47,555 nt of DNA. It comes from a virus. Of the stretch, positions 1 to 47,555 are shown in pieces. The notes under the pieces are model-generated. The model was not told where the DNA came from and did not search any database. It saw nothing but the letters and a program-made list of their open reading frames with translations. Made by a program: the position numbers and the translations under genes. Numbering within the stretch: position 1 is the first letter of the stretch; each line of letters begins with the position of its first letter. The stretch covers positions 1-47,555 of IMG/VR virus record IMGVR_UViG_3300044730_001643; one strand, written 5' to 3'.

Positions 1-29
1 TTCCCGCGTCGCTTGGCGGTCTTGGTCAT
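1..29 (-). CDS. 5' end of a gene running off the window
   Basis: The first nine codons (MTKTAKRRG) of a minus-strand gene. Its ATG overlaps the TGA of the next upstream gene by four bases (ATGA), the coupling used throughout this region. It is very basic at the start. Too little is present to identify it. Confidence 0.55.
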
Positions 30-499
30 TGTGTGTTCGCCATTTCCATTGGGCAAGGCGCAACCTCACCGAATACTGCCTCGTACAGCCTGCGCCCCTC
101 TTGCCAATCGGTCTCCCAATCGCCGTCTGATGAGATTATGGCGCATGAGCCGTAGATAGTCTTGGCACGAATGAGTATCGCCGTTACTACTGCGTCATAG
201 GGTCGCATAGCCGTTTTACAGAATGAGAAGTAGTGGCTCTCACCCTTGCGCCACTCAGCCTGCTCAGGTATGCCTGCCCAATAGAAGGTCTCATAGTCGT
301 GTCCGTTAGAAGCGTCGCCGTTCAGGGCGAACTCAAACTCACCAAATGAAGCCTCGCCCTCTCCGAAAGCGTCACGGATACGTATGCCGTTGGCATTGGC
401 GTAATCCACGATTGCCTTAGCGTCTAATGCGAGTTTTCCATAGAAGTAGGCAGAACCAGCGTTTTTCACGGGTCGCCTAACGTAGTGTGTGTATCCCAT
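26..499 (-). CDS. phage protein of unknown function, MGYTHY family
   Basis: A 157-residue protein that opens with MGYTHYVRRP, an N-terminus seen in many phage accessory proteins of unknown function. It is rich in aromatic residues (YETFYW, HYFSF) and has no signal peptide or membrane segment. The ATG at 499 lies 9 bases after the -10 box of a repeated leaderless promoter and has no Shine-Dalgarno sequence. It is translationally coupled to the gene that runs off the left edge. The family resemblance is recalled, not searched; the role is unknown. Confidence 0.75.
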   Translation of the reverse strand: MGYTHYVRRPVKNAGSAYFYGKLALDAKAIVDYANANGIRIRDAFGEGEASFGEFEFALNGDASNGHDYETFYWAGIPEQAEWRKGESHYFSFCKTAMRPYDAVVTAILIRAKTIYGSCAIISSDGDWETDWQEGRRLYEAVFGEVAPCPMEMANTQ

Positions 500-508
500 A
501 GTCAGGTC

Positions 509-537
509 AGTTTATCGGTCATAATAACTAACCGAAA
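509..537 (-). promoter_or_regulatory. leaderless promoter, repeat family copy 1
   Basis: Read on the minus strand: -35 TTTCGG, 17-base spacer ending ATTATGACCGA, -10 TAAACT, then 9 bases to the ATG at 499. Confidence 0.8.
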
Positions 538-539
538 CC

Positions 540-851
540 TCACGCCCCTTCGTTCGTGCGAGCCAAGTAGTCGGCAAGCCAGCCGTCGCCGTTGGATACC
601 CACAGAACAAGTTGGCGCATTACGGCCCCGACTTCGTCGTCGGTCATTTCCTTACGAAGTTCGGAGAGTTCGGCATTTACCTCAGCGAGTTGGTTAGCGT
701 CAGAAGGTTGCTCATCTTCCAACTGCCAGCGCACCAGAAGGTTGAGTATGTAGGCTTCCATAGCCATTTGACTAACAGGGCGTGAACCCTCAGTCATGCT
801 CTTTGTGGCGTCTAGAAACTCAGACAGGGTGGGGTACAGAGTGGCGGTCAT
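540..851 (-). CDS. small phage protein of unknown function
   Basis: A 103-residue acidic protein, predicted mostly helical, with Glu/Leu-rich segments (NAELSELRKEMTDDEVGAVM) and no cysteines. I do not recognise it. The ATG at 851 overlaps the stop of the preceding gene by four bases, so it belongs to the two-gene transcript started by the promoter at 1221-1249. Stop at 540, just past the -35 box of the next promoter. Confidence 0.7.
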   Translation of the reverse strand: MTATLYPTLSEFLDATKSMTEGSRPVSQMAMEAYILNLLVRWQLEDEQPSDANQLAEVNAELSELRKEMTDDEVGAVMRQLVLWVSNGDGWLADYLARTNEGA

Positions 852-1213
852 ACCGCCACCCCCACCGTAACCCTCGTATGAGTCTTATGGCTGACAACCT
901 GACCTACTGCGTCGTGGGTAATGTCACCCGACGCAACAGCCTTGTCAAACTTCTTGGTATCCACTTTCAGGGCGGTCACCTTGTCAAATGCGTTAGGTGC
1001 GACCATGCGGAGAGTGTCAATGTCAAAGACACGGTTGTTCACTTCCTCAATGGCAACAACGTGTCCGTCGCTCGTTGCGTGGCGAGTAATGCCAGCAAGT
1101 GCGAAGTCTGCTTCCAGCGTCGCACGGTGTTTGGCAAGTGCTTCCTCAGCCTCTTTCAGGGCGTCGTAAGCCTTCTTGTAGTTGTCTGCGGTGTTTGTGA
1201 GTGGTGTGTTCAT
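848..1213 (-). CDS. small phage protein with N-terminal coiled coil
   Basis: A 121-residue protein starting MNTPLTNTAD. The first 40 residues form a likely amphipathic helix (YKKAYDALKEAEEALAKHRA). The rest has beta-like segments and a HTRVTVGVAV tail. The ATG at 1213 is chosen because it lies 7 bases after the -10 box. The reading frame stays open upstream to 1249, but that part is the promoter itself. First gene of a coupled pair with 540-851. Function unknown. Confidence 0.75.
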   Translation of the reverse strand: MNTPLTNTADNYKKAYDALKEAEEALAKHRATLEADFALAGITRHATSDGHVVAIEEVNNRVFDIDTLRMVAPNAFDKVTALKVDTKKFDKAVASGDITHDAVGQVVSHKTHTRVTVGVAV

Positions 1214-1220
1214 GCCCCTC

Positions 1221-1249
1221 AGTCTATCGGTCATAATGTGTAACCACAA
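1221..1249 (-). promoter_or_regulatory. leaderless promoter, repeat family copy 2
   Basis: -35 TTGTGG, 17-base spacer ending CATTATGACCGA, -10 TAGACT, 7 bases to the ATG at 1213. The best single example of the family. Confidence 0.85.
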
Positions 1250-1356
1250 CCCTGTGGATAACTTTGTTCACTTGTGATGCGCCCGCGTGAGAGCGGCCCC
1301 GCCAGCCGCACCTGCGGCGGCGTTGTGGAAACCCCACCTTATGTATTCCTATTTCT

Positions 1357-1372
1357 TACGGTGGCGGAAAGG
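1357..1372 (+). repeat. TACGGTGG site, copy 1
   Basis: TACGGTGGCGGAAAGG on the plus strand, within two bases of the stop codon (TGA at 1374) of a minus-strand gene. One of eight similar sites, all in the same orientation. Confidence 0.7.
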
Positions 1373-1373
1373 G

Positions 1374-1901
1374 TCAGCACATCTGGAACCCACCACAGCC
1401 CTCCAAGAAGTCTGCGAATTCGGCAACATTTTTCACCGAGAACGGATAGCCAGCCTGCCAATTCTCATTTGTGCCAACGCCGTCACAGCCGTTACACCAG
1501 CCGTGTGTGCGACCAGTAAGTATTTGGTTCTCTGGCGAAAGTTCCTTGTCTGGCATACCCATTTCTACGCCAACCTCGTCGGTGCGAATACCAGTAGCAC
1601 CACACCAGCGACAGTCCTCACGGTGAAGGCTCGCCTGATACTCACGGTACTTGCGCTCGTACTCAGCCACAATGCCGTTTATCAGGTCGTGGCGAAGTGC
1701 TTGGGCGAGTTTTAGCGCATTTTCGGCGTCAAGACCCTTGCCGTCGTTCAAGTGCCAATACTCCTCGTCACAGCCACTTGTGGCGATTTCGCCGTGTTGC
1801 GACAAGCAATAGTCGGCTAGCGGTCTCCACCACCACCAGTTATTGCGGAAGTATTCGCCTTTTTTGTTTGTCGGCTCTAAGCCGAAGATGTCCATTCCCA
1901 T
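1374..1901 (-). CDS. phage protein with DnaJ-like Cys-rich zinc motif
   Basis: A 175-residue protein starting MGMDIFGLEP, an opening shared by phage accessory proteins of unknown function. A run of four Trp (NNWWWWRPLADYC) follows. In the second half two CxxC pairs (CRWCGATG and CNGCDGVG) look like half of a DnaJ zinc-finger domain, so zinc binding is likely. It ends GGFQMC. It is a single-gene transcript with its own leaderless promoter, 9 bases from the ATG; an AAGGA stretch also precedes the start. No DnaJ J-domain is present, so a chaperone role is not implied. Confidence 0.75.
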   Translation of the reverse strand: MGMDIFGLEPTNKKGEYFRNNWWWWRPLADYCLSQHGEIATSGCDEEYWHLNDGKGLDAENALKLAQALRHDLINGIVAEYERKYREYQASLHREDCRWCGATGIRTDEVGVEMGMPDKELSPENQILTGRTHGWCNGCDGVGTNENWQAGYPFSVKNVAEFADFLEGCGGFQMC

Positions 1902-1910
1902 AGTTCCTTC

Positions 1911-1939
1911 ATTCTATCGGTCATAATGCGTAATGCCAA
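1911..1939 (-). promoter_or_regulatory. leaderless promoter, repeat family copy 3
   Basis: -35 TTGGCA, 17-base spacer ending CATTATGACCGA, -10 TAGAAT, 9 bases to the ATG at 1901. Confidence 0.85.
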
Positions 1940-1975
1940 CCTGCGTGATTGCTGCCCCGCAGGCGCAACCAAGGT

Positions 1976-1997
1976 CGGGTGGGGTTTCCCCCACCCG
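1976..1997 (-). terminator. strong GAAA-tetraloop hairpin after the coiled-coil gene
   Basis: Read on the minus strand, CGGGTGGGG pairs perfectly with CCCCACCCG around a GAAA loop: 9 base pairs, 7 of them GC. It lies 14 bases after the stop at 2011. There is no U-run, so it may stall or protect RNA ends rather than be a classic intrinsic terminator. Confidence 0.5.
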
Positions 1998-2010
1998 AAC
2001 TCCTGACCAC

Positions 2011-2433
2011 TTACAGGTACTCAGACACCGAGCGCAGAGTGTTTGCTGAAACATACTCATCATCTGAGAGTTCCAACATACGCAGAGCGTTGGTAATCGC
2101 TTCCTTGTCGTTGCGCCAGCGATAGTCCTCGTAGGTCTCGGGCTGTTCTGGCTTTTCGGGCACAAGCGACTTCGGAATAGAGACAGTCACGGAGAACTCT
2201 TTGGTGGTCTTGCGCTGATTACCGTAAAAACGGTTTTCGTCTGCGCTTTCCAGAGTTGCCTTGCCAGACTTGACAAGTTTGAGAATGGCGGCGGTGTACG
2301 CTTCCATTTCCTTGTCGTATTGAGCCTTCTTCTTGTCGTTGTTCTTGAAGTCGGTTTCCAACTCTTTCAGTTTTGCTTCCAGAGTGGTAATCAACTTGGC
2401 TTTCTTGATTTTCAGGTTGAGCGACTTAGCCAT
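2011..2433 (-). CDS. coiled-coil phage protein of unknown function
   Basis: A 140-residue protein. Residues 8-55 are a strongly charged Lys/Glu-rich helix (KLITTLEAKLKELETDFKNN) typical of a coiled coil. A beta segment around TTKEFSVTVSIPKSLVP and a helical C-terminus follow. No catalytic motif is visible. The ATG at 2433 has a weak CAGGTG upstream and overlaps a 12-codon leader ORF that begins at the promoter-proximal ATG, so translation may be coupled to that leader. Confidence 0.7.
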   Translation of the reverse strand: MAKSLNLKIKKAKLITTLEAKLKELETDFKNNDKKKAQYDKEMEAYTAAILKLVKSGKATLESADENRFYGNQRKTTKEFSVTVSIPKSLVPEKPEQPETYEDYRWRNDKEAITNALRMLELSDDEYVSANTLRSVSEYL

Positions 2434-2464
2434 TAGCCGTCACCTGTTTGGTTGTGTGTTTCAT
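2426..2464 (-). CDS. 12-codon leader peptide ORF
   Basis: ATG at 2464 sits 7 bases after the -10 box, where every other copy of this promoter places a real start. It encodes MKHTTKQVTANG and stops at 2426, eight bases inside the following gene. It is either a translated leader that delivers ribosomes to the ATG at 2433 or the remnant of an older start. Confidence 0.4.
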   Translation of the reverse strand: MKHTTKQVTANG

Positions 2465-2471
2465 GCCCCTC

Positions 2472-2500
2472 AGTCTATTGGTCATAATGAATAACGCCAA
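2472..2500 (-). promoter_or_regulatory. leaderless promoter, repeat family copy 4
   Basis: -35 TTGGCG, 17-base spacer ending CATTATGACCAA (one change from consensus), -10 TAGACT, 7 bases to the leader ATG at 2464. Confidence 0.75.
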
Positions 2501-2542
2501 CCCTGAGAAACGGAAATGTTTGTCCTTTTTGCGTGTTGTCTG

Positions 2543-2570
2543 AGTGTATCGGTCATTATGGATTTCGCAA
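2543..2570 (-). promoter_or_regulatory. orphan repeat-family promoter, copy 5
   Basis: -35 TTGCGA, 16-base spacer ending CATAATGACCGA, -10 TACACT. No ATG, GTG or TTG lies 6-9 bases downstream, unlike the other copies. It would fire into copy 4, giving a tandem pair. Confidence 0.5.
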
Positions 2571-2666
2571 CCCCCAGCCCCGCCTGCAGCAATCGTCACA
2601 CAAACCGATTATCTACAATCCGATATAACGAAACGCGGGACCACAGACACCATTATGTTTATTTCT

Positions 2667-2682
2667 TACGGTGGCGGAAAGG
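2667..2682 (+). repeat. TACGGTGG site, copy 2
   Basis: TACGGTGGCGGAAAGG, identical to copy 1 including the flanking TTTCT and GGTCAG, again within two bases of a minus-strand stop codon (2684). Confidence 0.7.
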
Positions 2683-2683
2683 G

Positions 2684-2989
2684 TCAGACTGAAACTTCGT
2701 AGAAGTGTGCGGGGTCTGGTGCTTTCTTGGTAATCAAGTATCCAATGCGATTGACGTAGTGGTAGCCATCAACGACTACCGTGCCATCGTCGCCGTCAAT
2801 GTAAGTCCAGACATAGAGGTTTGGCTCTCTTGCGTTGGAGACGCCGACAACATAAAGGACTTCTTCGCCGTAGGTCTCAAACAGCAAGCCACCCAAGCCT
2901 GCGTCATCAGACAGGTGGTTCTCAATGGGTTGAAACTCTTTCTCCCACGCCTCAAAGTCCATGTGCTTTATGGTGAGTTTTACGGTCAT
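2684..2989 (-). CDS. small phage protein of unknown function
   Basis: A 101-residue protein starting MTVKLTIKHMDFEAWEKEF, with beta-strand-rich sequence (EVLYVVGVSN, LYVWTYIDGDDGTVVVDGYHYV). The ATG at 2989 is preferred over the longer frame because it overlaps the upstream stop by four bases (ATGA). It is the second gene of a coupled pair under the promoter at 3220-3248. No known family recognised. Confidence 0.7.
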   Translation of the reverse strand: MTVKLTIKHMDFEAWEKEFQPIENHLSDDAGLGGLLFETYGEEVLYVVGVSNAREPNLYVWTYIDGDDGTVVVDGYHYVNRIGYLITKKAPDPAHFYEVSV

Positions 2990-3213
2990 GGCAGGAAGTC
3001 CTTTGCGATTTCTTTCTGTTCTGCGAGCGGAATGTACTTGGGTTCGTCGCCTTCCAGAGGAGAGACATCCCAGATGACATCCCAACCTGCGTCATGAACA
3101 TCAAAGAGGCGGTCAGCGTGAATGGCTGCGTGATAGGCAGCCTCCTCGTCTTCCGCATCAACAACGAAGCGACCTTCAATGGACTTGCTAATGTTTACTA
3201 AGTATTTAGGCAT
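2986..3213 (-). CDS. small DpnD/PcfM-like protein
   Basis: A 75-residue protein, MPKYLVNISKSIEGRF, followed by VVDAEDEEAAYHAAI. This pattern, a short beta hairpin and then an acidic 'AEDEEAA' helix, recurs in 10430-10594 and 3666-3848 of this window, so the three form a small paralogous set like the DpnD/PcfM-type phage proteins. The leaderless ATG is 6 bases from the -10 box. Role unknown. Confidence 0.7.
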   Translation of the reverse strand: MPKYLVNISKSIEGRFVVDAEDEEAAYHAAIHADRLFDVHDAGWDVIWDVSPLEGDEPKYIPLAEQKEIAKDFLP

Positions 3214-3219
3214 ACCGTC

Positions 3220-3248
3220 AGTTTATCGGTCATAATGACTAAATGCTA
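3220..3248 (-). promoter_or_regulatory. leaderless promoter, repeat family copy 6
   Basis: -35 TAGCAT (weak), 17-base spacer ending CATTATGACCGA, -10 TAAACT, 6 bases to the ATG at 3213. Confidence 0.75.
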
Positions 3249-3448
3249 CCCAACCGCCTCATCAACTCGCCGTGCAAGTCGGAGTCTCGGTCAACATCTT
3301 CTTTGGCGTCAAGGTCTTCCCACTGCTCTGTGTCGCCGTTCCACACGGCCCCGTCAGGGAAACGCGCATCGAGAGAACTGTGGTCAATGTGGAAGACAGG
3401 CTGTCCGTTGTCTACCCAGCACTCAACGATGAAGTAGTGCTTTTTCAT
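3239..3448 (-). CDS. small phage protein of unknown function
   Basis: A 69-residue acidic protein, MKKHYFIVECWVDNGQPVFH, then an Asp/Trp-rich stretch (DGAVWNGDTEQWEDLDAKED). Coupled by ATGA to the gene upstream, 3445-3639, whose promoter it shares. Its last codons overlap the -35 box of promoter copy 6. Not recognised. Confidence 0.65.
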   Translation of the reverse strand: MKKHYFIVECWVDNGQPVFHIDHSSLDARFPDGAVWNGDTEQWEDLDAKEDVDRDSDLHGELMRRLGSI

Positions 3449-3639
3449 TTCTTGCCGCCCATGTAATGCTCAATGATGCGACGAAGCCCTGCTCCGTGTT
3501 CATACCACTCGCCATGTGGGTCTGCGCCCTGTTCATACTCGGCTTTGAGTTCGGCTGGCAACTCGTCGGTGTCAATGATGATTGCGTCATCAACAGCGAA
3601 GTAGGTGTCAGTCCCTGGGTGTACGACGATGAGGTTCAT
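3445..3639 (-). CDS. small acidic phage protein
   Basis: A 64-residue protein, MNLIVVHPGTDTYFAVDDAI, with an acidic middle and a basic HYMGGKK tail. The leaderless ATG lies 6 bases from its -10 box. First gene of a coupled pair. Not recognised. Confidence 0.65.
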   Translation of the reverse strand: MNLIVVHPGTDTYFAVDDAIIIDTDELPAELKAEYEQGADPHGEWYEHGAGLRRIIEHYMGGKK

Positions 3640-3645
3640 GCTTGT

Positions 3646-3674
3646 ATCTTATCGGTCATAATGCTCTATGCCAA
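3646..3674 (-). promoter_or_regulatory. leaderless promoter, repeat family copy 7
   Basis: -35 TTGGCA, 17-base spacer ending CATTATGACCGA, -10 TAAGAT, 6 bases to the ATG at 3639. Confidence 0.85.
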
Positions 3675-3848
3675 CTCTGCTTCTATGCGGAAGTTGGAAA
3701 TGTCCATCGGCAACAAGTCGTCACCGATAGCGACGTCCATTGCCTTGCTCTCGGCGTCGGCCCCGTCCTCGGCGAATACCGTGACGGTCGTGATGTGGTA
3801 GTCGGCAACGAAATGTACGTTCCAACGTTGAAGCGTGTCGTTCACCAT
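3666..3848 (-). CDS. small DpnD/PcfM-like protein
   Basis: About 60 residues, starting MVNDTLQRWNVHFVADYHIT at 3848, or VND from the GTG at 3845. Both overlap the upstream stop (ATGGTGA). The middle (VTVFAEDGADAESKAMDVAI) matches the acidic-helix pattern of 2986-3213. Second gene of the transcript started at 4328-4356. Confidence 0.6.
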   Translation of the reverse strand: MVNDTLQRWNVHFVADYHITTVTVFAEDGADAESKAMDVAIGDDLLPMDISNFRIEAELA

Positions 3849-4318
3849 GAACTTTGGTATCCGAAATCCCACTCGTCGGACATTGACAAGGCGTTTTCAA
3901 GTATCTTCACCGTCAGTTCAAGGTCTGAGAAATAGCCCTCGTCATATTCCTGCGAGCCAAAGAAGAAGCCCTGCTGAGTCGGGAGAAGTTCGTCAGCCTT
4001 GCTGTGGTCAGCAATCACTTCCTTGCACAGGTCACGCAGTTCAGTCAGCCTCTCACGACTGACGTATGCCTCACGGCAGTCATCTTCGCCGTTCTGGCAG
4101 TTGTCCACGAACCATTGGTGAACGGCATTTGCTTTGCGCCAATAGCCGATTTTCATCTCAACAGAGATGCTTGGCAAGTTCTTTTCAAGATGCTTGGCAT
4201 CATCGCCAATCATATTCTTCAACTTCAAGAAGTCGGTGTTCATTTGTTGCCAACGCTCGTTCTCGACTTTGTTTGAGCAGGTGTATTTCTTTGCGTAGAG
4301 GTATTGGTCTAATCCCAT
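3842..4318 (-). CDS. conserved phage protein, MGLDQYLYA family
   Basis: A 158-residue protein with the recognisable opening MGLDQYLYAKKY and a central block, IGYWRKANAVHQWFVDNCQ, that recurs in phages of many hosts. The family has no established function that I know of. Two Cys (DNCQNGEDDC) follow the core block. The leaderless ATG is 9 bases from its -10 box. It is coupled to 3666-3848 downstream. Confidence 0.8.
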   Translation of the reverse strand: MGLDQYLYAKKYTCSNKVENERWQQMNTDFLKLKNMIGDDAKHLEKNLPSISVEMKIGYWRKANAVHQWFVDNCQNGEDDCREAYVSRERLTELRDLCKEVIADHSKADELLPTQQGFFFGSQEYDEGYFSDLELTVKILENALSMSDEWDFGYQSSW

Positions 4319-4327
4319 AGTGGTTTC

Positions 4328-4356
4328 AGTCTATCGGTCATAATGAATAATCACAA
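4328..4356 (-). promoter_or_regulatory. leaderless promoter, repeat family copy 8
   Basis: -35 TTGTGA, 17-base spacer ending CATTATGACCGA, -10 TAGACT, 9 bases to the ATG at 4318. Confidence 0.85.
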
Positions 4357-4361
4357 CTTGA

Positions 4362-4643
4362 CTACTCGTCGCTCCGCTTCTCAATAACGGCACGGATTTC
4401 GCTAAGGCTGTCTTTGAAGTTCCTACGCCATTCGTTCCACATGGCTTCGTCTTGCATCATGTGATTTGCGAGTTCCTCAAAGTCGCTCGGTGAGCGGTCT
4501 TTCCACCATGCGAGGTCGTCAGCATGGGGGACAAGACGTGGATGCGTAGACGCAAGTCCAAGCATCTCATTGACTTCTTCTTCAAGGTCGGCGGGCATCA
4601 TGCTGATGACGTACGCCGTTTCGTAGTGGGTCCTGTTGCTCAT
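4362..4643 (-). CDS. small helical phage protein
   Basis: A 93-residue protein, MSNRTHYETAYVISMMPADL, predicted mostly helical and acidic, with a Trp-rich middle (DDLAWWKDRSPSDFEELANH). The leaderless ATG lies 8 bases from the -10 box. Single-gene transcript. Not recognised. Confidence 0.7.
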   Translation of the reverse strand: MSNRTHYETAYVISMMPADLEEEVNEMLGLASTHPRLVPHADDLAWWKDRSPSDFEELANHMMQDEAMWNEWRRNFKDSLSEIRAVIEKRSDE

Positions 4644-4651
4644 GGCCGATG

Positions 4652-4680
4652 ATTCTATCGGTCATAATGCGCAACTACAA
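4652..4680 (-). promoter_or_regulatory. leaderless promoter, repeat family copy 9
   Basis: -35 TTGTAG, 17-base spacer ending CATTATGACCGA, -10 TAGAAT, 8 bases to the ATG at 4643. The -35 box contains the TAG stop of the upstream gene. Confidence 0.85.
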
Positions 4681-4848
4681 CTTGGCTTGCTCCATTGCGG
4701 AGATGTAGGCAAGGCGGATGTCAAGAAGGATGTCGGTCATCTCACCTGAAGACACAAGGTCCCGCCCTGCGCACTCGCGAATGGCGTGGTCAATCAGGGT
4801 CAAAGTTTCCTTATGGCTATCTTTTACGGTGGCGGAAAGGTCTGACAT
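4675..4848 (-). CDS. 57-residue phage protein of unknown function
   Basis: A short frame from ATG at 4848 encoding MSDLSATVKDSHKETLTLID and ending AYISAMEQAKL. It is predicted all-helical. A GGAAGG sequence lies upstream, across the end of the previous gene. An alternative TTG start inside it is preceded by AAGGAA. TACGGTGG site copy 3 lies inside the first codons, the only copy within a gene. Small but well placed between two expressed genes. Confidence 0.6.
   Translation of the reverse strand: MSDLSATVKDSHKETLTLIDHAIRECAGRDLVSSGEMTDILLDIRLAYISAMEQAKL
4825..4840 (+). repeat. TACGGTGG site, copy 3
   Basis: TACGGTGGCGGAAAGG on the plus strand, 18 bases after the stop of the 4858-5226 gene and overlapping the start of the 57-residue gene. 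Confidence 0.65.
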
Positions 4849-4857
4849 ACATCTATC

Positions 4858-5226
4858 TTACCTTCCGAAATGCTCACCGACGATGAGCCACAGGTGTTCT
4901 GCTGAATCCGTGAATGGCTTGACAATCTGCTCATGTTTGCTGACGTATGAAATTGTTTGCACTGGCAAAGATTGGACACCTTGCGTGTGGAAGTTCAGCC
5001 AACCGCTTACTGGCGACCAAACATCAACACGAGCGTCAGAATAGTCGTCACGGCTGCCACGGCGAATCACAACGCGACACTTGTTCTTGTTGCCATGCGA
5101 GTCTTTCACATTACGAATTTCGGTGTATAACCATTCCTGCTGCCAATTGCGAAACGTAACGTCATGTCCGTCTTCGCTGTAGGTGTGGAATCCGTTATCA
5201 AGGGTCATGGTGTTGGTATCTTTCAT
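4858..5226 (-). CDS. phage protein of unknown function
   Basis: A 122-residue protein, MKDTNTMTLDNGFHTYSEDG, rich in aromatic and polar residues and probably beta-rich (ARVDVWSPVSGWLNFHTQG). No motif recognised. The leaderless ATG at 5226 lies 6 bases from the -10 box. Confidence 0.7.
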   Translation of the reverse strand: MKDTNTMTLDNGFHTYSEDGHDVTFRNWQQEWLYTEIRNVKDSHGNKNKCRVVIRRGSRDDYSDARVDVWSPVSGWLNFHTQGVQSLPVQTISYVSKHEQIVKPFTDSAEHLWLIVGEHFGR

Positions 5227-5232
5227 GGTGCC

Positions 5233-5261
5233 ATTCTATCGGTCATAATGAATAATCACAC
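5233..5261 (-). promoter_or_regulatory. leaderless promoter, repeat family copy 10
   Basis: -35 GTGTGA, 17-base spacer ending CATTATGACCGA, -10 TAGAAT, 6 bases to the ATG at 5226. Overlaps the stop codon of the upstream gene. Confidence 0.8.
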
Positions 5262-5450
5262 TTCTTCGTATGTGTCGTACCCATCGCATGCCTCAAAGTA
5301 TTCGGTGCGGTCACCGAGCAGCCCCGCAATGCGGGTAAGCAGGGCGGCGATTATCTTGTCCGATTCCTTGTTCCAAGCATCTTGACTGTCGGCGTGTTCA
5401 CATTTGGGAACCGAAAAGGCGATGCTGTAGGCGTGGTTGTATGTGGTCAT
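5256..5450 (-). CDS. small phage protein of unknown function
   Basis: A 64-residue protein, MTTYNHAYSIAFSVPKCEHA, with an acidic C-terminus. The ATG at 5450 is chosen for its ATGA overlap with the upstream stop. Last gene of a three-gene transcript begun at 6097-6125. Not recognised. Confidence 0.65.
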   Translation of the reverse strand: MTTYNHAYSIAFSVPKCEHADSQDAWNKESDKIIAALLTRIAGLLGDRTEYFEACDGYDTYEEV

Positions 5451-5851
5451 GACTTGCCCTCCCACTTCAACCGCTCTTGACTTCCCTCTTCTGTCCAGAA
5501 TGGGAACCCGACGAACTCGTTGAAGATGCAGAAGTCGTCATACTCAGCACTTGGCTCTTCGCCCCACGATGTACCGCCCGTAACACGGAACTCACGACCG
5601 CCATCAAAGAAGATGCCCGATACGTCCCGATTACCATCACAGCCGTACACAAGGTCTATGGCATAGGAGATGCGTTCCTTGACACGGCGTTGCAGGTCGT
5701 CGGACCAGTCCTCGTCAGTGAATCCAAAGAAACCAGAGTCTTCCATGCGGCCCAAGTCGGCCTCGGTGATAACTAACCTCTCGAGCCGCTTACGGCAGTC
5801 CTCTATGGACTCCCGAATCTCAACGGTCGCAAGAATAAGGTCGGCGCCCAT
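5447..5851 (-). CDS. phage protein of unknown function
   Basis: A 134-residue protein, MGADLILATVEIRESIEDCR, whose N-terminal 45 residues are helical and the rest is aromatic and acidic (FFGFTDEDWSDDLQ, FCIFNEFVGFPFWTEEGS). The ATG at 5851 shares one base with the stop of the preceding gene (TAATG), which fixes the start. Not recognised. Confidence 0.7.
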   Translation of the reverse strand: MGADLILATVEIRESIEDCRKRLERLVITEADLGRMEDSGFFGFTDEDWSDDLQRRVKERISYAIDLVYGCDGNRDVSGIFFDGGREFRVTGGTSWGEEPSAEYDDFCIFNEFVGFPFWTEEGSQERLKWEGKS

Positions 5852-6090
5852 TACTTCACCCCATGCATCTGCTGGTACTCGGGATAGGTGTTCCCGATGA
5901 TTTCGTGCGGATTGGACTCCTCGTAGCACTCAAGATTGAGTGAGCCATCATCGTTGAATGACAGGATGATGTTGTAGATGGTGTCCTTCGTGCCGTCTGT
6001 TCGGACGATGTTGACTTCGGCCCGACATAAGCCTGGGTCCCAGTCATTGAGCGGAATGTCTGCAATTGGGATGTTTAGTTCGTGTTTCAT
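5851..6090 (-). CDS. small phage protein of unknown function
   Basis: A 79-residue acidic protein, MKHELNIPIADIPLNDWDPG, probably a small beta fold. First gene of the three-gene transcript. The leaderless ATG lies 6 bases from the -10 box. Not recognised. Confidence 0.7.
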   Translation of the reverse strand: MKHELNIPIADIPLNDWDPGLCRAEVNIVRTDGTKDTIYNIILSFNDDGSLNLECYEESNPHEIIGNTYPEYQQMHGVK

Positions 6091-6096
6091 GACATC

Positions 6097-6125
6097 ATTC
6101 TATCGGTCATAATACTCAACTGCAA
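6097..6125 (-). promoter_or_regulatory. leaderless promoter, repeat family copy 11
   Basis: -35 TTGCAG, 17-base spacer ending TATTATGACCGA, -10 TAGAAT, 6 bases to the ATG at 6090. Confidence 0.85.
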
Positions 6126-6127
6126 CC

Positions 6128-6406
6128 TCAGATGAGTTCTTTCAGGGCTTCATCCCACTTATCGTCGTTGTCATCATCGGCAATAGCGTGTAGGAAATAA
6201 TAGGTCTTGCTGTGCTTCATGGATAGTTTATGAAACATGGCGAACATTGCTTCGCTGTCTTCGCCTTCGCCGTTGAAGATACTCTCAAACATCTTGAGAA
6301 TGTCATCTCGTTCAGTTTCTGGCATTTCGCCCCATGCTTGCATGATTTCATTCATCATTTTCTGGGACATCATTTCGTTGATTATTTCTTCAAGTGGGTT
6401 TTCCAT
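6128..6406 (-). CDS. acidic helical phage protein
   Basis: A 92-residue protein, MENPLEEIINEMMSQKMMNE, unusually rich in Met, Glu and Asp and predicted all-helical. The ATG at 6406 is set by the promoter, 7 bases after the -10 box. The longer frame to 6436 runs through the promoter. Not recognised. Confidence 0.7.
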   Translation of the reverse strand: MENPLEEIINEMMSQKMMNEIMQAWGEMPETERDDILKMFESIFNGEGEDSEAMFAMFHKLSMKHSKTYYFLHAIADDDNDDKWDEALKELI

Positions 6407-6413
6407 GTCGTTG

Positions 6414-6442
6414 AGTTTATCGGTCATAATGCGCAATCACAA
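6414..6442 (-). promoter_or_regulatory. leaderless promoter, repeat family copy 12
   Basis: -35 TTGTGA, 17-base spacer ending CATTATGACCGA, -10 TAAACT, 7 bases to the ATG at 6406. Confidence 0.85.
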
Positions 6443-6643
6443 CCAAGGGCGACGGCCAACGAAATGCATAGAGATGCGATAGGGCCGCTCACGTTCAGGT
6501 ACGCCGACCCAGGCCCCGCCGCAATGGCCGCACCCGAAATATTCACGTCCCTTATGTGGCTCTGATTGTTCGCTGTACTGGTATTCATGCTCGCATACCG
6601 CTTCGCGAACTATCTGCTTGATTTCAGAGAATAAACGTTTCAC
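6437..6643 (-). CDS. small zinc-ribbon-like phage protein
   Basis: A 68-residue protein starting from a GTG at 6643 that overlaps the upstream stop (GTGA). It reads MKRLFSEIKQIVREAVCEHE, then FGCGHCGGAW. C17 with the later CGHC gives three to four candidate zinc ligands. A basic, aromatic C-terminus follows. It is probably a small zinc-binding protein; the partner is unknown. Confidence 0.65.
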   Translation of the reverse strand: MKRLFSEIKQIVREAVCEHEYQYSEQSEPHKGREYFGCGHCGGAWVGVPERERPYRISMHFVGRRPWL

Positions 6644-6807
6644 GATTCGTCCCCTGCATCTTGCGGTTCGTCGTAGATTTCTCCGTCTTCACCTTCGTAG
6701 AATCCTGTGTAAATGACAATCTGGCCTTCGTTATCTACTTCGTGGCTGAATTCATCAATTGCATCAAAGAGCAACTTCAGGCGTAGTTCTTTTTGTTTTT
6801 TACTCAT
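6640..6807 (-). CDS. 55-residue acidic phage protein
   Basis: A short frame from ATG at 6807 encoding MSKKQKELRLKLLFDAIDEF and ending EPQDAGDES: a basic helix followed by an acidic tail. It has a full repeat-family promoter 6 bases upstream and is coupled by GTGA to the next gene, so it is real despite its size. It is the most upstream minus-strand gene of the accessory block. Confidence 0.7.
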   Translation of the reverse strand: MSKKQKELRLKLLFDAIDEFSHEVDNEGQIVIYTGFYEGEDGEIYDEPQDAGDES

Positions 6808-6813
6808 AACTTC

Positions 6814-6842
6814 ATTTTATCGGTCATAATACCCAACCACAA
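6814..6842 (-). promoter_or_regulatory. leaderless promoter, repeat family copy 13
   Basis: -35 TTGTGG, 17-base spacer ending TATTATGACCGA, -10 TAAAAT, 6 bases to the ATG at 6807. Confidence 0.85.
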
Positions 6843-6905
6843 CCTGACATGGAGTCAAAGGGGAGGGCATTCGAATGCGCGCGTCAACTGGCCCCGCTCC
6901 TGTAC

Positions 6906-6923
6906 AACGCTGCACTCAGCGTT
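6906..6923. terminator. hairpin in the divergent intergenic region
   Basis: AACGCTG pairs with CAGCGTT around a CACT loop, seven perfect base pairs, midway between the minus genes (start 6807) and the plus genes (start 7024). No U-run on either side. The rest of 6843-7023 holds only TACGGTGG copy 4 and a candidate -35/-10 for the plus gene. Confidence 0.35.
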
Positions 6924-6980
6924 ATACCCAGTGACTGACGACACGAAATTTGCAGGTTGCAAATTGACGTGGCTATCCCC

Positions 6981-6996
6981 TACGGTGGTGGAAGAC
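6981..6996 (+). repeat. TACGGTGG site, copy 4
   Basis: TACGGTGGTGGAAGAC, 27 bases upstream of the ATG of the first plus-strand gene. TTGCAA lies 18 bases before TACGGT, so TACGGT could serve as a -10 box here. Confidence 0.65.
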
Positions 6997-7023
6997 AACT
7001 ACAACATATAGGGAGAAATAAAC

Positions 7024-7452
7024 ATGAAAGCAAAACAGTCGCCGATGATTGTCAACACGGCAAAAACAGATGGCATTATCACGCCAATCAAGTACGCGCG
7101 TACCAAAAATGGCAAGATTGACCTTGATGCCTACAAGGGGAAGAAAGGACAAATCAAGGAAAACAATTTGACGATTGATGTCAACATTGTTGATTCTCGA
7201 GTTCGTTACGGGCATCTCGACCTTCGCGTTACGCCAGTGTCTGGTGACGGAGAGGTCTGGGTAGAACGCAAGAACATTCTGATTCACAACGACCCAGCAA
7301 TGACGGTCAAAGAAAACAAAGTCGCCGCGCGCACATTCGTGTCAGACCACGACAACAACGGGGCAAAAGCCTTCTCGGCCATGAACGCAGATGAACTTCG
7401 CGCCTTGGTCACTGCCCTGGTTGAAAAGGAGCGAAAGACTCAGAAAGCCTGA
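7024..7452 (+). CDS. phage protein of unknown function
   Basis: A 142-residue basic protein, MKAKQSPMIVNTAKTDGIIT, with a beta-rich middle (NNLTIDVNIVDSRVRYGHLD) and a helical tail (NADELRALVTALVEKERKTQ). The ATG at 7024 has a clear GGGAG ribosome-binding site, unlike the leaderless genes around it. First gene of the plus-strand group. Not recognised. Confidence 0.75.
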   Translation: MKAKQSPMIVNTAKTDGIITPIKYARTKNGKIDLDAYKGKKGQIKENNLTIDVNIVDSRVRYGHLDLRVTPVSGDGEVWVERKNILIHNDPAMTVKENKVAARTFVSDHDNNGAKAFSAMNADELRALVTALVEKERKTQKA

Positions 7453-7628
7453 CCAGGTCTCAAGTCTTCACGAAGATAAACCACATCTTTTTCCCCTGGT
7501 TCTGGTGACGGAACTGGGGAATCTGGTGTGGTTTCTTCTTTTATTTCTGCTTTTACGGGTTCTTCAACTGGAACTCTTTGCAACTTTTGGTTGGAACCCA
7601 GGGCCCCGTGCGGCTTATCGTTAGACAT
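7440..7628 (-). CDS. small Pro/Glu-rich protein on the opposite strand
   Basis: A 62-residue frame, MSNDKPHGALGSNQKLQRVP, followed by a Pro/Glu-rich low-complexity stretch and LREDLRPGQAF. AAAGGA lies seven bases before the ATG, a good ribosome-binding site. Its end overlaps the end of the plus gene by 13 bases. It is probably disordered. It could be spurious. Confidence 0.45.
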   Translation of the reverse strand: MSNDKPHGALGSNQKLQRVPVEEPVKAEIKEETTPDSPVPSPEPGEKDVVYLREDLRPGQAF

Positions 7629-7648
7629 TTGTGCATCCTTTCACAATG

Positions 7649-7677
7649 TTGTTTCAATCCATTATGACCAATAGACT
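7649..7677 (+). promoter_or_regulatory. leaderless promoter, repeat family copy 14
   Basis: On the plus strand: -35 TTGTTT, 17-base spacer ending CATTATGACCAA, -10 TAGACT, 7 bases to the ATG at 7685. Confidence 0.8.
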
Positions 7678-7684
7678 TATGGAC

Positions 7685-8122
7685 ATGCTAAATCTAACAG
7701 ATAATTTTATTGACACCATGGACACCGACGCACGACGCATCCCAGATGTTGAGCGTGGCCTTTACGTATTACAAACGTGGCAGAAGTCTGGGGCCAATGG
7801 CTCACCAATGTCTTGGCTGAGGGACTACATGATACGCCCAGAAGGTGTTGCATGGCTCAGTCAATACATCATTCCCAAACTTGGCGTTGTTGTCATTGAG
7901 GAAGAAAAGACCGAGAAGCGCAAGGATAAGTACGCGCGTTTGGAAAAGTTTGCGCTGGACAACCTCTACAAAGAATTCACCACGCAACAACTCGTTGATG
8001 AGTCGGGGCTCGGCGCCCAGACTGTAACCAAGTGGGCAAAGACCACTGGTTATTTCAGGGGCATTGGCAAGGGCAAGTGGGAAGCCCGAAATCCAAAGGA
8101 TGACCGCAAGTACGATTCGTAA
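7685..8122 (+). CDS. helix-turn-helix DNA-binding protein
   Basis: A 145-residue protein. Near the C-terminus FTTQQLVDESGLGAQTVTKW is a typical helix-turn-helix, followed by basic residues, so sequence-specific DNA binding is likely. The start at 7685 is preferred to 7679 because it keeps the 7-base distance from the -10 box. It has its own repeat-family promoter and lies next to the ATPase gene with another, so it is a candidate regulator of that family. Inference only. Confidence 0.7.
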   Translation: MLNLTDNFIDTMDTDARRIPDVERGLYVLQTWQKSGANGSPMSWLRDYMIRPEGVAWLSQYIIPKLGVVVIEEEKTEKRKDKYARLEKFALDNLYKEFTTQQLVDESGLGAQTVTKWAKTTGYFRGIGKGKWEARNPKDDRKYDS

Positions 8123-8124
8123 GG

Positions 8125-8153
8125 TTGTGATTATCCATTATGACCGATAGACT
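8125..8153 (+). promoter_or_regulatory. leaderless promoter, repeat family copy 15
   Basis: On the plus strand: -35 TTGTGA, 17-base spacer ending CATTATGACCGA, -10 TAGACT, 7 bases to the ATG at 8161. Confidence 0.85.
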
Positions 8154-8160
8154 AGTCGGC

Positions 8161-8886
8161 ATGACAAACACACACACAACCACACAACTCCCTGAGTGCT
8201 GGCAAGCACTTGAGGACGTACTCAACAATGGCATTGACCGTGTAATTCTTTTCGGTCCCCCAGGGACTGGCAAGACCTACGCAGGCATGAACTTTGGACA
8301 AGTAGACAACGGCTCGTTCCGTATAACCTGCACCGAAGACATGACCAACCTCAACGTAGACGGTGCATTCCTACCCTCCAGCGACGGCAAGTCGTTCAGG
8401 TGGTACGAAGGCTCGGCGCTGAAGGCTTGGAAATCTGGCGGTCGACTCGTCGTGGACGAGATTGACAAGGCTGGGTCGGATGTTTATGCCACCCTACTCA
8501 ATTTCCTTGACACGCCTGATTCGGCATCTTGGGAACATCCAGACACTGGAGAAATCGTGCGTCCTACGTCAGGTTTCTCTGCCGTCATGACAACCAACAT
8601 TGAGGACATGGCTGAATTGCCAGAAGCATTGGCTGACCGATTCCCTGTTCGGATTCGCATCAACCAACCACACCCCAATGCACTGCGCCGTCTCTCACGA
8701 GACCTGCGTCAGGTTGCGGTTCAAATGGCCGACGCTGGTTCGCAACGAATCTCACTGCGAACGTTTATGGCGTTTGACAGTATGCGTAAAGCGCTGGGCG
8801 ATGAAAAAGCAGCGAACATCATCTTTGCGCATCGTGCAGAAGGAATCTTGGACGCAATCCGTGTCAATTCAGTGGAGACTGCGTGA
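8161..8886 (+). CDS. MoxR/CobS-type AAA+ ATPase
   Basis: A 241-residue AAA+ ATPase. Walker A is GPPGTGKT at about residues 32-39, Walker B is RLVVDEID at about 95-102, a sensor-1 TTN follows and DRF supplies a likely arginine finger. Length and motifs fit the MoxR/CobS group found in many phages beside a VWA protein. In characterised MoxR-VWA pairs the ATPase remodels a target bound by the VWA partner. The next gene starts inside its stop (GTGA), so the two are coupled. The cobalamin name of the relatives does not imply B12 synthesis here. Confidence 0.88.
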   Translation: MTNTHTTTQLPECWQALEDVLNNGIDRVILFGPPGTGKTYAGMNFGQVDNGSFRITCTEDMTNLNVDGAFLPSSDGKSFRWYEGSALKAWKSGGRLVVDEIDKAGSDVYATLLNFLDTPDSASWEHPDTGEIVRPTSGFSAVMTTNIEDMAELPEALADRFPVRIRINQPHPNALRRLSRDLRQVAVQMADAGSQRISLRTFMAFDSMRKALGDEKAANIIFAHRAEGILDAIRVNSVETA

Positions 8887-10433
8887 ACACCAAGACAAAG
8901 AAGCACCCAGAACCAAACATCATCATTCGGCGTGACCGACCAATTGGTAGGTGGACTGCCGAAGAGTGCGCTCCGAAACGTGGCGTTGCAAAGACGGACC
9001 TAATTGGGCGCCGTCTTTATGCGCCAGTTGGTGACACGCCACTTGAGCGTGTCGTTCGTGCGCACGAATTGATGCATGCCAAAATCACTCCTGCGGAAGA
9101 CTTGGACAAGTGGCTTGCTCGCAAGGTTGCCACATTTGAGGCTATTCAGGCTGTTGAGGAAGTCCGTGTCAACTACGGAATTCAAAAGGCTGGCTTCAAT
9201 CTTGATGACCTGACTGACGGCAACGAAGATGCTGACGGCGAGTACTCGGCAATCAACGGCGAATGGCGTAGTGCGGTATTGTTTGCCGTTGCTACTGCAG
9301 GAACTTCTGGGGGCAAGCGCTTCTTGGTAGGCGTTCGTCGGCACAATAAACAGTGGGCTGATGCTCTCCAGAAGATTCAAAAGCACATTTGGAAGCACAT
9401 TCAGGGCGCTGACACTGGTCGCATTGGTCGCAAGAGTGTTGCGAAAGAATCGCCGTTCTCAACTGAGAGATGCAGTGCGAATGGGCTTTACCCACACGGA
9501 TTCTCGTGGACCGAACGTTGGGCTGAGTACGTTGACCGATTGGCTGAAATCCCACCGAAAACAAAGACCGCTCCCTCAAAGAAAAACAAGGGTTCTGCCG
9601 TTGATGAATCGCAAGAGGGTGACAGCCAAGACGGAAAGGGTGACAGCCAAGACGGAAATGATGAAGAGGAAACAAAATCAATCGCCAACAAAGGCTCTGA
9701 ATCCTACGAAGAGACGTTGCGTGACCTGCGTCCACTGCGCCAAGAGCGTGGAGGAGACAAGTGGTCTAATCTCTCTTGGGGCAAGGTTCCGTTGACTGCG
9801 GTATCAAAAGGAAGGCTCGGCAAGAGTCGTGTTGCAATGGCGTACGGTCGCAATCCTCGTCGCATCGGTCGGCTCTACACTGACCCACAGCGCCGTGTAT
9901 TTGACCACGAGCGTCGTGCCAAGGGTGGAATCGTGCTAATTGACGGCTCTGGCTCTATGTCACTGACACGCAACAACGTTCTTGACATCCTCAAGGTTGC
10001 CCCAGGGGCAACTGTCGCAATCTATTCGGACATGGACGAGGGAAAGGGAGTCGTGCCAAACATCCACATCATCGCAAAAGACGGCAAGTGTGTTGAAGAA
10101 AAGAACATGCCAGAATTCGGTCGTGGGAACGGCGTTGACCTACCTGCACTTGAATGGGCGATTGAACAACGCAAGAAGAAAGAACCTGTCGTTTGGGTGA
10201 CTGACGGCGGTGTGTGCGTTGCAAATTCAGGCTATAGCGAATTACTTGCCAAGGCTTGCATCTCAACTGCAAAGAAGCACAACGTCATCTGCGTGGACCA
10301 CGTCAATGACGCAATCACACAATTGCAGGCGCTCAATGCAGGCAGAACTGTCAGGGCGAAGTACCCACACTACTTCTCACAAACGATTCGCAGTCTTGGT
10401 GGAATGGATACCGAACAGGAGGTGAAAGCGTGA
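8883..10433 (+). CDS. zincin-like and VWA domain protein (CobT-like)
   Basis: A 516-residue partner of the ATPase. The N-terminal part carries a zincin motif, HELMH at residues 61-65, with a downstream EE(92-93)VR segment that could give the third metal ligand. The middle (about 225-280) is a disordered acidic linker with a GDSQDG repeat. The C-terminal VWA domain has the MIDAS motif DGSGS at 354-358 and VTDGG near 440. The layout matches the DUF2201/VWA-like metallopeptidases. GTG start by GTGA overlap. It may be a protease or metal-dependent chaperone controlled by the MoxR ATPase. Confidence 0.85.
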   Translation: MNTKTKKHPEPNIIIRRDRPIGRWTAEECAPKRGVAKTDLIGRRLYAPVGDTPLERVVRAHELMHAKITPAEDLDKWLARKVATFEAIQAVEEVRVNYGIQKAGFNLDDLTDGNEDADGEYSAINGEWRSAVLFAVATAGTSGGKRFLVGVRRHNKQWADALQKIQKHIWKHIQGADTGRIGRKSVAKESPFSTERCSANGLYPHGFSWTERWAEYVDRLAEIPPKTKTAPSKKNKGSAVDESQEGDSQDGKGDSQDGNDEEETKSIANKGSESYEETLRDLRPLRQERGGDKWSNLSWGKVPLTAVSKGRLGKSRVAMAYGRNPRRIGRLYTDPQRRVFDHERRAKGGIVLIDGSGSMSLTRNNVLDILKVAPGATVAIYSDMDEGKGVVPNIHIIAKDGKCVEEKNMPEFGRGNGVDLPALEWAIEQRKKKEPVVWVTDGGVCVANSGYSELLAKACISTAKKHNVICVDHVNDAITQLQALNAGRTVRAKYPHYFSQTIRSLGGMDTEQEVKA

Positions 10434-10594
10434 AAAAGAAGCGCTACCTCATCAACGTCTGGTATTCAGACTGGGTTGAGGCTGAAAGTGAGGAAGACGC
10501 CAAGAACATCATGGCCGACCGCGTGATTAGTGGGGAAATCAAGACTCGCGAATGGACATACGAGAACAATGAAGAGGATGACGTCGTAGAATGA
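10430..10594 (+). CDS. small DpnD/PcfM-like protein
   Basis: A 54-residue protein from GTG at 10430, overlapping the upstream stop (GTGA) with a strong AGGAGG 7 bases before. MKKKRYLINVWYSDWVEAES and the acidic helix EEDAKNIMADR closely match 2986-3213. Third gene of the ATPase-VWA operon. Role unknown. Confidence 0.7.
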   Translation: MKKKRYLINVWYSDWVEAESEEDAKNIMADRVISGEIKTREWTYENNEEDDVVE

Positions 10595-10639
10595 CGCTCC
10601 CATCCGCTGGCCGATTGCATCGGTTGTGTGTTGGCCAAC

Positions 10640-10691
10640 GGGTGGCGGCGGGGCGTCCCTGGTCCAAAAAACTTTTGGGAACCAGGGGCGC
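10640..10691 (+). ncRNA. structured element A: GGGTGGCGGCGG plus a long hairpin
   Basis: GGGTGGCGGCGG at 10640 is followed by a hairpin of 16 base pairs: GCG(10653-55)/CGC(10689-91), CCCTGGT/ACCAGGG and CCAAAA/TTTTGG, with loop AAC and small bulges. There is no U-run. A related element lies at 12184-12234. It may end the ATPase operon transcript or be a separate RNA. Confidence 0.45.
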
Positions 10692-10714
10692 TTTCGCCCG
10701 CACTTCAAATCCTC

Positions 10715-10730
10715 TACGGTGGCGGAAGAC
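10715..10730 (+). repeat. TACGGTGG site, copy 5
   Basis: TACGGTGGCGGAAGAC, one base from the stop (TAG at 10732) of a possible minus-strand gene, the same arrangement as copies 1 and 2. Confidence 0.65.
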
Positions 10731-10731
10731 C

Positions 10732-10974
10732 CTATGGTCTAAGAAACGCTCTGTCCCATACTCTGCAGAACAGAGCAAGGCCAACCATCCCAGTACACTG
10801 AACCCAGGTAAATCTAAATGAAATTACATCAGCCTGCTGCAGCGTACGGGTTAGAAACCAGAGAAAGAACGAATACAGCAGAGTTGAAAAGGCTAGATTC
10901 AGCAGCCCATCGGCCAGGCGCGCCAGGCCGCTCTTCACCTCTGAGTCTGGCCCATCAAGTTCTGGATGCAACAT
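10732..10974 (-). CDS. possible small two-segment membrane protein
   Basis: An 80-residue frame, MLHPELDGPDSEVKSGLARL, with a hydrophobic segment (LLNLAFSTLLYSFFLWFL) and a weaker second one (TGMVGLALFC). It starts 8 bases after the stop of the HA-domain gene, with AAGG six bases before the ATG, so an operon is plausible. A 7-bp hairpin (10748-10776) lies in its last codons. The frame could also be chance. Confidence 0.45.
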   Translation of the reverse strand: MLHPELDGPDSEVKSGLARLADGLLNLAFSTLLYSFFLWFLTRTLQQADVISFRFTWVQCTGMVGLALFCRVWDRAFLRP

Positions 10975-10982
10975 GTAATGCC

Positions 10983-11360
10983 TTAAGCCAACTGCTGATT
11001 CTTTTTAACTATTTGATGCACGCGCTGCCGAGAAAGTTCGAACTCATCCGCAATAAAGCGAAGAGATTTTCCGCCGCGATGCAAATCCAAAATTCTCGAG
11101 TTTCTGTCTTGGTTCGTCTGAGGTCCTGGACGCAGCGGGCCCCATTGCCAATCGCGAATTTGTTCAAGAATTTGAATCTTGTCTACGGGAAGTTGACCCT
11201 TGCGGCGACGCTGCCGAAGATATCCAACCCAAGAACCAAGCGGCAGCGGGGCGCCATCGACGTGCTCCACGTGGGCCGCGGGAACTCGGCAATGTCCTTC
11301 GCGCGCGACGAAGTTATTGAGTGCTGTAACAGTGAGGTTGAAACGCGTGATGTTGTCCAT
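10983..11360 (-). CDS. helicase-associated domain plus HTH protein
   Basis: A 125-residue protein from the ATG at 11360 (MDNITRFNLT); an in-frame start at 11435 also exists. Residues about 10-70 match the helicase-associated (HA) domain: LNNFVAREGHCRVP, then GSWVGYLRQRRRKGQL and IRDWQW. The C-terminal 40 residues are a region-4-like helix-turn-helix (SRILDLHRGGKSLRFIADEF, then SRQRVHQIVK). Both parts should bind DNA and no helicase motor is present. A TTGAAA with TTATAC 18 bases on lies upstream. It is a candidate regulator or origin-binding protein. Confidence 0.75.
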   Translation of the reverse strand: MDNITRFNLTVTALNNFVAREGHCRVPAAHVEHVDGAPLPLGSWVGYLRQRRRKGQLPVDKIQILEQIRDWQWGPLRPGPQTNQDRNSRILDLHRGGKSLRFIADEFELSRQRVHQIVKKNQQLA

Positions 11361-11450
11361 GCACGAGACATTAACACAGACAATCCGTATAACAAGTAGT
11401 TTTTGCACTTTTTCAAAAAAATTATTTGCTGTCATCTATTGACAATCCAT

Positions 11451-11466
11451 TACGGTGGTGGAAAGC
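11451..11466 (+). repeat. TACGGTGG site, copy 6
   Basis: TACGGTGGTGGAAAGC in a divergent intergenic region, 26 bases before the plus-strand ATG at 11493. A TTGACA lies at 11439-11444. Confidence 0.65.
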
Positions 11467-11492
11467 AAACAGTTGGGCTGTATGATTTGCGG

Positions 11493-11876
11493 ATGCACGA
11501 AGTTCCACCAGAAAAACTAGACACATTCATCAGCGAAATACTCGAGGAACTTGGCGGCGACGCGCCCACCGAACAAAACAATAGAGTCCTTGCCGCGTGC
11601 AAGGATGTAACAACCGATAACTACTTAATACTTATGGCCGTTCCCGCATCAGCATTATCTGATGGAACGGGGCCCGAGGTATACAGAACTTCAAACGAAA
11701 AGAAATTTCTTGCCGCGTTTAATGAAGAAGAATTATTTATTAAAGCAGAGCAAATACTAGAAGAAAATCCAAACTCAACAGACGAAGAAAAAAACGAGTT
11801 GATTGCTGAGTATTTGGCGGGCTTCATGCCCGCATTGTTTGAGCGAGCAGCAGAACTTCCAGAACTTACGTTCTAG
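11493..11876 (+). CDS. acidic helical phage protein
   Basis: A 127-residue acidic protein, MHEVPPEKLDTFISEILEEL, predicted mostly helical, with repeated Glu-rich segments (NEEELFIKAEQILEENPNST). The ATG at 11493 is chosen because TATGAT, a near-consensus -10 box, ends 6 bases before it, as in the leaderless genes; no ribosome-binding site is present. Not recognised. Confidence 0.65.
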   Translation: MHEVPPEKLDTFISEILEELGGDAPTEQNNRVLAACKDVTTDNYLILMAVPASALSDGTGPEVYRTSNEKKFLAAFNEEELFIKAEQILEENPNSTDEEKNELIAEYLAGFMPALFERAAELPELTF

Positions 11877-12044
11877 AGAAGGTGGGGCCGCCGCCCAAAG
11901 AACCCAACCACCGAAGAAACACACCTTCGGACGACGACCCCGTGCGGGCAACCTGAGGAGGAAAGGGGGAACAACCCCAGTCCCGCAGTCATTGAAAGTA
12001 CCACAGGGCCATATTGCGTCATTGTAACTTTTTCAAAATTTTTC

Positions 12045-12060
12045 AAAAGGTGGTGGAAAC
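12045..12060 (+). repeat. TACGGTGG site, copy 7 (divergent)
   Basis: AAAAGGTGGTGGAAAC keeps the GGTGGTGGAAA core but lacks TAC. It follows two CTTTTTCAAAA-like AT-rich stretches. Confidence 0.5.
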
Positions 12061-12088
12061 GTCCAGGGCCTGTGCTAGGGTGAGCCCC

Positions 12089-12131
12089 GTTCCGCGTTTC
12101 GCGTCTCCTCCCTGGGGCAGGGGCGCGGAAC
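12089..12131 (+). ncRNA. two-stem structured element
   Basis: GTTCCGCG (12089-12096) pairs perfectly with CGCGGAAC (12124-12131). Inside it, CCCTG (12110-12114) pairs with CAGGG (12118-12122) around GGG. It has no coding potential and no tRNA features. Confidence 0.4.
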
Positions 12132-12183
12132 AATACATACTTCTGCGCAGGAAGACCAACCATCAAAAACAACGCCCAAAACT

Positions 12184-12234
12184 GGGTGGCGGCGGAGCCT
12201 TGCCAAAAATCAAAAGTTTTTGAGAAAAGGTTCC
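12184..12234 (+). ncRNA. structured element B, related to element A
   Basis: GGGTGGCGGCGG, then an 8-bp outer stem (GGAGCCTT with AAGGTTCC, one G-U) and an inner stem CAAAAA/TTTTTG. The order of parts matches element A at 10640-10691 although the stem sequences differ, which suggests conserved structure. No U-run. Confidence 0.45.
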
Positions 12235-12320
12235 CCCGAACCCCCTCCAAAGTTTAAGTTACAGAAACGTAAAGAAAGTTATCAACCTTAACGTTCTTTG
12301 CTTCTCGCTTTTCTATGGGC

Positions 12321-12336
12321 TACGGTGGTGGAAAGC
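12321..12336 (+). repeat. TACGGTGG site, copy 8
   Basis: TACGGTGGTGGAAAGC, 54 bases before the ATG at 12391. TTGCTT lies 17 bases upstream of TACGGT. Confidence 0.65.
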
Positions 12337-12390
12337 AACTTGCTCGAGGTTGTTGAAAATACAGAAAGGGTGTATTCTTTGACTCGAATT

Positions 12391-12744
12391 ATGTCTGAAC
12401 CCATTTTCCGAATGACAAAGGCTGAGAAGGCGGAAAAGGCAATCAGCGACCGAAAAAAGGAAGAGACTGTCGCGGCGCAGGAAATTGACGACGTATTCAA
12501 CCATTGGGTTAACGTCCACAAGTCGACATCAAAGCGCAAGCCCATGCTAGATGCGCGGCGCCGCAGATTATTGGCTATTGCCATTTACGATTATGGAGTG
12601 GATGACTGCAAGGCAGCAATAGACGGATGCGCCAATAGTCATTTCCACATGGGACAGAACAAGCAGGGAAAGGTATACAACTCCTTGGAGTTGATATTCA
12701 GGTCTCCTGGCCACATCGAGCGATTCATTGGATACAACGAATGA
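12391..12744 (+). CDS. primosome/replisome-organiser-like protein
   Basis: A 117-residue protein, MSEPIFRMTKAEKAEKAISD. The C-terminal half (ARRRRLLAIAIYDYGVDDC, then a block ending YNSLELIFRSPGHIERFIGY) resembles the C-terminal region of phage replisome organisers and DnaD/DnaT-like loaders, which contact single-stranded DNA and the helicase. A charged coiled-coil N-terminus replaces the usual HTH. The start at 12391 is the first ATG after the promoter region. Its stop overlaps a small membrane peptide gene (ATGA). The assignment rests on pattern only. Confidence 0.6.
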   Translation: MSEPIFRMTKAEKAEKAISDRKKEETVAAQEIDDVFNHWVNVHKSTSKRKPMLDARRRRLLAIAIYDYGVDDCKAAIDGCANSHFHMGQNKQGKVYNSLELIFRSPGHIERFIGYNE

Positions 12745-12821
12745 ACATCGGGGCTTGGGTTGTTCTCATATCGGTGGTGTATGTCTTGACTGTTGCTGTC
12801 TGTGGGAGAAGCCGTGACTGA
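12741..12821 (+). CDS. 26-residue single-pass membrane peptide
   Basis: ATG at 12741 overlaps the previous stop (ATGA). The peptide MNIGAWVVLISVVYVLTVAV ends CGRSRD, a classic hydrophobic segment with a basic C-terminal end. The stop lies eight bases inside the next gene. Overlap at both ends in a tight operon argues for translation. Confidence 0.5.
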   Translation: MNIGAWVVLISVVYVLTVAVCGRSRD

Positions 12822-13269
12822 CCTGGAACTCTCTCAGTTCATCAAGACGCTCTTTTTCACTTATGACCGCGCACTTGTTCCAAAGGACCTAAAGGAATAT
12901 TGCAGCGCCTGGTCGCCATACATCAAGGAGTTCGATTACAGCCTGTGCCAACAATTATTGCCAAACATTTGTATGGGTAGAGAATTCATACCACGACCGT
13001 GGGAAGTTCGTGTTGCCCTAATAAATCACACCAAATCAATTACCCCTCCTCCATCACCCCAACAAGCATGGGCACAGTACCAAGAGATAATGGCTGCGGT
13101 GACGAGCGGGGCCTCGGCGGACATCCAGACACACGATGTATTGGTCGAGGTGATGAGGGCCTTGGGTTCTGCTGGCATGAACAACCAGTTTGACGCCAAG
13201 CGATTCGAGGCATTATATGTTGATAAGACTAATCAATGGATGAAAAAGACGTACTGGGTAGGGAGTTAA
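12814..13269 (+). CDS. replicative-helicase loader-like protein
   Basis: A 151-residue protein from the GTG at 12814, which has GGGAG five bases upstream; a TTG at 12793 is possible but has no such site. The pattern TDLELSQFIKTLFFTYDRAL, then W-YIKEFDY and FIPRPWEVRVALINH, resembles the G39P/G40P-type loader-inhibitor family that delivers the phage helicase to the origin. Its position after the organiser-like gene supports that. The motifs are weak, so this is a working assignment. Confidence 0.6.
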   Translation: MTDLELSQFIKTLFFTYDRALVPKDLKEYCSAWSPYIKEFDYSLCQQLLPNICMGREFIPRPWEVRVALINHTKSITPPPSPQQAWAQYQEIMAAVTSGASADIQTHDVLVEVMRALGSAGMNNQFDAKRFEALYVDKTNQWMKKTYWVGS

Positions 13270-13271
13270 CA

Positions 13272-13385
13272 ATGACAAAGTTTTGGAAAAATCAAAAGAC
13301 TGACACGGGCGCAGAGTTCCTAGCCCTTTTTTCTCTCCTTGCAATGACCACAATCCTCGTCGTTCTGTTCGTCCTGACTTTCTAA
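13272..13385 (+). CDS. 37-residue membrane peptide
   Basis: ATG at 13272, two bases after the previous stop. MTKFWKNQKTDTGAEFL is followed by one hydrophobic segment (ALFSLLAMTTILVVLFVLTF). The next gene starts one base after its stop. A single-pass membrane peptide of unknown role. Confidence 0.55.
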   Translation: MTKFWKNQKTDTGAEFLALFSLLAMTTILVVLFVLTF

Positions 13386-13386
13386 C

Positions 13387-13554
13387 ATGACCCTAAAGCG
13401 CAATGTGGGCAGGCCCCCAAAGACCCCAGTAGGCGACAAGGTTGCCTTGACCCTAAAAATCCCATCCGACATCAAGGCCAAGTTGATAGCCGATGCCGAT
13501 GCAGTCGGTATGACCCTGACTGAATACCTCGTCACCCTTATCCAGAGAGGCTGA
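13387..13554 (+). CDS. small ribbon-helix-helix protein
   Basis: A 55-residue protein. MTLKRNVGRPPKTPVGDK contains a GRPPK segment like an AT-hook. It is followed by KVALTLKIPSDIKAKLIADA and GMTLTEYLVTLIQRG, a strand-helix-helix pattern typical of Arc/MetJ-type repressors. It is a likely dimeric DNA-binding regulator. One base separates it from both neighbours, so it is co-expressed with the replication-like genes and the larger RHH-like protein downstream. Confidence 0.65.
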   Translation: MTLKRNVGRPPKTPVGDKVALTLKIPSDIKAKLIADADAVGMTLTEYLVTLIQRG

Positions 13555-13555
13555 C

Positions 13556-13897
13556 ATGGCTGAGCCACGCAGGGCCGAATACGAAGACCGCCTTTACAAT
13601 GTGGGCGTACGGATATCTGGCAAACAAAAGAACCTCATCATTGACCATGCCAAAGAAAAGGGTATTTCTGTATCCCAATTGATTGAGTACGCCGTCTGGG
13701 ATTTCATTAGACAAGACAAAGGCATCCCTTCTCCTGGCCCCTCCCAATTCGCCAAAGCCGATGCAACCGATGTGGTTCGCTCTTATCTCACTGGGGAAAC
13801 GATTCTTCAACCTTGTGGGAAAATCTCCTGTGTCCAAGACATAGTGATGTTTCAGGGCATGGAGTTTTGCGAGAACTGCAACCTTCGTATCCTTTAG
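13556..13897 (+). CDS. RHH-like DNA-binding protein with zinc-ribbon tail
   Basis: A 113-residue protein. Residues 12-52 (LYNVGVRISGKQKNLIIDHA, then GISVSQLIEYAVWDFIRQ) follow the ribbon-helix-helix pattern of its upstream neighbour. The C-terminal 30 residues carry four Cys (PCGKISC and FCENC), a probable zinc ribbon. It is probably a regulator. It ends convergently, overlapping the WhiB gene by 4 bases. Confidence 0.65.
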   Translation: MAEPRRAEYEDRLYNVGVRISGKQKNLIIDHAKEKGISVSQLIEYAVWDFIRQDKGIPSPGPSQFAKADATDVVRSYLTGETILQPCGKISCVQDIVMFQGMEFCENCNLRIL

Positions 13898-14211
13898 TCG
13901 CCCCACATTTGAGCCAGCGTTGGCTTAGTTGGCTTCAATCCTCTTTTTCTTTGCTCAGCCGCCAGTTGCCTTGAGGTCAATCCTGCCCACACCCCATGCA
14001 TGTCCGCAGGTGGGAACTGTAGTGCATAGTTGAGACAATACCTTCTTACCAAACATGACTTGCATATCGCTCTTGCCTGTGCAATGTAAGTAATATCCTT
14101 ATGTTCTTTGGGAAACATGAGTTGGGTCTTTCCTTTACAGGCAGCCATATCCATCCACTTATCTCCGTGTATATACTCCGCTGGTTCTACTTCTACCTTT
14201 TTCTTTGCCAT
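13894..14211 (-). CDS. WhiB-family Fe-S transcription factor
   Basis: A 105-residue protein with the WhiB signature: a first Cys in MAACKGK, then ICKSCLVRRYC giving CxxC and CxxxxxC, the four ligands of a 4Fe-4S cluster, and the turn GVWAGLT followed by a basic C-terminus. WhiB proteins bind region 4 of the host principal sigma factor and redirect RNA polymerase. The family is almost confined to Actinobacteria and their phages, which is the strongest host signal here. It lies downstream of the hydrolase and phosphoesterase genes in a minus-strand operon. Confidence 0.93.
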   Translation of the reverse strand: MAKKKVEVEPAEYIHGDKWMDMAACKGKTQLMFPKEHKDITYIAQARAICKSCLVRRYCLNYALQFPPADMHGVWAGLTSRQLAAEQRKRGLKPTKPTLAQMWGD

Positions 14212-14226
14212 ATAAATTTATCCAAA

Positions 14227-14856
14227 TTAATATTTGGACCTGCTCTCTTTCTTGGTGTCTTGGACGTGTACGTGATACGGGCTTCCTGTATAAGGGTCGA
14301 ACCTTGCTGCTGCTGCGAGTGCCTTCAGCGCCTGCTGTCTGGCCTTTTGAATATTGGGGCGCCCGCGGCCCGCCAAAGCGTGCAAAGCCCCCATTGCGTA
14401 CTGAGCACCCGTACCAATGGCATAAGTTCCGTTCACATCTGAATACCAGGAATAATCCCCATCCACCGTGTAAAGGGTTCCATTTATCGCCACTATCAAA
14501 GAACTGCCCATTTCAGCCATATGGGTCTTTAAGTCATTATCTGGCATTGCATACCCCTGCTGTTCAAAGCACTCTCTCAGTGCAGGGATGAATTTGACCG
14601 TAAAGAAGTGGTCAAGTTTCCTACCTTTTAAATTAGGCGGCGCTGTTGGGGGCTGGAATGCATGATGCAGGATGTTGATAGCCCGCACATCTCCAGCCGC
14701 TCCTATCAAATACCTACCGTTGGCCTGCACTTTGCCAGTGCCGTCGCGCATGGTGACAACTTGGGTTACATAGCCATGCTCGTCAACGTCGGACACCTGC
14801 GAATCCGTGCAGATAAGGGCGAAGTTGTCTCCCTGGATTCCGACAATGGTTGTCAT
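14227..14856 (-). CDS. HslV/20S-proteasome-beta-like Ntn hydrolase
   Basis: A 209-residue protein starting MTTIVGIQGDNFALICTDSQ, very close in form to bacterial HslV (MTTIV...), where removal of Met exposes the catalytic Thr. Asp in CTDSQ corresponds to the conserved Asp17, and K in TGKVQANGRYLIGAAGD to Lys33. YAIGTGAQYAMGALHAL matches the IGSG-YA block of the family. No propeptide is present. The ATG at 14856 is fixed by ATGA overlap with the gene upstream. A threonine protease or self-processing amidase is likely; no ATPase partner of HslU type is visible. Confidence 0.82.
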   Translation of the reverse strand: MTTIVGIQGDNFALICTDSQVSDVDEHGYVTQVVTMRDGTGKVQANGRYLIGAAGDVRAINILHHAFQPPTAPPNLKGRKLDHFFTVKFIPALRECFEQQGYAMPDNDLKTHMAEMGSSLIVAINGTLYTVDGDYSWYSDVNGTYAIGTGAQYAMGALHALAGRGRPNIQKARQQALKALAAAARFDPYTGSPYHVHVQDTKKESRSKY

Positions 14857-15029
14857 TTTTCCCTGTTCCTTTTGTGGAATTTGATACCAGCATCTGTGGC
14901 CTTGTAGAGCCATTCGCCGTTCTCGTCAATGCCAATAACTTCGACATATCCAAGTTGAATGAGTTCGTCAAGGGCTTCCTTGATTGTCTCCATCATCTCT
15001 TCGTCATCGGAGTCGAATAGCCCGCTCAT
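14853..15029 (-). CDS. 58-residue winged-helix-like protein
   Basis: A short frame from ATG at 15029: MSGLFDSDDEEMMETIKEAL, then LDELIQLGYVEVIGIDENGE and YKATDAGIKFHKRN. The helix-then-hairpin pattern with 'LGYVEV...W.YKATDAG' is that of a small winged-helix or MarR-like C-terminal domain. It lies 2 bases after the stop of the phosphoesterase and is coupled to the hydrolase by ATGA. Confidence 0.65.
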   Translation of the reverse strand: MSGLFDSDDEEMMETIKEALDELIQLGYVEVIGIDENGEWLYKATDAGIKFHKRNREK

Positions 15030-15031
15030 TG

Positions 15032-16225
15032 TTACTCGGAAACGTACTCAACGCCCCTGAAGATTCCGCGTCCGCCGAATATCCACATTGGCTCGTAGTT
15101 AAACCATTCATTGCCAACACCGATTGGTTGGTACTGAACAACCGCTAATCCTTGCTGCCAATTCTCTCCGCCAATGGCAAGCGGCCTACCAAAATGGTCG
15201 TTACCAGAATTCGTTGAAGGAACTACGCCGTCCGTTCGGCACAAGCATCCAGGGCTTGCTGCCATGACGGTGCGCGGTCCGTTTGGGCTGCGACGTGTTC
15301 TATACGCATACTCCACCCTGTGGACGTGACCGTATATCACCGATTGGTGGGCATCGTTCAGATATTTCGTGGTCGTGGAGCCACTTGAGTTGACCTTGTG
15401 GCCATGAATAACCATCAAGTTGCTGTTGATGAAATACTGGTTTTCTGGATATCCAACCAAATAGTCAACATCAAAGTCTGGCATTCGACAAAGGAATGGG
15501 ACGGAATTTACTGGGAACTTGTCTCGTTCAGTATGTTTATCCTTGCCCCTAGTAACTCCAGATGTTGGGGATGCGAAGTTATCCAAGTACTTGTGGAGGC
15601 GGGCTTCATGGTTGCCCTCAAGCCACACGATTTTGGCAAAAGGTGCGGCGCGGCGCAATTCCCTGCACAATTCTGCGGCCCTATCGATTGCTGGCTGAAC
15701 CATGTTGCGGAATGGTATGCGGTTTAGGTACTTGCCAAAGTCAGCAAAGTCCAAATTGTCGCCATTCATGATAATTTGGTCGGGCTTGATATCACGTATT
15801 ACCTGCAATGCGACAGATATAGCCTTTTCGTCGTGGATTGGCTCCAGTTCGACCTTATGCGGGTCGGTTGATTTGTCGTAATAACCTATTTGTATATCAG
15901 GCAAGATGACGGCAGTCTCCCACCCCTTGAGTTGACTCTTTTTTGTCTTTGACTTTTGTCGTTTAATTTGTTCTTGTATTTCCGCACGTTCCAGCACTGA
16001 ACCAGGTCCACCCTCAAAGGAAGGGCTCAATACAACCTGGTATGTCGTTGTTTGTTTTTCTGTGCCCTTTTCTTCATCGTGGACAGAACGCCCAGTAACT
16101 GCAACCTTTTTGATTGAGCCAATATCGTTCAGGTTCAATCCGCTTGTATCAAGCATTTCCTTGATTGCCTTTACTGTATTTTCCTTGTGGCTTTCCGCTA
16201 CAAGTTCCTTCAGTTTTTTGTTCAT
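15032..16225 (-). CDS. calcineurin-like metallophosphoesterase
   Basis: A 397-residue protein. The C-terminal 270 residues carry the metal-binding motifs in order: LPDIQIG, NGDNLD (GDxxD), WLEGNHEAR (GNHE), VIHGHK and YGHVHR (GHxH). The N-terminal 120 residues are helical and basic (EQIKRQKSKTKKSQLKG). It is a probable DNA or nucleotide phosphoesterase, as in other phages. The start at 16225 shares one base with the previous stop (TAATG). Confidence 0.88.
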   Translation of the reverse strand: MNKKLKELVAESHKENTVKAIKEMLDTSGLNLNDIGSIKKVAVTGRSVHDEEKGTEKQTTTYQVVLSPSFEGGPGSVLERAEIQEQIKRQKSKTKKSQLKGWETAVILPDIQIGYYDKSTDPHKVELEPIHDEKAISVALQVIRDIKPDQIIMNGDNLDFADFGKYLNRIPFRNMVQPAIDRAAELCRELRRAAPFAKIVWLEGNHEARLHKYLDNFASPTSGVTRGKDKHTERDKFPVNSVPFLCRMPDFDVDYLVGYPENQYFINSNLMVIHGHKVNSSGSTTTKYLNDAHQSVIYGHVHRVEYAYRTRRSPNGPRTVMAASPGCLCRTDGVVPSTNSGNDHFGRPLAIGGENWQQGLAVVQYQPIGVGNEWFNYEPMWIFGGRGIFRGVEYVSE

Positions 16226-16497
16226 TAGATGCCTACCTTGAATGTTGGGCAAGGCTTCACTCCGTTGATGCACTCCCTACGCGCCTCGCCAAGTTGAAAG
16301 CGTGAGAGGTTTAGTCCTTCAGAATTGATTGCGTCAGTAATCGCCTTTATTGACACGGAAGAACGCATGACCTCAGCGAAAGCGCCTTGTGTTTCCTTGT
16401 CCATCTGCTGGAATGCATTACAAACCGCACATCGATTGCGAAACTCATTTTCTTTGAGTCGCCTGAATATGTCGCTGAGTTTTTCGCTATTGCTCAT
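16225..16497 (-). CDS. small phage protein with paired cysteines
   Basis: A 90-residue protein, MSNSEKLSDIFRRLKENEFR, with NRCAVCNAF and a later ECINGVKPC, giving four Cys that could bind zinc. The middle (SSVSIKAITDAINSEGLNLS) looks like a helix-turn-helix. The ATG at 16497 has GGGGG five bases upstream. It begins the minus-strand operon that runs through the phosphoesterase, hydrolase and WhiB genes, and faces the plus-strand regulators across 68 bases. Confidence 0.65.
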   Translation of the reverse strand: MSNSEKLSDIFRRLKENEFRNRCAVCNAFQQMDKETQGAFAEVMRSSVSIKAITDAINSEGLNLSRFQLGEARRECINGVKPCPTFKVGI

Positions 16498-16565
16498 GTT
16501 GCCCCCGTGTGGTTGATGGTGCACACATAATAGACCATCTGTGCTACGCTGTGCCGCAATTCCCT

Positions 16566-16997
16566 ATGTCAGATGAAAAAACAGAGAAACTCAAGTCGGC
16601 GTTACGAGACTCTCTTGGCGGCATGGCGAGCGACGAAGTAATTCAGGGAATATTGAAAACACTTGACAAGCAAAAAGTATTCAGGTACCACAACGAAAGT
16701 ATTGTTGGCCTTTTGTCAACGCCAGGGCGCGTTCTTTGCGCAATCATGGAAGACAACACAATGACACTTCGTGCGCTCGCCGTTTACCTTGACATGAGCG
16801 AAACCATGATTGACAAGACTGTTAAGTCATTGGTGGAGTCTGGTCTAATTACAAAGACAAAAGTCAACCGACAAAATGTCTACAAAGTTCACCAAGAACT
16901 TGTCATGAAACACCCTGATATACAGCACCTACTCGGTGCAATAAATTTGCCCAATAAAGCCAAAAACAACACAGTTGGAGATGCGGACCTATTTTGA
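16566..16997 (+). CDS. winged-helix transcriptional regulator
   Basis: A 143-residue protein, MSDEKTEKLKSALRDSLGGM. Residues about 48-110 form a MarR/ArsR-like winged helix: TPGRVLCAIMEDNTMTLRAL, then DMSETMIDKTVKSLVESGLI and a basic wing. The start at 16566 follows TACGCT, a possible -10 box. It is paired with a second winged-helix gene that overlaps its end. Confidence 0.75.
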   Translation: MSDEKTEKLKSALRDSLGGMASDEVIQGILKTLDKQKVFRYHNESIVGLLSTPGRVLCAIMEDNTMTLRALAVYLDMSETMIDKTVKSLVESGLITKTKVNRQNVYKVHQELVMKHPDIQHLLGAINLPNKAKNNTVGDADLF

Positions 16998-17361
16998 TAG
17001 CCTCTTACTGATGGGTAACCCAATCATTAGGCAAAAAGTCCAACACGGCTCACTAGGGTACAAAATTCTCAACTACGCCAGATTTAGGTCTAGGCAAAAA
17101 GACGGCACATTTTCCGTCGAGGAATACAAGGAGTTCATTTACGGGAGCGTCAGGCCCTCATACATAGGGCGAGCAGTTGACGCACTTGTGCGCAATGGGC
17201 ATTTACAGAAAATGGACAATGAGCGTTATAGGTTTACAGATACTGGCGTTTTACACGAACTTGACTACATGCACAAGAACATTTTGTTTCGCAAGGCCAG
17301 AAACAATAAACATAGCGAGGCTCGCCAAGAATTGGACGATATTCACTCTTCTGATTTTTGA
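16981..17361 (+). CDS. winged-helix DNA-binding protein
   Basis: A 126-residue protein, MRTYFDSLLLMGNPIIRQKV, with a winged-helix middle (VRPSYIGRAVDALVRNGHLQ, then NERYRFTDTG) and a basic C-terminal region. The ATG at 16981 overlaps the previous gene by 17 bases; TTG at 16975 or ATG at 17011 are alternatives. It ends overlapping the convergent minus gene by 19 bases. Confidence 0.7.
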   Translation: MRTYFDSLLLMGNPIIRQKVQHGSLGYKILNYARFRSRQKDGTFSVEEYKEFIYGSVRPSYIGRAVDALVRNGHLQKMDNERYRFTDTGVLHELDYMHKNILFRKARNNKHSEARQELDDIHSSDF

Positions 17362-17681
17362 TTCAACTTTGATTCAAGCCACGCGGCAAATACCTCGTCG
17401 GTCTTTGGCATAAACCAAAGTTGGCACTCATCAATAATTCTTCGGTCGCCTATCAATGTCCAGCAGAGGTCTATTTTTTCTGAGGCAGGGCAAGTTCCAG
17501 CATTGCAATCGAGTCCGTACCTTCCAACAAAATGTTTCACCAAACATCCGTAAACAGGGTCAGAGCAGTTGGAGTCTTCTTTTTCAGGACAATGTATTTC
17601 CATTATCTCTACGTCTGACTTCCAGATGCGCAGGCGAATGAAGTGGCCGTCATCGTGCCAAGTCATTATTTGGTCAATCAT
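17343..17681 (-). CDS. Cys-rich phage protein of unknown function
   Basis: A 112-residue protein, MIDQIMTWHDDGHFIRLRIW, with eight Cys (HCPEKEDSNC, YGC, DCNAGTC, LCW, EC), suggesting metal binding. TAATCT lies 6 bases before the ATG with no ribosome-binding site, so the transcript is probably leaderless. Not recognised. Confidence 0.65.
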   Translation of the reverse strand: MIDQIMTWHDDGHFIRLRIWKSDVEIMEIHCPEKEDSNCSDPVYGCLVKHFVGRYGLDCNAGTCPASEKIDLCWTLIGDRRIIDECQLWFMPKTDEVFAAWLESKLNQKSEE

Positions 17682-17690
17682 GTGACCAGA

Positions 17691-17876
17691 TTAGTCTTTT
17701 TTCTTTTTCCCCACAGGACCATGCAGGTCATGAGTTCTTAGCGGGTCACCGTATGAGAGGCGGGTGCGTCTTTTGCCAGCCTTGGTGCCAGGGACAATCT
17801 CGGTCTTTCCAGTAAGGTAATTAAACCTTTCACGCTGTTGCGCGCCACGTGAAACTTTCTTATTCTTCTTGCCCAC
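17691..17876 (-). CDS. small basic protein
   Basis: A 61-residue, strongly basic protein from a GTG at 17876: MGKKNKKVSRGAQQRERFNY and a GPVGKKKKD tail. GAGGAA six bases upstream supports the start. It may bind nucleic acid. It follows the lysis genes on the same strand. Confidence 0.6.
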   Translation of the reverse strand: MGKKNKKVSRGAQQRERFNYLTGKTEIVPGTKAGKRRTRLSYGDPLRTHDLHGPVGKKKKD

Positions 17877-17894
17877 AGTTGATTCCTCGTAAAT

Positions 17895-18155
17895 TTATTT
17901 TTTCTTGCCCGTCTTCTTTTGGCGGTGGACTGACCCGTCTCCGAGGTGTGCATCTAGTTTAGCATCAATGACGGCAAGGTCTTCGTCAAGATATTCAATT
18001 TCCATGACGACCTCGTCAAGTTTCTCCATAACCATTCCATGGTCGCGGAGATTCTCTTCTCGACTTTTTCTTACCTGATATACAACAGTTGCAAAACCAA
18101 TTAGCGCAACAATGATGATGCCAAAAGTTTCGATGAGCGAGTTGGCAATTTCCAT
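17895..18155 (-). CDS. single-pass membrane protein, holin or spanin candidate
   Basis: An 86-residue protein: one N-terminal membrane segment (FGIIIVALIGFATVVYQV), then a charged helix likely to form a coiled coil (MEKLDEVVMEIEYLDEDLAV) and a basic KKTGKKK end. Its position directly after the endolysin suggests a lysis role, either as a second holin-like protein or a regulator. Confidence 0.65.
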   Translation of the reverse strand: MEIANSLIETFGIIIVALIGFATVVYQVRKSREENLRDHGMVMEKLDEVVMEIEYLDEDLAVIDAKLDAHLGDGSVHRQKKTGKKK

Positions 18156-19007
18156 TTACATCCCCAGAAGTTCTTGGGCCTTCTTGCCAACCTTGGGGCC
18201 AGCAGGAAGTTTGTTGGCTTCCTTGAACTTCTTGACTGCGTCAACCGTCTTTGCGCCGAACTCTCCGTCGCAATTTCCGTCGTAGAAACCCTTTTCCTTG
18301 AGTTTCTCCTGCATCAGTTTTACTTTGGCTCCCTTTGCGCCTGGGGCTAGTTCCTCGTCCGCTTTTGCTGCTGCTGGCTTTGGTGCTTCTACCTTTGGCG
18401 CTTCTGCTTTTGGGGCGTCTTTGCCTGGAACTGGAGGAGTGATGCCGTTCTTGGTCATGTAATCGACCACTGCTGCTGGCGGGTTATCGCCTTCCGTATA
18501 GCGAAGGTGCCACGGCTCTTCTGGAACAACTTCCCAACTGAATCCAAACTTACGAACGTTGTCGACAAGCCACTGAAGTCTCTTTGGCTCTGCCGCAGTG
18601 TGTACGTCAACGGCCAATCCGCTGTTGTGTTGAGAGGTGCCAGGTGCAGCAAGGCTCGCCAACTTTGGAGACTTCTTGTACCACTTCACGCCTTCAAACG
18701 TTCTCGTTGAAGCGCCAGCAATTGGTTCCTTCTGGTAACGCGAAAGGAACGCACTCAACTGGCTTGCGAAAGTTCTGTAGGTATCCCCAGCGGAAACTGG
18801 CTTGAGAAGAACTCCATCCTTCTCTGCTGCTTCGCACATTGCGGCCCATGCTGCTGCTGCCAACCAGTGCAACTGACCGCATGGCTTGCCACCCTCGCCA
18901 CGCGCTGGTCTCAGGAGATGTCCTGGAAGTTTGCCTGGCTCAACACCTTTGAGGTCCGCTGGCTGCTTGACTGGAACAACAATGTCCCAAATGACTTTTG
19001 ATGGCAT
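18156..19007 (-). CDS. endolysin: VanY-type D,D-peptidase plus peptidoglycan-binding domain
   Basis: A 283-residue cell-wall hydrolase. The peptidase domain has SAGDTYRTF near 72-80, SQHNSGLAVDVHT at 125-137 (SxHxxGxAxD, zinc ligands) and EPWHLR at 164-169, the VanY/D-Ala-D-Ala carboxypeptidase set. An Ala/Pro/Lys linker (about 198-220) leads to a PG_binding_1 domain (about 222-283, GAKVKLMQEKLKEKGFYDGN). It lacks a signal peptide, so export needs the neighbouring holin. Confidence 0.92.
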   Translation of the reverse strand: MPSKVIWDIVVPVKQPADLKGVEPGKLPGHLLRPARGEGGKPCGQLHWLAAAAWAAMCEAAEKDGVLLKPVSAGDTYRTFASQLSAFLSRYQKEPIAGASTRTFEGVKWYKKSPKLASLAAPGTSQHNSGLAVDVHTAAEPKRLQWLVDNVRKFGFSWEVVPEEPWHLRYTEGDNPPAAVVDYMTKNGITPPVPGKDAPKAEAPKVEAPKPAAAKADEELAPGAKGAKVKLMQEKLKEKGFYDGNCDGEFGAKTVDAVKKFKEANKLPAGPKVGKKAQELLGM

Positions 19008-19009
19008 GA

Positions 19010-19270
19010 CTAGATGTTCTCCTTGGCTACTTTCTTGACTGATTTATCTACTTGGTTGAATACTTCGTTTACTTCTTCGACGCTGAGTTTTCCGTCATCC
19101 AGGAACGCTCTTGATAGACCCTCGACCACCGTCGCCACTCCAGCAATGCCAGCCATGAACACGGCTTTCCACAACGGAACGCCAGCAATCGTTCCAGCGC
19201 CGATTACGCCAAGTCCGCTAGCAGCAAAAGTTGCGAGTATTCGCAAAAGAATGTTTTTGATTTGCTCCAT
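19010..19270 (-). CDS. holin-like membrane protein
   Basis: An 86-residue protein with two closely spaced hydrophobic segments (ILLRILATFAASGLGVIGAG and WKAVFMAGIAGVATVVEGL) and a charged C-terminal tail, the layout of small class II-like actinophage holins. It lies 2 bases before the endolysin gene and directly after the surface protein gene, sharing one base with its stop (TAATG). Confidence 0.82.
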   Translation of the reverse strand: MEQIKNILLRILATFAASGLGVIGAGTIAGVPLWKAVFMAGIAGVATVVEGLSRAFLDDGKLSVEEVNEVFNQVDKSVKKVAKENI

Positions 19271-21924
19271 TATTCATCCTTTTTCAACATGACCACGTAG
19301 TAATGGGCAGCAAATGCTGCGAGAGAAGCGACTATTGCGACAGTTCGCGTAAAACCAGACAATGTCACCCACAAAATAACTGTCGAAGAAATAGTGAAAC
19401 CTATGCCGACTGTTTCGTAAGCAAACTTCTTCAAGAATTGTTTCATGCTGAATTTCCTTATCCCGTTGACATATATCCACATTGAAATGGTGTCTAGCCA
19501 TTCCCTTAGGTCGGTGCCTTCTATTTCACCAGCCTCTTCTTCTTCCTCATCTTCCCGTCTAGCAGCATCATTTGGGTTTGAATTGGACGAAGAACTTCCA
19601 CCAATATTACCACTCGAGGAAGCCACCATGGCTGCGCCAGCGCTTGCCTGGAGGGCCGCAACCGCGATTACGGACTTTCTGGTACCGACATCAATGGTAG
19701 AACCCAATGCAACGTAGGTGTCAAATGCTCCTGCAAATATGTTAATTGCCTCTTCAAATGCTCCCCTGATTTCTTCGGTTGCTTCCTGCACGGCATCAAC
19801 GATTGCCAATCCCTGTTCTTCGGTAAGACCACCCTCGTCAACAGACGAGAAAATTTCCTCTGCTTGAGAGACGTCAATAGATGCAAGAACCGCTGGTTCT
19901 GACGCCAGCGACACGGCAACCGTCTCGCTAACGCCAGCCTCGATTACAGCAGAAACAACAGCAGCAATTTCTTCTTTGTCTTCTTCTGTCAGTTCTTCAA
20001 CTGTTTTGCTTTCAACAATATTGTCAATTACCGACTCGACTATTTCGGCTGCCTCTTCTTCCGATGCCTCGGCAATTGACTCTGCGATTTCTTCAACCTC
20101 AATTGACTCTTCTTGCGTTGTTTCATCTGATGGTTCTTGTACTGGGTCTTCGCTCTCTTGTGGAATTTCACCATTGTCTTGCTCAGTTTCTCCGCTTCCT
20201 TGCGGGTCGGTTGGTTCATCTGAATCTGGTGTATCAGGCGTTGTAGTTTCAGTATCCTCCTTCGGGCTTGGAATACTTGTGCTTGTAGTTGCTGTATCTG
20301 GTTCATTTTCCTCTATCTCTTCTGGTTCGGTGGTTGTGGTTGTTTCTTCTGGGATGGTGGTCTCAGGAACTATTGTGCCGACAGTTGTTGCCGTCGCATA
20401 CTCGGGCGTGGTGGTCGGCGCTACATACTCAGTAGTGGTTGTCGTTTGAGGTGGGGTGGCAATGGTTGTTGTAGTCGTAGTTGTCGTGGTGGTACTCGAA
20501 GTCGTAGTGGTCACAGGAACCGTGGTTGGCGGCACAGTCGTTGTTGGGGCCGCAGTCGTTGTAGGAGTGGGGTCAATTACCGTCACATCGACAGTTGCGT
20601 ATGGTCCGTATACGCAGGAGCCCTGTCCTTCACCAACACATGCAGCATTACCTGCACGAATCTTGAAACGCACTGGGCCATACCCAGTGGTCCCAGGGAA
20701 TTGGAAATAGCCAACTGTGTATGAAGTATTAGCGGCGTATGTCCAAACGCCCCATCCGCCAGACTCGGTTCCGTTGTTGAGGTCAAACCAACTGACGTCA
20801 TACATGTGTGGTTCAAGATTGCTGGATGTAGGAGCATCCCAATCAAGAAACACGCTGCCGTTTTCGTTTGCTGTGCCAGTGAGATTTTCAACTGCGTTAT
20901 AGAAGGGGGCAACTGTCGTTGTGACAGGAGTAGTTGTTGTTGTAGTTGGTGGAACCGTAGTTGTAGGAACAGTTGTTGCGGGCGGAGACGAAACGACAAT
21001 TTCCATTGAGTCGCTATGAACAGGATTTGCTGTTTGAGTTGGTTCATATTCGACTACATATCCGCCGATTCCGCCAGCCCATCCTTCTGCGGGAAGGTCG
21101 TTCCAGCAATTTCCTCCACCCCACTTTGTTACTGCCGCATCCTCATTTCCAGAGTTATTTGGTTCCCCGCCACACCATTTGGCATATTTCCCAGTAGCAG
21201 CAGTGCCATTGTATAGACCATTCCAAATAACTGTTCCCTGTTCTGGGTGTCCATCCTTGGGGTCCAAAACCCACACACCCTCGGTCGCCCTGTCAGATAG
21301 CGCTATCCAAATGTTGAATGCATTTTGGATTTTCGTAAGAACAAAATTATGTTCTTCGTCAGAAGTTATCGTCACCAGATAGCCAGTGAGACCGTTTAGT
21401 GTTCTTGTCCCAGCATTTGTTCGGGCCTGTATGTATGAAACCGAAGAGGGCACATATTCGTAAAGATGGCCAGTTCCCTCAAAATAAAAAGAGCCAGAAA
21501 TTTTTTCTTGCACCGATACGGTAAGCGTTGTAGTTCCAGCAGTGTTTCCAGAATTAAAAGTCAAAGAATCAAGTGCCGCATTTACATTTGCTTGCGTTCC
21601 AGTAAACGACAACGATGAAACACCAAGCCATGAGTTGTACCCAAACTCTCTTGTTAGGCCAGTTGTAGTGGCCACGGAAAAACTTGCTGCAGTTCCGCCA
21701 GAAAGCGAAACAGAAACAAGAAGATTTGCATTTTCCGCATAACCAGAGACATCAAAGTCATTACTTAACTCGACGCTTGTTTGGTTGGTTTGAATACTCA
21801 AGTTTGATGGCGCTGTCACGTAGTCGGCGCTTGCCATGCCGATTCCTATAAATGTTGACAGCAGTCCAAGCGAGAATGAACTCAGAACAGCAGCAATTAC
21901 CTTGCCACGTTTCGCAATTTTCAA
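19270..21924 (-). CDS. secreted C-type-lectin surface protein with Thr-rich stalk
   Basis: An 884-residue protein from a TTG with GGGAGG six bases upstream. Signal peptide about 1-33 (ending MASA); a cadherin-like repeat at 38-140; a C-type lectin domain at about 145-295 with the sugar-binding EPN (254-256) and WND (274-276) motifs; an FN3-like domain at 340-450; Thr/Pro-rich stalks at 315-338 and 452-545; a very acidic region and helical bundle at 540-745; two membrane segments near 837-879. It looks like an anchored cell-surface protein rather than a virion part. Possible roles are surface remodelling or exclusion of other phages. Confidence 0.85.
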   Translation of the reverse strand: MKIAKRGKVIAAVLSSFSLGLLSTFIGIGMASADYVTAPSNLSIQTNQTSVELSNDFDVSGYAENANLLVSVSLSGGTAASFSVATTTGLTREFGYNSWLGVSSLSFTGTQANVNAALDSLTFNSGNTAGTTTLTVSVQEKISGSFYFEGTGHLYEYVPSSVSYIQARTNAGTRTLNGLTGYLVTITSDEEHNFVLTKIQNAFNIWIALSDRATEGVWVLDPKDGHPEQGTVIWNGLYNGTAATGKYAKWCGGEPNNSGNEDAAVTKWGGGNCWNDLPAEGWAGGIGGYVVEYEPTQTANPVHSDSMEIVVSSPPATTVPTTTVPPTTTTTTPVTTTVAPFYNAVENLTGTANENGSVFLDWDAPTSSNLEPHMYDVSWFDLNNGTESGGWGVWTYAANTSYTVGYFQFPGTTGYGPVRFKIRAGNAACVGEGQGSCVYGPYATVDVTVIDPTPTTTAAPTTTVPPTTVPVTTTTSSTTTTTTTTTTIATPPQTTTTTEYVAPTTTPEYATATTVGTIVPETTIPEETTTTTEPEEIEENEPDTATTSTSIPSPKEDTETTTPDTPDSDEPTDPQGSGETEQDNGEIPQESEDPVQEPSDETTQEESIEVEEIAESIAEASEEEAAEIVESVIDNIVESKTVEELTEEDKEEIAAVVSAVIEAGVSETVAVSLASEPAVLASIDVSQAEEIFSSVDEGGLTEEQGLAIVDAVQEATEEIRGAFEEAINIFAGAFDTYVALGSTIDVGTRKSVIAVAALQASAGAAMVASSSGNIGGSSSSNSNPNDAARREDEEEEEAGEIEGTDLREWLDTISMWIYVNGIRKFSMKQFLKKFAYETVGIGFTISSTVILWVTLSGFTRTVAIVASLAAFAAHYYVVMLKKDE

Positions 21925-21957
21925 TTTCTGCCTCCCTGGGGCGCTTCAATTTTACAA

Positions 21958-22027
21958 CACGCTTATTTCTTTGGGGTCCACTACTGATGTATTATTGTTG
22001 TTAACCACGCTTATATTCTTTGGAGTC
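21958..22027 (+). repeat. near-direct repeat before the fibre gene
   Basis: CACGCTTATTTCTTTGGGGTC (21958-21978) recurs with small changes at 22006-22027, 48 bases on. The second copy supplies the ribosome-binding GGAG of the next gene. This may be a duplicated late-promoter or leader. Confidence 0.4.
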
Positions 22028-22031
22028 ATAC

Positions 22032-22949
22032 ATGGCCGTTAACGGCGGAGTTAAAAACTGGACCACTGGACAAGTTCTCGACGCAGAGGACTTAAACGAA
22101 TTTGTGGCGGACCAGACAATTGCAAGATTTGCAACAATTTCCGATAGAACTGCGGCTTACGGTATTACTGGTGCGCCTTCGCTACAGAAAGGCCTTTTTA
22201 GTTGGGTTGAATCAACGGAAAAGTTGTACTACTACGACGGCAGTTCGTGGGAGGAAGTCGGCGCCCAAGTAGAAGACGGTGAAATTACAGAAGCAAAATT
22301 GGCAGATTCTGCAGTAACTTCCGCCAAAATTGCAAACGGAACTATCGTCAATGCCGATATCAATGCTTCAGCAGCCATAGACCACAGCAAGTTGGCAAGT
22401 ATTACTTCGGCAAGAGTTTTGATGGGTAATTCTTCAAACGTTCCAACTGCTACCGCTTTGAGTGGAGACGTAACAATCGATTCATCTGGAGTTACCGCAA
22501 TTGGCTCTGGCGTAATCGTCAATGCCGATATCGGTGCTTCTGCGGCAATCGCCTATAGCAAACTAAATCTTGCTACGTCCATAGTAAATGCCGACATTAG
22601 TTCAAGTGCGGCAATTGACCGAAATAAAATAGCGGACTCAACGATTGATACAAAAACTGCCAACTACACGCTTGTATTGGCAGACAAAAATAAGTTTATA
22701 GAAATGAACGTAAGTTCTGCAAACACCGTTTCTGTGCCGACTGATGCATCAGTTGATTTTCCGATTGGCTCTCAGATAAACATCACACAATATGGAACTG
22801 GGAAAACACAGATTGTTGCCGTGACTCCAGCAACCACATCGGTAAGAGCAACTCCTGGCGCATATCTACGAGCGCAATATTCATCAGCGACTTTGGTTAA
22901 GCGTGCAGCAAATGAATGGTATTTGATTGGCGATTTGAGCGCATCGTGA
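22032..22949 (+). CDS. tail-fibre/head-fibre-like protein
   Basis: A 305-residue structural protein, MAVNGGVKNWTTGQVLDAED. Its centre repeats the fibre motif 'AKIANGTIVNADINASAAID', common in aquatic T4-like phages. The C-terminal 95 residues (YTLVLADKNKFIEMNV to the end) are clearly homologous to the C-terminus of the 947-residue fibre at 35525-38368. GGAG six bases before the ATG at 22032 fixes the start. It is probably exposed on the virion. Confidence 0.8.
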   Translation: MAVNGGVKNWTTGQVLDAEDLNEFVADQTIARFATISDRTAAYGITGAPSLQKGLFSWVESTEKLYYYDGSSWEEVGAQVEDGEITEAKLADSAVTSAKIANGTIVNADINASAAIDHSKLASITSARVLMGNSSNVPTATALSGDVTIDSSGVTAIGSGVIVNADIGASAAIAYSKLNLATSIVNADISSSAAIDRNKIADSTIDTKTANYTLVLADKNKFIEMNVSSANTVSVPTDASVDFPIGSQINITQYGTGKTQIVAVTPATTSVRATPGAYLRAQYSSATLVKRAANEWYLIGDLSAS

Positions 22950-23521
22950 TTCCTGGCAATACCTCTAGTCAGGGCAAGTACGTTGACCCGCCAACTTCCG
23001 TTTCAGCGTCTGCTGGGAATGCTCAGGCAACTGTATCTTTTTCTTTGCCCGCTTATGACGGGAAAGGGGTTGCAACATACTTGGCAACCTCTTCTCCTGG
23101 TGGGATTACTGGCAGCGGTTCCAGTTCTCCAATTACAGTTACTGGATTGAGTAATGGGACCGCATATACATTTACAGTTAGCACAATAAGTGGTTATGGA
23201 GTTAGTGCCACATCAAGCGCATCAAACAGCGTCACGCCAGTTGCGCCGCCATATTTCCCACCATTTTTTCCTCCAGATTTTACAACCACAACGACCGCGC
23301 CGCCAGACCCATGTGCAGGTGTGTCTTGCGCTGGCTCTCCGCCTGGGGGCTCGTGGACTCCAGTTGGCAATTACCAAGCGTGTATTCAGTCGATTTGTGG
23401 TCCTTTCATAGGTAATTGGACGTCTTATGTAATTTACGGCTCCAATGGAACGACTGTGTGCTGCTCTTTCGGTCTATTTAATTCTTGCGATTACGGCAGT
23501 GGTGCAGTTTGCCCAACGTGA
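22946..23521 (+). CDS. FN3 protein with FPP motif and Cys-rich end
   Basis: A 191-residue protein from a GTG overlapping the fibre stop (GTGA). Residues 13-95 are one fibronectin type III domain (AYDGKGVATYLATSSPGGIT, GLSNGTAYTFTVSTISG). PPYFPPFFPPDF follows, then a Thr run and a tail with nine Cys. It is a paralogue of 35027-35521, which carries eleven FPP units. Likely a fibre-associated decoration or adhesin, and a possible substrate of the dioxygenases. Confidence 0.78.
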   Translation: MIPGNTSSQGKYVDPPTSVSASAGNAQATVSFSLPAYDGKGVATYLATSSPGGITGSGSSSPITVTGLSNGTAYTFTVSTISGYGVSATSSASNSVTPVAPPYFPPFFPPDFTTTTTAPPDPCAGVSCAGSPPGGSWTPVGNYQACIQSICGPFIGNWTSYVIYGSNGTTVCCSFGLFNSCDYGSGAVCPT

Positions 23522-23550
23522 TAGACTAAAAAAATAGCAAAGGAACAAAT

Positions 23551-23787
23551 ATGGAAACTCCAATCAATCAAGTTGTGATGCAAACAATGGCTCCAGAAGA
23601 TATGGATTTTTTTGTTGCAATCGTCGAGGGTGAAGTGGCTACTTTTATTGCATTTTCCAAAAATGACGAAAGAAATCAAGCGGCTTTTAGTTCTTCTCCG
23701 ACTTTTGTAAAAGTCAGTTATGAAAATCTGCCCCAACTTGGCTCAACTTGGGATGGCGTAAGTTTTACTGCGCCAGAATCTGAATGA
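23551..23787 (+). CDS. small phage protein of unknown function
   Basis: A 78-residue protein, METPINQVVMQTMAPEDMDF, probably a small beta fold (FFVAIVEGEVATFIAFSKND). AAAGGAAC lies seven bases before the ATG. It is coupled to the zinc-binding gene downstream by ATGA. Not recognised. Confidence 0.7.
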   Translation: METPINQVVMQTMAPEDMDFFVAIVEGEVATFIAFSKNDERNQAAFSSSPTFVKVSYENLPQLGSTWDGVSFTAPESE

Positions 23788-24011
23788 GTGCTTGGAAAGA
23801 GTACAAAAAAAAACTTGGAGAAACTCGTCCATGGGATGTTCTGAATCCAGAACGCCCAAAAGCAAATGATGAACTAGCCCAAAAAAGACTTGACATTTGC
23901 CTTGACTGCGACCGTTTGATAAATGCGACAAAACAATGCAGGGAATGCGGGTGTTTCATGGTACTCAAAACAAAACTTCAAAATGCCACCTGCCCATTGA
24001 ATAAATGGTAA
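23784..24011 (+). CDS. Cys4 zinc protein, DUF6171-like
   Basis: A 75-residue protein. The pattern ICLDCDRLI, KQCRECGCFM, KTKLQNATCP gives CxxC, CxxCxC and a last Cys, as in the small DUF6171-type phage proteins. Zinc binding is likely. It starts inside the previous stop and lies 6 bases from the glycosyltransferase gene. Confidence 0.75.
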   Translation: MSAWKEYKKKLGETRPWDVLNPERPKANDELAQKRLDICLDCDRLINATKQCRECGCFMVLKTKLQNATCPLNKW

Positions 24012-24017
24012 AAACGT

Positions 24018-24935
24018 GTGTCCATCTTTTTGCAAATACCGTCATATAGGGATTTTGAGTTAAATAAAACAATCTCTAGCGCAATAACAAATGCAAGCGG
24101 AGAAAATAAACTTTCTTTTGGTGTGCACAATTGTGTTTTATTTGATGGAGAAATAGAAGTAAACAAAGAATCACCAAAATGGGTTTCGATTCGTTCCTCG
24201 ACTAGCGTTGCGCCAAATAATATTGGCCTGCAAAAGTCAAGATATATTGCAAATGAATTTTACGAAGGAGAAGATTACTATTTCCAAATTGACTCTCACA
24301 TGAGATTTGAGAAAAACTGGGATGTTGGTCTTATTGATTCAGTTATCGAGTATCAAAAAATGGGATTACCCAAACCACTGATAACTCAATATCCTCCGCC
24401 GTATGCCTACGATGAAAACGGAAAAGAAATAATTCTTGGCACTCATCGTTTTAGCCAATCTGGAATTTGGTTTGGCGAAAATAAAAATCAATTCAAAGAC
24501 ACTTTGATACCAACTCAGACGGCAAAAAATTTTTTCGATGATTGCGGGTTCATTAAGTCTGTTTCTGGGGGAATGATATTCACCCTTGGGGAATTTTCAA
24601 TAATTAAACCAAATCCAAAAATTGTTTTTTGGGGAGAAGAACCATTGATAGCCGCAAGAGCGTTTACTCATGGATTTGATTTAGTTATGCCATTTAGGCA
24701 TAGCGTTTATCATCTGTACCATTCGAATCAACCCTTTTCAAGGGTTAGGCGCCATCAGGTTCCTCAAGATTTCCCTAAAAAATGGGAAGAAATGGACATA
24801 GAGTCAAAAAAAGAATATAAACGAATATTTTCTGAACGAATAGTTGGAGATTGTGCTTTTGGCGCGGAACGGACACTAGAAGACTACGAAGAGTTTTCTG
24901 GATTGAACTTTAGAACTGGTGAAATAACAGAATAG
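24018..24935 (+). CDS. GT60-like GlcNAc-transferase
   Basis: A 305-residue protein from a GTG. The order IFLQIPSYRDFELNKTISSA, SFGVHN, GEDYYFQIDSHMRFEKNWD, LITQYPPPY, WGEEPLIAARAFTHGFDL and YHLYHSNQP matches the 'GlcNAc' glycosyltransferase family (PF11397, CAZy GT60). Its founder, Dictyostelium Gnt1, adds GlcNAc to hydroxyproline on Skp1. The DSH in QIDSH is the DxD-like metal site. It sits beside a run of prolyl-hydroxylase-type genes and the FPP-rich FN3 protein. Acceptor unproven. Confidence 0.82.
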   Translation: MSIFLQIPSYRDFELNKTISSAITNASGENKLSFGVHNCVLFDGEIEVNKESPKWVSIRSSTSVAPNNIGLQKSRYIANEFYEGEDYYFQIDSHMRFEKNWDVGLIDSVIEYQKMGLPKPLITQYPPPYAYDENGKEIILGTHRFSQSGIWFGENKNQFKDTLIPTQTAKNFFDDCGFIKSVSGGMIFTLGEFSIIKPNPKIVFWGEEPLIAARAFTHGFDLVMPFRHSVYHLYHSNQPFSRVRRHQVPQDFPKKWEEMDIESKKEYKRIFSERIVGDCAFGAERTLEDYEEFSGLNFRTGEITE

Positions 24936-24937
24936 AA

Positions 24938-25798
24938 TTACCTTTTCTGAATTTGAATAACAAAATAATGTTGGTCTTCTTCGTCTGGCGCATTTACTGG
25001 CGCTGCAAATAATTCGCCTACTGGGATGTACCTATGCTCAAGGCGATTCATGGTGAGTTCCATCGCATCTTTTTTCAAGTTTTTAACCCATTTAATTGAA
25101 TCAAGTTCTGATGTCTCATGATTTGGTGATGGGGTTGACTCATTTTTCCCATGAGCAAACCAGGAAAGATACGCATACCTAACCCCATCCGTTACATTCT
25201 TTATGCTGTGGCAACCAGCATAGGAAGACGGATACATAACCACATCCCCAACACTTGGCTTGAACTCAATCCCCCATGGCGCAAATGCCATTTGTCCACC
25301 AACGTATTTTTCATTTAGAATAACCCCAGACGTAACAGTATTTGAAAGCGGAAATGACGCAAGTGGCGTCACGCCATCTTCTCCGTACGGCAAATCACAG
25401 TCGGAGTGTGGTCCAATACCCTGACTATTTTCATATCTGATGAAATACCCTCTTGTTCTCCACCTAATTGAATTTATGACAACAGGGAACAAGGCCGCGT
25501 ATTGAACCATACTTTTATAAAGCGCTTCCTCCAAAGACAATATAAAGTCAACGTGTTTTTGTGGCATGCCTTCGTAAAGGTAGTTGTTGTATCTAAGTGG
25601 GGAGTAAGAAATCTCCTCATTTGAGTATTCATATAGTCCATTGTTGAGTTTTGTGTCTTTTGATGTTGGGGATTGTTGATACCCCTGCGGCAATGTGTTT
25701 TGTTCAATGCCATCCATAACTTCCTTAAACAGTTCAGCGTCAATTTTTGCAGCATTGCCAAATTGAACTATTCCAGAGCCGTGATGATAAATTTTCAT
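24938..25798 (-). CDS. Fe(II)/2-oxoglutarate dioxygenase A
   Basis: A 286-residue protein, first of four close paralogues (A-D). Metal ligands are HSD in GPHSDCDLPYG (about 131-133) and the His of YAGCHSIKN; Arg in DGVRYAYLSWFAHG should bind 2-oxoglutarate. The MYPSSY and YLSWFAHG blocks define this subfamily. The start at 25798 shares one base with the previous stop (TAATG). It ends 3 bases from the convergent glycosyltransferase. Substrate unknown; prolyl hydroxylation of phage proteins is a hypothesis. Confidence 0.82.
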   Translation of the reverse strand: MKIYHHGSGIVQFGNAAKIDAELFKEVMDGIEQNTLPQGYQQSPTSKDTKLNNGLYEYSNEEISYSPLRYNNYLYEGMPQKHVDFILSLEEALYKSMVQYAALFPVVINSIRWRTRGYFIRYENSQGIGPHSDCDLPYGEDGVTPLASFPLSNTVTSGVILNEKYVGGQMAFAPWGIEFKPSVGDVVMYPSSYAGCHSIKNVTDGVRYAYLSWFAHGKNESTPSPNHETSELDSIKWVKNLKKDAMELTMNRLEHRYIPVGELFAAPVNAPDEEDQHYFVIQIQKR

Positions 25799-26676
25799 TA
25801 CCAAATCCTAGATGCAAGTGTATGCAGAAAAGATGTTCTTGATGGGTCTTTTTTGTCGGCAAATGCAATAACGTCTTCTCGTAGGGATGGCATATATACA
25901 TTTGTTGCTGATGGACTTGTGGTTGGCTCAACGACATGCTCTCCTACTGTTTGGTTTGGGGTTCCGTGTGCATACCAGCCCAAGTATGTATATCTATGTC
26001 CACCAGTAACCGTTTTAACTTCATGGGCGGCAACATAGTTTGACGGGAACATCAATATGTCGCCTTTTTGAGGCTTATAGGTTAAATTCAAATAATTGAA
26101 ATAATGATGTCCCCCAGTAAAATTTTTGCCGTTCAGTTCTTCTTCTGTGTCTACGCAATCATTAAGGTACACCAAACACGAAACGCTATTTCTTGTGGCT
26201 AACTGTTGTTTTGGATGCTCAAATCCGTAGGCGTAGTCAGCGCTCGTATCCGAGTGCACGCCAAGATACAAGCCACCTTTTGTTGGTGAGTAAGAGACAA
26301 AGTGCCCCTTTACCTTCCACCATACAACCTTGTATGCCAAAGGGTATTCCCAAAAATAATGAAGAAGGCATTCGTCTTTCGCTGACTCAAGTTCTTCTAG
26401 CAGTTTGATTACTTTATCATTTTGCGACTGATGGGCGACAGAGCATCTACGCGGCATTTCTCCTGCAGCGTCTTGTGAATAAATGTATTCGCTTTTGTTT
26501 GAAAGTACTTGCTCGCCTGTTTCTGGGTCAAGTGCTGGCTTGTACATCGACGGAGAGTCAAGGTCAACAAGCATTTCCACAATATCAAAAACAGAGTCCC
26601 AATCTAGGGAAATTGCGTTTTTAAACACAACAACTCCGCCGCCAAGGTTTTTAACTAGAAAATCACTATTAATCAT
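25798..26676 (-). CDS. Fe(II)/2-oxoglutarate dioxygenase B
   Basis: A 292-residue paralogue of A and C. Metal motif LGVHSDTSADYAYG, distal His in AAHEVKT, 2-oxoglutarate Arg in GGHRYTYLGWYAHG. The N-terminal LGGGVVVFKNAIS block is shared with dioxygenase D. The ATG at 26676 overlaps the stop of C by eight bases, so the three are translated as one unit. Confidence 0.82.
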   Translation of the reverse strand: MINSDFLVKNLGGGVVVFKNAISLDWDSVFDIVEMLVDLDSPSMYKPALDPETGEQVLSNKSEYIYSQDAAGEMPRRCSVAHQSQNDKVIKLLEELESAKDECLLHYFWEYPLAYKVVWWKVKGHFVSYSPTKGGLYLGVHSDTSADYAYGFEHPKQQLATRNSVSCLVYLNDCVDTEEELNGKNFTGGHHYFNYLNLTYKPQKGDILMFPSNYVAAHEVKTVTGGHRYTYLGWYAHGTPNQTVGEHVVEPTTSPSATNVYMPSLREDVIAFADKKDPSRTSFLHTLASRIW

Positions 26677-27598
26677 GCACAAGACCATTCTGTGGCAATT
26701 TGTTTTTTGTGTTTGAACTATTTAGTCGTTTTGGCACTCCACTAAATAGTGAATTTAATTTTGAACTCGTCAGTGACCCGATTTCTGCTGTTTTGTATTT
26801 GGTGTTTATGTATGAAACATAGTCGTCTACGAGGCTCTCCATCCAAACTTGGCTTTGTTTGCCTACTTGGACTTTACCTCCTGGGCTAATTCCTCTTTCT
26901 TCTTGCGCTGAGCCATGGGAAAAATACGTAATGTAGACGTACCTATTTCCGTTTGAGCATGGTTTCACCTCGTGCGTGCCAAGGTAATTCGATGGAAACA
27001 TTAACAAATCTCCAGATTTTGGTCTATGAGTTACGCCAGCATATGGAAATGATATTTCCCCACCGTTATATTCATGTTCCCCCAAATTTTCTTCTTCAAC
27101 AGAAGAATTTAAATAAACCAATGCACTCAAAACATGCCTTGTCGCAAGTTGAAGGTCTGGCTCAAATCCAACTTGGTAATTGACGTCGTTATCACTGTGT
27201 ATCCCCATGCTGCTATTTGGGCCATATGCGGCCACATGCCCAGTTTCTGTCCACCATATGTTTGGCAAAATATGCGGAAACATCTCTATGTACATTAATA
27301 GATGTTCGTAAATTGTTTTTTCGCAATTTTCAAAAAACTCTACTAATTGTTTTGGGCTTTCTGGGTTAATAAAATCCATGATGTGGCTTGCGCTTGTGTG
27401 TATGTCCTCAATTGGATATCTGTGTCCACTTCTGTTTATCGCGTATGGCTCCGAGCCATCTTCGTGGATAATTGTGTAGTCCTCTTTGAGTGCTTTTTCT
27501 TTTAATGCAGCAAAATAGGGAATAACTAAATCATGGTCAACAGTTATCGAATTTGGAAAACAAACAATTCCCATGCCGTAATTAACTGGCTCGTCCAT
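26669..27598 (-). CDS. Fe(II)/2-oxoglutarate dioxygenase C
   Basis: A 309-residue paralogue. Metal motif MGIHSDNDVNYQVGFEP, distal His in LGTHEVKPC, Arg in GNRYVYITYFSHG, and the MFPSNYLGTHEV block. A C-terminal extension of about 60 residues differs from its relatives. TAGTCT lies 6 bases before the ATG without a ribosome-binding site, so this gene probably heads a leaderless C-B-A transcript. Confidence 0.83.
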   Translation of the reverse strand: MDEPVNYGMGIVCFPNSITVDHDLVIPYFAALKEKALKEDYTIIHEDGSEPYAINRSGHRYPIEDIHTSASHIMDFINPESPKQLVEFFENCEKTIYEHLLMYIEMFPHILPNIWWTETGHVAAYGPNSSMGIHSDNDVNYQVGFEPDLQLATRHVLSALVYLNSSVEEENLGEHEYNGGEISFPYAGVTHRPKSGDLLMFPSNYLGTHEVKPCSNGNRYVYITYFSHGSAQEERGISPGGKVQVGKQSQVWMESLVDDYVSYINTKYKTAEIGSLTSSKLNSLFSGVPKRLNSSNTKNKLPQNGLVHD

Positions 27599-27637
27599 AT
27601 ACGAAGACTACATCAATAAATTCCCACCAAAGAGAAT

Positions 27638-28381
27638 CTAGTTTTTTACGAAAAGCGTCATTCCGTAGAATTGTGGAAAATGATAAGTTGTTCCTTCGGA
27701 TTCAAGCAATTTCTTGTGAACAATGTAATTTGGGTGCCACTTATATGAGGAGGAATACAAAGTCGTTGAGTCGTTTGAGCCATTGATGGCAAGGCTTCCG
27801 CCAGGGTTGAGATTGTCAATCAACGCTTCAATAAACTCCATATCGTACAGGTCCCAAGATTGAGCAACAATCATGTCAAATTTTTCTGTTTTGTCAGAAA
27901 GTAATTCTGACTTGTCATAAACAGAATAACCAAATGATGCATGGCCGTCCCAATTTCGCAAATTCTTTTCAAACATAAACAAACCAGCATCATTTACAAA
28001 ATTAATCTCCATATCATGAAACTTGTCAAAATGACTTTCTGGAGCCAAAAGAAAACTAGATGTACCGCCGACAATTCCGTTGACAAAAAGAATTGATTCT
28101 GGTCTTTTTGCATCAATCAAAAACTCACCTATTGGCATTTGTGAGACAACAAGGCCGTACCAAAATTCATGGCTCATCTGTTTGATGGTTTGCCACTGCA
28201 TGGCCACCGTTCCCAAGCCCAATGTGGTGTGACGCAAATCTACGTTTGCATCAAGAAGTGTTTGCCAACACCTCGTCGACCATTCTTCCATATTTGTTTT
28301 GTATTCTTCTAGGAATGGAGACAAGCCAGAAGAGGAAAGTTGTGAAGTTACCATTCCAGTGAAAAGAACTTCTGGTTTCAT
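27638..28381 (-). CDS. methyltransferase-like protein
   Basis: A 247-residue protein, MKPEVLFTGMVTSQLSSSGL. The region FDMIVAQSWDLYDMEFIEAL followed by NLNPGGSLAINGSND resembles motifs IV-VI of class I SAM-dependent methyltransferases. ILFVNGIVGGTS could be the first loop, but the usual GxGxG is not clear. Start coupled to the gene upstream (ATGA). Function uncertain. Confidence 0.6.
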   Translation of the reverse strand: MKPEVLFTGMVTSQLSSSGLSPFLEEYKTNMEEWSTRCWQTLLDANVDLRHTTLGLGTVAMQWQTIKQMSHEFWYGLVVSQMPIGEFLIDAKRPESILFVNGIVGGTSSFLLAPESHFDKFHDMEINFVNDAGLFMFEKNLRNWDGHASFGYSVYDKSELLSDKTEKFDMIVAQSWDLYDMEFIEALIDNLNPGGSLAINGSNDSTTLYSSSYKWHPNYIVHKKLLESEGTTYHFPQFYGMTLFVKN

Positions 28382-28680
28382 AATGTTTTACCGTACTTTG
28401 CTATTTGCAAATTGAACCATGCGTTTCTAAGTTTTTGCACAAGAAAAGCGTAATTGCCTTGTATAAATTGATGAGCCTGATTTTTGCCAATTTGAGATTC
28501 TTTCAACGAGAAAGTTTCTCTTAAGCCATTGATAATTTCGTTAATCTCGTAACTTTCGGCATTTGCGGGCTGAAGGCCCACAACAAACAAAATTTCTGCA
28601 ATATGCTGCTCGAGGTTGAGAATGTATTCATCAGCATCAAAAAGTTTGTCTGTTGAGCCAGTAGCGCATGACCGTGGCAT
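28378..28680 (-). CDS. helical phage protein of unknown function
   Basis: A 100-residue protein, MPRSCATGSTDKLFDADEYI, predicted mainly helical (YILNLEQHIAEILFVVGLQP and QGNYAFLVQKLRNAWFNLQI). Coupled to the methyltransferase-like gene by ATGA. Not recognised. Confidence 0.65.
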   Translation of the reverse strand: MPRSCATGSTDKLFDADEYILNLEQHIAEILFVVGLQPANAESYEINEIINGLRETFSLKESQIGKNQAHQFIQGNYAFLVQKLRNAWFNLQIAKYGKTL

Positions 28681-28683
28681 TTT

Positions 28684-28881
28684 TTATTCTTCCCTTGCCG
28701 AAAAAACGTTGATGACTGCGCAGTCCATCATTTGCCCATTTTTAAATTCCCATTTTCTGCTGACTGAGTTCCATCTTGCAACTTCATTTTCGTAGTCATC
28801 GAAATTTACCGCAAGGGATTTTTCCTCTTGCGTTTCCTGTATTTGAATTGGGACAGACGGTTTAGGAATCACGTTTATCAA
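28684..28881 (-). CDS. small phage protein of unknown function
   Basis: A 65-residue acidic protein, MINVIPKPSVPIQIQETQEE, with a WNSVSRKWEF segment. Coupled by ATGA to the gene upstream, and 3 bases before the next one. Not recognised. Confidence 0.6.
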   Translation of the reverse strand: MINVIPKPSVPIQIQETQEEKSLAVNFDDYENEVARWNSVSRKWEFKNGQMMDCAVINVFSAREE

Positions 28882-29090
28882 CCAGAAATCAAAATATAGT
28901 TTGCAACTTGGCGCTTCAGGGATTCATGGGCGGCGTATTCTGGGTGATTGTCAGGAAAAGAATGCTCGTAAGAGCCGTCGATTGTCGACGGGTCAACATT
29001 CAGCGAAACACAAAGAACGCCGATTGAATACTCAAGAAGTTCTTTTGCTTCTTGTTTTGCTTTGGCAAGTTTTTCTGCTGAAAGGTTCAT
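28878..29090 (-). CDS. small phage protein of unknown function
   Basis: A 70-residue protein with a helical N-terminus (LSAEKLAKAKQEAKELLEYS), then a 'VDPSTIDGSYEHSFPDNH' block that resembles 'VDPESFDDKAFSPPDDAK' in the adjacent 29094-29327 gene. The two are probably distant paralogues. Role unknown. Confidence 0.65.
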   Translation of the reverse strand: MNLSAEKLAKAKQEAKELLEYSIGVLCVSLNVDPSTIDGSYEHSFPDNHPEYAAHESLKRQVANYILISG

Positions 29091-29093
29091 GGC

Positions 29094-29327
29094 TTAGTCA
29101 AGTTTTTCTAGTCGTGCCCGCAGAGATGCGAGAATGCCGAGTTGCGTCTTGATGTCCAACTCCCACGGCTTGGCGTCGTCAGGCGGGGAAAATGCCTTGT
29201 CGTCAAAAGACTCAGGGTCAACCCCGTTACGCAAAAGAACGCCATAAATCTCTGTTTCTTTGGCGGCTATTGCCTCTTCGACAAGACGTTTCTGAGTCCT
29301 CTTATCAATATTTGTGCTAATTTTCAT
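29094..29327 (-). CDS. small phage protein of unknown function
   Basis: A 77-residue protein, MKISTNIDKRTQKRLVEEAI, helical, related in its middle part to 28878-29090. AAAGGA seven bases before the ATG heads this five-gene minus-strand operon. Not recognised. Confidence 0.65.
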   Translation of the reverse strand: MKISTNIDKRTQKRLVEEAIAAKETEIYGVLLRNGVDPESFDDKAFSPPDDAKPWELDIKTQLGILASLRARLEKLD

Positions 29328-29427
29328 TGGTTTTCCTTTGAACTGGAGTCAAAAAGTGTCCGTTTCAATAATAGCACTGTGTTCGCCCCTGTAGAAAAAG
29401 ACGGTGTCGTTGGGGGAAATTGCGCTA

Positions 29428-30459
29428 TTAAAGCGATTGGACTTTACCACGTTTGTTATTGGCATCAAATACGTCTGCATGCCTGTATGCCTGCTTTAGT
29501 CCCTCCTCACCCTCAAGGGACCTATTTTGAAAGAGCGGATTTGGCTTTTTGCTTAACTCTTCTTCTGGTTTACCAAATTCTTCGGCGCCGCAATATTTTT
29601 TGTAATCCTCGTATAGCGGTTCTAGCCAGTGTGGCTCACACCATGCTTTTACGGTATCCACTTCAAACACCTCAACAAGCACATTGGGGTCACCACTGCC
29701 CTGAGCATAAAACGTGAGATATCCGTACCGATTTCCCTCTTTTACTGTGTGTACGCCATGCGTCGCAATAAAATTGCATGGGAAAATAACTATGTCACCC
29801 GCTTTTGCTTGATATTTTATTCCCAAATAAGGAAAGAACAATTCTCCACCAGAATATTGGTTTTCCCCAACTTCGCCCTCGTTGACACAATCGTTAAAGT
29901 ACGCCATGATTGCAATCGTTTGGCGAGCCCCCAACTGACCTTTTGGTATGTACTTTTTCCCTTTCTCTGCTCTAAAATTTGTGTCATTGTCGTTGTGAAC
30001 GCCAAGATACATGCCTTTTGAGTACCTTAGGGCATGCCCCCTTGTTCTCCACCAAAGGGTTGGCAAAACCATGGGAAATTCATGAACGTACTTGATTACG
30101 CATTTGTAAATTGAATCTTCCAGGTACTTAAAAAATTCAACCATGTCCTTTTCTGTGTTTTCGTGAACAACTTGAAGAACTCTTACTGGAACTTCATTCA
30201 TCTGCTCTATGGAAAACTTGTTTCCGTCTTCATTAATTGCGTACTTTTGCCCAGTGACGTCGTAATCAAATTTCCATCTTTGCTCGTTGGAATTTTTACC
30301 TTCTTTATCAATCCAAGACAAAAGTTTTTGTTGGTCAAATTTAAAAGCGTTTCGAAATGCAATTACTCCACCACCAAGATTAACCATTTCAATAGACAAT
30401 ATTTCATTAATGGCCTCATCATCAATGATTGGGTATGAGCCAAAATATCTGTCATCCAT
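29428..30459 (-). CDS. Fe(II)/2-oxoglutarate dioxygenase D
   Basis: A 343-residue fourth paralogue. Metal motif YLGVHNDNDTNF (His-x-Asp), distal His in IATHGVHT, Arg in EGNRYGYLTFYAQG. MVNLGGGVIAFRNAF near residue 25 matches dioxygenase B. The start at 30459 is chosen because the extended -10 TGATAAAAT ends 7 bases before it. The longer frame would overlap the DUF6065-like gene by 176 bases. Confidence 0.82.
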   Translation of the reverse strand: MDDRYFGSYPIIDDEAINEILSIEMVNLGGGVIAFRNAFKFDQQKLLSWIDKEGKNSNEQRWKFDYDVTGQKYAINEDGNKFSIEQMNEVPVRVLQVVHENTEKDMVEFFKYLEDSIYKCVIKYVHEFPMVLPTLWWRTRGHALRYSKGMYLGVHNDNDTNFRAEKGKKYIPKGQLGARQTIAIMAYFNDCVNEGEVGENQYSGGELFFPYLGIKYQAKAGDIVIFPCNFIATHGVHTVKEGNRYGYLTFYAQGSGDPNVLVEVFEVDTVKAWCEPHWLEPLYEDYKKYCGAEEFGKPEEELSKKPNPLFQNRSLEGEEGLKQAYRHADVFDANNKRGKVQSL

Positions 30460-30472
30460 AGCCGCAATTTTA

Positions 30473-31183
30473 TCACTTTTGATTTGGGACTGTGATAACG
30501 GGAAGTCCTGTGAATGTTGGCCCAATAACATTGTTGTCTGCGTCAAGTCCTGTTTTGATTCCTTTTGTCCACGTCCATGGCTTTTCAGTATTATTTTTTG
30601 CTTTGAGTTCGCCATATTTAACCCTCTGTTCAACAAGTTCCTTGTCATCCCACAAGTTGCTCACAGAAACACTTACTTCCGTCATGACCCTGTTGTCATA
30701 AACGTTAAAGAAACAGAACGGCTCACCTGCTTTAAACGTTACTGGAGCACCAATTTTGTTTATTTTCCAGTTCATCTGAATTTCGTCTGGCCACCAAAAT
30801 GTGGGGACAGTCGCAGAAAGTGCTTGCGCATCTTCCCTTAGGTAGTTTGGCAAACCAGAAAACCAAGTGCTGTAATTTTCTTCTGTTCGTATAACCCAAC
30901 CCATAGCGAAAGAAACCATGCCGATGATTGAGCAATGCACCTGGGTAAACCCGCTTGATGTTTTTTCTCCAGACAATATTTTGGGGACAGAGTTTCCGCC
31001 ATCCCACTGGACAACAACATCTTCGCTCAGTACAAGTTCCCAACCAAAAACATTTGCAACCGACATTGGCATGCATTGATAAGCATGCTTTTTGTAGGTC
31101 TCGTCCATCCAGTCCCTTTTGATTCTGGACTGCCTAATTTCTGGTGGATTTTGTGTTGTTTTGACAAATTGAACATTTGTCAT
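30473..31183 (-). CDS. DUF6065-like phage protein
   Basis: A 236-residue protein with the pattern QCMPMSVANVFGWELVLSED, then VQWDGG, GMVSFAMGWVIRTE, SATVPTFWWPDEIQMNWKI and FKAGEPFCFF. This matches DUF6065 proteins of aquatic phages, whose function is not known to me. Coupled to the prolyl-hydroxylase-like gene upstream (ATGA), so it may act in the same pathway. Confidence 0.75.
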   Translation of the reverse strand: MTNVQFVKTTQNPPEIRQSRIKRDWMDETYKKHAYQCMPMSVANVFGWELVLSEDVVVQWDGGNSVPKILSGEKTSSGFTQVHCSIIGMVSFAMGWVIRTEENYSTWFSGLPNYLREDAQALSATVPTFWWPDEIQMNWKINKIGAPVTFKAGEPFCFFNVYDNRVMTEVSVSVSNLWDDKELVEQRVKYGELKAKNNTEKPWTWTKGIKTGLDADNNVIGPTFTGLPVITVPNQK

Positions 31184-31869
31184 TGTGAGGCGCTAACTCC
31201 ACGTGTTGCTGCCTGTGGCGAGTAGGACTGTGGCTTATTGTGAAATGTGTCGTCGTAGTCGAACATGGTTACTGCTGAGTATTTGGTTCCACTTTGCACT
31301 GGAAGCGACGCGTGGGAAAATAAAAAATTTGATGGGAAAAACACAATGTCGCCTGCTTCTGGCTTGAACTTTAAATCAAAATGCGGAAAAATTAATTCTC
31401 CGCCCTCATAGTCGTCATTCAAGTACATTACTGATGAAATTGTGCATGTATAGGAGAAGCCATCATCCGTGTGTACTTGAAAGTGCTGATTGCGCCCATA
31501 TTTGACATAATTGATTGCTTCCATGTAGTCCATCTTTACGTTGTACATCGACTCGTAATGTCTCAGGCATGGAATTAATCTTTCGTTCGTATCTGACCAA
31601 ATCCGAGTAATTTCGGAAAATTGGGCTGGTGCGCTTATTGCAATTTGCTCGCTGACTTTGCAATCAAAGCAGTCTCTATATTCGGGCATTTTTTGTTGGT
31701 GCCCCACAAGGGCTTCCATCCACATGTAGGGAGGGGTTGTGCTTGTCCCTATGGTTTCCTCAAGGCGCTCGATTAACCGAAGTTCTCTGGGAAGCATATT
31801 TCTGTAAACCATAATTGCAAAACGCGGGTCACCCAAATACTCACATGAGACGTTTACGCTTGTGTTCAT
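31180..31869 (-). CDS. prolyl-4-hydroxylase-like dioxygenase E
   Basis: A 229-residue protein of the classic P4H type: metal motif FQVHTDDGFSY, then VMYLNDDYEGGELIFPHFDL, GDIVFFPS and distal His in FSHASLPV with a Lys in GTKYSAV at the 2-oxoglutarate position, as in true P4Hs. It is not closely related to A-D. AAGGAAGG upstream of the ATG is a strong ribosome-binding site. Confidence 0.85.
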   Translation of the reverse strand: MNTSVNVSCEYLGDPRFAIMVYRNMLPRELRLIERLEETIGTSTTPPYMWMEALVGHQQKMPEYRDCFDCKVSEQIAISAPAQFSEITRIWSDTNERLIPCLRHYESMYNVKMDYMEAINYVKYGRNQHFQVHTDDGFSYTCTISSVMYLNDDYEGGELIFPHFDLKFKPEAGDIVFFPSNFLFSHASLPVQSGTKYSAVTMFDYDDTFHNKPQSYSPQAATRGVSASQ

Positions 31870-31883
31870 TTTGTGTTGCCTTC

Positions 31884-31912
31884 CTTGGTGTGAAGCAACA
31901 TCATAGTAGAAT
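31884..31912 (+). promoter_or_regulatory. leaderless promoter for the GPx-like gene
   Basis: TTGGTG at 31885, 16-base spacer, -10 TAGAAT at 31907-31912, then 6 bases to the GTG at 31919. It lacks the conserved spacer of the left-arm family. Confidence 0.55.
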
Positions 31913-31918
31913 ATTGCC

Positions 31919-32782
31919 GTGACTGCAAAGACGATATCCCAAGAAATCTACAATCTTCCAATATCTATTTACGAAATACCAATTAAGTCTGCCGACGGGA
32001 AAAACAATGACGTTTTGGGCGACGCAAAAGGGAAGGTAACGCTTCTTTTCAATGTCGCTGCTGGCTGTGGCAACATACCCCAGCATGGCGTAATTGAGCA
32101 ACTTCATCAAATGTATAAGGGAAACGATAATTTTAAAATATTGGCCGTTGTCGTGGATGATTTTGTGTGTCACGGATATGAGCAATTCCAGGGCGGTCTT
32201 GCCACATATGCAGAAAAAAACGGATTAGACCTTACCCCAGGTCAAATTGCTCAAGATTATGCTCAAAAACATTTTGGTTCAACTTACGAGTTTACAGAAT
32301 TGACAAATGGACGCTTTGACAAACATTCGTATAGTGAAAATTACATACCAAACTCACAAAAAATTCAAGATATTCACGAACTTTGGTTTTACCTTACTGG
32401 TTGCTACAAGGCCGATTATCAGGAAAATGGCACTCCGTATACGGATGAATTTATACCCTGGGCAAAAGTAAAAGCATCAAAGCCAGATGACAAAGTGGGA
32501 ATGTGTAATCTGACTGGAAATTTCACAAAATTTCTGATTGACAAAACTGGAACCAAGTTTGTTCGATATCACAATTCTTTTCTTCTTGGTGAGCGAGATA
32601 TTTATGGTCAACCTTTTTACTGGTGGCAGGGTCAAGGCTTGCAAAAAATAAAGGAAGAACTTGGGGAAGAAGAGTTTTTCAAATGGACAAATGCGCCCTA
32701 CCCAACAAAACTGCAACAAAAGGGCATTGACGAGTCTTTGCGAATAATTAAAAACGATATTGATTACATGTTGGGAATGTAA
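31919..32782 (+). CDS. glutathione-peroxidase-like thioredoxin-fold protein
   Basis: A 287-residue protein from a GTG. KGKVTLLFNVAAGCGNIPQH matches the catalytic block of glutathione peroxidases, with Cys at the active site, and NFTKFLIDKTGTKFVRY matches the later WNFTKFLVD block. A long insert lies between them and an extra domain of about 60 residues is at the end. It may supply redox protection or act on sulfur chemistry in the dioxygenase region. The extended length is unusual for the family. Confidence 0.72.
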   Translation: MTAKTISQEIYNLPISIYEIPIKSADGKNNDVLGDAKGKVTLLFNVAAGCGNIPQHGVIEQLHQMYKGNDNFKILAVVVDDFVCHGYEQFQGGLATYAEKNGLDLTPGQIAQDYAQKHFGSTYEFTELTNGRFDKHSYSENYIPNSQKIQDIHELWFYLTGCYKADYQENGTPYTDEFIPWAKVKASKPDDKVGMCNLTGNFTKFLIDKTGTKFVRYHNSFLLGERDIYGQPFYWWQGQGLQKIKEELGEEEFFKWTNAPYPTKLQQKGIDESLRIIKNDIDYMLGM

Positions 32783-33799
32783 TCACTTAACAAGAAACAA
32801 GTTATTTCTATCTTTGACTGGGATTAATGAATTTCGTTTTTCTTGAGCATCAACTTTTTCAAAAATCCCAATAAGTGAATTTCTGGTTTTGGGTTCCTTG
32901 CCTGCTGGCACTGCATCGCTGTATAGGCACCTGCCCTGCCACGCAATCGCATCGCCAGCCATGGGCATATGTTGATATATTTTAGAAACATCATCATTCG
33001 CCAGCGTATGACAATATTTGCTGTATGCCTGGTATTTTACTGCAGTGCTCAAATCGCCAACTATTTCTGTGTCAAGTTTTAAGGTGTGAGAGCCTGCTGA
33101 TATTTGCAGTACTCCAGATATTGGGTGATGGTCCTCAATGGCCACCATTGCCATAATCGTCCCTGGCGATGTAATTTCCTGATTGCACCAGGGCACTTCA
33201 ATTTTCCAATTCCCGCCAGAAAACAACATGTGCGCTTCAACAAAAGCCAATCCGTACGCAGAACCAAGTGAATTTGCCAAAACATCCATAAATTCACTGC
33301 AAAGAATGGAAACTATGGTTTCGGAAACAAGATGCTCTTTTTTGGATGGCAAATAAGATTGCTGGCTGGTTGAAGCCGCGGACATGCGTTCTGCATATTC
33401 CAATTTATATTTATTAATGTAATTCTCAGATATGGAGTTGAGAAATACTGCATATCCATTATCGACAAAATCTTCATGCTTGTCATATGATGTGTATTGT
33501 TTTAACATCCTGTAGTCAACATAAGAATGCCTGCCAGTATTTGTTTTGTGCCCATGACCATTAATGTGAATATTTTTGCCAAAAGTGTTTAAAGCATGTA
33601 GAAATCCTGCGCTTTCAACAAAACCTGTTTCTAGCCCCAATTCATCAATTTTCCCATTTGCTATTTGCTGCCACGCATTGGCAACTGCTTGATATCCAGT
33701 TGTCTCCCCCACCCAAAAGTGTCTAGCAATAACTTCGGTAACTGTGTAATCGTGATATGGGGTTGATGTGTCAAAGCCCTTGGGGATGTTTGTCTCCAT
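32783..33799 (-). CDS. phytanoyl-CoA-dioxygenase-like protein, metal site altered
   Basis: A 338-residue protein whose C-terminal half follows the PhyH pattern: TIMAMVAIEDHHPISGVLQI, ISAGSH, then GDAIAWQGRCLYSD with TRNSLIGIF. Where PhyH proteins have HxD, this one has PWCNQE, and the distal His position reads CLYSD. It may be inactive or use other ligands. The extended -10 TGATAGTCT ends 6 bases before the ATG. Confidence 0.65.
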   Translation of the reverse strand: METNIPKGFDTSTPYHDYTVTEVIARHFWVGETTGYQAVANAWQQIANGKIDELGLETGFVESAGFLHALNTFGKNIHINGHGHKTNTGRHSYVDYRMLKQYTSYDKHEDFVDNGYAVFLNSISENYINKYKLEYAERMSAASTSQQSYLPSKKEHLVSETIVSILCSEFMDVLANSLGSAYGLAFVEAHMLFSGGNWKIEVPWCNQEITSPGTIMAMVAIEDHHPISGVLQISAGSHTLKLDTEIVGDLSTAVKYQAYSKYCHTLANDDVSKIYQHMPMAGDAIAWQGRCLYSDAVPAGKEPKTRNSLIGIFEKVDAQEKRNSLIPVKDRNNLFLVK

Positions 33800-33821
33800 G
33801 GGGTGAGACTATCATTCTTAT
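33800..33821. promoter_or_regulatory. overlapping divergent leaderless promoters
   Basis: Only 22 bases separate two divergent ATGs. The minus strand reads TGATAGTCT, 6 bases before its ATG; the plus strand reads TATCAT, 6 bases before its ATG. The two -10 boxes overlap, so the promoters should exclude each other. Confidence 0.5.
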
Positions 33822-34385
33822 ATGGCTACCAACTTAAATATTGGCGTTGTTTCACTTGGCGTAATGGGTTCTTCTATTGCCTTTTCTTTGCGCGAATCTG
33901 GCCACTCGGTTATTTGGGCATCTGAGGGTCGCTCGCAAAAAACCCAAAAAAGAGCCTTATCTGTCGGAGCATTTGACGTTGTGACGATGGAAGAACTATC
34001 AAAACGTTCTGACTTAATTATGTGTGTGGGTTTTGGTAACTGCGGGCCAGAAACTGCAGAAAAACTAGTCAAGACTGGATTTGACAAACTTCTTGTTGAC
34101 TTCAATTCTTTATGGGGAGAACAATCAGAAAAAAAATTTTATGAGATAACCGCAAAAGGAAAATATGAATATGTTGACGGAGCAATTCATGGGTATCCAC
34201 TCAATGAAATATTTAAAAAAGATGGGCTCACTCGCCTTATGCTTTTGCACGGAGAGAAAGCAGAATTCGTTGGTTCTTTGTTTATTGACTCAGTTTGGAC
34301 AATTGTTAATTGCAAAGAAACAGCAAAAAAAGAAAACAGGATTATGAGCCAACAACCGTATAGAACGATGGAGTCGTATACCTAA
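33822..34385 (+). CDS. short Rossmann dehydrogenase-like protein
   Basis: A 187-residue protein. IGVVSLGVMGSSIAFSLRES is the NAD(P)-binding start of the 3-hydroxyisobutyrate/6-phosphogluconate dehydrogenase family, and VDGAIHGYP matches its substrate-loop region. Only the N-terminal domain is present; the helical C-terminal domain (over 100 residues) is missing. The end overlaps the convergent P4H gene by 44 bases. Confidence 0.7.
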   Translation: MATNLNIGVVSLGVMGSSIAFSLRESGHSVIWASEGRSQKTQKRALSVGAFDVVTMEELSKRSDLIMCVGFGNCGPETAEKLVKTGFDKLLVDFNSLWGEQSEKKFYEITAKGKYEYVDGAIHGYPLNEIFKKDGLTRLMLLHGEKAEFVGSLFIDSVWTIVNCKETAKKENRIMSQQPYRTMESYT

Positions 34386-34980
34386 ATCCCTTTGTAATCA
34401 TTGTTACGCCATGTAGGTAATTAACGTCTCCTGGGTGCATTACCGCTAATCCAGGTTTTGGCCTTATGGTGATGTCGTGTTGGGGGTAGAACAAGTCGCC
34501 GCCCTCAAAATCGTCGTTGTAATAAAACAACGAGTTGAGGTCATAATCAACAAATGCATTTGGTCTTCCGTCGTTTAGTTGTTTGTCTGCGTGCGGGCGC
34601 TGTTCAATTCCTGGGCGCCACTTCATTATTACTGGTGGGCGCTTACTTACTTTGACTTTGTAAAAGTCTTCTATTGTTTTTTGCATCTTGTCAATATATT
34701 TATCGACAATAAACCAAACTTGTTTGTTGAGTTTTTCCAGTATCTCACTACTGCATTGCCTATCATTCCAGTAGTCTGCATCATACAAACATGTGCCGTC
34801 TTCGGCATATACGCTCTCTGCAGAGTTGTTCCATTCATTAATTGTTGGACAAAAGTCTTGAATTATTTTAAGGTCTTCTAATTCAATAAAATTTTCAATA
34901 ACAACAATATTGGAGACGCTGTTTCCAAAATGCCCTGGTTTAATTTTCCATGGGCTTTCTGCTGTAACGTCCATGCTCAT
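34342..34980 (-). CDS. prolyl-4-hydroxylase-like dioxygenase F
   Basis: A 212-residue P4H-type enzyme: EQRPHADKQLNDG (HxD), DLNSLFYYNDDFEGGDLFYP, GLAVMHPGDVNYLHGV with the distal His and KGFRYTTPSFYT with the 2-oxoglutarate Arg. TAGGGT lies 6 bases before the ATG and no ribosome-binding site is seen. It directly precedes the FPP-repeat protein on the same strand, its most natural candidate substrate. Confidence 0.85.
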   Translation of the reverse strand: MSMDVTAESPWKIKPGHFGNSVSNIVVIENFIELEDLKIIQDFCPTINEWNNSAESVYAEDGTCLYDADYWNDRQCSSEILEKLNKQVWFIVDKYIDKMQKTIEDFYKVKVSKRPPVIMKWRPGIEQRPHADKQLNDGRPNAFVDYDLNSLFYYNDDFEGGDLFYPQHDITIRPKPGLAVMHPGDVNYLHGVTMITKGFRYTTPSFYTVVGS

Positions 34981-35026
34981 GTCACAACCCTAACGGCAAC
35001 TGCATTGTGGTTCTGGATTTTACTAA

Positions 35027-35521
35027 TCAGCACGGACCCAATTTTGGATTAAAGCAAGGTGGGAAATATGGCGGGAAGAATGGGGGGAAGAATGGCGGGA
35101 AGAAAGGAGGAAAGAATGGCGGGAAGAACGGTGGGAAGAACGGCGGGAAGTATGGAGGGAAAAAGGGTGGGAAAAATGGCGGGAAATATGGAGGAGTTAC
35201 CGATGGTGATGCCCCTGAAACATCTGATGGAACACCGTAATTTGTATTTGCGACAACCGTAAATGTATAAGAAGTTCCAGAAGTTAAGCCAGATACGGTT
35301 ATTGGCGAAGATGAGCCAGTCCCAGTCAAACCACCAGGACTTGAGGTCGCCGTGTATGTAACTGTTCCCTTGCCAATGTAAGAAGACGGCGTGAAAGCAA
35401 CGCTTACTGACTGAACGCTGTTTGGGTTGGTGTTATTTACAACGGGAACGGCCGTGCCCGTTGGACTTGTTGGCGTAGTTGGCTTTTTGCCACCGCTGTC
35501 TTTTGGCGCTCTAGTTGGCAT
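35027..35521 (-). CDS. FN3 protein ending in eleven FPP repeats
   Basis: A 164-residue protein: a Thr/Pro-rich start, one fibronectin type III domain (about 30-108; YIGKGTVTYTATSSPGGLTG), then a repeat of [F/Y]FPP units running to PPCFNPKLGPC. The FN3 part is homologous to 22946-23521, where only two FPP units exist. The repeat is likely to form a rigid polyproline-like rod. Two Cys near the end could close it. It is coupled to the 947-residue fibre gene upstream (3-base gap). Confidence 0.8.
   Translation of the reverse strand: MPTRAPKDSGGKKPTTPTSPTGTAVPVVNNTNPNSVQSVSVAFTPSSYIGKGTVTYTATSSPGGLTGTGSSSPITVSGLTSGTSYTFTVVANTNYGVPSDVSGASPSVTPPYFPPFFPPFFPPYFPPFFPPFFPPFFPPFFPPFFPPFFPPYFPPCFNPKLGPC
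35058..35195 (-). repeat. 12-base tandem repeat encoding FPP[F/Y]
   Basis: Eleven 12-base units and part of a twelfth, plus-strand consensus GGCGGGAAGAAT. The units vary at third codon positions but keep the encoded Pro-Pro and aromatic residues, so selection acts on the protein. Confidence 0.85.
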
Positions 35522-35524
35522 AAA

Positions 35525-38368
35525 TTACGCTGAAATGTCTCCAACTAAAACCCAAGTGTTTTCCGCTCTCTTTATGAGGGAGGCGTATGACCATTGGGCT
35601 CTAAGTTTCAAGCCAGGAGTTGCGTTAATCGTTACTCCGCCAGTTGCAACAACGGTTGTTTGACCAGAGCCAGTTTGCAAAATGTTTATTTGTGAACCAA
35701 CTGGAAAAGCCTGTGACGAGTTGAGCGGCACAGTCAAGTTGTTTGCAGAGCCAACGTTCATTTCGACAATCTTATTCTTGTCAGATAGCACCAGCGTGTA
35801 ACTCGCCGTTTGAGCATTTGTTGACACGTCTGCCAAAGCAATTGTTGCTGTTGAGCCTTCGCCAGGCGTGTGGGTTACCGATATCCCAGTTCCAGCGGAT
35901 ACATCGGCCATGTAGTTGCCGTTGGTATTCGTGCCAAGGGTTATTGTCGGATTTGAACCAGAAGTTACGCGACCGTATGTGTCAACTGTTACCGAAGTGT
36001 ATGTCGATGCTGATACGCCAGTTGTTGCCAAGTCTATGTTGTCTGCGTTTACTACGATTCGACCAGAATCGGCAGTCCCTACATTGAGCGTTGTTCCAGA
36101 ATATGAAAGACCAGTTCCAGCAACGACTACTTGCGCAGCGTTAAAAGTCGAATAAGTTACTTCGCTTGTTCCGATGACGATTGGGCTTGCAACTGACGAG
36201 TTGACGAAACCGAATCCAGCGTTTGTGCTTCCATTTGTGACAAAGCAAAAATCGCCCGATTTGAGTTCACCACTTGGGTTATTGTCAGCGTCTGTTGCTC
36301 GCGTCAACTGCCATGGATTTGAGCCGTCACCAACTGCGGTTACGGTGTAAATTCCGTTTTGTTTAGCATCAGTTTGCGATTTAACCAAAATTCTTTGCCC
36401 AACAGAAACAGATTGGCCGTCTATTGTTCCGATTGCGCCATTGGTGCTTTTAGTGAGTGTGGCGCCGACGCCAGATGTTCCGTTTGAGTAAGTTCCATCT
36501 AAGTTTGCTGTGGTTGCAACATGGACAGGCTCATGGAAGTTGATGTTGCTAACAACATTGTCAACATATTGTTTGGTCACAGCGTGCAGGGCGCTAGACG
36601 GGTCACCAGACAAAGAAACTGTTCCAGTCGATGTTATGTTTGCAAATGTGACGTTGCTACTTGTGCCAACAGCCTGCCCAATTGAAATTGAAGCACTCGA
36701 ACCCTCGCCAGGAGTGTGAGTTACTGTTACGCCAGTTCCAGCCGTGACATCGGAAACATAGTTGCCACTTGTGTCGGTTCCAAGTGTTATTGGTTGGTCA
36801 ACCCATGCAGTTCCGTTAAACATCAAGAAGTCTTTATCCGCAGCGGCTGTAATGGTTACGCCTGTAATGTCGTCAATGCTATTTATCGCTGGAATTGAGT
36901 CGTTAATCCAGGCAGTGCCGTTCCATTTCAGGAATTGGCCAGATGACGCACTTGTTATGGTGACGTCACCAATATCATTCAGTGCGGTAATTGACGCCGA
37001 AGAAACTGCTCCATCAACATAGAGTTTTGTTGCGGCATGCGAATTTTCTGTAGGTGTTGGCACCGAAACAGAACCAGTAAACGTTGGGGATGCGAGAGGC
37101 GCCTTTGCATCAAGTTGTGTTTGAATTGGTGAACTTACACCATCTACGTAATTGAGTTCAGTCGTAGAAAGTGTTGCTCCATCAAGGATGTTGATTTCTG
37201 ATGCGGTTGATGTAACTCCAGTCAGGTCGGTTGGAGCAATCGAAATATCTGCTGAACCGTTAAAAGACTTTCCAGCAATATTTCTTGCTGTTTGCAAAGT
37301 TGTAGCCGTGCTGGCGTTTCCAGTCACTGCACCTGTGAGATTTGCGTTTACGGTAGCAAAACTCACAGTTGCGCCTGTGCCGACATCTTGCCCAATTGAC
37401 AAGGTATTGCCAGTTTTGGTGATTCCTGTTCCCGCAGTTATATTGGCGGCGCCAGTGAACTGAGACCAGTTGAGATTATCTGTTCCAATTATGTGTTTCC
37501 CGTTTGTGCCAGTTCCAAGAGAGTAAAGAATAAAACCTTGGTTTATGTTTGTTGCGCCACTTGCAGTGTAAACGGCGTCACCACGAGCCACATCGTCATT
37601 AAATCCATCTTGGTCAGATGCTCTGGTAAGAACATAAACTGCGCTTGCTGAGCCTTGAGCCGTAACAACATAAAGTCCGTTTTGAGTTGCATCTACTTGA
37701 TTTTTGACTAGGATTCTGTCGCCAGTTGTGGCATTTGTTCCGTCGACCAAAAGACGCGCATTTGAGCCAGCCGTGAGTGTGGCCCCAACACCGCTTGTTC
37801 CATTGTTGTATGTTGGAGAATTTGGCAGAGCGGCAGCAGTTGTTAGTTCAACCGCAACGTGCCAGTTGATGCCTGCAGAAATTGTGTCTGCATAGTTTTT
37901 TGTTACGGCATCAGTTCCGTTTACTGGGGTTGGGACTGTGACCGTACCAGTAAAAGTTGGAGATGCAAGCGGCGCAATGACGGTAGTGTTGACACTTACG
38001 GTTGCCGTTGAGCCTTCACTTGGTGTGTGGCTTACAGTTATGCCAGTGCCAGCAGAGACATCAACCATGTAGTTGCCCACAGTGTCAGTGGCAAGATTTA
38101 CCGCATCATTTACCCATGCAGTTCCGTTCCAGCGCAGAAAGTCACCATTTGCGGCATCGGTAATCGTTACGTCGCCAAGGTCATTTAGAGCGCCTGCCGA
38201 AAGGTTTCCTGACCAATACGCCAATGAGTTCCATGCGGAAGAACCATTACCAATTTTCAGTTTGCCAGTATTTGTCTCGTAGCCGAGTTCCCCACTTGAC
38301 AGAATCGGGTTTGTTGACGACCAGTTAGACGAAGTATCACGACGCAAAAGTATTTTTTTATACGACAT
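35525..38368 (-). CDS. long tail-fibre protein
   Basis: A 947-residue fibre. The start, MSYKKILLRRDTSSNWSSTN, followed by GELGYETNTGKLKIGNGSSA, is the common N-terminal attachment module of phage fibres. Repeats of 'VTITDAANGDFLRWNGTAWV' and 'GTGITVSHTPGEGSTATVS' fill the middle. The last 95 residues are homologous to the end of 22032-22949. A receptor-binding or spacer fibre is likely. Confidence 0.88.
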   Translation of the reverse strand: MSYKKILLRRDTSSNWSSTNPILSSGELGYETNTGKLKIGNGSSAWNSLAYWSGNLSAGALNDLGDVTITDAANGDFLRWNGTAWVNDAVNLATDTVGNYMVDVSAGTGITVSHTPSEGSTATVSVNTTVIAPLASPTFTGTVTVPTPVNGTDAVTKNYADTISAGINWHVAVELTTAAALPNSPTYNNGTSGVGATLTAGSNARLLVDGTNATTGDRILVKNQVDATQNGLYVVTAQGSASAVYVLTRASDQDGFNDDVARGDAVYTASGATNINQGFILYSLGTGTNGKHIIGTDNLNWSQFTGAANITAGTGITKTGNTLSIGQDVGTGATVSFATVNANLTGAVTGNASTATTLQTARNIAGKSFNGSADISIAPTDLTGVTSTASEINILDGATLSTTELNYVDGVSSPIQTQLDAKAPLASPTFTGSVSVPTPTENSHAATKLYVDGAVSSASITALNDIGDVTITSASSGQFLKWNGTAWINDSIPAINSIDDITGVTITAAADKDFLMFNGTAWVDQPITLGTDTSGNYVSDVTAGTGVTVTHTPGEGSSASISIGQAVGTSSNVTFANITSTGTVSLSGDPSSALHAVTKQYVDNVVSNINFHEPVHVATTANLDGTYSNGTSGVGATLTKSTNGAIGTIDGQSVSVGQRILVKSQTDAKQNGIYTVTAVGDGSNPWQLTRATDADNNPSGELKSGDFCFVTNGSTNAGFGFVNSSVASPIVIGTSEVTYSTFNAAQVVVAGTGLSYSGTTLNVGTADSGRIVVNADNIDLATTGVSASTYTSVTVDTYGRVTSGSNPTITLGTNTNGNYMADVSAGTGISVTHTPGEGSTATIALADVSTNAQTASYTLVLSDKNKIVEMNVGSANNLTVPLNSSQAFPVGSQINILQTGSGQTTVVATGGVTINATPGLKLRAQWSYASLIKRAENTWVLVGDISA

Positions 38369-38370
38369 TG

Positions 38371-38553
38371 TTAAGCAGAGCCTCCGTCAGCATGCATGTT
38401 TGTGTCAGAGATTTCGGTTCTAGCAAACCCGCCATCAAGTATGACATTATTTGGTCGTCCTCTATACCAATATGAGCCAGCCCACTGGAACTCCTTGCCA
38501 GCCACCGTAAATCTTTGATTTAGGGAGGGTGATGAAGGGAAAACGACTGCCAT
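38371..38553 (-). CDS. short fibre N-terminal module
   Basis: A 60-residue protein, MAVVFPSSPSLNQRFTVAGK, then EFQWAGSYWYRG. It matches the N-terminal module of 41353-42600 and 40643-41353 (SPSNGDT, then W-W-G-T-W). It stands alone, without the downstream fibre domains, so it may cap or connect a fibre. Two bases before the 947-residue gene. Confidence 0.65.
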   Translation of the reverse strand: MAVVFPSSPSLNQRFTVAGKEFQWAGSYWYRGRPNNVILDGGFARTEISDTNMHADGGSA

Positions 38554-38587
38554 TTCCCAATTATCCCACAAAATAACGATTTAAAGG

Positions 38588-39646
38588 CTAAACCGCATAC
38601 CAGCCGTCACCCCAAAGGGTCAATAATCTTGCGAAATAATCGTTGTAGCGAATTGCCACAGTATCAAGACCATATTTGGCTATGGCGCTTGCCCTTATGG
38701 CAGACCTATCAAGTGCTTTTGCTTTCTCCATTGCCTCAATGAATTCTTTCAATGTGCGACAACGAAATCCGTTGAAACCGTCTACAACTGTTTCCGTAAA
38801 CGCCCCCCAATCAGTTGTGATGGTCGGAGTTCCGCATGCTTGCGACTCGATGACGACTGTTCCAAATGGCTCTATGTATATAGTTGGCGCAAATGATGCA
38901 ATCGCATTCCCAAATAATTCGGCGCGCTTTTCTTTTCCGACAACGCCAACATATTCTCCATACGAAGGCTGATTGCCTTGTCCTGCAATAATTAAACGGG
39001 AGTTGGTTCTCCTACATGCTTCTACGGCTATTTCATACCCCTTGCGTTCAATAAGGCGCCCCATAAATAAGTAATAATCACTTGGTTTATCCACAAATGG
39101 AAACAACTCTGGCTCTATGTATGCAGGTATAACAGCATCAAAAAAATTTCCATTGGCAGAAGCAGGGTTTCCGTTTGACTGCGCCCCATAAACCGTATGC
39201 ATCCATGCGTATGATTCAAATACTCGATATTTTGCAAATGTTCCTGGATAGCCAATCCCAAACTCAACTGTCATATGGCTTGGGTAAGCGTCGGCAATTG
39301 GTTTGTGGGAGTATCCGCCTATGACGCAAATAAAATCGTGTTCTTGCAATCGTGTTTTTAATTTTGATATTACTCGATTGTTAAATTTGACCCAGTGGGG
39401 GAGGGCATGGTCGAATGAAGCCATTGTGTAATGGTTTTTGCCAACCGCATCTAATCTTTCCGTCTCGCTGAAACACTCAATATGCTCGTCACATGGCGCA
39501 TCGTTCTTGTCGCCAGAATATACATAGACCGTATGCCCAATCGACTTCATCATTACAGCAAACTTTCTGACTTTTTCAGTAAAAGCACATGCTGTAAAAT
39601 CAAACGTTGTTTGCGTATGGGGCAAACTAATGACGTGAAATCTCAC
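38588..39646 (-). CDS. GT4-family glycosyltransferase
   Basis: A 352-residue glycosyltransferase from a GTG. The C-terminal half has DYYLFMGRLIERKGYEIAVE, the RxxxxKG motif, and EPFGTVVIESQACGTPTITT, the E-x7-E nucleotide-sugar signature of GT4 (GT-B fold). The extended -10 TGTTAGCAT ends 6 bases before the GTG. Placed between fibre genes, it may glycosylate a virion protein or alter the host surface. Confidence 0.85.
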   Translation of the reverse strand: MRFHVISLPHTQTTFDFTACAFTEKVRKFAVMMKSIGHTVYVYSGDKNDAPCDEHIECFSETERLDAVGKNHYTMASFDHALPHWVKFNNRVISKLKTRLQEHDFICVIGGYSHKPIADAYPSHMTVEFGIGYPGTFAKYRVFESYAWMHTVYGAQSNGNPASANGNFFDAVIPAYIEPELFPFVDKPSDYYLFMGRLIERKGYEIAVEACRRTNSRLIIAGQGNQPSYGEYVGVVGKEKRAELFGNAIASFAPTIYIEPFGTVVIESQACGTPTITTDWGAFTETVVDGFNGFRCRTLKEFIEAMEKAKALDRSAIRASAIAKYGLDTVAIRYNDYFARLLTLWGDGWYAV

Positions 39647-39668
39647 GCAGTGATGCTAACAGTTTTCG

Positions 39669-40640
39669 TTATGAAAGAACGAGGTTTCCAGTTGATGTAA
39701 ATGTGTGAACCGTATACGAAGTTGCGCCTGTCGGTCCGACAACTTTTGTACCGCCAGTTATTGTCATGCCTGTTGCATCTGCTGTCAAGTAACGAAGAAT
39801 AACTATGCCACTTCCACCGTTCCCAGCCGCTCCAGCACCGCAAGGTCCTGCGTCGTTGCCACCCGCACCTCCACCACCGCCAGTGTTCGTCGTTCCGCCT
39901 TGCCCTTGTTCCTCCTGCCGCCCACCATATCCGCCACCTGCGGTTGCGCTTCCCCTCGTACCCTGAAGTGTTTGACCAAACCACATGACGCCGCCACCTC
40001 CACCTCCAGCCCTTGCCGTAGATGTTCCATTGATGCTTGATGAAAGCCCTGCGCCTCCCGCGCCTCCGACTGCTTCGCCGCCACTTCCGCCAAGTCCACC
40101 TGCTCCACCTCCGCCACCGCCACCGCCAGGGCTGACGTTGTTTGGCAACCCGCCGTCATGTCCCTGCCCTGCAGTTCCTGATGCTCTTCCCAATCCAAGG
40201 TCCGATACGAAGGATGCAGTTCCGCCACCAGAACCGCCAGCACTTCCACTTAACGCTCCAGCATTTGAATGACCACCACCACCACCAAGCGAGATAATGT
40301 TTACGCCATCACCAGATATTGAAGAATTTCCGCCAGTCCCACCAAGGGCGTCGCAGTCAACTGCCTGCGCTCCGCCACCGCCGACAGTAATCGTGTATGT
40401 GGCGCCAGCGGTTAGCGAAACTGATGTTTCTGCTGATGAGCCTCCTCCAGATGTTTCTCCTGTTACGGAGTTTCTGTAGCCACCAGCACCGCCACCACCT
40501 GGTCCACCTCCGCCACCGTTCAATGCACCACCGCCGCCGCCAGCAATAACCAAATGTTGCATTGCAAGCAGGCGTTTTGAACCTTGAGAGAAACCGAACT
40601 TTTTGACTGTTCCAGCCGAAAACGAGTTAAAAATCGGCAT
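39669..40640 (-). CDS. Gly-rich adhesin 1
   Basis: A 323-residue protein. After MPIFNSFSAGTVKKFGFSQG, polyglycine tracts alternate with short variable loops (AGGYRNSVTGETSGG and others), ending GTKVVGPTGATSYTVHTFTS. Such proteins resemble the Gly-rich gp38-type adhesins of T-even-like phages, in which loops between polyglycine helices contact the receptor. Paralogue of 41353-42600 and 43548-44489. Probable receptor-binding protein. Confidence 0.8.
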   Translation of the reverse strand: MPIFNSFSAGTVKKFGFSQGSKRLLAMQHLVIAGGGGGALNGGGGGPGGGGAGGYRNSVTGETSGGGSSAETSVSLTAGATYTITVGGGGAQAVDCDALGGTGGNSSISGDGVNIISLGGGGGHSNAGALSGSAGGSGGGTASFVSDLGLGRASGTAGQGHDGGLPNNVSPGGGGGGGGAGGLGGSGGEAVGGAGGAGLSSSINGTSTARAGGGGGGVMWFGQTLQGTRGSATAGGGYGGRQEEQGQGGTTNTGGGGGAGGNDAGPCGAGAAGNGGSGIVILRYLTADATGMTITGGTKVVGPTGATSYTVHTFTSTGNLVLS

Positions 40641-40642
40641 GA

Positions 40643-41353
40643 TTATGCAAATCTGGTTTGGCTCGCAAACACAGTGAATGTAGCGCTTGCTGTTTTGATT
40701 ACCGTCATCGTGTACCCGTCAATGGAAGAAGCGTTGCCACCCGTGGGTGCTGTGCCGCCTTGCCATTTCGGTGTCACTGCGCTTCCGTCTACTTGGAAGA
40801 CTGTAGGTCTGTAGGGTGTCGCACCATTCGTGTTCAAAAAAGTTACTGTCGCTATGTCGCCAGTAGCCATAACAGAATCCATTGAAGAACCTGAACTTCC
40901 CCTTATGTTTAGGGTGAAGTTGGCGGTCGCATTTGTCGTGTAATACACGGTCGGATTGGTGAGAAAGTCAATATTGATTGTTCCCGTTGCCGCCGTTGCG
41001 GATATCAGGGCAGACTCAATTACCGTTTTGAGTGTCAATGTTCCAGAAACATTTGCGGTTGTTGATGTAACGCCAGTCAAACCAGAAAAAGAAGTCTGCG
41101 TCGCACCGAGTGATACGGACGTGGAACCTATCGTCACTGAAGAATTGACTAATTTATTGTTCGCTATTGTCCCAGTTGCAATTTTGGCGTTGGTGACAGC
41201 AGAGTTTGCTAGTTTGTCTTCAGTAACTGAACCAGTCTCAAGTATGGCTGCTCCCGTAATGACGCTCCACGAGGTGCCGTCAAACAGCCATGTTTTAGTT
41301 CCGACAGTAAATGTGTCACCGTTCGTGGGGGAGTTGGGAAAATCAATAGGCAT
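40643..41353 (-). CDS. tail-fibre module protein
   Basis: A 236-residue fibre protein, MPIDFPNSPTNGDTFTVGTK, with the KTWLFDGTSWSV module, helical-like repeats 'DKLANSAVTNAKIATGTIAN' as in 22032-22949, and a beta-rich C-terminal domain. The start shares one base with the stop of the upstream adhesin (TAATG). Confidence 0.8.
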   Translation of the reverse strand: MPIDFPNSPTNGDTFTVGTKTWLFDGTSWSVITGAAILETGSVTEDKLANSAVTNAKIATGTIANNKLVNSSVTIGSTSVSLGATQTSFSGLTGVTSTTANVSGTLTLKTVIESALISATAATGTINIDFLTNPTVYYTTNATANFTLNIRGSSGSSMDSVMATGDIATVTFLNTNGATPYRPTVFQVDGSAVTPKWQGGTAPTGGNASSIDGYTMTVIKTASATFTVFASQTRFA

Positions 41354-42600
41354 TAGGCAATCACCAAACTTCCACTAGAATTGAATGTGTGAACCGTATA
41401 TGCGGTTGCGCCTGTCGGTCCGACGACTTTTGTGCCGCCAGTGATTGTGTAGCCACTTGCGTCTGAGGTTAGGTACCTAACAATAACTACGCCTGAGCCG
41501 CCCAAACCGCAGAGTTCTCCAGCGGAGCCATAAGCACCACCGCCTCCTGAGCCAGTGTTTATTGTGCCGCTGTCTGCGCCAGCCACGGTGTATCTACCAC
41601 CTTTACCGCCACCTCCAGCACCACCGTTTTCTACTTGAGCCATGTATCCACCATGTCCGCCACCGCCGCCAGCGCGGGTAACAGAAGTGCCAGTGATTGA
41701 ACTTGCTAAACCGTTTCCACCACGACCCATGTTTGTGGTGGTATTGACTGAGGCTCTACCGTCATATCCGACCTGTCCAGCGCCTCCACCGCCTCCTCCA
41801 CGGGTATTGGTCCATTCTCCGACATTATTTGAACCTATTCCTCCGCCAAATCCTTGCGATGCCGTTCCAGCCCCTCCTGCCGCATTGGCGGTTTGACCCA
41901 TGCCACCGCCTCCACCCGACCCACCAGCAGCACCTGCCACACCGTCATATCTTCCACCGCCACCACCACCCGTTGATGTGACGCTATGAAACACGGAGTT
42001 TCCGCCATTTCCGCCAGCCGTGTACGCCTGGTCTCCTCTTGTTCCACCAGCACCAATTGTCACCGTGTATGTTCCTGCCAATAAATTCAAAGGCGACTCA
42101 CTGCTTGTATTTTCTCCACTTGTTTCCAAAATAGTAGAATTGCGATATCCGCCTGCACCGCCTCCGCCTCCCCAACCTCCTCCACCGCCGCCACCAGCGA
42201 TAACCAAATACTCAACTGTTACAGCACGAACATGCGCCGTGCCAGTTGACCACGCAGAGCCAAGCCAAACTTTTTGCATGTTTGTATCCGTCTCAAAAAT
42301 GGTTTGTCCAGTAAACGGTGAGCCTGGTCTCGTAGAGGAAGTACAAATAGTTATCGCCGACAAGGTTGAAGCAAGTTTTGCTTGAGTGACTGCGTTTGAT
42401 GCAATATCTGCTTCTACTACTGCACCAGAAGCAATTTTGGCAGTAGTGACAGCGCTATCCGCAAGTTCAGATGTTCCCACGGAACCAGCAGTAATCGTGC
42501 CAGTAACAACTTTCCAAGTTGTTCCGTTCCACTGCCAAGTGCGACCGCTGTCTGTATGGGTGTCACCGTTGGAAGGACTTGAAGGAAAAGATAATGCCAT
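41353..42600 (-). CDS. Gly-rich adhesin 2 with fibre module
   Basis: A 415-residue protein that fuses a fibre N-terminus (MALSFPSSPSNGDTHTDSGR, TWQWNGTTWKV, repeats 'ELADSAVTTAKIASGAVVEA') to a Gly-rich adhesin starting VEYLVIAGGGGGGG. The last 35 residues (GTKVVGPTGATAYTVHTF) match adhesin 1. The fusion suggests how the free-standing adhesins may attach to fibres. Confidence 0.82.
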   Translation of the reverse strand: MALSFPSSPSNGDTHTDSGRTWQWNGTTWKVVTGTITAGSVGTSELADSAVTTAKIASGAVVEADIASNAVTQAKLASTLSAITICTSSTRPGSPFTGQTIFETDTNMQKVWLGSAWSTGTAHVRAVTVEYLVIAGGGGGGGWGGGGGAGGYRNSTILETSGENTSSESPLNLLAGTYTVTIGAGGTRGDQAYTAGGNGGNSVFHSVTSTGGGGGGRYDGVAGAAGGSGGGGGMGQTANAAGGAGTASQGFGGGIGSNNVGEWTNTRGGGGGGAGQVGYDGRASVNTTTNMGRGGNGLASSITGTSVTRAGGGGGHGGYMAQVENGGAGGGGKGGRYTVAGADSGTINTGSGGGGAYGSAGELCGLGGSGVVIVRYLTSDASGYTITGGTKVVGPTGATAYTVHTFNSSGSLVIA

Positions 42601-42606
42601 GTGGTA

Positions 42607-42981
42607 TTACTCCTCCGACGGCAATTGAATTGCTTCCCACTCTTGATTCTCTTCGTTCCACGACCAGAATCCGTGTTCTTCTGGTCGTGCTACTGGTGCC
42701 TCCCAGTCAGCCGTTTCCTCATTGAGAGTCCAAGAAGGGTATGGTTTTGGTGGGATGAAGGCATCCAAAACGGAATTGTATGTGTATCCAGTGCCTGCAT
42801 ATCTGAAACGAATGTTGCCGTTATAACTTGTTTGTTTCCAAGTGCCACCTAATAGGTTTCGGCAAAACTCTGCGCCTACTGATTCAGATTCGTTGCCGTC
42901 TGCATCTTTGCAGTCGTCATTGGATACGACGATTACTCGCAAGACAATGTTGTCTTCGCCAAGTTCAGCAAAATGTGCCAT
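42607..42981 (-). CDS. conserved tail-associated phage protein
   Basis: A 124-residue protein. The sequence MAHFAELGEDNIVLRVIVVS, then FCRNLLGGTWKQTSYNGNIR, FIPPKPYPSWTLNEETADWE is widely conserved in T4-like aquatic phages near fibre genes. AAAGGA eight bases before the ATG gives it a conventional ribosome-binding site. Likely a structural or chaperone-like tail protein. Confidence 0.78.
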   Translation of the reverse strand: MAHFAELGEDNIVLRVIVVSNDDCKDADGNESESVGAEFCRNLLGGTWKQTSYNGNIRFRYAGTGYTYNSVLDAFIPPKPYPSWTLNEETADWEAPVARPEEHGFWSWNEENQEWEAIQLPSEE

Positions 42982-43035
42982 GTTTATATCCTTTTTTGTT
43001 GTTTTGCCCGTTTAAAGTGTATACCATTCTGACAA

Positions 43036-43551
43036 TCATAAAAATACATTGAAATTGATAACAACGCGCGCTTTGGCGTTTGTAAATGTTTCCCCAGAAT
43101 GGAATGTGTTTGCTGGAAACGAGATAAACCTATTGGATTTGCTCTCTACCCGTTTCCCATCAGAAAAAACGGTGCCACCGTCACAATCGGTCAAATACAG
43201 GATTCCCGTAGTCATCAAGGGGTCGTTGAAATCCGTGTGCATCCCCCATTGTTTCACTTCGCTATGGGGGACAGTCAGGTTGGCTTTGATGCGCATTATT
43301 TTTTGGGGGTTCAATATGGAGAGCACTGGTTCCACAGCCCAAAGGTACGGGCTGTTCCATTTGTCGTCAAAGTAGAAGGTGTGGGTGAATTGTGAATCAA
43401 ATATGCCGTCGTCGTTGGTTGCCTGTGTTTTGTATGGTCGGTAGAACCATGGAAAGTTGTCGCCCATCATTTGGGCTTTGATGTTCTCAAATGTTTCCGA
43501 AGGAAGAAAGTTGTCTATGAGAAGAACATCATGTTGTGTTTTCTTGGTCAT
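43036..43551 (-). CDS. small Fe(II)/2-oxoglutarate dioxygenase G
   Basis: A 171-residue compact dioxygenase, MTKKTQHDVLLIDNFLPSET. Metal motif QWGMHTDFND, then TGILYLTDCDGGTVF, FPANTFHSGE with the distal His and KARVVINFNVFL with the Arg. It is coupled by ATGA to adhesin 3, which makes that adhesin or the collagen-like fibre upstream its likeliest substrate. Confidence 0.84.
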   Translation of the reverse strand: MTKKTQHDVLLIDNFLPSETFENIKAQMMGDNFPWFYRPYKTQATNDDGIFDSQFTHTFYFDDKWNSPYLWAVEPVLSILNPQKIMRIKANLTVPHSEVKQWGMHTDFNDPLMTTGILYLTDCDGGTVFSDGKRVESKSNRFISFPANTFHSGETFTNAKARVVINFNVFL

Positions 43552-44489
43552 GTCCAAGAAACGCTACCAGAGCCAGAAACCACCGCATATGTTTTACCCG
43601 CCGATATGCCAGAAGTACTTATTGATGCACCACCAGTTGCCGAAATCGTATAGTCGGAAGGAAATCTCAATACAACGACCCCAGAACCACCGTTTGCTCC
43701 GAGGTAACCGCCACCACCAGTGTTTTCGGCACCGCCACCGCCACCGCCACCAGTTCCAGCAGTTCCAGCGGTTCCAGCAGCATTTGTGTTACTTGAACCT
43801 CCTCCAGCAGTTGCCGCTGCCCCCGCATTTCCGTTTGAAGGTCCACCAGAACCGCCACCTGCTCGCGATACAGCAGTTCCAGTTACAGAAGATGAAATAC
43901 CCGCTCCGCCGTTGCCGCTTGTGGAGCCGTTGCCACCAGCGCCACCACCGCCACCGCCGTAGGCATCTTTGCTGGCGCATCCTGCTCCATCAAACCCTTG
44001 AGCAGAAGTTCCAGCGCCGCCAGATGTTGCACCACCAGAAGTAGAGGAGCCTCCACCAGAACCACCAGTGCCACCTGTTCCGTTTGCAATTGCCGCACCG
44101 CCCCCAATAGAAGTAATGGTATGGAATACCGAATTGGAACCCTGTGTTCCTGGATTGTTCCATGCGCTTGAATTTGCTGCTGCTCCACCAGCACCCACGA
44201 CTACTGTGTATGATGTTCCTGTATTGAGTGTTAGTTGTGACTCAACAGTCGAGTTTCTTCCAGATGCTTCCCCAATAACAGAACTTCTATATCCCCCAGC
44301 GCCTCCACCAGCGCCGCCAGATGCGTCTCCAGTTGAGTTTCCAGCGCCTCCACCACCCGCTATTACAAGATATTCAACCGTTAATGGTGGTCTAGCCTGA
44401 CCGAATTTTTGTTGATAGTCAGTGAGATTCCAGATACCGCTTCCGAGACTTGTCGCTATTGGACCGATACGTCCACCCATCCCACCCAT
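43548..44489 (-). CDS. Gly-rich adhesin 3
   Basis: A 313-residue protein. MGGMGGRIGPIATSLGSGIW, then a Gly/Ser/Thr-rich body starting VEYLVIAGGGGAG like adhesin 2, and a different C-terminal end (GKTYAVVSGSGSVSW). It starts in a TAATG overlap and ends in an ATGA overlap, so it is translated with its neighbours. Confidence 0.78.
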   Translation of the reverse strand: MGGMGGRIGPIATSLGSGIWNLTDYQQKFGQARPPLTVEYLVIAGGGGAGNSTGDASGGAGGGAGGYRSSVIGEASGRNSTVESQLTLNTGTSYTVVVGAGGAAANSSAWNNPGTQGSNSVFHTITSIGGGAAIANGTGGTGGSGGGSSTSGGATSGGAGTSAQGFDGAGCASKDAYGGGGGGAGGNGSTSGNGGAGISSSVTGTAVSRAGGGSGGPSNGNAGAAATAGGGSSNTNAAGTAGTAGTGGGGGGGAENTGGGGYLGANGGSGVVVLRFPSDYTISATGGASISTSGISAGKTYAVVSGSGSVSWT

Positions 44490-44842
44490 TAACTAATCTC
44501 CTCGTAAGAGCACACCGCCTCAAGGTCGCCATTAGCGCTAGCGGTGAGACGTAGTTCGTCGCCTTCTTCTAAATAAATTGATTTACTGATGACATCAAGG
44601 GTTGCGTCGGCAGGAACCGAAACAGTGTGAGCAATTTCGTACGAAACAGATGAACGGAAAAACGCAACCGAAATATCGGCAGCATTCGTCCCATCAACAT
44701 TGGCGACATACAAGGCGTTGACTTTAAATACCTTGCCCGATGCGGCGCTGTTCGTAACAATAGCCGTAGCAGATGTCGTGACTGCCAAAACAGCCGTTTT
44801 ACCTGTGATTGTAGAAACGTTAACGATGTTAGGTGCAGCCAT
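44489..44842 (-). CDS. conserved virion-associated protein
   Basis: A 117-residue protein, MAAPNIVNVSTITGKTAVLA, probably an all-beta fold. Proteins of this type (ending LEAVCSYEEIS) recur beside fibre genes in T4-like aquatic phages and are thought structural. One base separates it from the collagen-like fibre gene. Confidence 0.75.
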   Translation of the reverse strand: MAAPNIVNVSTITGKTAVLAVTTSATAIVTNSAASGKVFKVNALYVANVDGTNAADISVAFFRSSVSYEIAHTVSVPADATLDVISKSIYLEEGDELRLTASANGDLEAVCSYEEIS

Positions 44843-44843
44843 T

Positions 44844-47555
44844 TCAGCCTCCAAAAACTATTGACATGGCGATTGCCTTGCCAGTTGATGCGTATGTCGG
44901 TGTTTGCCATTCTAAACCAGTAGAAGTTGAAGAATTAGCCACAAGTATCTGACCATTCGTGCCGACAGTTAAATTGTCCACTGTGTTGTCTGCCGTGCCG
45001 ACGAGTAGGTCACCTTTTGCATTAATCGTGGATAAAAGAACGTCCACTGCTGTCGCCCCAACTTCAACCCAAACACCATCAAAATAGACGTAGGTCGCAC
45101 CATCATCTGAGTCAAACCATAGTTCACCGCTCAACGGAGAAGACGGAGCAGTTGAGGAAACGGTGATTCTTGCACCATTCGGTATGCCACCGATTTCCAC
45201 CCAAGACGAATCGTAGTAAATGAAAGTTTGACCAGTGTCAGAATCAAACCACATCTCGCCAGCGCTTGGCGAAACTGGTGCACCTGATGAAATTGTGACG
45301 TATTGTTCTGGTCCTGTCGGACCTGTCGCACCAGTAGCACCTGTCGGTCCTGTCGGACCAGTAGCACCAGTTGGTCCTGCGGTGTCAAAATTAATATATG
45401 TTGTTCCATCATTGGTGAATTGCCATTTGTCTGTTGTTTCGTTCCATATGATGGCTACATTGTCGGAGGTTCCGCGCTCTACTTCTATGCCAGCATTCGT
45501 TGTCGGGCTTCCCGTGACGCCAGAGTTGAGTACAACGATGTTGTCTTCTACGGAAAGTGTCTCAGTGTTGAGGGTCGTTGTGGTTCCGTTTACCGTCAAG
45601 TTGCCATTGACGGTCAAATCGTTTGTTACTGTAAATGAAGTAGCGGCTCGCGTTCCATCAGCCAGCAAATATTGTGGATGGTCATCGTCTGAAAGACCAG
45701 TCAATGTTCCGTGGTCTGATACTGGTGCCGTGGCAAGGTTTCCACCGCTGATGAAGGAGACACGCAAATCTTGGATTCCAGTTAGCCTCGCATTCGGAGT
45801 ATTTGTATAAGCATTTGCGGCTTGGTAAATAATCTTGTAAAGGATTCTGAACTCGGCGACAGGGAAGTCGTCAAGATTCATGTCGTTCCAGGAAGCCGCT
45901 TCGGCAGAGCCTTGGTCGGTGTATTGCGCCTGACCCATCATCGCAAAAATCGGGTCGTTCAGGTCGTTCGTGGCAACTATGTAGGTGATGCCGAACTTGT
46001 TGTTATCAATGTCTGGAGTTGACCAAACGCCACCAGAAAATTGGTTGAAGGTGACGCGAGAGGTTCCCTGTTTCATCGGGAACTTGGTTGCCGCGTCCCT
46101 CCTGTAGTGCGTATTAGTCCGATAAAAGACTGGAAGTTCCGCTCCGCCCTGCAACACTTGTTCGTGCGAATTTGCCGCTGGAGTGGCGGAATGGGTGATA
46201 TTAATTCGTAAATCTTCGTCAAAGAATGTTCCGTTCGCAATGTCAAGTTGCGCATGCGAATCAGACGAGCCGTTGCCAGTCGTCGTATAGTTGTTTACTC
46301 CGAATCCGTTGGCTATTGCTGCGCCGCGAGTTCTGTGCAAATACTCGTGCGTTGCCCAGTCAAGGGTGACTCCGTGACGTTCGTCAGCAAAGAAGTGATT
46401 AACTCCGTCGGATTGATTCCAGTACACGTAAGCGACTGGTGCTTCGGACGAAAGCGTGAAGAAAGAAGTCTTATAACTAAGAGTTCCGCTTGAGTTGTAG
46501 TAGATGTAATAGAGCGCGGAAGTGTTGGGGAGGGTGACATTTTCCGTTCCAGTTTTGACGAACCGTATGCCGTTCACCCAAATAGTGAAAGAACCAGAAA
46601 CAGGCGAAATGCTGAATTGCCTGTTGCCGTTATCAAAACTGATATTGCAACTATCTGCGTTCTCAAAACCCATCGGTTCGCTTGATGGGCGAACTGCGTT
46701 TACCCAGTTTGTTCCGTTAAACTCAAGCAACTGACCGTTTTGAGCAGAAGTGATGACAACATCTGACAAATCATTGAGCGGTCCTGTCGGTCCTGTCGGT
46801 CCAGTCGCTCCTGTAGCGCCAGTTGCGCCCGTCGGACCCGTTGCACCGACTGGTCCTGTTGCGCCAACTTCGCCCTGTGGTCCTGTTGCGCCAGTTGCTC
46901 CTGTGGCACCTGTTGCTCCATCTGCGCCGTTTGAACCAGATGGACCTGTCGCGCCCGTCGGACCTGTCGCGCCTGTTGCTCCATCTGTGCCGTTTGCGCC
47001 AGTAGCGCCTGTGGCACCAGTCGGTCCTGTAGCACCCGTTGCACCTGTAGCACCCGTTGCACCTGTAGCACCCGTTGCACCTGTAGCACCTGTAGGTCCT
47101 GTCGGTCCTGTAGCGCCACTTCCACCACCACCACCGCTCATGGGCATATTCACCCATTCGCCAGCCTCATTATCCCAAGCCAAAACATCATTCGGCTGAA
47201 TATCAGTGATATTGACATCCAACAAGTCAACAAGTTCTTCAATTTGTGGCAAATCAGTTAACTGAATCCATGAACTGGAGTAGTAAATAGAAAGATTCAA
47301 TAACTCCGAGTTGAACCAAAGATTCCCTTGCTCTACATCTACCGTTGGCGCTGTATCAGAAACAAAAACAGTTGATGTTCCGCTCCCAACTTCAATCCAC
47401 TCTCCACCAGACCTGAAGTAAAAAGAATCATTTAACGTGTCAACAGCAATTGCGCCATCAGGCAGTGAGGCTGAAGGAACACCATTTATCGCAGAAGTAA
47501 TAAGTCCAGATGCCGCCTTGAATACATCGTCTGTCGCAAGTACATTTGCAGAATC
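44844..47555 (-). CDS. collagen-like tail fibre, N-terminus outside the window
   Basis: At least 903 residues, with the frame open to the right edge. Order: a repeated '[20 protein letters not shown]' type module; [10 protein letters not shown]; about 37 Gly-X-Y triplets, mostly GAT and GPT; a long beta-rich middle ([20 protein letters not shown] onward); a second short collagen-like run (about ten triplets); two more '[20 protein letters not shown]' modules; and [15 protein letters not shown]. The Thr in the Y position of GPT and GAT is the residue glycosylated in some bacterial collagen-like proteins. Confidence 0.85.
46776..47118 (-). repeat. collagen-like Gly-X-Y repeat tract
   Basis: About 37 uninterrupted triplets encoded on the minus strand, nearly all GAT or GPT, with a few variants (GTD, GSN, GEV). 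A shorter tract encoding the same triplets lies near 45305-45378. Confidence 0.85.

Follow-up and report, generated by a model that had tools for sequence, protein, structure and literature searches.

The window analyzed here is the whole 47,555-nt stretch of the IMG/VR virus record IMGVR_UViG_3300044730_001643 (positions 1 to 47,555, one strand). WhiB is encoded in 11 of 13 related records, which points to actinobacterial hosts, and the virus is regarded as an uncultured phage of actinobacteria. A search for tRNA genes in the window found none, and the window, L175, L194, and L250 gave no match to any Rfam family. Fifteen promoter-like sites (13 on the minus strand and 2 on the plus strand) lie at 509 to 8153, where a fixed 12-letter spacer tag stands ahead of about fifteen small genes. 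The sites and the genes discussed with them are listed below (-35 box, spacer length, and -10 box); here and throughout, promoters and transcripts are predictions from sequence.

509-537, minus: promoter unit, TTTCGG-17-TAAACT; ATG at 499, MGYTHY gene 26-499; orthologous promoters in G039, G092, and G101
1221-1249, minus: promoter unit, TTGTGG-17-TAGACT; ATG at 1213, gene 848-1213; orthologous promoters in G039, G092, and G101
1911-1939, minus: promoter unit, TTGGCA-17-TAGAAT; ATG at 1901, gene 1374-1901; orthologous promoter in G092
2472-2500, minus: promoter unit, TTGGCG-17-TAGACT, spacer ATTATGACCAA; ATG at 2464, 12-codon ORF 2426-2464
2543-2571, minus: promoter unit, spacer ATAATGACCGA, -10 TACACT; no nearby start codon; pairs with 2472-2500
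3220-3248, minus: promoter unit, poor -35 TAGCAT, -10 TAAACT; ATG at 3213, gene 2986-3213; orthologous promoter in G101
3646-3674, minus: promoter unit, TTGGCA-17-TAAGAT; ATG at 3639, gene 3445-3639
4328-4356, minus: promoter unit, TTGTGA-17-TAGACT; ATG at 4318, gene 3842-4318
4652-4680, minus: promoter unit, TTGTAG-17-TAGAAT; ATG at 4643, gene 4362-4643; orthologous promoter in G092
5233-5261, minus: promoter unit, GTGTGA-17-TAGAAT; ATG at 5226, gene 4858-5226
6097-6125, minus: promoter unit, TTGCAG-17-TAGAAT; ATG at 6090, gene 5851-6090
6414-6442, minus: promoter unit, TTGTGA-17-TAAACT; ATG at 6406, gene 6128-6406; orthologous promoter in G092
6814-6842, minus: promoter unit, TTGTGG-17-TAAAAT; ATG at 6807, gene 6640-6807; L250 has a copy at the equivalent position (382, minus)
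7649-7677, plus: promoter unit, TTGTTT-17-TAGACT, spacer ATTATGACCAA; ATG at 7685, also an in-frame ATG at 7679; orthologous promoters in L250 and G092
7685-8122, plus: predicted winged-helix protein of 145 aa (structure model); leading candidate for a spacer reader
8125-8153, plus: promoter unit, TTGTGA-17-TAGACT; ATG at 8161, AAA ATPase gene; orthologous promoters in L250, G092, and G101
8161-8886, plus: AAA_5 ATPase (Pfam AAA_5, E 2.8e-14), predicted target of the 8125-8153 promoter
10986-11360, minus: protein with an HA domain and a sigma70-region-4-like HTH (Pfam HA, E 7.2e-13)
13894-14211, minus: WhiB-like protein (Pfam Whib, E 2.3e-13); host clue and possible sigma-binding partner

A search of all 47,555 bases agreed with an earlier note on the number and strands of the copies, and the other 39 kb held none. 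The recount of spacers also matched that note: ATTATGACCGA is exact in 12 of the 15 copies and differs by one base in three (2478, 2549, and 7661). With at most one mismatch and a following TA, ATTATGACCGA occurs at 15 sites in the window and at none in each of 20 Markov simulations. Besides, a spacer-blind pattern (TTG-N20-TANNNT-N6-9-ATG) applied to the entire window returned 12 sites, 11 of which belong to the 15 units. The boxes are looser than the earlier note had described. The -35 box is TTG-like rather than TTGTGA, with TTG and the -10 separated by 17 nt in 11 of 15 units and only one more unit gained when TTG may be displaced by as much as 3 nt; TARAMT describes most -10 boxes, from which TAAGAT (3646) and TACACT (2543) deviate; and the supposedly constant C before ATTATGACCGA is T in three copies. 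Every unit has a -10, and its sixth position is T in all 15, as it is at every site of the six motif-bearing records; this position was outside the search seed. The last three spacer bases are CGA in the window and SRN in other lineages, and the spacer part apart from TTG, CGA, and the -10 is CATTATGAC. All 15 units point the same way with respect to the gene that follows them. As judged by eye from the aligned sites, the conserved part is asymmetric in every lineage, and no imperfect inverted repeat was found in the unit. The copy at 2543-2571, which has no start codon, lies ~70 bp upstream of the copy at 2472-2500, and the latter opens a 12-codon ORF that runs into the beginning of the actual gene, 2011-2433.

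An ATG follows the -10 by 6 to 9 nt in 14 of the 15 units (five units at 6 nt, five at 7, one at 8, and three at 9), just as the earlier note had counted; among the other TANNNT sequences in 1-8300, just 6 of 83 have an ATG at this distance. The gap is mostly 6 to 7 nt in all relatives. SD 4-mers precede 3 of 14 starts in the window, 3 of 23 in G039, 0 of 19 in G092, and 3 of 23 in G101, and a common SD-bearing element before the ATGs was not found among the window units. We therefore rejected a ribosome-binding role of the repeat, because SD sequences are too rare at these starts. Given the ATG spacing, the few SD sequences, and an actinobacterial host, leaderless transcripts are expected, and leaderless TANNNT promoters are indeed common in actinobacteria (PMC3898074). 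Thus, the sequence supports the proposed leaderless geometry, with one promoter per gene or short operon.

The earlier note had also suggested looking for the motif in related phages, and this architecture recurs in five related records (G039, 25 sites; G048, 5; L250, 3; G092, 21; and G101, 26). Random spacers at the corresponding promoters would have spoken against the reading of that note; instead, orthologous promoters in L250, G039, G092, and G101 keep both the architecture and a nonrandom spacer. The spacer version is CATTATGACCGA in the window, CATAATRACCGA in G039, G048, and L250, CCATTAGTRCCRM in G092, and CTTATTACGGR in G101, and orthologous genes retain the promoter with the version of their own genome. 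Among 91 ordered orthologue matches, the own-genome version stands at the start in 74 and the motif is missing in 17. Spacer identity is 0.90 between unrelated genes within genomes, a value somewhat inflated by the seeds used for site collection, and only 0.63 when orthologues from different lineages are compared. The sequences themselves show the shared architecture, a constant distance to the start codon, spacer selection within genomes, and joint spacer divergence between lineages. That uniformity within each genome might come from recent copying of one cassette by duplication or gene conversion, with no factor selecting the sequence. We regard this as scarcely credible, since identity drops to 0.28 directly upstream of the -35, the downstream genes are mutually unrelated, and orthologous promoters remain in place even where the genes have diverged. 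The random flanks were the ground for rejecting gene conversion or block duplication.

A near-identity search of phage isolates gave no match, and searches with 43- to 44-nt consensus sequences gave chance-level matches only. The first 17-mer scan of viral contigs returned 67 stretches, mostly due to chance, with one contig (G039) carrying many copies. Records L199 to L203 share the helicase of G039 and lack the motif; they have another repeat, TAAATCTAACC. Most other phages that encode the MGYTHY gene are without this promoter unit, and several have SD sequences instead. The nearest isolate, by two proteins, is Microbacterium phage Big4, and no comparable repeated promoter was found in its first 24.5 kb. 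G002 is the same phage, overlapping the window at 12840-47555 and extending beyond its right end; it was dropped as a motif-free relative because the overlap excludes the motif region.

Because dispersed sites switch version together between lineages, a trans-acting reader of the spacer is suggested. The winged-helix protein at 7685-8122 is the leading, though unproven, candidate. Its orthologues occur in L250, G092, G101, L262 to L265, and L209 and were not found in G039 or G048 (both records are fragments); a PDB search with it gave no significant match, and its recognition helix is near-identical between the window and G092 despite their different spacers. The HA/HTH protein at 10986-11360 is disfavored, since its recognition helix, LSRQRVHQI, is nearly invariant across lineages with different motifs. 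WhiB proteins are not known to read spacers. No single candidate regulator was found in every motif-bearing record; WhiB comes nearest, missing only from the short G048 record.

The last point would also fit a host-only explanation, in which the spacer reflects a preference of the host RNA polymerase or a host transcription factor and the lineages infect different hosts. A host factor differing between hosts could yield the same lineage pattern, and the motif is common to G039 and L250 although these two have hardly any genes in common. Moreover, the final CGA (SRN elsewhere) matches the mycobacterial extended -10, since CGN/SRN occurs at many Mycobacterium tuberculosis promoters (PMC3898074). 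Thus, a phage protein need not account for all of the spacer constancy. The earlier note's claim that a protein reads the spacer is strengthened by the joint change of the spacer between lineages, whereas the CGA needs no extra protein. Nevertheless, the conserved positions -24 to -16 exceed any spacer consensus described by PMC3898074, promoters of this kind are missing from the remainder of the window, and among 85,000 genomes of bacteria and archaea, the 26-nt extended pattern is all but absent (2 isolated matches), which is odd for a host preference. We consider the host-only explanation unlikely.

A phage sigma factor or single-subunit RNA polymerase might instead read the whole unit. The -35 to -10 block of G092 is almost wholly conserved, as with promoters of dedicated polymerases, and the protein at 10986-11360 has a sigma-region-4-like HTH. 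However, TTG-17-TANNNT is host-type geometry; sigma region 2 (PF04542) was not found in 11 records, which may be fragments, in a search whose PF04542 control was detected; and T7-type polymerase (PF00940) was not found in the same records, in a search whose PF00940 control was not detected either. We judge dedicated transcription to be very improbable.

A better fit, albeit still a doubtful one and less likely than the host-only explanation, is an immunity operator, that is, a spacer bound by a phage repressor that silences the promoters in the lysogen, as in cluster A mycobacteriophages. Like the repressor sites there, the elements are asymmetric, about 13 bp long, present in 15 to 26 copies per genome, oriented with transcription, and lineage specific (PMC6550527). 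The sites here are located within promoters, which is true of only a minority of cluster A sites (PMC6550527). Besides, no tyrosine integrase or serine recombinase was found in 11 related records, including those of 90, 141, and 145 kb, although this search covered fragment records and plasmid-like prophages would need no integrase.

On balance, we think it probable that these are host-type leaderless promoters whose spacer is read by a trans-acting, most likely phage-encoded, factor and that the set evolves together. The 15 sites would be recognized by the primary sigma factor, one per small accessory gene or short operon, serving the nonstructural region of the phage, and transcription would start at the ATG or within about 3 nt of it, giving leaderless mRNAs. 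The factor would recognize the asymmetric sequence at about -24 to -16, while the last three bases would additionally match the host extended -10. Because a single factor would have to fit all of the sites, the set would evolve jointly, with each lineage having its own version at the same genes. Such a factor would most likely time transcription of the whole set during infection, via either activation or shutoff. More tentatively, a probably lytic actinobacterial phage clade may control 15 to 26 leaderless promoters through a spacer-reading regulator, with each lineage having replaced the code at all sites along with the reader.

If this is true, the same genes are under mutually insulated, private transcription codes across lineages, and a gene acquired from a relative must be retagged before it works. 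Each genome would then provide a natural set of 15 to 26 leaderless promoters that are nearly identical, and orthologues would bear several diverged, possibly mutually insulated versions, so that coevolution of a regulator with many dispersed sites becomes directly testable. The promoter spacer would also be a surface that phages recognize in order to control transcription in actinobacteria.

In phage P1 (Lpa) and phage T4 (MotA), a phage protein redirects the host polymerase via an element that lies at or within the stretch from -35 to -10. The late promoters of P1 contain an inverted repeat around -22, and in T4 middle promoters the -35 is replaced. By contrast, most of the present units retain TTG, and their element is asymmetric. 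Cluster O mycobacteriophages have only a few reported leaderless SigA-like promoters, whose spacers are not described as shared, and, as in M. tuberculosis, these resemble the present units in the -10 TANNNT and a +1 predicted or mapped at the start codon (PMC4351075, PMC3898074). CGN ahead of the -10 is also frequent in M. tuberculosis (PMC3898074), and the 17-bp repeat of cluster O lies mostly away from promoters (PMC4351075). The operators and stoperators of cluster A (L5 and Bxb1) are asymmetric 13- to 14-bp sites, 20 to 30 per genome (PMC6550527, PMC9283540). They share with the present sites (15 in the window) asymmetry, multiplicity, orientation with transcription, and a lineage-specific consensus, which in cluster A covaries with the repressor. 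However, the majority of cluster A sites lie away from promoters and serve to block elongation in lysogens. Here, promoter geometry is present at every site, and the related records, which may be fragments, yielded no integrase. Finally, the ESAS of cluster K mycobacteriophages is a repeated intergenic unit of 46 to 47 bp (7 copies in Adephagia), and the cluster K SAS is a 13-bp element with an AGGAG core 3 to 9 bp before the start codon (PMC3203893, PMC11373665). An imperfect inverted repeat is part of the ESAS, which usually precede an SD-bearing SAS and so are not leaderless; here, the spacer element is asymmetric, no SAS-like SD-bearing element was found before the window ATGs, which instead lie 6 to 9 nt past the -10, and the copy number is 15 to 26 in the larger records. 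Nevertheless, ESAS likewise combine SigA-like -35 and -10 boxes spaced by 17 to 18 bp with an embedded conserved element before small nonstructural genes, and their sequence varies between subclusters as the spacer varies between lineages here.

Fifteen promoter-like units (13 minus-strand, 2 plus-strand) occupy the left 8 kb of the window, a virus record of 47,555 bases. Each consists of a TTG-like -35, a 17-nt spacer with ATTATGACCGA at its end, and a -10 that reads TARNNT in all copies but one, which has TACACT. Twelve spacers carried exact ATTATGACCGA and three differed by one base, and an ATG was located 6 to 9 nt past the -10 in 14 of the 15 copies. The unit was absent from the other 39 kb of the window, as well as from the 6.9-kb right-end extension in the near-identical record G002 (IMGVR_UViG_3300042471_001502; 99.99% identity to window 12840-47555, with 6.9 kb added past the right end). 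ATTATGACCGA (at most one mismatch) with TA after it occurred 15 times in the window, whereas none of 20 Markov simulations contained a copy. Besides, a spacer-blind search for TTG-N20-TANNNT-N6-9-ATG on both strands of the whole window gave 12 matches, 11 of which were promoter units. The sixth -10 base was T at every site, though it lay outside the search seed, and the TTG of the -35 sat at a single exact distance, not at adjacent ones. After other TANNNT sequences of the same region, an ATG followed at a gap of 6 to 9 in 6 of 83 cases.

Relatives were gathered by searching viral contigs with patterns and proteins, after which the records were read, and the promoter architecture was found in five further records.

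Related viral records carrying the promoter architecture
G039: 45 kb, 25 sites, spacer CATAATRACCGA
G048: 24 kb, 5 sites
L250: 14 kb, 3 sites
G092: 55 kb, 21 sites, spacer CCATTAGTRCCRM
G101: 32 kb, 26 sites, spacer CTTATTACGGR

L250 is colinear with the window from 7024 to about 21900 (protein identity, 45 to 86%), and its three promoter copies lie at places matching those of the window. The spacer version of G092 was spotted by reading upstream of the AAA gene in that record and that of G101 as repeated 9-mers upstream of ORFs; thus, neither version was dependent on the exact spacer of the window.

An AAA_5 ATPase gene followed directly by one for a 516-amino-acid protein without assigned function (window 8161-10433) is a pair also kept in L250, and it resembles MoxR-VWA pairs, the VWA part being putative. 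Both G048 (6967-20352, on L194) and G039 (16215-27098) contain very long ORFs, which run to several thousand codons and exceed 4,300 amino acids in G048. Conserved between G039 (12834-12975, on L175) and G048 (2270-2411, on L194) is a motif promoter that lacks a start codon and faces the helicase gene at its 3' end. Downstream of this promoter lies a hairpin-rich stretch, likewise conserved, which may be a small RNA or a terminator; it matched neither a tRNA nor an Rfam family.

The genes behind the promoters form orthologous groups common to several records, with four records represented in each of the MGYTHY gene and AAA ATPase groups. The promoter version of the own genome stood at the start in 74 of 91 ordered orthologue matches (summed). 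Over the last 12 bases, mean spacer identity was 0.90 when unrelated genes of the same genome were compared, a value somewhat inflated by the counting seeds with the contrast still large, versus 0.63 between orthologues of different lineages, and DNA upstream of the promoter was about 0.28 alike within one genome, indicating that the spacer is uniform in each genome and switches as a set between genomes. GTTG at the -35 was 0.88 alike between orthologues. The simplest cause of the set-wise spacer change would be a trans-acting reader.

In the larger records, the commonest gap between the -10 and the ATG was 6 to 7 nt, so transcription is expected to start at or beside the A of the ATG. Shine-Dalgarno (SD) 4-mers, which occur in about 7% of random 15-mers, preceded 3 of 14 starts in the window, 3 of 23 in G039, 0 of 19 in G092, and 3 of 23 in G101. 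In L281, a relative with a different repeated promoter type, the first ATG was mostly 34 to 47 nt downstream, and an SD was present in 7 of 13. We infer that initiation at the window units is leaderless. Eleven of 13 records encode WhiB proteins, which points to actinobacterial hosts. Leaderless TANNNT promoters are common in actinobacteria, and CGN stands ahead of the -10 at many promoters (PMC3898074), a preference that can explain the final three spacer bases (CGA) in the window.

The predicted winged-helix protein at 7685-8122 (plus strand) is a candidate reader: it adjoins the promoter block, and its gene itself carries the promoter in the window, L250, and G092. Its C-terminal half was confidently modeled as winged-helix-like (AlphaFold2), and comparison of the model with the PDB gave no significant match. 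G101, with the most divergent spacer of the four, also has the most altered recognition helix. Counting against this candidate, the window and G092 helices are nearly identical although the spacers differ, and the fragmentary G039 and G048 records yielded no orthologue. The HA/HTH protein at 10986-11360 (minus strand) has nearly constant recognition-helix residues in eight records with differing motifs, and it is disfavored as the specificity determinant on this ground. WhiB, common to many records, is not known as a spacer-reading protein. In both G039 and G092, a Cro/C1-type HTH gene lies inside the promoter region; the window and G101 records have no such gene.

Most likely, host RNA polymerase with the primary sigma factor would transcribe from the promoter units, and a phage-specific factor on the spacer would set the activity of all the units jointly in the course of infection. 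Serine recombinase and sigma region 2 were not detected in the 11 records searched, nor was T7-type polymerase, in a search without a positive control. Lysogenic repression via the units is less favored than host polymerase with a spacer-bound factor because integrase was not seen in the same 11 records. In G039, TTG was present at only 14 of 25 sites and the spacer was kept even at a poor -35, which would fit an activator, albeit weakly, since a poor -35 box is nothing unusual in actinobacteria.

A second repeat, ACGGTGGYGGA, after which AAG or a similar sequence usually comes, is nearly unchanged in nearly all these phages, being also found in G039, G048, G092, G101, L250, L205, L213, L215, L264, L265, L278, L279, and L281. 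The listed copies occupy a single strand per genome, which is opposite to most leaderless promoters in the window, G039, G092, and G101; the exception is a window copy at 40519 (minus), within a repetitive glycine-coding stretch. The repeat could be a strand-polarity signal, Chi-like or for priming. Different repeated promoter-like elements, with mostly longer leaders, occur in L281, L215, and L279, which are also relatives of the window phage. In L213, ACTAAAGGATAATGT occurs more than 20 times across the two strands, and some copies stand in tandem or point toward each other. A GATAAATCTAACCAGAAA repeat, absent from the window, lies ahead of several genes in G039 (L176), G048 (L195), and L199-L203.

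Other repeated elements
Window 1358, 2668, 4826, 6982, 10716, 11452, and 12322, plus strand: ACGGTGGYGGA
L281, promoter-like element: GTTGTAATTNTTACAC...TATACTTAT
L215, promoter-like element: TTGTCTCANNNGCGTCCCAA
L279, promoter-like element: GTATCTGTCCTG

Among described elements, the window unit comes closest to the ESAS of cluster K mycobacteriophages, which combine an SD-bearing start element with an inverted repeat (PMC11373665, PMC3203893), and to the cluster A repressor sites, which are asymmetric and located mostly outside promoters (PMC6550527). Neither the SD-bearing start element nor the inverted repeat of the former is present in the window unit, which also does not fit the mostly extra-promoter location of the latter. 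Since it fails one defining feature of each, it is a member of neither, and we file it as a newly described variant of repeated phage promoter-operator units.
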